Below are positions 1-64,000 of a stretch of DNA of 64,000 nucleotides, in pieces. The DNA lies in NCBI RefSeq assembly GCF_008831285.2, contig NC_045149.1, positions 18,677,035-18,741,034 on the forward strand, written 5' to 3'. The position numbers and the translations under genes were made by a program. Every line of letters starts with the position of its first letter. Position 1 is the stretch's first letter. The stretch is from Nymphaea colorata (lineage: Eukaryota; Streptophyta; Magnoliopsida; Nymphaeales; Nymphaeaceae). The notes under the pieces were generated by a model. That model was not told the DNA's origin. It ran no database searches and was given only the letters and a program-made list of their open reading frames with translations.

Positions 1-2043
1 GGGAGAGAAAAGTATGCAACAAAGAGGCGTGACTCGCTCTCTTTTCTTTCTTTCTTTTTCTCTTGTTTCTGCAAATTTTGTACCATCTCTTAAAGTTCGA
101 TCACTGAAAGAATAGGGTTTTTTCCTATGTTAACTACCTTCTTAGTTCTCTACATTAATCCTTTGCCTGACGCCATGAGTCGAATCAGATTATGTGTTTG
201 TCGGTTTATAAAAGCATGGTGAAAAATCCTGAGGTTGGGGCTAACAGAATCTAAGACTTAGCTGTAAACTTCCCTCAGTTTCCATGAATAACGTAAAGAT
301 TGTTTTTCTTGAATCATCGAAAAGTTACCCCAAGAAGGATGAAGAACTAAGAAAAAAGTTACCAACCTGGGAAAGATTCACTGTGTTTCTTTTCTTTTTT
401 CTCTTACGTTAAAAACTTCCATTTTCTCATTTTTTTTAGATCTCACCATCTTTTGGTGCTGTCATGTCGTTTTCATTCTGTCCCAACTATTTTTCTCTAC
501 CATGAAAGTTTCTTCTTATTTTCCACATCATTATAAAGACCCTTCATAGCATATTGATGGGATACCCAAGTACGCTCTCTCTCTCGCCGCTGTAATTTTC
601 AATCTGTGTTCTCTTTTCTATTTTATCATTCACCAAACGGCGTCCATCCTGAACGCACACATGGGAGAAAACTGCCGCCTTACTCCACCCTTGTTTCTCG
701 TTTGTAGGAGATGCCCACATTTTTCTATGCCCTCCATATTAATATTCTAAACTTGTACCTGATTTTTTTTTGGCCTATGAACTATTTTATATTCATCATA
801 GAAAAATAAACACCAGCTTAACAAGTGACTGGTTATTCAAGCTTTCATGTTACAACATTAATATTTAATCTCTATTCCACAGCCACAGGCCTCTCTGTGC
901 TTGTTATAAATAATAAATAATGAGCTCAGGTTATGCCCTGTTTTTTTTCCTTTTTCTTGGTGAAGTCATGTGAGACAATTTGAAGGTCACATGCCAAGTA
1001 TAGAGGAGGAATTATTTCTATTTCATTTTCATTTTTATTTGTTTTTGGACATTGGGTGTACATATGGCTGCACATGCATGCATGCGAGACCGAATTTTTG
1101 AGCATCATTTACATGAACAGAGAACGATAAATTCTTTTCTTTAGAAGAAAAAATAAGCCTAGGCCTGTACCCACCTTTTATCTTTCTTGGTCACTGGTGT
1201 TACAATATTCCGCTTGAGCTTACACAAGAAGTGACGCCCATGAAAGTCGAACTGTGTACCTGATTATTTGACAGTCACGACTGCCTTCTCTGTTTTACCT
1301 CCAACGCCAAGTTTTCCCGTGAGATCCGTTGAATATTTGATAAATATCATTTCACGACATTTCAATCAAGAGTATGTTTAAAAATCAAGAGCTCTTTGTA
1401 ATTTATTAGAATGATGAAAAAGGGTTCTTCATATTTGTTAATTTCGTGTCAACGTAATTGAATGATTCACAGCTGTTTATGTAAACTTAGCCAATAAACA
1501 AAAAGGGTTGATACTGATGGCTTCACATCACCCTAAGAGGATTTTCATGCCATGCCCTCTAAGTCGATAGGGGTGCCGATAATTACCGGCTGCCTGCGCC
1601 GGGTTGTTTGAATGGTGGAGAAGAACGCTTTTGAGAGATTTTTAGTCTTGACCGTATGCTCCCATTCAAACATGTGGAGAGCGTAGCCCTCTACCAAACT
1701 ATGTCAAAAAACTCCTGTTCTCTAGAATTTATGTCACACCGCTAGGGATGCCTTGAAAAAGAAAGACTTGGACATTCTATCAGCCTCCATCACTGTGCGA
1801 GGCACCACTATCCAGGTTTTTCTATCTTCATCTGGCTGCATGCAAGCATGTCACTGTGTGTGTGTATGTGCATGCTTACATGCCTGTCTGTGTATAGCTT
1901 GCATCAGCCGTGACCGCAGGTTGAATTGTCATTTCCTCCACCATTAACGCTTAGAAGGAGGCAGAAGGATTCATGGCTACCCAACTTATCCTTTTGACAG
2001 TGCCTATCACCAACGGCGCGTCGTACAGACATTAATATACAGT
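1..2043. other. Intergenic, no gene recognised
   Basis: AT-rich sequence with pyrimidine tracts and only short random open frames, none with a recognisable domain or convincing splice structure. A short open stretch near 1750-1815 ends at a CAG/gt junction and could be mistaken for an exon, but I recognise no family in it. Confidence 0.5.

Positions 2044-2081
<38 letters not shown>
2044..2081. repeat. Compound microsatellite (CA)n(GA)n
   Basis: An uninterrupted CA run passes directly into a GA run. This is a simple repeat, likely length-polymorphic. Confidence 0.95.
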
Positions 2082-5070
2082 TTGATTCTGTAGGCAACTT
2101 CAGAAAAGAATAACGATGGCTAACTTGGTGGCTAAAATTTCCTTTGATTTAGAATGACAGCAGAAAGGGGACTTGCATCTCTTGGTATCTGTGTTCAATC
2201 ATCTAAATATTACGTTTCATGGTCTTCTATATTTCATATCTTTTACATTTCAGCTATCTCGCTATTGCATTTGATGGTCTTCAACATTTCATATCTTTTA
2301 CATTTCGGCAAGTGCTTGTTCGTTCCAAAATGCAGGGGAGAAAAGAATGACCCCACACATTGGTAGAACGGAAGTTCCAGGCATTTAATATCGTTCATGA
2401 CCACACTGTAGCAGTGAAGATCGCAATCTTCATTGTGGCGATTCGACCGAATATTGCTCGTGAGAAACATATAAAGATAATACTACAAAGGTACAAAAAT
2501 TATTATTACATTATTATCACTAGAGGTATGAACCCCACCAAGAGGCCGCTTGGATTTGGCTTTAGCAAAATGAATGCGCAAGGATGATGGAAAGAAAATG
2601 ACATGCATTTGAGGGGATAGACCGGACCATTGTAAGGCCTAGGCCATGTGGGTCAGCCTCTATGGACTTAGATATTGAGCTGTTGTACTAGCCATTCGCC
2701 ATTACCTCAAGGCCACGGAGCCCTAATTGTTTCTGGAGAACCCCTACCCACTTGCATGATTTGCCTTCCATTTGAACATTTATTCTTGCTAGTTCCCAGT
2801 GAAGGCAGTTTCCTAGCTCTGTGATGATCCAATGAGGATGATGGTGACACCACTGGATGGGGTGCGCTCGGCCCAACTCATTAAAGTTTTTCACAAGAGT
2901 CCAAGATGGAGGTACGATTAATGCTACCTGACTGCGACCACAGAAAGAGAGAGAGAGAGAGAGATGGAAGGCTGAATCTGTTTATCCGTCAAGTTGCTTC
3001 TGGAGAGAGGAAGTTGGACCTGCAATACTGAAAAGAGATGGCGAGTCCGACGATCAAGGAACGGGGACCTGACATGTGTCGATTATTAGCCAGTTTTGAA
3101 TGGTTGTTTGATGGTAGAAGAGATACCCAAATTGATTAAATGGCGGATACTGACAGCCTATAGGTAAGTAGAAGAATATGTAGTTAGGGGACCCAATCCA
3201 GCTGCGCTTAAGTTGTGGATCAGAAGAGACTAATTGATTGGGCATGTCATCCCTAAGACCTCCACTCTCCTTCTAATGAACAATGGTGTTTCACCATCAT
3301 GGGCCTCCTGTGATATTTAATCAAGATGTCATGATCAAGGTAAAGCTAAACACATCCTGTTCAAGAAGTAAAACAAAAATTCCTTCTGCATTTCCTTCTT
3401 TTCAGGCCAATCATGCTAGGGCAAAAACAGCACTAGTCATACAGATGAATTAAGGCGCCGCGGGTTTGCGGCAGCTGCAGTTTGTTGAAGAATAGAAATG
3501 GTGGTCCATCACTTACTATTGGCTACAGCTAAGGTGGTCCCTAGCTCTATGAGGGGACCTTTTGTTCCTAGCTGCTGTGTTTGTTCACTCAACTTGTGGA
3601 CTTAAGGGACTGACTTTTGGGTTAGAGCCATGTGATACACCTCATGGTCAGAGAGAGGAGGAATTGCCAAGGTTTGGTGCTCTTTCATATGAGTTCAAAA
3701 TTGTATTTGGCTGTATGTCACTGTTAACTTATTTTCCTTATTTATGTCAAAGAAACATCAATTCCTTGAACGGACAGATCTCACCATGGCTTGTCTTTTT
3801 TGCAACATGATATTTTGGGCAGAGTACAACGTAATACAGCTAGTACTCTCTCTCTCACCCCCCACCACCCCCCCCCCCCCCCCCAAAACATAAGATAGAA
3901 TTCAAAATGGTTTACGTATGCTGAATAGGTGAGCACCATCTTGAGAAAAAGCCCTCACATCCCAACGAGGATTGGTCAACCCATGGAAACCTATTAAAAC
4001 AGAAGAAGAAATTCAGAAATTAAATCTTGCAGGGGTTGCATTAACGCACATGCCTACACAGGCTGCAATTTCCATTTTATAGCCATTGACACACTTAATT
4101 GAATCAAACATAGTTCAATTTGTTCCAATGCAAACCTGCTGAATGTCAGCCCCATATTACATATACACAGTTCAATTAGTTGGCTCATGGTCTAAAGCAC
4201 AGAGTCAAGAAGTAGAATTAAGTGGCATGAACCAAGTGGGAGATGATGGAAATATCTTAAGGAACAGGTGCGAAAGAAAAGGAAAATGTTTCAACTGGAC
4301 GGTGAATGCCAACAGGAGATGGCATACAAAGTTACAAACAAGTAAAAAGTGGCATACACCTGAGTATGCAGTGATGAAAAATTACCTTTTAAAGTTCTTG
4401 TTTTTAAGAAAGGTACACCTTACAGTAGAAAACATATGCAGAAAGGAAAAGCAAGGGAGAGTGAAAATTGACTAGTGTAGGTGAATGGGATACTTTAGGG
4501 TCTGGGCTGGGGGCTGCTACTAAAGCCATGGCCAAGACCTCGCCTAGCATCAAAACATGTTATCCTAAACTAGTCTCTATCTAAAAAAGGTTTTGAATAC
4601 AATTTTCATGTCATCTAAACAATCCACTTAGGAAATGAACAGGAGGAGGTGAACAAGCAAGGTGGAATTGGATCTTCCCCTGTTTTCAGAGAACCACTGC
4701 AGTTATCTTCGGTAGGTGCATATTGTAAAGAGGCTATAAAGAAGGGTTGATTCAAAAATGCAAGTTGAAGGTAGACCACGAGATATGATCTACGATCATT
4801 TCCTCACCATCTTAATATTTTTCTGAGATCCCACTTTTTTCTTTTTTCTTTTTTTTTTTACTTGTATGAGCTTAAAACTCATCATTACATCATTACAGTC
4901 ATATGTTATCAATTTTTCACTGTATAGACTCTATAGACAGTAAGATTTCGTTACAAGGACAAATAAGGAACTGCCAATTTTAGAAGTATTCATGAATAAT
5001 GTGTAGAAAATTATGCTCAGTATGAGAAAAATCCCAATTTTTGTCCTACAGATATATATCTTGTAGGTCA
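2082..5070. other. Intergenic with simple repeats
   Basis: No gene is supported. The stretch holds a short imperfect duplication around 2219-2310 (two copies of a phrase containing ttcatatcttttacatttc), a GA run at 2946-2964, and a C-homopolymer of 17 bases at 3868-3884 preceded by a CT run. Open frames of 60-110 codons here have no recognisable motif and look random. Confidence 0.5.
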
Positions 5071-5552
5071 GAAGCCAACCTAGAACTGGACCTTGTTCAG
5101 TAACCTGGAATGCTTTCTATAAAGCATGCCCATCTTAACTGATGAGGAAATATATTCAGTTTTATTGGTGAACTTGCCAAGTCCGAGATGCACCTTTTAC
5201 CATGAAATTCTTGTTGTTTTCCATTTGAAACCGTTGGACATGTCTCCCTCAAGAAAGCCTTTCCCTCACTGTGGTTTGTGCAGAAGGACAAAAACTTCGG
5301 TATCAAAAGCTCTAGACATCCTAAAATAGGAAAATCTTAAGCCAACTGGGTCTGGACCTTGTTTATTAACCCATAATGCCTTTATAAAGCATGCCTTTCT
5401 TTTCTAACCGATGAGGACAGTTACTCAGTTTTTTGGTGAACCTGCCAAGTCAAGAGATGCACCTTTACCATGAAATGAAATTCTTGTTTTCCATTTGGAA
5501 TCTTTGAACTTGTCTCCCTTTCACATCAAGAAAATCTTTCTCTCACTCAGGC
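5071..5552. repeat. Diverged tandem duplication, 267-bp offset
   Basis: Two direct copies of about 200 bp begin near 5072 and 5339. They share aagccaac, tggaccttgtt, ctttataaagcatgcc, gatgagga, ggtgaac.tgccaagtc, gagatgcacctttaccatgaaat and ttgtctccct blocks in the same order. Substitutions and small indels separate them, so the duplication is not recent. No coding function is visible. Confidence 0.8.
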
Positions 5553-5597
5553 CATGCTTGTTTACCACAGATCTAAGGTTGGACCACCCAAGCAGCT

Positions 5598-5695
5598 TGG
5601 ATCTCAGATCCATGCTGCTGCTTTGCTGAAATCCACTGGTTATTAAACAGTGGATTCCAGAAAGCACTGATTTGAGATCCCCTCAGATCTCAGAG
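5598..5695. mobile_element. Foldback / small MITE-like inverted repeat
   Basis: The core is a perfect hairpin: AATCCACTG at 5630-5638 and CAGTGGATT at 5648-5656 with a 9-base loop. The arms extend imperfectly outwards through ggatctca-type and tgagatcc-type sequence. This is what a short foldback transposon relic looks like. No target duplication was identified. Confidence 0.5.
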
Positions 5696-5828
5696 ACAGG
5701 ACCATAGGGTTAATGCCAAAGGACAAGGGCATCAGTAATCTTTAGACGCCTTTCAACATGAAGACCTTGAGCTGACTAGCATTACCAAATAGGCTGCCAG
5801 ATGGAACTTCAAGTATGAAATGTACTTA

Positions 5829-6036
5829 ATGGTACTCAGTGGCAGAGCCAGAAAATTTTATCAAAGGGGCACAACTCTTAGTTGGGTTTGGTACCTATGG
5901 GGCATCGATGTGAGTTTGGTGTGGGCGTGACATTTGGCTGGACCCAAATCCAGCTCCCTCGTAATAAAGGTTTTCAGGGATTGGTGTTGACTGGCGTGGG
6001 CAGTAGCCCACACCTAGCTCCGCTACCGATGGTACT
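5829..6036. mobile_element. hAT-type MITE with perfect 8-bp target duplication
   Basis: ATGGTACT occurs at 5829-5836 and again at 6029-6036, immediately flanking a 192-bp segment (5837-6028). The segment starts CAGTGGCAGAG and ends CTCCGCTACCG; its ends are imperfect inverted repeats (8 of 11 positions). An 8-bp target duplication and CA-starting short terminal repeats fit the hAT superfamily. There is no coding capacity. It is related by its termini to the elements at 11553 and 12037. Confidence 0.8.
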
Positions 6037-8396
6037 TGAAGCTACCAATTCCTAGAGATTTATTAGCTCTGACCCTTTAAACTCTCATGATATTGACATC
6101 TAAATATATAATTTAAAAGAATTAATAGAACACAAAGTGGAATAAGAAAAAGGAAAGCAGCAAGATGCCACTAGATTGTAAAACCCCTCAAGTATCAAAT
6201 CCCTTGCCCATAAAGAAAGTCTCCTTTCTGCATTCAGCCCCACGGTAAAGGACATACATCCTAACTGTTGAACTCTGCAACTTTTAAAGTTTAAACTAAT
6301 CAACCATCCATTGGGTGTTTATGTGGGTTTTATGATCACCCTTTAACTCAAGCTGGGAATTCCATAAAATTTGATGGAGACAATATTACCCTTCCATTTC
6401 CTCCAAGTTGGGAGCCACTTCACTGAAATGACTACATGATAAATTGATAATGTATAAAATCTAAGGTTTATTTGTCATGACATTTTTAAAATGATAGACT
6501 TTGGCTTAAAATCCTTCAGCTCTGTCCAGCCAATTTATGTAGGATGTCAGGTCTGGATCAGATCTGGAAAGCAAAACCTGAGAAAAAAAACAACAGATCC
6601 AACTACAACTAATTTGTAACATTATCATAAATCCATCGACAAATAAATCCATGCCAGAAAGCTGAACATCCACTTCACAGGGAGAGCTTGTTGACTGTGA
6701 GCTCGGACATACACTACTATAGTTCAGAAGGGTAAGAAACTGCTCCAAATAGATAACTCAGGTCATGGTTTATATGCTCTGAGCTGCTCTTTGGAAAGTG
6801 AGGAACCCCAAGCAATTTCTCAGTCTAAATGACTTGCACGGTACAGAATCAAAGAAAGGGCCTAAAAACTTAGTCACCAGGAATTATGTTTGCATTATAT
6901 CTATCATTGTAGGAACTAGGTCCAATCTATGCATCTCTTCTGCTTTTCTTTCCTTTTCCTTTTTCTTTTGTAAAACCATATTAGAGTACTCTAAATCCTA
7001 AAAAACTGAGGCAAATAATTTTGTTGCTATCGCACCATGATGATTTGTGATTCGTGAGACTAAGAATCTGATACTTCAGCTCCTTCACATTATGATTCTA
7101 ATCCTTCAAGAAACAAGTACTAGTGGATAAGTTTGGTCGATGTGTATCCACATATAACTATTTTCTTGTGAAGTGGGTGCATCAAATGGATGCCCAAAAA
7201 GGGTAGCTAGCCTCCCAAATGAATAAAAACTGAAAATAATGTAGAAATAGCAAATTTGCACTTTTAGTCAATCAAACAAGCACAGCAATATGCATACTGC
7301 AACTAGCAACTGCTTCAACTAGTTAAACAAAGGGCCACTAGCAAACCTTTTATCCCTCTTATAATATGATGTTCATATCCTGCACTAAAACAAGACATAA
7401 TCTAAATCATTTCATGGAGCCTGAAAGAACACCCAGCAATTGATGCGCCTCAGTTTTACCTCACTAGTTGCATCATTGCCTCAAGTCGCTATTCTTGAAA
7501 TATGATCTTGCTAAGAGCAAGTAGGGAGGTAACCTGATTGTAATATGAGGAGATAATCATACAATTGGTTTAAGCAGATTCATTGAAAGATGCACATGAA
7601 AAGAATAGATGACACCCAATGGATAACGAGTTTGCTGTCACAATGTTGATAAGAATCCCACAGAAACAGTCAAACCAACCGATAAAGACATCAAATATTG
7701 GATACGCTAGGGACATGAAGGCGGACTTTTTAATTTCTAGCACAGGAGAAAATGGAAGAGAGACTCTGTTGCTCTTGTCTGTGCTAAATTATGCATTCTT
7801 TAGTTCCAGACAGCCAAGACAACAGTAATACAAGAGATCTTGAGGTAACAAGCCCAACATGTACACAAGACAGTCTACTTTACAGTTATATAGCATTCAG
7901 TATCAGAGGCCAACTTTTTTACCCATGTGAATGTCCCATGATCACCCGGGCTAGATAAAAGTCCTCTGCAAGACTCAAATTGTCACCTTTAAATGTTAAT
8001 CAAGGGAGTTGGGATGAAGAACCTGGCTAAAGTCCCAACTTGGCCAGCACCCTGAGTTTTCCCATGATGTTGTCTTCATAAGGCAAAGGCAGTCAGGGGC
8101 TCACCGAGATTTGCCCGTCAAGAGTGCAGGTGTTTAAGTATAAACATTGGAGTACTCATCAGAGAAAAAAAAATATGTCCAGCAAGCTTGCCTCGAGCAA
8201 TCTTGGTACACAGCTTCTATCTTCATAGGTCTTCAATTGAAGCTATCTGATGCCAGCACAAAGCAACATAGAGTCAAGCTGTTCTCTGGTGTCACCCTGT
8301 GATATAAGTAGATTCTTAATCTCTAGTGAGATGGTCTAGAGATGCTCAGCTACGACCCAACACAAGTATACCTCTGCAGTAGAACAGAGAAAAGGT
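6037..8396. other. Intergenic, downstream of the PPR gene
   Basis: No gene is recognised on either strand. The last few hundred bases before 8397 are presumably the 3' untranslated region of the minus-strand PPR gene. The 80-codon open frame on the minus strand at 6506-6748 has no recognisable motif. Confidence 0.45.
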
Positions 8397-10157
8397 CTAA
8401 CCATTAACTGCAATCCAACTATAGCCAGGAACTTTCCTCAAATGCCTCTCTCTCATTTCTCTTCTCGCTTCAATAACATCATCCCATTGCCCAGAAGCTG
8501 CACAAGTGTTGGAAAGAGCAATGTAGTTTGATGGATTTCCTGGTTCCATTTTTAAAAGCATTGCTGAGATCATATTTCCAATCTCAAGGTTCCCATGACG
8601 CCTAGAAGCATCATATAGAGCACCCCACATGCTAGGACTAGGGTCTACAGGCATAGATTCTATGAACTCCAGGGCTCTTTCAAGCTGCCCATCTCTTCCT
8701 AGCATGTCAATCATACATGAAGAAATCTCTAAAGAAGGAATAGTTCCAAAATCTAACGTCATTGAATTATAATACTCGAATCCTTTATCAATAAGTCCAC
8801 ATCTACTACATGCTGATATAATACCTAGAAATGTTAGGTGGACTGGTCTGATTCCCAGCTTCAGCATTTTATCATATAAAGTAAAAGCTTCCTCTGCATG
8901 TCCATGAAACCCGTAACCAGAAATCATTGAGCTCCAAGAAATCACATCTTTCTGTGAAGTGTGATGAAAAACACTTTCTGCATAATCCAATCTCCCACAT
9001 TTCCAATACATGTCTATTAATGCATTACACATAGAAGCATCTGAATTCATTGCATGTCTAAGAGAAAAACCATGAATCTGCTTCCCTTTTAGTAAAGCAC
9101 CCAGAGATGCACAGACAGGGAGGACACTTACTAGAGAGACACGGTTGGGTTTCAAACCATCCATGAGTTGCATTAGGCGGAAAATCTGCAGACATTCTTT
9201 CCTGTCCCCTCCCTGAGCATAACATGATGCCATCGCAGTCCAAGAAACGACGTTTCTTTTATCCATGTGATCAAACACCCGCCTAGCCGTCTCCAACCTA
9301 CCACACTTTGCGTACATGTTGAGCAAACAACAACTAACATGAGCATCAAACATCAACAAATTCCTAATAATAAAACCGTGAATCTCTAATCCAAATTTCA
9401 AGTGCTCGGAATTCCCGCATAAATCAAACAAACTCGCCAAAGTGAAATCATCGACCTTGATTCCCTCTACCAGCATCTGCCTCACCAAGTTCCACACAGT
9501 GACACCATCATAGCAGTTCGTATATCCTGCAATCAGAATATTCCAGGACACCAAATTCCTGTGAGACATTTCATCAAACAACTGCTGTGCGTTGGCTAAA
9601 CTCCCCGAAGAACAGTACATGCTCATCACTGAATTTGCGACAACGGTATCCAAATCAAATCCACTGGCGACAATCAGTCCATGAATACCTCTCCCACCAT
9701 CCAAATCCTGGACTTCACTGAAAACCTTCATCACTGAAGCATAGGTATAGTGGTCAGGCTCCAAACCGCAGGCTCTCATCTCACGGAACAAACAAACGGG
9801 TTCATCAACAAACCCAGTTCTAGCATATCCACTTATCATAGAATTGTAGACACAAACATTCTTTCGGAGAACCGAATCGAACAGTCGACGAGCGGCGACC
9901 GGATTTTCGCAATAGGAGTAAGAAGAGATGACCTTGGTAGCCACGAAAACGTCTTGAGAGAGCCCCAGGACAACCGCCAAAGCGTGGAATTGTTTGCATT
10001 TTCTTAGAGAATTGAGGTTCCGTGATGCTAGAGCAATGGGATTGGGAAGTGGGTGTGGTTCCAAATTAGCAGTAGAATAGCACAGATTAATCAAAGCACA
10101 AATTCTACTGGAATTCTGTATTAGTGTAGCGCAGTGTCCAGAGGGTAGGGCAAGCAT
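8397..10157 (-). CDS. Pentatricopeptide repeat protein, PLS class with E-type tail
   Basis: This is an intronless 586-aa protein, as is usual for plant PPR genes. The open frame extends six codons further upstream, but only from a GTG; the first ATG is at 10157 and starts MLALPSG, so I place the start there. From about residue 40 onward the protein is a chain of roughly a dozen PPR motifs in P-L-S order; typical S motifs read NVVSWTAM, DVISWSSMISGYG and NLVSWNILIAGY, and L motifs contain GKQIHG and LIDMYWKCG. The C-terminal segment MWGALYDASRRHGN...VPGYSWI is the E motif. The DYW deaminase domain is absent. Family knowledge: such proteins bind specific organellar transcripts, often to define C-to-U editing sites with a deaminase supplied in trans. 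The N terminus could be a mitochondrial or plastid presequence, but which organelle is not visible. The RNA target is unknown. Confidence 0.93.
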   Translation of the reverse strand: MLALPSGHCATLIQNSSRICALINLCYSTANLEPHPLPNPIALASRNLNSLRKCKQFHALAVVLGLSQDVFVATKVISSYSYCENPVAARRLFDSVLRKNVCVYNSMISGYARTGFVDEPVCLFREMRACGLEPDHYTYASVMKVFSEVQDLDGGRGIHGLIVASGFDLDTVVANSVMSMYCSSGSLANAQQLFDEMSHRNLVSWNILIAGYTNCYDGVTVWNLVRQMLVEGIKVDDFTLASLFDLCGNSEHLKFGLEIHGFIIRNLLMFDAHVSCCLLNMYAKCGRLETARRVFDHMDKRNVVSWTAMASCYAQGGDRKECLQIFRLMQLMDGLKPNRVSLVSVLPVCASLGALLKGKQIHGFSLRHAMNSDASMCNALIDMYWKCGRLDYAESVFHHTSQKDVISWSSMISGYGFHGHAEEAFTLYDKMLKLGIRPVHLTFLGIISACSRCGLIDKGFEYYNSMTLDFGTIPSLEISSCMIDMLGRDGQLERALEFIESMPVDPSPSMWGALYDASRRHGNLEIGNMISAMLLKMEPGNPSNYIALSNTCAASGQWDDVIEARREMRERHLRKVPGYSWIAVNG

Positions 10158-11495
10158 GAAGACGTAACGTCTCACTCACTGGCTTCCCCCTCTTTTCTTC
10201 TTATATCCACTGCCCGCGCTTATAGAGCGTTGGATTTCGCGGGAGCTTTTAAGTTTGGAATTCGGCAGGACACAACCACGGACCTTATTTTCAGAAAATG
10301 CCGAGGAAGAGATACCCCTAACAAGCACAAGCTTTTTTTCCTGCTCCACAGTTACGGAAATTCTTGGTAGACAGCGGTACAATCATAAACTCCTCAATTA
10401 ATTAGAATGTTGTGCATCTGTCAAAGAAGCAGTGTTCACCAAAATTCAACTGACAATTCGAACTTTCACCGACCTGCCGATTGACTAGCTATGTTACTTC
10501 CGGAAAATTGTGAAGGAAAATTCGATACATTTGTATTGGCTTGTTGAGTTTGAGAACTTGTTAAAGTGTGGTTGCTCCAATAAGCCCTTTATAAGACAGA
10601 ATGCAATACTAAGTTAAAGGTACAGTGCTCCTACACTTATACTCTGACTCAACCTTGAACTCTAGAGACAAGAAGAAGAGAGGCAAGCTTCCGCTCCTCG
10701 TGCCAAATTGCAGGTACTCATGAAAATGTGTCGGAAAAAAAGAAGAAAAAGTTAATCTGCTTTTGTGGATCAAATTTTTGCTACGAAAACACTCAAAGTA
10801 AAAAGGGAAACTTTTTGTTTGACAAACACACTCAACTTTCAGCAGTATATCACTAGAACTTTAGTTTCTTTATTTATTATTTTTTTCTTTTTTACACACC
10901 TAATTTAGGTGTTACTCATATTCAAGCTTGAGTTTGTTTTTTATTACCCCTTGAGAAGTCGAACATTCTTTTTGGCTTTTTTTCATTCATTTTTCATTTA
11001 TTGCTTGTCTTGCCAAACGAGAAATAGTCCATTAAATAAATAAATAAATAATCTTTCAATAAGAAGCCATAAGTATTTGATTTAATTAAGTAAACAATTG
11101 TCTCAAAACACTGAGAAATGACCTGTTTATTATGATTGCAAGTGATCTGAAATTGGTTTGATGATTTTGTCAGTTTTGCTATGACTTTTTACTATCGCCC
11201 AACCCTCACATAAGCTTTTGCCCCTGTTCAATACATAATGACTAAAGCCAACTTCAGTTGGTTAATCTGATTAGTTCATCAATGGTCAGCAAGTATGATG
11301 GTTCTAATGATGATCATGCATATATATTTTGTGTTTATCTCACAAAATGCTGGTGTTTATCTCGCAAGTGACTTTAAGAAACCACATGAATTGACTTGTC
11401 TTACGGGTGCTGTGTTGACCCCATCCCCCAACTGGTTATTCTTTGCCTTGAGATCAAATTGGGTATCGGGCCGTCAAAATAATTAGTGTACTTAG
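10158..11495. other. PPR upstream region and intergenic sequence
   Basis: The segment next to 10157 must hold the promoter and 5' leader of the minus-strand PPR gene; I see no confident TATA box. The remainder is AT-rich with (AAAT)n near 11034-11050 and no gene. Confidence 0.45.
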
Positions 11496-11835
11496 CGTGA
11501 TTCAATCCACTAAGAGGGACTCACCGAAGCGGAGGAAAGCTAGACATCCTTGCAGGGGCGGAGGGAGGGGGGGGCCGCCTAGGCCATGGCTCCACCCTGG
11601 CCAATGAAAAAAAAAAATTACATTGAAAAAAATATAATTTTTTAATTACACCATGTATTTTTTGGATTTGAATTTAATTTGGCCCTACCCAGATTCAGAA
11701 GTTGGACTGTCAGCCCGTCCCTAAATAAAATCCTGGCTCCGCCCCTGCATCCTTGGTAGAATTATTATGCAGAAGTGCTAGCATGGTTCAATCCATTAAG
11801 ACGAATTCATCGACGCGAATGAAAGGTAGACTTAA
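11496..11835. repeat. Direct repeat pair flanking a MITE
   Basis: A ~55-bp phrase near 11496 (ttcaatccactaagag, then caccgaagcggaggaaagctagac) recurs diverged near 11785 (ttcaatccattaagac, then catcgacgcgaatgaaaggtagac). The copies are roughly 70% alike by eye. The hAT MITE at 11553 sits between them, inserted in the tail of the first copy. Confidence 0.55.
11545..11755. mobile_element. hAT-type MITE, perfect TIR and 8-bp target duplication
   Basis: CATCCTTG at 11545-11552 is repeated at 11748-11755. The 195-bp element between (11553-11747) begins CAGGGGCGGAG and ends with its exact reverse complement CTCCGCCCCTG. Both features fit the hAT superfamily. The interior is AT-rich and non-coding. 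With the sister elements at 5837 and 12037 it forms a small local family. Confidence 0.9.
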
Positions 11836-11839
11836 GTGA

Positions 11840-13089
11840 AGATTAATTTTTACCAACGTTCAGAACACAATGTTGATGAAAGTAGCATTCATCAACACAT
11901 TCTGGTAGGATGTCGTTGAAGTTAAGCATTTACTGACGTCCTGTTCACAAGCATCGATCAACATGTCATTTTGACCAACGTTTGCTAAAAAAAAAACGTC
12001 ACTAGAAAATAACTTTTTGCTAACGTGTGTTGTTAGCAGGGCAGATGGAGGGGGGCCATGAGTGAGCGCAGAAAAAAATATATATATTAAAAAAATTAAA
12101 AAAATTTAGTTTGGCCCGACGTACTGTTTGGCCTGCCCCTAAAAAAAATTCTGATTTTGCCCCTAGTTGCTAGGATGTCATTTGAAGTTGAGCTTTCACT
12201 GCATGTGGTCTTGCTCACATCATTAAAAGTCACCTTTACTGAGACTTGTAAAACGTTGGTAAAAGTTGCCGTAAAACTTTTATCGACATTTTAAAATATA
12301 CCTTTCCCCATGCATCCTACGTTTCGGTAAAGGCTTTCTCGACTCTATAACTCCGTCAGAGCCCTTCTTCTTCTTTCTTCTTATTCACTCTTTTCCTTTC
12401 TCCTTCATCTTCTTCCCACTGGTGTTTACTGAAGTTTTTGGCGCAATTGAAGGTGTTATTCGTCAATGTTTGACATCTAAACGATAACAAGCTAGATTGC
12501 TCAAACTTAATTTTAAGTTTTTTCAATTTGTAAATGGTTTTAGGTTATGATATTGTTTGAGCACAATGATTTTATGTTTTTTGCTTCAAGTTTTTTTTGT
12601 TTATGATATTATGTGAACAAATAAAGGGACTGAACACTGAGTGCATTCTAACATGGATAACTATTATGATAATGTTGGTATGGTGATGGAGAGAAAACAG
12701 AAAATGCTGCAAGGTTTTATAGATGGCTTAGTACTGCAGTAGTGCATTTTGTAGGTCAATAAAGAAAATTAACAAATCTTCACCGACACATGAAATTACA
12801 TCGATAAATATATTATCGACGTCCATCTGTATGTTGATAAAACGTTTTACGACGTCTACAAAGTGTCAGTAAAAACCGATGCCTGTCACATGTTGATAAA
12901 AGTTAACGGCCACCACATGTAGATAAAAGTTTTGTTACCGATGTCTATTGACATCGACAATATTTTTGTTTTTCAACGACATTATCTACATCGTCGACCG
13001 CCATGGACGTCGGTAAAACGTTTATGGACGCATCTCCATGTTTTACCCATGTTTTTCAACCGTCGGTAAATCCTCAGCTTTTTGTAGTG
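11840..13089. mobile_element. Non-autonomous CACTA (En/Spm)-like element, left end uncertain
   Basis: The right end reads ...AGCTTTTTGTAGTG at 13076-13089, i.e. CACTACAAAAAGCT on the minus strand, a classic CACTA terminus. Inside it lies a dense field of short subterminal repeats (gtcggtaaaacg, gtcggtaaat, tgtcagtaaaa, tgttgataaaa), from about 12780 to 13070. Near 11845-12000 the same motif appears in opposite orientation (ttaccaacgtt, gaccaacgtt), as expected for the other subterminal region. No transposase is encoded. No matching left CACTA tip or 3-bp target duplication was found, so the left boundary is approximate. Confidence 0.72.
12029..12173. mobile_element. Short hAT MITE nested in the CACTA element
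   Basis: A 129-bp segment (12037-12165) starts CAGGGCAGATGG and ends TTGCCCCTA. It is flanked by gttgttag (12029-12036) and gttgctag (12166-12173), an 8-bp duplication with one mismatch. Its interior resembles the 11553 element (ggggggcc, poly-A/AT stretch, ttggcc, gcccct). It lies inside CACTA subterminal sequence, so it inserted later. Confidence 0.65.
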
Positions 13090-14423
13090 AGACATTTGTT
13101 TGGCATTGTGAAGAAACTTGTTTTCATATGAAAGCTCTTGGCAAATGGTACTTAGACAATTCAAGTAGTTCAAACTCTGAAATGTAGGGAAGCCAATGAA
13201 AATCTTTGCAGTCAACTTAAGACAGATTCAAGACGAAGTTATGCAAGCACCTACCCAAAAGAAAGGCCATAATTGGCAGCCAGTTTAGAAAAATTAAATT
13301 AATGTGCAACGACCTTATATATTGTCAAATAATGCAGCCAACTTTTATAAGAATCAAACAATGGCTGCTTATTTGATTGCATCCGTTCGACCCCACCTCA
13401 CCAACCAAAGTTTTTTTGTATCATGGCACATAAACTGGCCTTAATTTCTACTGACACAGCTTTTTTATTTATATATTCTGCTCGCGGGAAATCCAAAACT
13501 TGTGAATCGACATGTATATCAAATCAACTATGCAAATCACAGTCCTACGGATGAAATTGGATCAAAACAATGCATAAGATTCGAAGGGCATCTTTCTTTT
13601 GTGAATTAATTTAAACAGTCTCCAGCAAGCTAAACTGTGCATGATATTGACAGGCAAGGAAGAAGAACGGTGCATATCAAAGCTTCCCCCACAAAGAAAT
13701 GCAAAACGCAGACCAAGACAAATGCCAACACGATGCCCATCATGTAGGTTGAATTCGGGATCCAAGAGATACGAAATTCACGACCAAGTTAATGATATTG
13801 CCGGTGATCGGAAGTTCACGAACACACAAGTTCTGGTACGGTTCGGTCGTGGAACCAGCGCGAGGACCGAGTCAATAACCGCACCGCTGGGTGAAAGGTG
13901 AGCTGGACTTCCACAAGGACGACTATACCCCGAGAAATTGCGAAAAATAGAAGGCCGTTGAAGGGCTAGAAATGACCGAAATGGGTCCGGAAGATATCAG
14001 AAATGACGAAGAAAATTCTACAAGTTTTCCCGAAAAGGCCCGACAAGAATAAGGACATATCTGTCATTTTACATCCACTGGAAGAGCCTCCAGGGTGCGC
14101 GCCTTTGTTCTTCTCCTGGGAAGGAAAGGGCAAGAGATATTCCAAACGATTCCCGTTAAAGACATCTACTCATAACACATTATGCGAGGGATTGAGGGGA
14201 GAATGAAGGGTCATTAAGTAAATTAAGTGCATGGCCACCAACCTCGGGCAGAGAGCTGAAACTATGCTTCCGTCGTACTACTCGCAAGCTTTGGGGTGTT
14301 GGATGCCACGCCATCAAAAGGAATGGTCAGGATTTAAAGGAGCTCCCAAAGGCGCGAAGATCGGTCGGTGGCGTTTCCCTCGCTCTTTCGTCCTCGGGGC
14401 AGCCCACGCCAACCCTTCCCACC
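13090..14423. other. GAPCp upstream region
   Basis: This is the non-coding interval between the CACTA terminus and the GAPCp TATA box. It presumably contains the promoter; no individual regulatory site apart from the TATA box can be supported. Confidence 0.5.
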
Positions 14424-14430
14424 TATAAAT
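14424..14430 (+). promoter_or_regulatory. TATA box of the GAPCp gene
   Basis: TATAAAT lies 144 bp before the start codon in otherwise GC-richer sequence. This spacing would put transcription start near 14455 and give a ~110-nt pyrimidine-rich leader. Inferred from position only. Confidence 0.6.
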
Positions 14431-14567
14431 GCCTTCCGTCCGTTCCTTCATCTTGCGGTTTCTAGGTTTCACGGGTGGCAGCCTCCCTGCGATTGATTCT
14501 TTCGTTCCTTCTTTTGTTTTGTTTTGATTATTGCTGCCTGCGTTTCCTTCTCCGTCGAGCTTGGGAA

Positions 14568-25007
<10,440 letters not shown>

Positions 25008-25137
25008 GACGTTCTTCATGCGAAACCCCGGTTTAGGGTAACGCAATTTTGGCAGTAAGGAGGGTTATGGTTTTTTACTAGTGTGGAGTATAGGATTGGG
25101 GCTCCATGTAATAGTATTTTTCCAGGTGAAAGTTGCA

Positions 25138-25143
25138 AATAAA
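25138..25143 (+). terminator. Polyadenylation signal of GAPCp
   Basis: AATAAA lies 131 bp past the stop codon, a typical position for a plant near-upstream element. A TTTTGTTATTTGGGGG stretch follows. Confidence 0.6.
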
Positions 25144-27359
25144 TGGATATAAAATGGTTGCAGTTTTGTTATTTGGGGGTTTCCTCGCATGCTTGCTTCG
25201 TGTAACCCGCTGACCGTGAATAGTAGCTGGCATTGGTAAGGAAGTGAGAGGCACCGCTCACCGCTGCAGTGTTTAGGGATCAGACGTTTTGTAATAGAGG
25301 AACAACGTGATCAGGTGCTGTCACTTCGTTTTTTTTTTTTTTTTTAAAAAAAATCTCCACAGTTGGAAAATGACGGTCGTTTGAATAACTGGAACTTTAG
25401 TGTACAGGTGAAATAAAAGTTATATTTGGTGGTAAGTTTCATCCCGAAATTAAACATTCAGATGCAAACTTTAGTTCTAACAATAGCAATAAAGTTTTAC
25501 CAAAATAGGTGAGAGACTAATTCGAAGGCTTTTTCTCTTGTCTTTTTTTTTGGTACTGTTGAAGTGCTTGCATCTTTTTTTAAAATAATTGTTATTGAAC
25601 TACTGTTTAAAACAAATGGTATTTAAGTTTCATGTACAAACAAACATGGTACTAAGATACTTATAACAAAGGTTTAGGCAATCAAAGAAATGGAGGTATA
25701 TGGAAGGCAAAACAAAAACTCTATTCAAAAGGTATCCGTTGCTAAATACTTACGCCCAAGTATTTAGTTACAAGTATTAAAACGTCACCTTGGGGATGCC
25801 ACCCGCGATCTTCGGGTTGGGCATCCATTCCCATGTCGTCTCCCCATGAAGCCTTGGTTTGAAACGCATACTGTTATCGATTATATTCATTTTATTTCTC
25901 TTTAATTGTCTCTGTGCTTTTTAAATATTTCTTATTAACTGTTAAAAAATCTGATCTTCAGAAAATTATTATTATTCTTTTTAATTACTCACATTGGCTT
26001 CCCCATCATAGTTGACATAAAAACTTTCTTCGTTCCGGCAAGTGATATCGACTTGTTCCGATCAGTTGAGATGTATCAACGGGTCAGACTTGCCGAAAGT
26101 GGTGGTTCTGACCGATGCCACTCATCGACCTAAAGCACCAACTTCGGCAAGAACGTGAAGGCGATGACGCGGAACGAGTGCACTGGCATCTCAGAACTAT
26201 ATTTTCATTAGCAAAACTTTGGGTTTTTTTTTTTCCTTCCAAAAAGTTTGTAACTACCCGAAAAAGGAAAAGAAAATATACTCATTGGTTCTTAATCACG
26301 AAGAACGGTAGCTTGGCTCTAAAACTTCACAAATTGCGCTTGCTTGAATTTTTCGTATCATTAATTGCTTTGGTATAAATTAATTAAAAGCAAAACATAA
26401 ATAACTTTCGTGGCTTTTTTAACCCCAGAAAATTCGGTAGTACCGGACGGATGAAGTCTCTGTCTCACACCTATACAAACACCGGCGATGTTTTTCTTTT
26501 TTTTTTTTTGTGTGGAAAAGTTTGACCCGTTCAGCGTTTGAAAGGATTAAATTCAGAATAGAAAAAACTGGAGAGCTTCCGGCTTCTAACTTTTGGTTGC
26601 ATTTGTTAGCTTTTAGATCAAGTTCGTATTAAAAGATATGTTTTGGATTATTTTCAATTTAAACAAATTGAGGATATGAGTAACATGAATTTTTTCACGT
26701 TATATGTTAGATCCTAATGATTTCATATCACTGCAAATGCCAGGTCAACGATGAAACAAAGGCAACCATAGTATCTGGATTACTCAATGTTCACAAACGA
26801 GTGAGGAAGGTCAATTTAGATTAACCAAGTTCAACTTCAGTGGTACAAATAAATCAACGTAGAGTTTGGGTTTTTATTCAAAATTTAATCTGGATTATGT
26901 TTCAACATCAAAATCAGATATGAACGATATCCGAACAGACATAGTTGGATCTGGATCCCAAGTACAGATATTGATTTACAGAAAAGCAAAATGTAGTTAG
27001 CAACCTGCCATTCTAAACAGTAAAAATTTGATCCAACCCATACCGAACCCGGCATGCACCATGGTGATAAAAGAAATATGTTCAAGTACTAAAGAAAAAA
27101 AAAAAAAACATTTCCGTTGGGATCCGATTATAATATGGAACCGGATATTGATTGAAGCCGAGTCAGGAATCCTGCTAGTTGGCACCCCCTCGTATTCATT
27201 ATCCGGTTTTCCTCTGCAGACCATTATCCGAGTCGGCTCCGAGCCGCCAACGCGTTTAGCTTGCAGCAATCTTGGAAATAAGGAGACCGCGCTCCTCCTC
27301 ACTACACTTCCCAGTTATTCTCTTCATAGAGGGAGAGGGAGGGAAAGAGAGGGGGAAAG
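25144..27359. other. Intergenic between GAPCp and the NDUFA9-like gene
   Basis: No gene is supported. The stretch holds T/A homopolymer tracts (near 25330) and two GC-richer islands: 26030-26200 with recurring ttcggcaag/cttgccgaa phrases, and 27110-27260 with several ccggat/atccg phrases. The last 50 bases are GA-rich (gggagagggagggaaagag) and are probably the leader of the downstream gene. Confidence 0.5.
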
Positions 27360-34763
<7,404 letters not shown>

Positions 34764-34974
34764 TTTTCGATCTGCTAGTCTGTTGGGAGCTGTTTTACAA
34801 TAATCGTTGACAGGTTTTGAAAGTGCCTTTTGCTGTCTATTACTTGCTATCCGGGATTTGGCATCACCTTTGATGACTGATAACAGCCCCTCGATGTTTG
34901 CTTTGGCCTCAGTTGGACAGACTCAGCCAAATTATTCGTGTCTATGGTCAGGTGCACAATACGGGTTTGAGGAG

Positions 34975-34980
34975 AATAAA
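34975..34980 (+). terminator. Polyadenylation signal of the NDUFA9-like gene
   Basis: AATAAA lies 212 bp after the stop codon. It is a plausible near-upstream element for 3' processing; no other AATAAA lies closer to the stop. Confidence 0.5.
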
Positions 34981-37900
34981 TGACATTGGAGACCCTTGAA
35001 TTCTAGGGGAATTTTCTCCCACTTTATTTCCCTTGTTGACCTTTGTTTGGTTTCAAATTGCGGAGCCATTTTCTTCTTTCATAAGGTGTAGGAGGTTGAA
35101 GCTACTACTGTCGACTTGTCCGGGTATATTTAAACTTTCAAATCCTTGTAAAGGGAATTTTCTTGTTGGTATCTTAGCTTAATTGAATACTTGAATTTCT
35201 TTCAACAAAATCACAGTAAGAGAAAATCATGTGGTTCTTCAGTCTCATTCTTCTCTTCATAGTAAATGCAAAAGCAACATCTTTAGACCGTTCTGACATC
35301 ACCAAACATTGTTGTTCGTGGTCTGCCGTACTCAAAATAGAGGTATATTATGTGATGGGATGGATTAGGACATTTTCGACTACAACGTACTGGAAATGAC
35401 ACCCGCAAACAAGTCTGCCTGCTACGTGCCATGCATGTTGGCCTTGTCAACTGAGAGATTGAACCCGGATCTCAAGTGTTAACATATGAAGACAAAGTGA
35501 TGGGAGTCGAAACTAACATTGATCTTCCGACAGTTTCACTTTATGAAGCGGATACGTCACTTAAAATGTTGGCAGTAAAAGGTGGCTGTACTTTGACGAA
35601 GTAACAAAGGTAACAGGCCAACCTTTTAGGCTTAATATGAGATCAGGTCTCATCATGTCACATCTCAGAAAAAGTACCATTTTCCAACTGAGAAAATCAA
35701 CATTCCACAGTTTTTCAAGAATTTTATGTTCTAGTGACAGAACTGTTTTGAACTTTCCTCTACTTTGCAGAAGCATGATGGCATCTCAAAAGCAGGTTTG
35801 ACCGTCTCTGAGAACATTTTCATGAGAGTGGGTTATTAAAGGCACTTTTATACACATTTTTATGTTTATAATGCAATGCCAATTTGGTTCTTTAGAAATA
35901 AAGTTGGAGCTACGCCAATGGAGCAGCTGCCGTTCATGAAATCATGTCTGTGTTGTGTTGCAGGTCAGACGTCTGTTCCCCGCTTTTGGTTTCCCCACTT
36001 TTGCTTCCCTCATTTTGAAATCTGCTTGTAAAGACATCTTTTGTCAGTTCCTTGCGATGTTAGTTGCAAGATAACAATCTTGCTTTTTATCGACAAGAAG
36101 TTTACTTTCGGCAGACATCAACCAGATTTTCCAAGGGAGGTAGCATGGGTATTGAACTTTCTCTTTCAGTTTGCAAATGAAGTTGAATCCATTAGCCATG
36201 TGATTGGGAGAATGTATAATACACACTGAGACGTGTTCCTGGTAAAAACATCGACTGGTTAGAAGGCCACTTAAAAATTATCCTTCATAGTTCTTTACTT
36301 TTGATTAAATTTCAAGGCCATGCTTTGCAATTAGATGTTGTTAACCTGACGTTCTCTTTTCCTCAACCATGGTCAAACTGTCCTTTAAATTTCCTCTACA
36401 GCAACTTTGGAAACATAATTTTAGACTCATTAACCCCAAATTTCTTTGCCAGTCAAAAGAAGCATATTGCCGTACGTCAGAAGAAAAGCCTGTCCATGTA
36501 GAGAATATAGACATGGTAAAATCTTTCAAAAAACCAAACTTTAGGGGATTTAATGAAACATTTTACAAATTTTATGTCTCATCTGTTCTGAGAAGCAACT
36601 TTCAAATATTTTCTTGTAAATGCTTAAGGAGAAGAGATATACAACCTATACTACTTTATATACATTCATATTTATGATAGAACCTTACATTCTTTCATCA
36701 AAGCATAAATTAAGACTACAAAAGCTTAAACTTCGACTAGTGGAAGCTTTTGAAAATAGTAAAATAAAATAAACAACCGAATGATGTTTATGTGCAAGGT
36801 CAGACGGGTTCAGATCCAACTAGATTTCAACTCATTCGAGAAAGTTGCAATTCATTCCCCAGTTTCCACAGATTGCTACGCAAATGATGTGTTTCAGATT
36901 TCCTTTTTCAAAAAAGCAACAACAAAAACCATTGGGTCTTTAATCAATCTACTTGAAAACATTTGATGTTCTTCGAAACACCACTTGTTGTCCTTATATT
37001 TTCAAATTCGAAGCGTATGGAAAATGGGAAATGAAGCCACTTAAATAATAGGAAAAACAAAAAACAAAATGGGTACAGAAAGATCACATTGTGCTGATTA
37101 GAATTTTTTTTCGGAAATATGAAAGATATAACCATTCACTTGAGATAATATTTCCCAGAAGAAATTATGCGAATTTTGAGATATCGTTCCGCGCCTTTCG
37201 TCTTGTGGCCTCATGCAAATGCACTTTTTTGGCATGCACCCAGCGATATGACACAATATCCGACACAGCCGATCAGGATGTGGACAATAAATTGGTATTT
37301 CAAATTTTTTTTATCATAAACCTGATATTTCAACATTGTAAAAAATGTACATGGTTTTTTATTGTTATTAAAAAAATTGTGAATTTATTTCAATCAAGTC
37401 AACTGTTAAATTAGTGGGATGATGTCCTAAGTGTAAAAGGCATACGAGAAAATTACCTGGCCTTCTGGAGACATCTTAATCATCTTGCCTAATTTTCTGA
37501 CGTTCCCCCTAACCAATGTAGGTTGTTGGAAAAAAGAAAATTTCTAGGTGTAGTCAAATATGTTTTCATTATTTCAAGTATTACGAAAATTTATGAATAA
37601 GTGCTCCTTCAAAATATTTTTCATATCTCAAATTGCACCACTGAACCTTTACGTTCTTTTCATGTGGGAAAGCGAAACTATGCCAATGCCAAAGGCAATG
37701 GGCGTCGCACGTCAGTGTTTGCATCACTGCTATACTTTTCTTAGAGCACTGGGAAATCAGTCCGCATGTAAGCAAGAGGATCGTGTGAACACTTTGTGAG
37801 TGTTTCATTAACATGCTCAAAAGCATTGACAAATATTCATAGAATGTTAGAACGGTCCGTCCAATCTTTTAAGACAGATTTATGGGACACTAATAAAGTA

Positions 37901-39045
37901 TCTCTACTACCCAACTAACAAAAAGAGCATTTGAACATTACTTTTTTTTATAGTGTAGTGTATTATGATGAATGTGTCTTACTTTTTGTGATACATTCAT
38001 GAAACACTATATTTTAAAGGGCACATCAAACAACTCGGCACTATATCTTGTATAATACCCATATTATACCCACTTTTTGGAGTTTAAAAAAAAATGTGCT
38101 TTTTTCATGTTTTATACATACGGCTGACTTGTTTTTTATGTTTTATATGTGTTTTTTTTAATAAAATGTGTTTTTTGTGACAATGATTTGGACTATGATA
38201 AACTGAAAACTGGGTCACTGCGTCAAAGAGTATACTTAGCAACTAGGTTGGAATAGATCATAAAATTAGAGTTGACTTAGCAACTAGGTTGGAATAGATC
38301 ATAATAAAATTATATTTCTTGGAAGATTACAGGTTTTTTTTGGTTAATGAATCTAGAAACTGACTCATTACTTTACAAATCATTAACTATGTAATTGTTC
38401 AATAGAAAACAAAACCCCTCGTTTCCACGGGTAATGATTTTTACTTCTATTACAAAACAAATTTTTTACTTTTATTAAATGCAAACAAAGAAGTCTGTAC
38501 CATATCTAAATTCAAAATTGAATCTGGCCCTAATCGTGCTTTTAAATCGACCTCGCAAGCCTAACTTTATCCACATTTTTATACTACTTAAAAAAACCGA
38601 CTTTCAAATTGGATGTTGGGTATAAGAAACTCATTCAAAATCAAATACAAACCCAATGTTTAAATTTTAATTTGAATCTGATGCCATTTTTTAAAATCCA
38701 AATCAGATCCCATTTCATAATGGGATGTTTTTTTTCTTTTTTGTTTCTCACGTCCAACATTTTGAGGCAATCCGATCAGATGTCCATGCAATCAATTAAA
38801 GGAACACTCATGGTATCAGCCCAAGTGATCCCAACCCACATTATCTCAACCATTCGCATCCCATTGTCTTGCTCCCCCTTTACTATCATAATGGCTTCAA
38901 CATGTGTTTGAATGCACCATAACGCGGCCAGCTTGTGTTAGAAATTTAAGTGTCTTTTCAATTGTTGTTTCATTAGGCTTTGCCCACGGGATCTAAGGAC
39001 CTGAGCGAAAGCAGGACACTCATCAACTAGAGTATAATGCATCCA
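34981..39045. other. Intergenic, AT-rich, no gene recognised
   Basis: Many short open frames occur on both strands because of base composition, but none shows a domain or exon series. The only structure noted is a 41-bp-period tandem pair at 38234-38303 (acttagcaactaggttggaa twice). Confidence 0.5.
38234..38303. repeat. Short tandem duplication, period 41 bp
   Basis: The phrase acttagcaactaggttggaa, continuing tagatcata, occurs at 38234 and again at 38275 with no mismatch visible over about 29 bp. A recent local duplication. Confidence 0.85.
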
Positions 39046-39256
39046 TCGTAGAAACAATAACATTTAGTGAGCATAGAAGAGGACCGTTATACCTTCATGA
39101 AGATTCCTGTCTAAGGATAATCCATAGGGATCATGAAGCCAGCAACATTCTATTTGATATCGAAATGAACCCCAATTAGATCTCAGACCTTGGGACAGCA
39201 AAGCTTGTCGACATAGATCAGACACATTGTGACACGAGCATGATTGCTGGAACCTA
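39046..39256 (+). pseudogene. Relic of a cysteine-rich/SD-type receptor-like kinase exon
   Basis: The plus-strand translation from 39090 reads [14 protein letters not shown], then [13 protein letters not shown], then ISDLGTAKLVDIDQT, ending MIAGT at a TA/gtaagt donor (39256/39257). This is the catalytic-loop to activation-segment exon of plant CRK or SD-type receptor-like kinases (consensus HRDLKASNILLD...KISDFGMARL). Decay is clear: an in-frame TAG at 39177-39179, HRDLK changed to HRDHE (catalytic Asp kept, Lys lost), and DFG changed to DLG. Upstream to about 39046 a degraded RRNN...RGPLYL continues the homology. No other kinase exon was found nearby, so it is an isolated remnant. Confidence 0.82.
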
Positions 39257-40165
39257 GTAAGTTTCCAACATGACGATTCATCTTTAGGAAAAAAAAAAAA
39301 AACATCTTCTTATTTGTAAAGCATGAAAAAAATGAGAGAGAGAGAGTCCATAATAACATAAAGAGTGGTAAAAGAAGTGAAAGAAAAACCAATAATATCA
39401 GTTTCAAGTATGGAAACACAAATCCACATTTGTAATCCATAAGGCCCGGGTTGACTGGCTCTGTGATTTGGTTGAAAGTGGTTATATGACACCAGCTCAT
39501 CTGCAATCATGCATGTCATGAAGGCTGAGCTAGAATTTTTTCATGAGGGGAACTGAATTAAAGTTTATAAATTTTGATTAGAGCTGAAATATCATTTTTC
39601 AAAATTTTTATGTAAAACAAGTGAAATTTTCTAAAATTTAGATGTAAGTTTTTGTAGTTGTTTTTTGGTCTGACAGATTTAAATAAAGCATTTGTGTTAG
39701 TTATATGATTTTGCTGTTTGTGTCCGTGCTTCCTGTTCGGTGATATATATTTTTTGGCTTGTTTTTTCATGTGACGTTGTGTAACATGACATAAATTGTG
39801 GGACTAATTTATTGCTTCCAATTACTAATCTGATTTTGAATCCATTTAGTTGGCCAATCTAGTGCCAACATTTGAATCCGAATACAAACTCCATTAACTG
39901 AATCCGGTAATTGAAAAGTTGATCAGACGTCTTTTAAAGCAACTCATCTGCTGCTTCAATTGGTGATTTGCCGAATAATAGCGTTTAGAGGCAATATAGT
40001 ATCTTGTCCATTTTCTCTCGGTGGATCCCTCGCTCATTGTTGTGGGAGGAGGAACAGGCGGTGGCCACTACTGCTCATTTATTAGGGCGTCCACCACGTT
40101 CGGTCCGTCCAGATATGGAAGGCCACTCTCCCTTTCCTTTTTATTTTTTACTTTTGTTTCTTAAT
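39257..40165. other. Intergenic
   Basis: No gene is seen. A phrase near 39520-39550 (ggctgagctagaattttttcatgagggg) resembles the outer end of the hAT MITE at 5837, but no second end or target duplication was found. A GA run lies near 39334-39346. Confidence 0.4.
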
Positions 40166-40262
40166 CAAGATTGATCGGTATTTATTGAGAAACAAGATTG
40201 ATCGGTATTTATTGAGAAACAAGATTGATCGGTAGTCGTTGGAAATCAAGATCGATCCGTAC
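40166..40262. repeat. Minisatellite, 27-bp period, ~3.6 copies
   Basis: Copies of caagattgatcggtatttat (continuing tgagaaa) start at 40166, 40193, 40220 and 40247. The first two are identical, the third diverges in its second half, and the fourth is partial and more diverged (caagatcgatccgta). Confidence 0.92.
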
Positions 40263-40302
40263 TGTGGCGGTTATCTTTTTTTTCCCGCCTTTTTTAAATT
40301 TC

Positions 40303-40870
40303 ATAAGCTTCGGTTCTCAGGCCCTAATCTGACTCTGTAAGGTGCACGCCCTGTTTTTCCTCCTCCTCCTGTTTCCTCTCTTTTTTCCTTGGGAGAGCTT
40401 TTTTCCGAGAGTCTCGTGTGGCGTTTTCCGGGATCGAAGGTTCGAAGAGGAAGACGAAGCATTAGGGTTTCAGTCAACCAAAATCACCCTCCAGCAGCAG
40501 GAAGTCCGGCTCCAATCCGTCGGAAACGCCGGTCTCTAGCCGACTGGGCCTGGGGTTCATCGAACGCCGCCGGATAAGGGTTTCACATATCTAGTAATTC
40601 TCCACGGGTTTCGACCTCGAGCCTGAGCAGGGGTTCCCTACTGCTCCACCTGCTCCTCCGCTTCCTCCGTTCTCCGTTTCACCCGCCTGCAGCCCCTCAG
40701 CTGGTGCTTTCGCCGGTGCGAAGCTACTGCAACTGCGCGGCCGCTTTCTAAGCTTCGGTTCTCGTCTCTCAGGCTGTAAGGTGCGCACCCTCTTTTTCCT
40801 CCTCCTTTGATATGTTTCTGTTTCCTCTGTTTTTTCCTTGCGAGATTTTTTTCTGAGAGTCCTGGCTTGA
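40303..40870 (+). repeat. Duplicated leader-like block, ~448 bp apart
   Basis: A ~120-bp block beginning taagcttcggttctc occurs near 40305 and again near 40752. Both copies contain ctgtaaggtgc, a cctcctcct pyrimidine run, tttcctct.ttttttcctt and gagagtc in the same order. Between them lies GC-rich sequence open in two frames. The texture is that of a 5' untranslated leader, so this may be a duplicated promoter or leader of a lost gene or element. Confidence 0.6.
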
Positions 40871-41972
40871 GTTTCCTTTTCGTTTCTTCTGTGAGTTTTA
40901 CCATGTTTTTCTTTTTGTATCTTATGTTGGGGAGTGATTTGGGCTCTTTTTTTTTCGAATAGTTAGGATTCTCGGTTCCCTTTCGTTATTTTGCTGATTT
41001 TTTTTGGGAGATGGAGGTCGCCGAGATTTCTCCTCTTCGGATGCTGTTGCTCTCGCAAATGGCTGCTTTCTTGGTGGAAGCTATCGCTGTAGAGGCGGTG
41101 CTCGTCGCCCAGAAGTCAGTTTACTTCTACCGGTAATTTCTTCTCCTTATCCTTTGTCCATCTGGTTTATTTATTTATTTATTTTACTTTTCTGCATGTT
41201 TATTTAGCTGCTGATTTTTGTTGCTAGGTTATGTAGGTTAAATTTTTAGTTTCTGGATTTTTTCTATGTGTTTCTGCTGAAGGGAAAAAATTACTTTACT
41301 TGGTGCAGAAAAAGGAAGTATTTTTTCAGCTTATTATTTCAGTTTTTTATTATTGAGAGTTTGAGATGCTTTTTGTTTATTCTTCTTCTTTCGTAGGGTT
41401 GGGAAATTGGGGATTCTTCCATTTCTGCAAGCAAAGTCCTTAATAAATGGGAAAGGTTTCGACCACGAGTCTTTGCTCAAGAATGGGGAACCCGTGGCGA
41501 TAATATGTCTTAGAATAATGTGGTCCAGTTTTATTTGTTTTGGATGATTTTTCTTTTTTCTGTTTTTCGTCGCTCTCTCTCTCTCTCTCTACTTTGACTT
41601 GTCTTTGAATTTCTGTTCGTGTCTGTTTTTCCTTACTTTGTTTGACTTGAAACATGGGCAATTTTTTTGATGTTGCTCTAGCCATATTAAGAGATGAAGG
41701 ATGGGCTTCAACGACTCGAACAACAGAAACCCCACCAATCATATATTTGCAGCCCATAAGATGCCTAATTTGGTTATCATAGATGATTCAAAGTTGAGAG
41801 ACCAATGCTCACCATGGTACGATGAACTTGGCAAGTACAAGTAAGCAGCTCAACAGCCAAAGCAGGGGCCATTGTCCCCCGCGTATGTACTTGTTACGCC
41901 TATGTTCCATGACTGCCATGTTCAGGTAACTACAGAATTTACCAGTCTTTATGAGTTCGCTTCTTCCTTAGT
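40871..41972 (+). other. Exon-like but unassigned sequence
   Basis: A stretch from an ATG at 41011 stays open to a CG/gtaatt donor at 41132, and a second stretch near 41763-41842 reads MPNLVIIDDSKLRD and ends at AAG/taagc. Both look exon-like, but I recognise neither, and they do not join into a known family. They may be parts of the decayed locus that includes the gamma-tubulin complex fragment further on, or chance. Confidence 0.25.
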
Positions 41973-42050
41973 TTGCTTCCTTTGGAGAACTTCTTAATTG
42001 CTTCCTTTGGAGAACTTCTTAATTGCTTCCTCTGCAGAACTTAATTACCT
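41973..42050. repeat. Minisatellite, 25-bp period, 3 copies
   Basis: Units containing gcttcctttggagaacttct start at 41975, 42000 and 42025. The third has ctctgcag in place of ctttggag. A related single copy (gcttcctctgcaaaact) lies near 42080. Confidence 0.88.
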
Positions 42051-44174
42051 GCCTTTGTAAGGTCACCTATTCTTTAGTTTGCTTCCTCTGCAAAACTGCT
42101 CTGATCAGTAAAACTCATAGAAATTTGTCTTACTCATTAGTGCCAAAGTGATAGCATACATGCATTTTACACAGTTGTTGATTTTATTTTGTTAAATCAA
42201 CTTGAATTCTTTTATAAATTGTTTCTTAATTACCAGTTGAGTGGGCACTTCTTAACTTACTTTGATTACCTTTTCCCCCGAAAGACCGCTTCAAAGGAAA
42301 ATATGAGCCTGAACCCTATTGCAAGCAGACGTAAAAATCTTTGGTTGATACCTCTTGATCAAGGGATGTGTATATATGCATATCTAAATAGTTTTAACTA
42401 GGAAATGGGTAGTGCCCACAACAATTAAAGTCTGATCAAGGCCTTCATGACAGCTATAGTGATCAGTCCTTATTGGTCTGTCTCATACTTCACCTTTATG
42501 CATTACTAGATGTCCCTACTTTTGCTCCATAAGCTCTTTCTCTACTGCATTTGAGAAATGAGGATTTTTTTCTTTTTTGCTATGAAATTTCTTATCATTT
42601 GTCAAATTGTAAGCTTAGTTCTCTTATGGTCTGATGACAAATTCCTGCTCCACCACTAGAGTTTTATGTGGTTCTTTTTGAAGCTGAACCTTTGTCTTTT
42701 TTTTTTTAAAAAAAAACTGAAATATACAGATGATGGAATAAGAACAGTTTAAAACCATTGCAACAACCTCTTTGTTGCTGGAGGATTTAGTTCATGCATC
42801 TGCATTATCTGTAGAGAGATGGTTTGAATTGGCAAGTGATGTACTTTCAGATCATGAGCCCCTTTACTTGCATATTGCAGTCTCTGTCACAGTTCCGATC
42901 TTCACACCATTTGCCTTTCATGTGTTCGCATCTCCTCAATATGCATTAAACTCTTGTCTAGATCCACTTTTGGGAAGAAGCCAACTGCTCAAGTGATGGG
43001 CTTGTTTTCTAGATGCTAAGGGGAGTGAGGTTATTAGCATGCAGATGAGGTGAGATGAAAACAGAAAATAGTTGCTTCGTAAGTGGGTTGCCTATCAGTT
43101 TTTAAATATTTGAATATGTACAATAGGTTTATTTACAAAATTCATTTTAGATGGTAAAGAATAACAGTAGGTTGGTCATGTTGCCCAAATAACTAATTGA
43201 ACTGTGGTCCAGCGGAGAGAGAGATGCCAAAAATAACAGTGAGTACACCAACAATCATCATGATAGAGACGAATCATTTCGAAGGGTCATAAAAAATAAA
43301 TTTATGTTCATTACCATCTAAAGCAGTTTTCAGGTTATCTGATAACACTTTAGAAGGCCATGGCAGTGGATATCATTTAGAACAAGAGACATTCATCAGC
43401 CAATTATGTAGGCACTTTTTCTTGAGCAGGCTATTTGATGGAAATATCCATTGTTGGCACCTAAGTCTATGGGAGGACTTGAATTGGCACAACGTAAAGT
43501 GGGTACTTCGTAACCACGGATGGAGACTGCTGGGGATATCTCACCTTCTGATTTCAAAGCATTGGGTTCTAGTGAAGTTAACTTTTAACAAAGAGAGGAG
43601 TTTAGCTGCAATTTTTATCAATATTGTGCTGATTGGTAAATTGATTATATATATTGATGATGTTTCTACATTCAACAGCCAAATGTTAAATATAATCACA
43701 TATTGTTTAAGAAAATGACATGATGTTCAGTTCAAATACATATATGAGCTTCAAAAACTAAATATTCTTCTTATCAAACAAATCATCATTTTTTGGAAGC
43801 TTGTATGTAAAGGTTCAGACTGGATTTGTTTATTTACCTGTGCATTTAGTTTGGGAAGGTTTGGTAACTAAGCTTGTGTGTTTTGACTGGTAAGGTGAAA
43901 AGTCTATCATCTAACTTTATCGCCTCTTCTTAGGTACTTGATTCTTTTTGGGTGCTAGGAATATTTGAAAATCGAGAATAGCTAAGTTGGTGGCATCTAT
44001 TCCTTAAATGTTAGGGCATGCATCTCCTGATGAGGAACATATATGATGTTTTTTCATGTACCTTTTTTAGTCATGATATGTGTAACTCACTTATTCTTGT
44101 TGTCTATAGCTAGAAATGGGTCTTTCAAACACTTACAGTAGTTAATCCGCGATTCACCTTTGTACATTTACCAG
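42051..44174. other. Degraded or intronic sequence, no gene assigned
   Basis: Several open stretches occur (for example 42772-42996 and 43422-43718 on the plus strand) without recognisable motifs. If the gamma-tubulin complex fragment downstream was once a whole gene, its earlier exons should lie here, but I could not find them, which suggests that the 5' part is missing. Confidence 0.35.
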
Positions 44175-45668
44175 GCTACCTTGTTAGGGCATCAAGTCAT
44201 GTATCGACAACTAGCAGCCTGGATGGTTCATGGACTTCTTCACGATCAATATGGAAATTTTTTTATTAGGAGGTATTGTTCTTTTCTGCAGACAGTTGAA
44301 CAATCACTAGGATTGACAGTTTTTCTTAGCCCGTCTTTCCAATTGCTCAACTGAAAACTGAACATTCAGCACCTTGTGTCAGCATCTTGGACTGTTTTTA
44401 CCAATTCGAAAATTGAAGTGCCTGATATGTAAGTGCATTTTGCATGCATCTTTGACAAACTGGAACTCAGGATTCCATGTTTTCTTGGTATATTTCCTCG
44501 AGCCTTCAGAGATGAAACATTGATTGGTGCATTGGACTGTTGGTTTTATACTCTTCAGTTGCAATTTGAAGTGTTGAAATTTCAAATCACGTGACAAAGG
44601 ACTTTTGATTATGTCTGTGCAAAATTTTGGTTTCCTGTCTGCTTTCTCGTCCCTTTGATGGGCATCTATCCTTTAAATTCTTAAATTATTCAGGCTTCTT
44701 AATTTTTACCTCTATTTCATTGACTTCTTAAGCAAGTCAATTGATATTGTCCATTATACTAAATATTGAAAAGACTTTGATTTCTCAAAGCAGCCAACCT
44801 TTGATGGTGATTGTTTCGGTTTTAACCTAGATACAAGAGAACAAATTTTTTCTTCAGATGGGCCATAACATTGAACCAGATTTGCTTTCTCGTTCAAACA
44901 CATATTTTTGTAATATTTTTCTGTTGTAGCTTATACCTATTTGACACATACATCAGGGGTTGTTTACCTCTTGAAGACTGTTCAGCTTGCCTACCTTTTG
45001 GAAATGGAAATGTTATATCTCTATTGCTATTTTGTTTGCTCTGGTGCGTCAGCTTGTTATATATGCCATGTCTTATGCAAGTATGCACCATGCTGCACAG
45101 TGCAGGTTGTGCGACCAGAATATTTCTATATGCAGTTTACTGCATCCATACTTTTCTCTGGGGAGGCAATAAGGGTTCTAAGGAACCCTTGCCCTGATTT
45201 CAGGTGTGAGGCTGATGTTTTTCATCATGGAGTTCCAAGAAGATCCAACAGATATCAATAATTGTTTGGATGCTTTCCTCAAGAAGAGCCTTGTATTGAT
45301 ATTAATTTGTTGGAGAAGAATTTCTCCCTCAATCTGAAGCGGATAAAATTGTTGGTATGCTTCAAGAATTAAAGGTACCCACCATCCATCTTTGTTTTCC
45401 TTCACTTGTTAGTATTGTTTGAATGCAACATGTTCTACTTAATATATTGTGAATTTAATATATTGTGAATTTATGTGTGAATTAAGCTTTATGATAGACA
45501 TATGAAAAAAGTTACTGTTTGCAATCTGTTGCTTTGCTTGCTTGTACTATTTTGCAACAAATTTCTCTGATTTTAGATATCTTGCATGAGTTTCCCGAGT
45601 TTGATAAGAGGTCATTCAAACATGCTGTTGACTCCATTCGCATGATAGCAGCTGGTCATCGTTGGCAG
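44175..45668 (+). pseudogene. Gamma-tubulin complex component 4 (GCP4) fragment, degenerate
   Basis: Three exon-like blocks match internal plant GCP4 sequence, as I recall the family, in the right order. Block 1 (44175-44272) reads GHQVMYRQLAAWMVHGLL, then QYGNFFIRR. Block 2 (45106-45374) includes RPEYFYMQFTASILFSG, AIRVLRNPCPDF and, later, EEFLPQSEADKIVGM. Block 3 (about 45590-45668) reads FDKRSFKHAVDSIRMIAAG. GCP4 is a core subunit of the gamma-tubulin ring complex that nucleates microtubules. This copy is broken: an in-frame TAA at 45259-45261, and a frame change near 45300-45318 separating CFPQEEPCIDINL from VGEEFLPQSEADK. The N-terminal exons, the exon between blocks 1 and 2, and everything C-terminal are not found. 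It is a partial duplicated copy, not a retrocopy, because intron-like sequence remains. Confidence 0.82.
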
Positions 45669-45820
45669 ATGGGGGCTGTTAGCAATATAATTGTGCACAC
45701 ACACATGCACTGACCGAGCTCATGAACAAGCTAGGGCTGTTCTTTTAACTGTTCATTTTCCTCCCACTCTAGCTCATGAAATTATTACATAATTAAGTGG
45801 GGGGTTGAGACAATATTAAG

Positions 45821-46497
45821 GGGGTGTTTGGATGACACCCTCTTAAAACCAGGTTATAAGGAAACCAGGTATTGTTAAACTTCGCTTTCTAAACCAGGTT
45901 GTAAACCTGGTTTGTCAGTTTGGATGACAATAAGAAACCAAGTTTTTACCTTCTAAACATGGCATTTGTTTGGATGAAAAAAACCTGGTTTTATATGAAG
46001 CCTCTAGAATTCAAAGTTCAGTTGAATGTTATATACAACTAAATGATAGTTGAACAAATAAAATCACCCATTATACCACCACTAGGCATCTAGATTTTAA
46101 GATTACCTTTGACTATAGTTCCTTGCTCAAATTCTCCTTAGAGCAGGGTTGATTTATAAATTTCTATCGAACTGATCATTAGGATCCTTCGATAAACCTA
46201 ATGACCAAGCACATTTATAACTACCTCAATTATTATAAAATGCATAATGATTTCATTTATGCTACTAGTTGGAAATAAGAGGATCCATGAATAGAGAACT
46301 TGTAGTATATTTACAATTAAGTAATTAACCCACGTTTAAAAATGCTAACCAAGTCCATAGATTTTTCTAAGTGTAGACATAAAACTGTACCAAACCTGCC
46401 CCTAGGGTGAAAAATATGGGGGAGCGGGTTTTTTGAACCAGGTTTTGAGAAAAACTGAGGTTCTTAAAAATCCAGTTTATTGTCATCCAAACACCCC
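45821..46497. mobile_element. MITE with perfect 17-bp terminal inverted repeats
   Basis: ggggtgtttggatgaca at 45821-45837 is exactly inverted as tgtcatccaaacacccc at 46481-46497, bounding a 677-bp non-coding AT-rich segment. The subterminal sequences (aaccaggttataagg, aaccaggtttt) also echo each other. GGGGTGTTTGG-type ends are common among plant PIF/Harbinger- and hAT-like MITEs; no clear target duplication was found, so the superfamily is left open. Confidence 0.8.
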
Positions 46498-46675
46498 AAA
46501 AATAGGGTTTCCAGGCAAAATGAGGTTTTGCATCTCAAAACTCCATTTTGGGGTGTCAACCAAACACAACGTCAGTTTGGGAACAATATGAAAATTTACA
46601 TGATTCCTCATTTCAAGAACGTGGGGCATATTCAAGGCAATCAATGATGGCCCTCTTATCAAAGTCTTGTTTCCA
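46498..46675. mobile_element. Second MITE-like terminus beside the first
   Basis: At about 46550-46570, ggggtgtcaaccaaacacaa is a diverged version of the inverted end tgtcatccaaacacccc, including the reversed gtgtttgg.tgacacccc core. It appears to be the end of a related, older or truncated element adjoining or enclosing the 45821 one. Confidence 0.45.
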
Positions 46676-46795
46676 AGGCCCAAGGCCAACATCTAAACCG
46701 GATCAAGCTAAACATCTGATCAAGACCCGTCATGCAAAAGTGAAATCTAACATCCAAACCAGATGAGATTACACCCTTGATCCAAATGCCAAATT
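46676..46795. repeat. Two orphan ~60-bp satellite subrepeats outside the array
   Basis: Segments at about 46690-46740 and 46741-46790 contain aacatctaaaccggatcaag, catctgatcaagacccgtca, tgcaaaagtg and aacatccaaaccagatgaga. These match the subrepeat consensus within the 878-bp satellite (aacatctaaacc.gatcag, gtctgatc.a.cccgtgatgcaaaagt) but are more diverged. They lie just before the first full unit. Confidence 0.75.
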
Positions 46796-46807
46796 AAAAA
46801 TCCAGTT

Positions 46808-49800
46808 TGTTAGAATGTTTAAAAGTCTGCCACCATCATGTCAAGGGTTGGTTTAGGAATTTAGATTTTGCCGAAAAGCTAAATCCAACATTTAGACCAA
46901 ACTAGATTCGACCTTCGATCGACACCTTGCATGTAATACTGGAATCCAACATCTAAAACCGATCAGGTTAGACGTCTGATCGAACCCCTGTTTTCAAAGG
47001 CCAATTCCAACTTGTAAACCAGATCAGATTAGACCTCTAATCTAGAGCCGTGATGCAAAAGTCAAACCATACTACTTAACCAGATTTGAGTTATGCTTGC
47101 GATTCAACATCCAAATCCAACATTTGAAGCGGAGCGTATTAGGCCTGTTTTTTGGATCGTTGATATGAAACCGAAATCCAACAACTAAGCGAGGCCAAAT
47201 TAGATGTTTGATACAAATTGTAAATCTCTAATCCGAATTCAACACCAAATCCGGGTCAGAACAGACCTCTGATCCTACTCAGTTCATGTAAGATCAAATG
47301 TAAATTTGGTCGTTCATCGGAATACCTATCTGATTATTTTTCATGGCCGCCAAATCTTGGATCATGGCTATGAGGTTATCTTGTGATTTGATAAGTGTTG
47401 GTTGTATGATCGTCGGTTTGGGAAGTCGCTTGCAGATAGTTTTGGAAAAGAAGGTGTAAATTATATGAGTAATTTTTGGTGTACAATGATTTTTTGTTCA
47501 GTGCTGCCGAGAGGATTGTTTTGTCGAAGATTAAGACATGCAACTGGTAGAAAGTTAACTTTGATATCCCCATCAAAGGAGCTTGTATTGAAGATTTCAT
47601 ATTTGATATATGTCTACGTGGGGAAATTGGAATCATTATCTTTGCACATAGATACGTTTTCATTACAATGTCCTACTTGATTGTTTGTTGGGATGTTTAA
47701 AAGTCTGCCAACATCGTGTCAATGGATGGTTTAGGAATACAGATTTTGCCGAAAAGCTAAATCCAACATTTAGACCAAACTAGATTCGACCTTCGATCGA
47801 CACCTTGCATGTAATACTGAAATCCAACATGTTAAACCGATCAGGTTAGACGTCTGATCAAACCCCTGTTTTCAAAGGCCAATTCCAACTTGTAAACCAG
47901 ATCAGATTAGACCTCTGATCTAGAGCCGTGATGCAAAAGTCAAACCATACTACTTAACCGGGTTTGAGTTATGCTTGTGATTCAACATCCAAATCCAACA
48001 TTTGAAGCGTAGCGTATTAGGCCTGTTTTTTGGATCGTTGATATGAAACCGAAATCCAACAACTAAGCGAGGCCAAATTTGATGTTTGATACAAATTGTA
48101 AATCTCTAGTCCGAATTGAACACCAAATCCGGGTCAGAACAGACCTCTGATCCTACTCACTTCATGTAAGATCAAATGTAAATTTGGTCGTTCATCGGAA
48201 TACCTATCTGATTATTTTTCATGGCCGCCAAATCTTGGATCATGGCTATGAGGTTATCTTGTGATTTGATAAGTGTTGGTTGTATGATCGTCGGTTTGGG
48301 AAGTCGCTTGCGGATAGTTTTGGAAGAGAAGGTGTAAATTATATGAGTAATTTTTGGTGTACAATGATTTTTTGTTCATTGCTGCCGAGAGGATTGTTTT
48401 GTCGAAGATTAAGACATGCAGCTGGTAGAAAGTTAACTTTGATATCCCCGTCAAAGGAGCTTGTATTGAAGATTTCATATTTGATATATGTCTACGTGGG
48501 GAAATTGGAATCATTATCTTTGCACATAGATACGATTTCATTACAATGTCCTACTTGATTGTTTGTTGGGATGTTTAAAAGTCTGCCAACATCGTGTCAA
48601 TGGATGGTTTAGGAATACAGATTTTGCCGAAAAGCTAAATCCAACATTTAGACCAAACTAGATTCGACCTTCGATCGACACCTTGCATGTAATACTGAAA
48701 TCCAACATGTTAAACCGATCAGGTTAGACGTCTGATCAAACCCCTATTTTCAAAGGCCAATTCCAACTTGTAAACCAGATCAGATTAGACCTCTGATCTA
48801 GAGCCGTGATGCAAAAGTCAAACCATACTACTTAACCAGGTTTGAGTTATGCTTGTGATTCAACATCCAAATCCAACATTTGAAGCGTAGCGTATTAGGC
48901 CTGTTTTTTGGATCGTTGATATGAAACCGAAATCCAACAACTAAGCGAGGCCAAATTAGATGTTTGATACAAATTGTAAATCTCTAGTCCGAATTCAACA
49001 CCAAATCCGGGTCAGAAGAGACCTCTCATCCTACTCAGTTCATGTAAGATCAAATGTAAATTTGGTCGTTCATCGGAATACCTATCTGATTATTTTTCAT
49101 GGCCGCCAAATCTTGGATCATGGCTATGAGGTTATCTTGTGATTTGATAAGTGTTGGTTGTATGATCGTCGGTTTGGGAAGTCGCTTGCGGATAGTTTTG
49201 GAAAAGAAGGTGTAAATTATATGAGTAATTTTTGGTGTACAATGATTTTTTGTTCAGTGCTGCCGAGAGGATTGTTTTGTCGAAGATTAAGACATGCAGC
49301 TGGTAGAAAGTTAACTTTGATATCCCCGTCAAAGGAGCTTGTATTGAAGATTTCATATTTGATATATGTCTACGTGGGGAAATTGGAATCATTATCTTTG
49401 CACATAGATACGTTTTCATTACAATGTCCTACTTGATTGTTTGTTGGGATGTTTAAAAGTCTGCCAACATCGTGTCAATGGATGGTTTAGGAATACAGAT
49501 TTTGCCGAAAAGCTAAATCCAACATTTAGACCAAACTAGTTTCGACCTTCGATCGACACCTTGCATGTAATACTGAAATCCAACATGTTAAACCGATCAG
49601 GTTAGACGTCTGATCAAACCCCTGTTTTCAAAGGCCAATTCCAACTTGTAAACCAGATCAGATTAGACCTCTGATCTAGAGCCGTGATGCAAAAGTCAAA
49701 CCATACTACTTAACCAGGTTTGAGTTATGCTTGTGATTCAACATCCAAATCCAACATTTGAAGCGTAGCGTATTAGGCCTGTTTTTTGGATCGTTGATAT

Positions 49801-52800
49801 GAAACTGAAATCCAACAACTAAGCGAGGCCAAATTAGATGTTTGATACAAATTGTAAATCTCTAGTCCGAATTCAACACCAAATCCGGGTCAGAAGAGAC
49901 CTCTGATCCTACTCAGTTCATGTAAGATCAAATGTAAATTTGGTCGTTCATCGGAATACCTATCTGATTATTTTTCATGGCCGCCAAATCTTGGATCATG
50001 GCTATGAGGTTATCTTGTGATTTGATAAGTGTTGGTTGTATGATCGTCGGTTTGGGAAGTCGCTTGCAGATAGTTTTGGAAAAGAAGGTGTAAATTATAT
50101 GAGTAATTTTTGGTGTACAATGATTTTTTGTTCAGTGCTGCCGAGAGGATTGTTTTGTCGAAGATTAAGACATGCAGCTGGTAGAAAGTTAACTTTGATA
50201 TCCCCATCAAAGGAGCTTGTATTGAAGATTTCATATTTGATATATGTCTACGTGGGGAAATTGGAATCATTATCTTTGCACATAGATACGTTTTCATTAC
50301 AATGTCCTACTTGATTGTTTGTTGGGATGTTTAAAAGTCTGCCAACATCGTGTCAATGGATTGTTTAGGAATACAGATTTTGCCGAAAAGCTAAATCCAA
50401 CATTTAGACCAAACTAGATTCGACCTTCGATCGACACCTTGCATGTAATACTGAAATCCAACATGTTAAACCGATCAGGTTAGACGTCTGATCAAACCCC
50501 TGTTTTCAAAGGCCAATTCCAACTTGTAAACCAGATCAGATTAGACCTCTGATCTAGAGCCGTGATGCAAAAGTCAAACCATACTACTTAACCGGGTTTG
50601 AGTTATGCTTGTGATTCAACATCCAAATCCAACATTTGAAGCGTAGCGTATTAGGCCTGTTTTTTGGATCGTTGATATGAAACCGAAATCCAACAACTAA
50701 GCGAGGCCAAATTTGATGTTTGATACAAATTGTAAATCTCTAGTCCGAATTCAACACCAAATCCGGGTCAGAACAGACCTCTGATCCTACTCAGTTCATG
50801 TAAGATCAAATGTAAATTTGGTCGTTCATCGGAATACCTATCTGATTATTTTTCATGGCCGCCAAATCTTGGATCATGGCTATGAGGTTATCTTGTGATT
50901 TGATAAGTGTTGGTTGTATGATCGTCGGTTTGGGAAGTCGCTTGCAGATAGTTTTGGAACAGAAGGTGTAAATTATATGAGTAATTTTTGGTGTACAATG
51001 ATTTTTTGTTCAGTGCTGCCGAGAGGATTGTTTTGTCGAAGATTAAGACATGCAGCTGGTAGAAAGTTAACTTTGATATCCCCATCAAAGGAGCTTGTAT
51101 TGAAGATTTCATATTTGATATATGTCTACGTGGGGAAATTGGAATCATTATCTTTGCACATAGATACGTTTTCATTACAATGTCCTACTTGATTGTTTGT
51201 TGGGATGTTTAAAAGTCTGCCAACATCGTGTCAATGGATGGTTTAGGAATACAGATTTTGCCGAAAAGCTAAATCCAACATTTAGACCAAACTAGATTCG
51301 ACCTTCGATCGACACCTTGCATGTAATACTGAAATCCAACATGTTAAACCGATCAGGTTAGACGTCTGATCAAACCCCTGTTTTCAAAGGCCAATTCCAA
51401 CTTGTAAACCAGATCAGATTAGACCTCTGATCTAGAGCCGTGATGCAAAAGTCAAACCATACTACTTAACCGGGTTTGAGTTATGCTTGTGATTCAACAT
51501 CCAAATCCAACATTTGAAGCGTAGCGTATTAGGCCTGTTTTTTGGATCGTTGATATGAAACCGAAATCCAACAACTAAGCGAGGCCAAATTTGATGTTTG
51601 ATACAAATTGTAAATCTCTAGTCCGAATTCAACACCAAATCCGGGTCAGAACAGACCTCTGATCCTACTCACTTCATGTAAGATCAAATGTAAATTTGGT
51701 CGTTCATCGGAATACCTATCTGATTATTTTTCATGGCCGCCAAATCTTGGATCATGGCTATGAGGTTATCTTGTGATTTGATAAGTGTTGGTTGTATGAT
51801 CGTCGGTTTGGGAAGTCGCTTGCGGATAGTTTTGGAAAAGAAGGTGTAAATTATATGAGTAATTTTTGGTGTACAATGATTTTTTGTTCAGTGCTGCCGA
51901 GAGGATTGTTTTGTCGAAGATTAAGACATGCAGCTGGTAGAAAGTTAACTTTGATATCCCCGTCAAAGGAGCTTGTATTGAAGATTTCATATTTGATATA
52001 TGTCTACGTGGGAAAATTGGAATCATTATCTTTGCACATAGATACGTTTTCATTACAATGTCCTACTTGATTGTTTGTTGGGATGTTTAAAAGTCTGCCA
52101 ACATCGTGTCAATGGATGGTTTAGGAATACAGATTTTGCCGAAAAGCTAAATCCAACATTTAGACCAAACTAGATTCAACCTTCGATCGACACCTTGCAT
52201 GTAATACTGAAATCCAACAAGTTAAACCGATCAGGTTAGACGTCTGATCAAACCCCTGTTTTCAAAGGCCAGTTCCAACTTGTAAACCAGATCAGATTAG
52301 ACCTCTGATCTAGAGCCGTGATGCAAAAGTCAAACCATACTACTTAACCAGGTTTGAGTTATGCTTGTGATTCAACATCCAAATCCAACATTTGAAGCGG
52401 AGCGTATTAGGCCTGTTTTTTGGATCGTTGATATGAAACCGAAATCCAACAACTAAGCGAGGCCAAATTAGATGTTTGATACAAATTGTAAATCTCTAGT
52501 CCGAATTCAACACCAAATCCGGGTCAGAAGAGACCTCTGATCCTACTCAGTTCATGTAAGATCAAATGTAAATTTGGTCGTTCATCGGAATACCTATCTG
52601 ATTATTTTTCATGGCCGCCAAATCTTGGATCATGGCTATGAGGTTATCTTGTGATTTGATAAGTGTTGGTTGTATGATCGTCGGTTTGGGAAGTCGCTTG
52701 CGGATAGTTTTGGAAAAGAAGGTGTAAATTATATGAGTAATTTTTGGTGTACAATGATTTTTTGTTCAGTGCTGCCGAGAGGATTGTTTTGTCGAAGATT

Positions 52801-55800
52801 AAGACATGCAGCTGGTAGAAAGTTAACTTTGATATCCCCATCAAAGGAGCTTGTATTGAAGATTTCATATTTGATATATGTCTACGTGGGGAAATTGGAA
52901 TCATTATCTTTGCACATAGATACGTTTTCATTACAATGTCCTACTTGATTGTTTGTTGGGATGTTTAAAAGTCTGCCAACATCGTGTCAATGGATGGTTT
53001 AGGAATACAGATTTTGCCGAAAAGCTAAATCCAACATTTAGACCAAACTAGTTTCGACCTTCGATCGACACCTTGCATGTAATACTGAAATCCAACATGT
53101 TAAACCGATCAGGTTAGACGTCTGATCAAACCCCTGTTTTCAAAGGCCAATTCCAACTTGTAACCAGATCAGATTAGACCTCTGATCTAGAGCCGTGATG
53201 CAAAAGTCAAACCATACTACTTAACCAGGTTTGAGTTATGCTTGTGATTCAACATCCAAATCCAACATTTGAAGCGTAGCGTATTAGGCCTGTTTTTTGG
53301 ATCGTTGATATGAAACCGAAATCCAACAACTAAGCGAGGCCAAATTAGATGTTTGATACAAATTGTAAATCTCTAGTCCGAATTCAACACCAAATCCGGG
53401 TCAGAAGAGACCTCTGATCCTACTCAGTTCATGTAAGATCAAATGTAAATTTGGTCGTTCATCGGAATACCTATCTGATTATTTTTCATGGCCGCCAAAT
53501 CTTGGATCATGGCTATGAGGTTATCTTGTGATTTGATAAGTGTTGGTTGTATGATCGTCGGTTTGGGAAGTCGCTTGCGGATAGTTTTGGAAAAGAAGGT
53601 GTAAATTATATGAGTAATTTTTGGTGTACAATGATTTTTTGTTCAGTGCTGCCGAGAGGATTGTTTTGTCGAAGATTAAGACATGCAGCTGGTAGAAAGT
53701 TAACTTTGATATCCCCATCAAAGGAGCTTGTATTGAAGATTTCATATTTGATATATGTCTACGTGGGGAAATTGGAATCATTATCTTTGCACATAGATAC
53801 GTTTTCATTACAATGTCCTACTTGATTGTTTGTTGGGATGTTTAAAAGTCTGCCAACATCGTGTCAATGGATGGTTTAGGAATACAGATTTTGCCGAAAA
53901 GCTAAATCCAACATTTAGACCAAACTAGATTCGACCTTCGATCGACACCTTGCATGTAATACTGAAATCCAACATGTTAAACCGATCAGGTTAGACGTCT
54001 GATCAAACCCCTGTTTTCAAAGGCCAATTCCAACTTGTAAACCAGATCAGATTAGACCTCTGATCTAGAGCCGTGATGCAAAAGTCAAACCATACTACTT
54101 AACCGGGTTTGAGTTATGCTTGTGATTCAACATCCAAATCCAACATTTGAAGCGTAGCGTATTAGGCCTGTTTTTTGGATCGTTGATATGAAACCGAAAT
54201 CCAACAACTAAGCGAGGCCAAATTTGATGTTTGATACAAATTGTAAAACTCTAGTCCGAATTCAACACCAAATCCGGGTCAGAAGAGACCTCTGATCCTA
54301 CTCACTTCATGTAAGATCAAATGTAAATTTGGTCGTTCATCGGAATACCTATCTGATTATTTTTCATGGCCGCCAAATCATGGATCATGGCTATGAGGTT
54401 ATCTTGTGATTTGATAAGTGTTGGTTGCATGATCGTCAGTTTGGGAAGTCGCTTGCGGATAGTTTTGGAAGAGAAGGTGTAAATTATATGAGTAATTTTT
54501 GGTGTACAATGATTTTTTGTTCAGTGCTGCCGAGAGGATTGTTTTGTCGAAGATTAAGACATGCAGCTGGTAGAAAGTTAACTTTGATATCCCCGTCAAA
54601 GGAGCTTGTATTGAAGATTTCATATTTGATATATGTCTACGTGGGGAAATTGGAATCATTATCTTTGCACATAGATACGTTTTCATTACAATGTCCTACT
54701 TGATTGTTTGTTGGGATATTTAAAAGTCTGCCAACATCGTGTCAATGGATGGTTTAGGAATACAGATTTTGCCGAAAAGCTAAATCCAACATTTAGACCA
54801 AACTAGTTTCGACCTTCGATCGACACCTTGCATGTAATACTGAAATCCAACATGTTAAACCGATCAGGTTAGACGTCTGATCAAACCCCTGTTTTCAAAG
54901 GCCAATTCCAACTTGTAAACCAGATCAGATTAGACCTCTGATCTAGAGCCGTGATGCAAAAGTCAAACCATACTACTTAACCAGGTTTGAGTTATGCTTG
55001 TGATTCAACATCCAAATCCAACATTTGAAGCGTAGCGTATTAGGCCTGTTTTTTGGATCGTTGATATGAAACCGAAATCCAACAACTAAGCGAGGCCAAA
55101 TTAGATGTTTGATACAAATTGTAAATCTCTAGTCCGAATTCAACACCAAATCCGGGTCAGAAGAGACCTCTGATTCTACTCAGTTCATGTAAGATCAAAT
55201 GTAAATTTGGTCGTTCATCGGAATACCTATCTGATTATTTTTCATGGCCGCCAAATCTTGGATCATGGCTATGAGGTTATCTTGTGATTTGATAAGTGTT
55301 GGTTGTATGATCGTCGGTTTGGGAAGTCGCTTGCGGATAGTTTTGGAAAAGAAGGTGTAAATTATATGAGTAATTTTTGGTGTACAATGATTTTTTGTTC
55401 AGTGCTGCCGAGAGGATTGTTTTGTCGAAGATTAAGACATGCAGCTGGTAGAAAGTTAACTTTGATATCCCCATCAAAGGAGCTTGTATTGAAGATTTCA
55501 TATTTGATATATGTCTACGTGGGGAAATTGGAATCATTATCTTTGCACATAGATACGTTTTCATTACAATGTCCTACTTGATTGTTTGTTGGGATGTTTA
55601 AAAGTCTGCCAACATCGTGTCAATGGATGGTTTAGGAATACAGATTTTGCCGAAAAGCTAAATCCAACATTTAGACCAAACTAGATTCGACCTTCGATCG
55701 ACACCTTGCATGTAATACTGAAATCCAACATGTTAAACCGATCAGGTTAGACGTCTGATCAAACCCCTGTTTTCAAAGGCCAATTCCAACTTGTAAACCA

Positions 55801-58800
55801 GATCAGATTAGACCTCTGATCTAGAGCCGTGATGCAAAAGTCAAACCATACTACTTAACCAGGTTTGAGTTATGCTTGTGATTCAACATCCAAATCCAAC
55901 ATTTGAAGCGGAGCGTATTAGGCCTGTTTTTTGGATCGTTGATATGAAACCGAAATCCAACAACTAAGCGAGGCCAAATTAGATGTTTGATACAAATTGT
56001 AAATCTCTAGTCCGAATTCAACACCAAATCCGGGTCAGAACAGACCTCTGATCCTACTCACTTCATGTAAGATCAAATGTAAATTTGGTCGTTCATCGGA
56101 ATACCTATCTGATTATTTTTCATGGCCGCCAAGTTTTGGATCATGGCTATGAGGTTATCTTGTGATTTGATAAGTGTTGGTTGTATGATCGTCGGTTTGA
56201 GAAGTCGCTTGCGGATAGTTTTGGAAAAGAAGGTGTAAATTATATGAGTAATTTTTGGTGTACAATGATTTTTTGTTCAGTGCTGCCGAGAGGATTGTTT
56301 TGTCGAAGATTAAGACATGCAGCTGGTAGAAAGTTGACTTTGATATCCCCGTCAAAGGAGCTTGTATTGAAGATTTCATATTTGATATATGTCTACGTGG
56401 GGAAATTGGAATCATTATCTTTGCACATAGATACGTTTTCATTACAATGTCCTACTTGATTGTTTGTTGGGATGTTTAAAAGTCTGCCAACATCGTGTCA
56501 ATGGATGGTTTAGGAATACAGATTTTGCCGAAAAGCTAAATCCAACATTTAGACCAAACTAGATTCGACCTTCGATCGACACCTTGCATGTAATACTGAA
56601 ATCCAACATGTTAAACCGATCAGGTTAGACGTCTGATCAAACCCCTGTTTTCAAAGGCCAATTCCAACTTGTAAACCTGATCAGATTAGACCTCTGATCT
56701 AGAGCCGTGATGCAAAAGTCAAACCATACTACTTAAACAGGTTTGAGTTATGCTTGTGATTCAACATCCAAATCCAACATTTGAAGCGGAGCGTATTAGG
56801 CCTGTTTTTTGGATCGTTGATATGAAACCGAAATCCAACAACTAAGCGAGGCCAAATTAGATGTTTGATACAAATTGTAACTCTCTAGTCCGAATTCAAC
56901 ACCAAATCCGGGTCAGAAGAGACCTCTGATCCTACTCACTTCATGTAAGATCAAATGTAAATTTGGTCGTTCATCGGAATACCTATCTGATTATTTTTCA
57001 TGGCCGCCAAATCTTGGATCATGGCTATGAGGTTATCTTGTGATTTGATAAGTGTTGGTTGTATGATCGTCGGTTTGGGAAGTTGCTTGCGGATAGTTTT
57101 GGAAAAGAAGGTGTAAATTATATGAGTAATTTTTGGTGTACAATGATTTTTTGTTCATTGCTGCCGAGAGGATTGTTTTGTCGAAGATTAAGACATGCAG
57201 CTGGTAGAAAGTTAACTTTGATATCCCCATCAAAGGAGCTTGTATTGAAGATTTCATATTTGATATATGTCTACGTGGGGAAATTGGAATCATTATCTTT
57301 GCACATAGATACGTTTTCATTACAATGTCCTACTTGATTGTTTGTTGGGATGTTTAAAAGTCTGCCAACATCGTGTCAATGGATGGTTTAGGAATACAGA
57401 TTTTGCCGAAAAGCTAAATCCAACATTTAGACCAAACTAGATTCGACCTTCGATCGACACCTTGCATGTAATACTGAAATCCAACATGTTAAACCGATCA
57501 GGTTAGACGTCTGATCAAACCCCTGTTGTCAAAGGCCAATTCCAACATGTAAACCAGATCAGATTAGACCTCTGATCTAGAGCCGTGATGCAAAAGTCAA
57601 ACCATACTACTTAACCAGGTTTGAGTTATGCTTGTGATTCAACATCCAAATCCAACATTTGAAGCGTAGCGTATTAGGCCTGTTTTTTGGATCGTTGATA
57701 TGAAACCGAAATCCAACAACTAAGCGAGGCCAAATTAGATGTTTGATACAAATTGTAAATCTCTAGTCCGAATTCAACACCAAATCCGGGTCAGAAGAGA
57801 CCTCTGATCCTACTCAGTTCATGTAAGATCAAATGTAAATTTGGTCGTTCATCGGAATACCTATCTGATTATTTTTCATGGCCGCCAAATCTTGGATCAT
57901 GGCTATGAGGTTATCTTGTGATTTGATAAGTGTTGGTTGTATGATCGTCGGTTTGGGAAGTCGCTTGCGGATAGTTTTGGAAAAGAAGGTGTAAATTATA
58001 TGAGTAATTTTTGGTGTACAATGATTTTTTGTTCAGTGCTGCCGAGAGGATTGTTTTGTCGAAGATTAAGACATGCAGCTGGTAGAAAGTTAACTTTGAT
58101 ATCCCCATCAAAGGAGCTTGTATTGAAGATTTCATATTTGATATATGTCTACGTGGGGAAATTGGAATCATTATCTTTGCACATAGATACGTTTTCATTA
58201 CAATGTCCTACTTGATTGTTTGTTGGGATGTTTAAAAGTCTGCCAACATCGTGTCAATGGATGGTTTAGGAATACAGATTTTGCCGAAAAGCTAAATCCA
58301 ACATTTAGACCAAACTAGATTCGACCTTCGATCGACACCTTGCATGTAATACTGAAATCCAACATGTTAAACCGATCAGGTTAGACGTCTGATCAAACCC
58401 CTGTTTTCAAAGGCCAATTCCAACTTGTAAACCAGATCAGATTAGACCTCTGATCTAGAGCCGTGATGCAAAAGTCAAACCATACTACTTAACCGGGTTT
58501 GAGTTATGCTTGTGATTCAACATCCAAATCCAACATTTGAAGCGGAGCGTATTAGGCCTGTTTTTTGGATCGTTGATATGAAACCGAAACCCAACAACTA
58601 AGCGAGGCCAAGTTTGATGTTTGATACAAATTGTAAATCTCTAGTCCGAATTCAACACCAAATCCGGGTCAGAACAGACCTCTGATCCTACTCACTTCAT
58701 GTAAGATCAAATGTAAATTTGGTCGTTCATCGGAATACCTATCTGATTATTTTTCATGGCCGCCAAATCTTGGATCATGGCTATGAGGTTATCTTGTGAT

Positions 58801-61800
58801 TTGATAAGTGTTGGTTGTATGATCGTCGGTTTGGGAAGTCGCTTGCGGATAGTTTTGGAAAAGAAGGTGTAAATTATATGAGTAATTTTTGGTGTACAAT
58901 GATTTTTTGTTCAGTGCTGCCGAGAGGATTGTTTTGTCGAAGATTAAGACATGCAGCTGGTAGAAAGTTAACTTTGATATCCCCGTCAAAGGAGCTTGTA
59001 TTGAAGATTTCATATTTGATATATGTCTACGTGGGGAAATTGGAATCATTATCTTTGCACATAGATACGTTTTCATTACAATGTCCTACTTGATTGTTTG
59101 TTGGGATGTTTAAAAGTCTGCCAACATCGTGTCAATGGATGGTTTAGGAGTACTGATTTTGCCGAAAAGCTAAATCCAACATTTAGACCAAACTAGATTC
59201 GACCTTCGATCGACACCTTGCATGTAATACTGAAATCCAACATGTTAAACCGATCAGGTTAGACGTCTGATCCAACCCCCGTTTTCAAAGGCCAATTCGA
59301 ACTTGTAAACCAGATCAGATTAGATCTCTGATCTAGAGCCGTGATGCAAAAGTCAAACCATACTACTTAACCAGGTTTGAGTTATGCTTGTGATTCAACA
59401 TCCAAATCCAACATTTGAAGCGGAGCGTATTAGGCCTGTTTTTTGGATCGTTGATATGAAACCGAAATCCAACAACTAAGCGAGGCCAAATTAGATGTTT
59501 GATACAAATTGTAAATCTCTAGTCCGAATTCAACACCAAATCCGGGTCAGAAGAGACCTCTGATCCTACTCAGTTCATGTAAGATCAAATGTAAATTTGG
59601 TCGTTCATCGGAATACCTATCTGATTATTTTTCATGGCCGCCAAATCTTGGATCATGGCTATGAGGTTATCTTGTGATTTGATAAGTGTTGGTTGTATGA
59701 TCGTCGGTTTGGGAAGTCGCTTGCGGATAGTTTTGGAAAAGAATGTGTAAATTATATGAGTAATTTTTGGTGTACAATGATTTTTTGTTCAGTGCTGCCG
59801 AGAGGATTGTTTTGTCGAAGATTAAGACATGCAGCTGGTAGAAAGTTAACTTTGATATCCCCGTCAAAGGAGCTTGTATTGAAGATTTCATATTTGATAT
59901 ATGTCTACGTGGGGAAATTGGAATCATTATCTTTGCACATAGATACGTTTTCATTACAATGTCCTACTTGATTGTTTGTTGGGATGTTTAAAAGTCTGCC
60001 AACATCGTGTCAATGGATGGTTTAGGAGTACTGATTTTGCCGAAAAGCTAAATCCAAAATGTAGACCAAACTAGATTCGACCTTTGATCGACACCTTGTA
60101 TGTAATACTGAAATCCAACATGTTAAACCGATCAGGTTAGACGTCTGATCAAACCCCTGTTTTCAAAGGCCAATTCCAACTTGTAAACCAGATCAGATTA
60201 GACCTCTGATCTAGAGCCGTGATGCAAAAGTCAAACCATACTACTTAACCAAGTTTGAGTTATGCTTGTGATTCAACATCCAAATCCAACATTTGAAGCG
60301 GAGCGTATTAGGCCTGTTTTTTGGATCGTTGATATGAAACCGAAATCCAACAACTAAGCGAGGCCAAATTAGATGTTTGATACAAATTGTAAATCTCTAG
60401 TCCGAATTCAACACCAAATCCGGGTCAGAAGAGACCTTTGATCCTACTCACTTCATGTAAGATCAAATGTAAATTTGGTCGTTCATCGGAATACCTATCT
60501 GATTATTTTTCATGGCCGCCAAATCTTGGATCATGGCTATGAGGTTATCTTGTGATTTGATAAGTGTTGGTTGTATGATCGTCGGTTTGGGAAGTCGCTT
60601 GCGGATAGTTTTGGAAAAGAAGGTGTAAATTATATGAGTAATTTTTGGTGTACAATGATTTTTTGTTCAGTGCTGCCGAGAGGATTGTTTCGTCGAAGAT
60701 TAAGACATGCAGCTGGTAGAAAGTTAACTTTGATATCCCCATCAAAGGAGCTTGTATTGAAGATTTCATATTTGATATATGTCTACGTGGGGAAATTGGA
60801 ATCGTTATCTTTGCACATCGATACGTTTTCATTACAATGTCCTACTTGATTGTTTGTTGGGATGTTTAAAAGCCTGCCAACATCGTGTCAATGGATGGTT
60901 TGGGAGTACTGATTTTGCCGAACAGCTAAATCCAACATTTAGACCAAACTAGATTCGACCTTCGATCGACACCTTGCATGTAATACTGAAATCCAACATG
61001 TTAAACCGATCAGGTTAGACGTCTGATCAAACCCCCGTTTTCAAAGGCCAATTCCAACTTGTAAACCAGATCAGATTAGATCTCTGATCTAGAGCCGTGA
61101 TGCAAAAGTCAAACCATACTACTTAACCAGGTTTGAGTTATGCTTGTGATTCAACATCCAAATCCAACATTTGAAGCGGAGCGTATTAGGCCTGTTTTTT
61201 GGATCGTTGATATGAAACCGAAATCCAACAACTAAGCGAGGCCAAATTAGATGTTTGATACAAATTGTAAATCTCTAGTCCGAATTCAACACCAAATCCG
61301 GGTCAGAAGAGACCTTTGATCCTACTCACTTCATGTAAGATCAAATGTAAATTTGGTCGTTCATCGGAATACCTATCTGATTATTTTTCATGGCCGCCAA
61401 ATCTTGGATCATGGCTATGAGGTTATCTTGTGATTTGATAAGTGTTGGTTGTATGATCGTCGGTTTGGGAAGTCGCTTGCGGATAGTTTTGGAAAAGAAG
61501 GTGTAAATTATATGAGTAATTTTTGGTGTACAATGATTTTTTGTTCAGTGCTGCCGAGAGGATTGTTTCGTCGAAGATTAAGACATGCAGCTGGTAGAAA
61601 GTTAACTTTGATATCCCCATCAAAGGAGCTTGTATTGAAGATTTCATATTTGATATATGTCTACGTGGGGAAATTGGAATCATTATCTTTGCACATCGAT
61701 ACGTTTTCATTACAATGTCCTACTTGATTGTTTGTTGGGATGTTTAAAAGCCTGCCAACATCGTGTCAATGGATGGTTTGGGAGTACTGATTTTGCCGAA

Positions 61801-64000
61801 CAGCTAAATCCAACATTTAGACCAAACTAGATTCGACCTTCGATCGACACCTTGCATGTAATACTGAAATCCAACATGTTAAACCGATCAGGTTAGACGT
61901 CTGATCAAACCCCCGTTTTCAAAGGCCAATTCCAACTTGTAAACCAGATCAGATTAGATCTCTGATCTAGAGCCGTGATGCAAAAGTCAAACCATACTAC
62001 TTAACCAGGTTTGAGTTATGCTTGTGATTCAACATCCAAATCCAACATTTGAAGCGGAGCGTATTAGGCCTGTTTTTTGGATCGTTGATATGAAACCGAA
62101 ATCCAACAACTAAGCGAGGCCAAATTAGATGTTTGATACAAATTGTAAATCTCTAGTCCGAATTCAACACCAAATCCGGGTCAGAAGAGACCTCTGATCC
62201 TACTCACTTCATGTAAGATCAAATGTAAATTTTGTCGTTCATCGGAATACCTATCTGATTATTTTTCATGGCCGCCAAATCTTGGATCATGGCTATGAGG
62301 TTATCTTGTGATTTGATAAGTGTTGGTTGTATGATCGTCGGTTTGGGAAGTCGCTTGCGGATAGTTTTGGAAAAGAAGGTGTAAATTATATGAGTAATTT
62401 TTGGTGTACAATGATTTTTTGTTCAGTGCTGCCGAGAGGATTGTTTTGTCGAAGATTAAGACATGCAGCTGGTAGAAAGTTAACTTTGATATCCCCATCA
62501 AAGGAGCTTGTATTGAAGATTTCATATTTGATATATGTCTACGTGGGGAAATTGGAATCATTATCTTTGCACATAGATACGTTTTCATTACAATGTCCTA
62601 CTTGATTGTTTGTTGGGATGTTTAAAAGTCTGCCAACATCGTGTCAATGGATGGTTTAGGAATACAGATTTTGCCGAAAAGCTAAATCCAACATTTAGAC
62701 CAAACTAGATTCGACCTTCTATCGACACCTTGCATGTAATACTGAAATCCAACATGTTAAACCGATCAGGTTAGACGTCTGATCAAACCCCTGTTTTCAA
62801 AGGCCAATTCCAACTTGTAAACCAGATCAGATTAGACCTCTGATCTAGAGCCGTGATGCAAAAGTCAAACCATACTACTTAACCGGGTTTGAGTTATGCT
62901 TGTTATTCAACATCCAAATCCAACATTTGAAGCGGAGCGTATTAGGCCTGTTTTTTGGATCGTTGATATGAAACCGAAACCCAACAACTAAGCGAGGCCA
63001 AGTTTGATGTTTGATACAAATTGTAAATCTCTAGTCCGAATTCAACACCAAATCCGGGTCAGAACAGACCTCTGATCCTACTCACTTCATGTAAGATCAA
63101 ATGTAAATTTGGTCGTTTATCGGAATACCTATATGATTATTTTTCATGGCCGCCAAATCTTGGATCATGGCTATGAGGTTATCTTGTGATTTGATAAGTG
63201 TTGGTTGTATGATCGTCGGTTTGGGAAGTCGCTTGCGGATAGTTTTGGAAAAGAAGGTGTAAATTATATGAGTAATTTTTGGTGTACAATGATTTTTTGT
63301 TCAGTGCTGCCGAGAGGATTGTTTTGTCGAAGATTAAGACATGCAGCTGGTAGAAAGTTAACTTTGATATCCCCGTCAAAGGAGCTTGTATTGAAGATTT
63401 CATATTTGATATATGTCTACGTGGGGAAATTGGAATCATTATCTTTGCACATAGATACGTTTTCATTACAATGTCCTACTTGATTGTTTGTTGGGATGTT
63501 TAAAAGTCTGCCAACATCGTGTCAATGGATGGTTTAGGAATACTGATTTTGCCGAAAAGCTAAATCCAACATTTAGACCAAACTATATTCGACCTTCGAT
63601 CGACACCTTGCATGTAATAATGAAATCCAACATGTTAAACCGATCAGGTTAGACGTCTGATCAAACCCCTGTTTTCAAAGGCCAATTCCAACTTGTAAAC
63701 CAGATCAGATTAGACCTCTGATCTAGAGCCGTGATGCAAAAGTCAAACCATACTACTTAACCAGGTTTGAGTTATGCTTGTGATTCAACATCCAAATCCA
63801 ACATTTGAAGCGGAGCGTATTAGGCCTGTTTTTTGGATCGTTGATATGAAACCGAAATCCAACAACTAAGCGAGGCCAAATTAGATGTTTGATACAAATT
63901 GTCAATCTCTAGTCCGAATTCAACACCAAATCCGTGTCAGAACAGACTTCTGATCCTACTCACTTCATGTAAGATCAAATGTAAATTTGGTCGTTCATCG
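46808..64000. repeat. 878-bp satellite tandem array, 19 full units plus one partial
   Basis: Using gtttaaaag as a reference point, units start at 46817, 47695, 48573, 49451, 50329, 51207, 52085, 52963, 53840, 54718, 55596, 56474, 57352, 58230, 59108, 59986, 60864, 61742, 62620 and 63498 (cut by the window end). All are 878 bp except the unit at 52963, which is 877 because one A is missing near 53163. All units run in the same orientation. By eye the units differ at only a few percent of positions; the first unit is the most aberrant in its opening bases, as expected at an array edge. In unit one, 46877-47290 is built of about seven diverged ~60-bp subrepeats and 47290-47694 is non-repetitive. 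No transposon termini, telomere repeats or rRNA sequence are seen. Confidence 0.97.
47376..47663 (-). other. Open frame within each satellite unit (95 codons, minus)
   Basis: In the non-repetitive half of every complete unit the minus strand carries an ATG-initiated 95-codon frame beginning MKTYLCAKIM (MKSYLCAK in the second unit). It is present 19 times at 878-bp spacing with no frameshift or stop. It overlaps a 92-codon open frame on the opposite strand that has no ATG at its beginning; its first ATG is at codon 22. I recognise no domain in either. Very recent homogenisation would preserve any frame, so coding status is unproven and I would not annotate a gene. Confidence 0.3.

Follow-up and report, generated by a model that had tools for sequence, protein, structure and literature searches.

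The window analysed here is a stretch of 64,000 nucleotides of the 408-Mb genome of Nymphaea colorata (NC_045149.1, referred to as C12), located at C12:18.68-18.74 Mb. Its right part is occupied by a tandem array, which is situated between exon remnants of GCP4 (gamma-tubulin complex) at a point where part of this decayed copy is missing. On C10 there is a GCP4 gene that appears to be intact. Comparison of positions 46001-64000 with themselves yielded 878 as the best shift, with 91.6% identity when the flank is counted in. At this shift identity was at least 95% per 200 bp from 47001 onward, except for 52201-53200, where one 877-bp unit (at 52963) shifts the register. Twenty unit starts were anchored in the window, the first at 46817 and the last at 63498, giving 18 full units of 878 bp, the one of 877 bp, and a 503-bp partial unit up to the window edge. 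A first-pass annotation of the sequence had described nineteen complete head-to-tail units plus a partial one, which was confirmed, and had set the left boundary at 46808; by blastn the first array base is 46805, 3 bp further left. The right end lies about 10.5 kb beyond the window, and both ends are resolved. The complete array contains about 26 units within 27.7 kb, of which 22.9 kb are repeat, so that the word "large" used in the annotation does not apply. A young LTR retrotransposon, flanked by a 5-bp target-site duplication, splits one unit, and the 54 kb read around the array contain not a single N. The site, 18.7 Mb along the 23.0-Mb C12 sequence, is interstitial, one of the locations the annotation had considered; a subtelomeric location, also considered, disagrees with this position and with the finding that neither of two telomeric 14-mers is present in the window.

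The 19 full units differ pairwise by 1.4% on average. Unit 1 at the array edge is the most diverged, with 18 changes from the consensus as compared to 4-11 in the others. Private variants occur in 16 of the 19 units, and among units 2-19 none of the 153 pairs is identical. The four-gamete test was failed by 47 of 210 site pairs (Rm 5, window units), and neighbouring units are more similar to each other (Mantel r 0.31, p 0.004, units 2-19), both of which point to exchange among the units. A simple higher-order structure was rejected, no lag being clearly superior among the window units. Within unit 1 about seven degenerate sub-repeats of 61 bp can be recognised, one of them shortened to about 49 bp, with strong scores for the first three only. 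Divergence along the unit is uneven (p 0.001 for the variance among 60-bp windows; p 0.09 for the lowest 40-bp window), which leaves room for weak constraint, and no clear selective signal was found in the 878-bp unit. The possibility that one half of the unit is under constraint was rejected (36 versus 26 variable sites, p 0.25); with unit 1 and the partial unit counted in, the imbalance looked greater.

The unit length is not divisible by three, and stops occur in all six frames. Four open reading frames were tested from the 15 listed for one unit, and none had a Pfam match above the cut-off. An encoded protein was rejected on these grounds, and the array corresponds to satellite DNA both in being non-coding and in consisting of head-to-tail, homogenised units. 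One of the four reading frames gave three sub-threshold Pfam hits, the best with an E value of 0.0092. A structured RNA was likewise rejected, as no Rfam family reached the gathering score in the 64-kb window; a single sub-threshold Rfam hit is located left of the array. The same scan, which covered Rfam families, yielded nothing at gathering score for the rDNA spacer match which the annotation had named as a possible refutation of its proposal. A CENP-B box is absent from the unit consensus. No earlier description of an 878-bp satellite was recognised by title among the top-ranked literature results, and a literature search for a gamma-tubulin complex pseudogene together with a satellite gave nothing pertinent by title.

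Table 1. Features of the array and its left flank (window positions).
Feature	Position	Strand	Remarks
Far-left segment common to the C1b and C9 copies	39881..40994		sequence matches
Decayed GCP4 copy, 5' part	43793..45689	+	gapped collinear match to the C10 gene, 83-85%
GCP4 exon remnants in the 5' part	44187-44273, 45049-45374 (stop and frameshift), 45582-45671	+	compared with the C10 gene
MITE-like insert, ends GGGGTGTTTGGATGAC / GTCAACCAAACACAAC	45821..46570		limits approximate, by eye
Diverged, older repeat copy (unit positions 134-307)	46627..46801	+	left of the homogenised array
Homogenised 878-bp tandem array, part in the window	46805..64000	+	continues to C12:18751498
Degenerate 61-bp sub-repeats in unit 1	46882..47297	+	unit positions 66-481

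The features of the left flank are listed in Table 1. The annotation had regarded the array edge as a junction with single-copy DNA; the flanks are made up of degenerate repeat sequence, an insert resembling a MITE, and part of a GCP4 pseudogene segment that exists in multiple copies. The diverged repeat at the edge aligns to the unit with a local score of 123 (maximum over 200 shuffles 44) and is also found in the C7 copy (46576-46804, 86%). Part of the MITE-like insert recurs in C7, C1b and C1c, and the insert is absent from the matching C8 stretch. The far-left segment matches C1b over 39881-40860 (in pieces, 74-86% each) and C9 over 40624-40994 (89%). Left of the array, the 5' part of the decayed copy matches positions 2897-6082 of the C10 gene with gaps; right of it, 74519-77109 (coordinates past the window) match gene positions 8082-15556, with gaps and one inverted piece. 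Five of the 11 exon blocks searched match in order on the + strand, and one more is inverted. Collinear exons and introns, in-frame stops and a frameshift characterise the copy as a pseudogene, in which the array-bearing segment takes the place of a stretch of the C10 gene that starts near 6083 and reaches 7560 or farther, one exon included. The idea of an array in the intron of a working gene was dropped once the stops, the frameshift and the C10 gene had been found. Derivation of the unit from a GCP4 intron was ruled out because the C10 gene carries no 878-bp unit (blastn at 1e-6; best nhmmer E 0.35). A protein search with 44142-44351 had five GCP4 sequences and one Spc98 sequence among the matches listed, together with twelve Pumilio/PUF-type sequences, from E 6e-05, which were taken as chance or low-complexity matches. 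For the exon remnant 45498-45710 a PDB search up to E 10 found nothing.

The GCP4 part of the query detected 12 loci besides the C10 gene, on C1, C3, C7, C8, C9, C10, C11, C12, and C14, and additional short matches at C3:21.65 Mb. These GCP4-derived copies are 8-17% apart and have many deletions. Seven of 11 copies examined (C12, C7, C1b, C8, C10p, C9p, and C1d) contain a related array at the same point of GCP4. Arrays of the 878-bp type occur in C12, C7, C1b and C10p, with irregular units in C7. The C9 array (C9p, at about 13.79-13.81 Mb) consists of at least 77 units of 173 bp and retains pieces of the longer unit at its edge, that of C8 has a unit of about 1.09 kb with a weak period signal, and that of C1d a 61-bp unit. 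By blastn against the C10 gene the left homology stops at gene positions 6082-6088 in six of the seven array copies; the seventh, C7, is linked in via C12 rather than by a direct gene match. On the right side, read in five copies, homology restarts within 7561-7584 in C7, C8 and C9, whereas in C12 it does so at 8082 and in C1b at 12376. In the other four copies no array shows in the sequence read after the GCP4 match, which was about 5.7 kb for C1c2 and no more than 3.4 kb for C14, C11 and C3. As C1c2 and C14 also break near gene position 6082, the break alone does not imply an array; C11 continues to 6178. Related repeats were also found without GCP4 seen alongside (C1a, C12b, C657, C315, and C1c), so the seed may predate the GCP4 copy. 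Genome-wide totals for related repeats are lower bounds, C10p having been missed in that count. With a support of 0.17 for the node joining C8 and C1d and of 0.70-0.78 for nodes within the crown, a tree of the copies does not give the succession in which the unit lengths arose.

At three sites, units are much more alike within the site than between sites. The mean within-site difference is 1.7% in C12 (21 units), 3.5% in C1b (10 units), and 5.3% in C315 (9 units), as compared to 18-25% between sites. FastTree groups the units by site, with 25 of 25 for C12 (support 0.85), 10 of 10 for C1b (1.0) and 9 of 9 for C315 (1.0). Six units of C7 differ mutually by 23% and are not homogenised. Being as divergent as units of different sites, they suggest that tandem copies already existed before the segment dispersed.

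Very probably the C12 array is a locally amplified, non-coding repeat of satellite type which expanded within one of the dispersed, decayed copies of GCP4. The seed may have been one 61-bp minisatellite in the dispersed pseudogene segment. About seven sub-repeats together with some 450 bp would then have been duplicated, perhaps at the 7-bp match GTTTGTT, and each array would have been expanded and homogenised on its own through unequal exchange and gene conversion among its units, the register of the unit being set by chance and the array presumably having no host function. A bolder proposal, which we regard as speculative and improbable, is that this minisatellite is a nursery that has given rise independently, at paralogous sites, to arrays whose units differ in length (61, 173, about 880, about 1090, possibly about 2000 bp), with the nucleosome-sized 173-bp form becoming, or already being, a major chromosomal satellite of the species.

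How the segment spread can be read in more than one way. The array may belong to a non-autonomous transposable element of large size, such as a Helitron, that took up a GCP4 segment and has tandem repeats in its interior; the spread would then be by transposition and not by segmental duplication. This is a real possibility, if somewhat short of an even chance: the number of GCP4-matching loci speaks for it, as do non-GCP4 sequence common to copies beyond common GCP4 breakpoints (left near gene position 2897 in C12 and C1c2, right near 15556 in C12, C7 and C1b) and oyster Helentrons known to carry tandem repeats (PMC7492417). Inspection by eye of the limits common to C12 and C1b, however, revealed neither a terminal motif nor a target-site duplication, and the divergence of the copies and their many deletions also argue against it. 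We consider it rather unlikely that a mobile array-bearing element inserted into a GCP4 copy and into unrelated sites, GCP4 being merely one host. C12b and C657 have no GCP4 matches yet have an upstream segment in common with C8 (72-79%), which in C8 is bordered by the GCP4 break on one side and by the array on the other. These two are, however, nearly identical (98% over 3.7 kb) and count as one case, C1a has no match to this segment, GCP4 flank and array occur together in C12, C7, C1b and C8, and neither element ends nor a target-site duplication were found.

That the array is the captured edge of a large satellite of the classical kind, centromeric or subtelomeric, as a homogenised head-to-tail array of a long unit might suggest, is very improbable given only about 26 units, pseudogene sequence closing both sides and the missing telomeric 14-mers. 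An assembly artefact, for which nothing speaks except the general difficulty of tandem repeats, is just as improbable: the private variants and the lack of identical unit pairs make a copying artefact unlikely, and the retrotransposon splitting a unit and the N-free surroundings point the same way.

Satellite birth and the choice of unit length are poorly understood because most satellites are found long after their origin. With local amplification inside a decayed GCP4 copy as the preferred reading, the C12 array and its sister copies are useful for studying the origin of satellites, as related repeats stand at homologous pseudogene positions and the flanks permit a partial ordering of the copies. 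The courses seen include the lack of an array in the stretch that was read (C1c2, C14), an array never homogenised (C7), a homogenised long unit (C12, C1b), and a 173-bp unit (C9). Since they occur at homologous sites, seeding, register choice and homogenisation can be compared inside one genome.

The annotation had called an 878-bp period long for a plant satellite; the length holds, but long monomers are already known from Vicia faba, for which 17 satellite families with monomers of 687-2033 bp are described (PMC5895790). The C12 unit belongs to this length class. The Vicia faba satellites studied make up 0.008-2.7% of the genome each, the long ones being mostly pericentromeric (PMC5895790), whereas the C12 array amounts to 22.9 kb at a single site. 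In the Cg_HINE Helentrons of the Pacific oyster satellite-like arrays lie centrally in dispersed non-autonomous elements (PMC7492417), and the C12 array is similarly flanked by sequence common to copies, but no Helentron ends were recognised there and the flanks are partly gene-derived. The Ogre-derived satellites of Lathyrus sativus, short arrays in a dispersed element expanded at some sites only (PMC7004042), resemble it in the dispersed carrier and in array expansion at certain sites; an LTR-retrotransposon parent and expansion mainly in primary constrictions are features of their own, neither being established for the C12 array. CRM1TR and CRM4TR of maize are tandem repeats from centromeric retrotransposons with variants at two loci, for which gene conversion was inferred (PMC3648361). 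Like them, the C12 array was probably born in an older repeated element and has site-specific variants. Their parent is the LTR/UTR of a retrotransposon, whereas the host at C12 is an intron-bearing GCP4 pseudogene segment whose sister copies, unlike the maize repeats, differ in unit length.

The peak of the self-comparison of positions 46001-64000 lay at a shift of 878, and 20 unit starts were anchored, the first at 46817. Eighteen of the 19 full units measure 878 bp and one 877 bp, and the twentieth extends for 503 bp up to the window edge. The head-to-tail array of 19 complete units plus a partial one, which had been recognized in the first-pass annotation, is thus borne out by the anchored starts; it is absent from the TRF output because TRF was run with a maximum period of 500. 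The 19 window units differ from each other by 1.4% on average, with unit 1 farthest from the consensus. Private variants occur in 16 of them, and no identical pair was found among units 2-19 (153 pairs). The same annotation had placed the left boundary of the array next to single-copy DNA. The edge is indeed sharp, 46805 being the first base to match the unit, but it falls inside an older repeat region, as positions 46627-46801 align to unit positions 134-307 (score 123 versus at most 44 in 200 shuffles). This diverged stretch is also present in C7, another decayed copy of the gene described below, at 86% identity. The edge therefore marks the limit of the homogenised part within the older repeat region. 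The window spans C12:18677035-18741034. With the adjoining 30 kb included, the whole array reaches window coordinate 74464 (C12:18751498) and comprises about 26 units. Beyond the window an LTR retrotransposon some 4.8 kb long (C12:18742590-18747384), which we guess to be of the Copia type, interrupts one of the units. Its terminal repeats are identical over 257 bases and its target-site duplication is AGATT, so that it is considered young. To the right of this element the units show greater divergence, with 6.7% among four of them.

Frames resembling exons at 44.2-45.7 kb pointed to gamma-tubulin complex component 4 (GCP4). Positions 44142-44351 matched this protein among PDB sequences (E 3e-08; Pumilio-type chains were further results of this search, from E 6e-05), and 45498-45710 had no PDB sequence match. 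Pfam gave GCP_N_terminal for 44187-44273 with 23 bits, under the cut-off of 29.4, and nothing for two further pieces. With a plant protein sequence as query, a GCP4 gene was located on C10 (21.713-21.727 Mb). Judged from its sequence it is apparently intact, with 11 of 12 translated exon blocks open and stops in the twelfth, which was cut across an apparent intron; it contains no 878-bp unit. Positions 43793-45689 are collinear, with gaps, to gene positions 2897-6082, and on the other side of the array 74519-77109 matches gene positions 8082-15556, again with gaps and with one piece inverted. Compared with the exons translated from the C10 gene, the C12 copy contains in-frame stops and a frameshift. 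The gene stretch 6083-7560, including one exon, is absent from the decayed copies C8, C7, C9, and C12, where an array-bearing segment occupies its place; in C12 the match restarts only at 8082.

A DNA search of the genome (407.8 Mb, 783 contigs) with positions 45100-45900 yielded 39 matches. The GCP4 part of the query was matched by twelve loci besides the C10 gene, short matches occurred at C3:21.65 Mb, and most others concerned the MITE-like end only. Eleven of the twelve loci were examined, C8:15383920 being left out, and the genome-wide lists from the first search are lower bounds, as C10p is absent from them. In the fetched parts of C1c2, C14, C11, and C3 no array was found. C1c2 and C14 break at the same GCP4 point as the array-bearing copies, the match of C11 runs beyond it to gene position 6178 (73%), and the fetched stretch of C3 matched none of the references used. 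Eleven further places on C362, C11, C8, C15, and C4 resemble a single GCP4 exon region (approximately residues 629-686 of the query) at 55-58% identity. Ten of the eleven have a stop, and the whole set apparently represents another dispersed GCP4-derived family.

Tandem arrays in decayed GCP4-derived copies
Copy	Location of array	Repeat unit
C12	GCP4 break point	878 bp
C7	GCP4 break point	878-bp type, irregular, not homogenised
C1b	GCP4 break point	880 bp, 10 units 600 bp or longer
C10p	GCP4 break point	complete units 848-891 bp
C8	GCP4 break point	about 1087 bp, weak
C9p	GCP4 break point	173 bp
C1d	GCP4 break point	61 bp, 32.8 copies, 65% match

The 173-bp array of C9 has GCP4 sequence to either side. 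TRF counted 31.3 and 46.4 copies with 96% matches in the two stretches read, a lower bound since these stop short of the far end of the array, with a gap of about 8 kb up to the next stretch read downstream. Among 76 excised monomers the average difference is 3.5%. The monomer corresponds to unit positions 95-256 at 83%. Because the array edge keeps pieces of unit positions 675-849, this site is likely, by its sequence, to have formerly held an array with the long unit.

Units were compared as 51 nhmmer matches (E at most 1e-10, at least 600 bp, shorter ones dropped), a set which has no match from C8, C12b, C657, and C1a and does not include C10p. Mean differences within sites were 1.7% in C12 (21 units), 3.5% in C1b, 5.3% in C315, and 23% in C7, and differences between sites were 18-25%; in the tree the units group by site for C12, C1b, and C315 and not for C7. 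The GCP4 flank (gene 5614-6088, C7 left out) shows differences of 8-10% within the group C12, C1b, C10p, C9p, and C1c2, whose members are 14-17% apart from C8 or C1d, and the flank tree separates C8 and C1d from the rest with a support of 0.998 and has little resolution elsewhere. In C12 and C1b, the only pair of homogenised sites with both measures, units are 24% and flanks 9% apart, which would be explained if the ancestral array had diverged internally beforehand and each of the two sites had then fixed a different one of its members. Exchange between units is supported by the failure of the four-gamete test for 47 of 210 pairs and by a Mantel r of 0.31.

About seven degenerate 61-bp sub-repeats fill unit positions 66-481; the first three align at E <1e-13 and the rest weakly (E 0.02-0.2), and no clear internal repeat was found in the remaining 450 bp or so. 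The motif GTTTGTT was seen by eye at the unit end and at the left junction, and sharing it may have mediated the first duplication. The unit has stops in all six frames, and 878 is not divisible by three. Four of its 15 listed ORFs were tested against Pfam with no hit above cut-off, three sub-threshold hits falling on a single one. As no coding, RNA, or CENP-B signals were found for the array and the variability of the two unit halves did not differ significantly, we do not commit to any host function. Divergence along the unit is uneven, the sole result that could hint at constraint, and gene conversion among the sub-repeats would explain it as well.

Related repeats also occur at sites where GCP4 was not seen. 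C1:14142197-14175859 (L023-L026), without any GCP4 match, holds a large array of units of about 1.92-2.09 kb with a 61-bp sub-periodicity; it contains a run of 100 N, and its lower end lies beyond the stretch read. On C315 (L020, L031) an 878-bp-type array extends from the contig end and contains an interruption of about 5 kb, the end of which resembles, by eye, another LTR element. C12:14.55 Mb (L027) and C657 (L028) are about 97-98% alike across several kb, with related units adjoined by another tandem repeat, of roughly 1.5 kb, and are possibly a duplicate or alternative haplotype. Elsewhere in the window lie a 592-aa open frame (8397-10175, minus strand), resembling a pentatricopeptide-repeat protein, an exon which we take to resemble glyceraldehyde-3-phosphate dehydrogenase (17885-18301, plus strand), and a separate 130-bp tandem repeat with 2.9 copies (21448-21828, TRF).

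In the literature searched, often by its top-ranked results only and as listed, no satellite family was found that occupies paralogous pseudogene sites and differs in unit length between them. Long plant satellite monomers are already on record (PMC5895790), arrays originating in retrotransposons and having locus-specific variants are known (PMC3648361; PMC7004042), and Helentrons are known to carry tandem arrays (PMC7492417).
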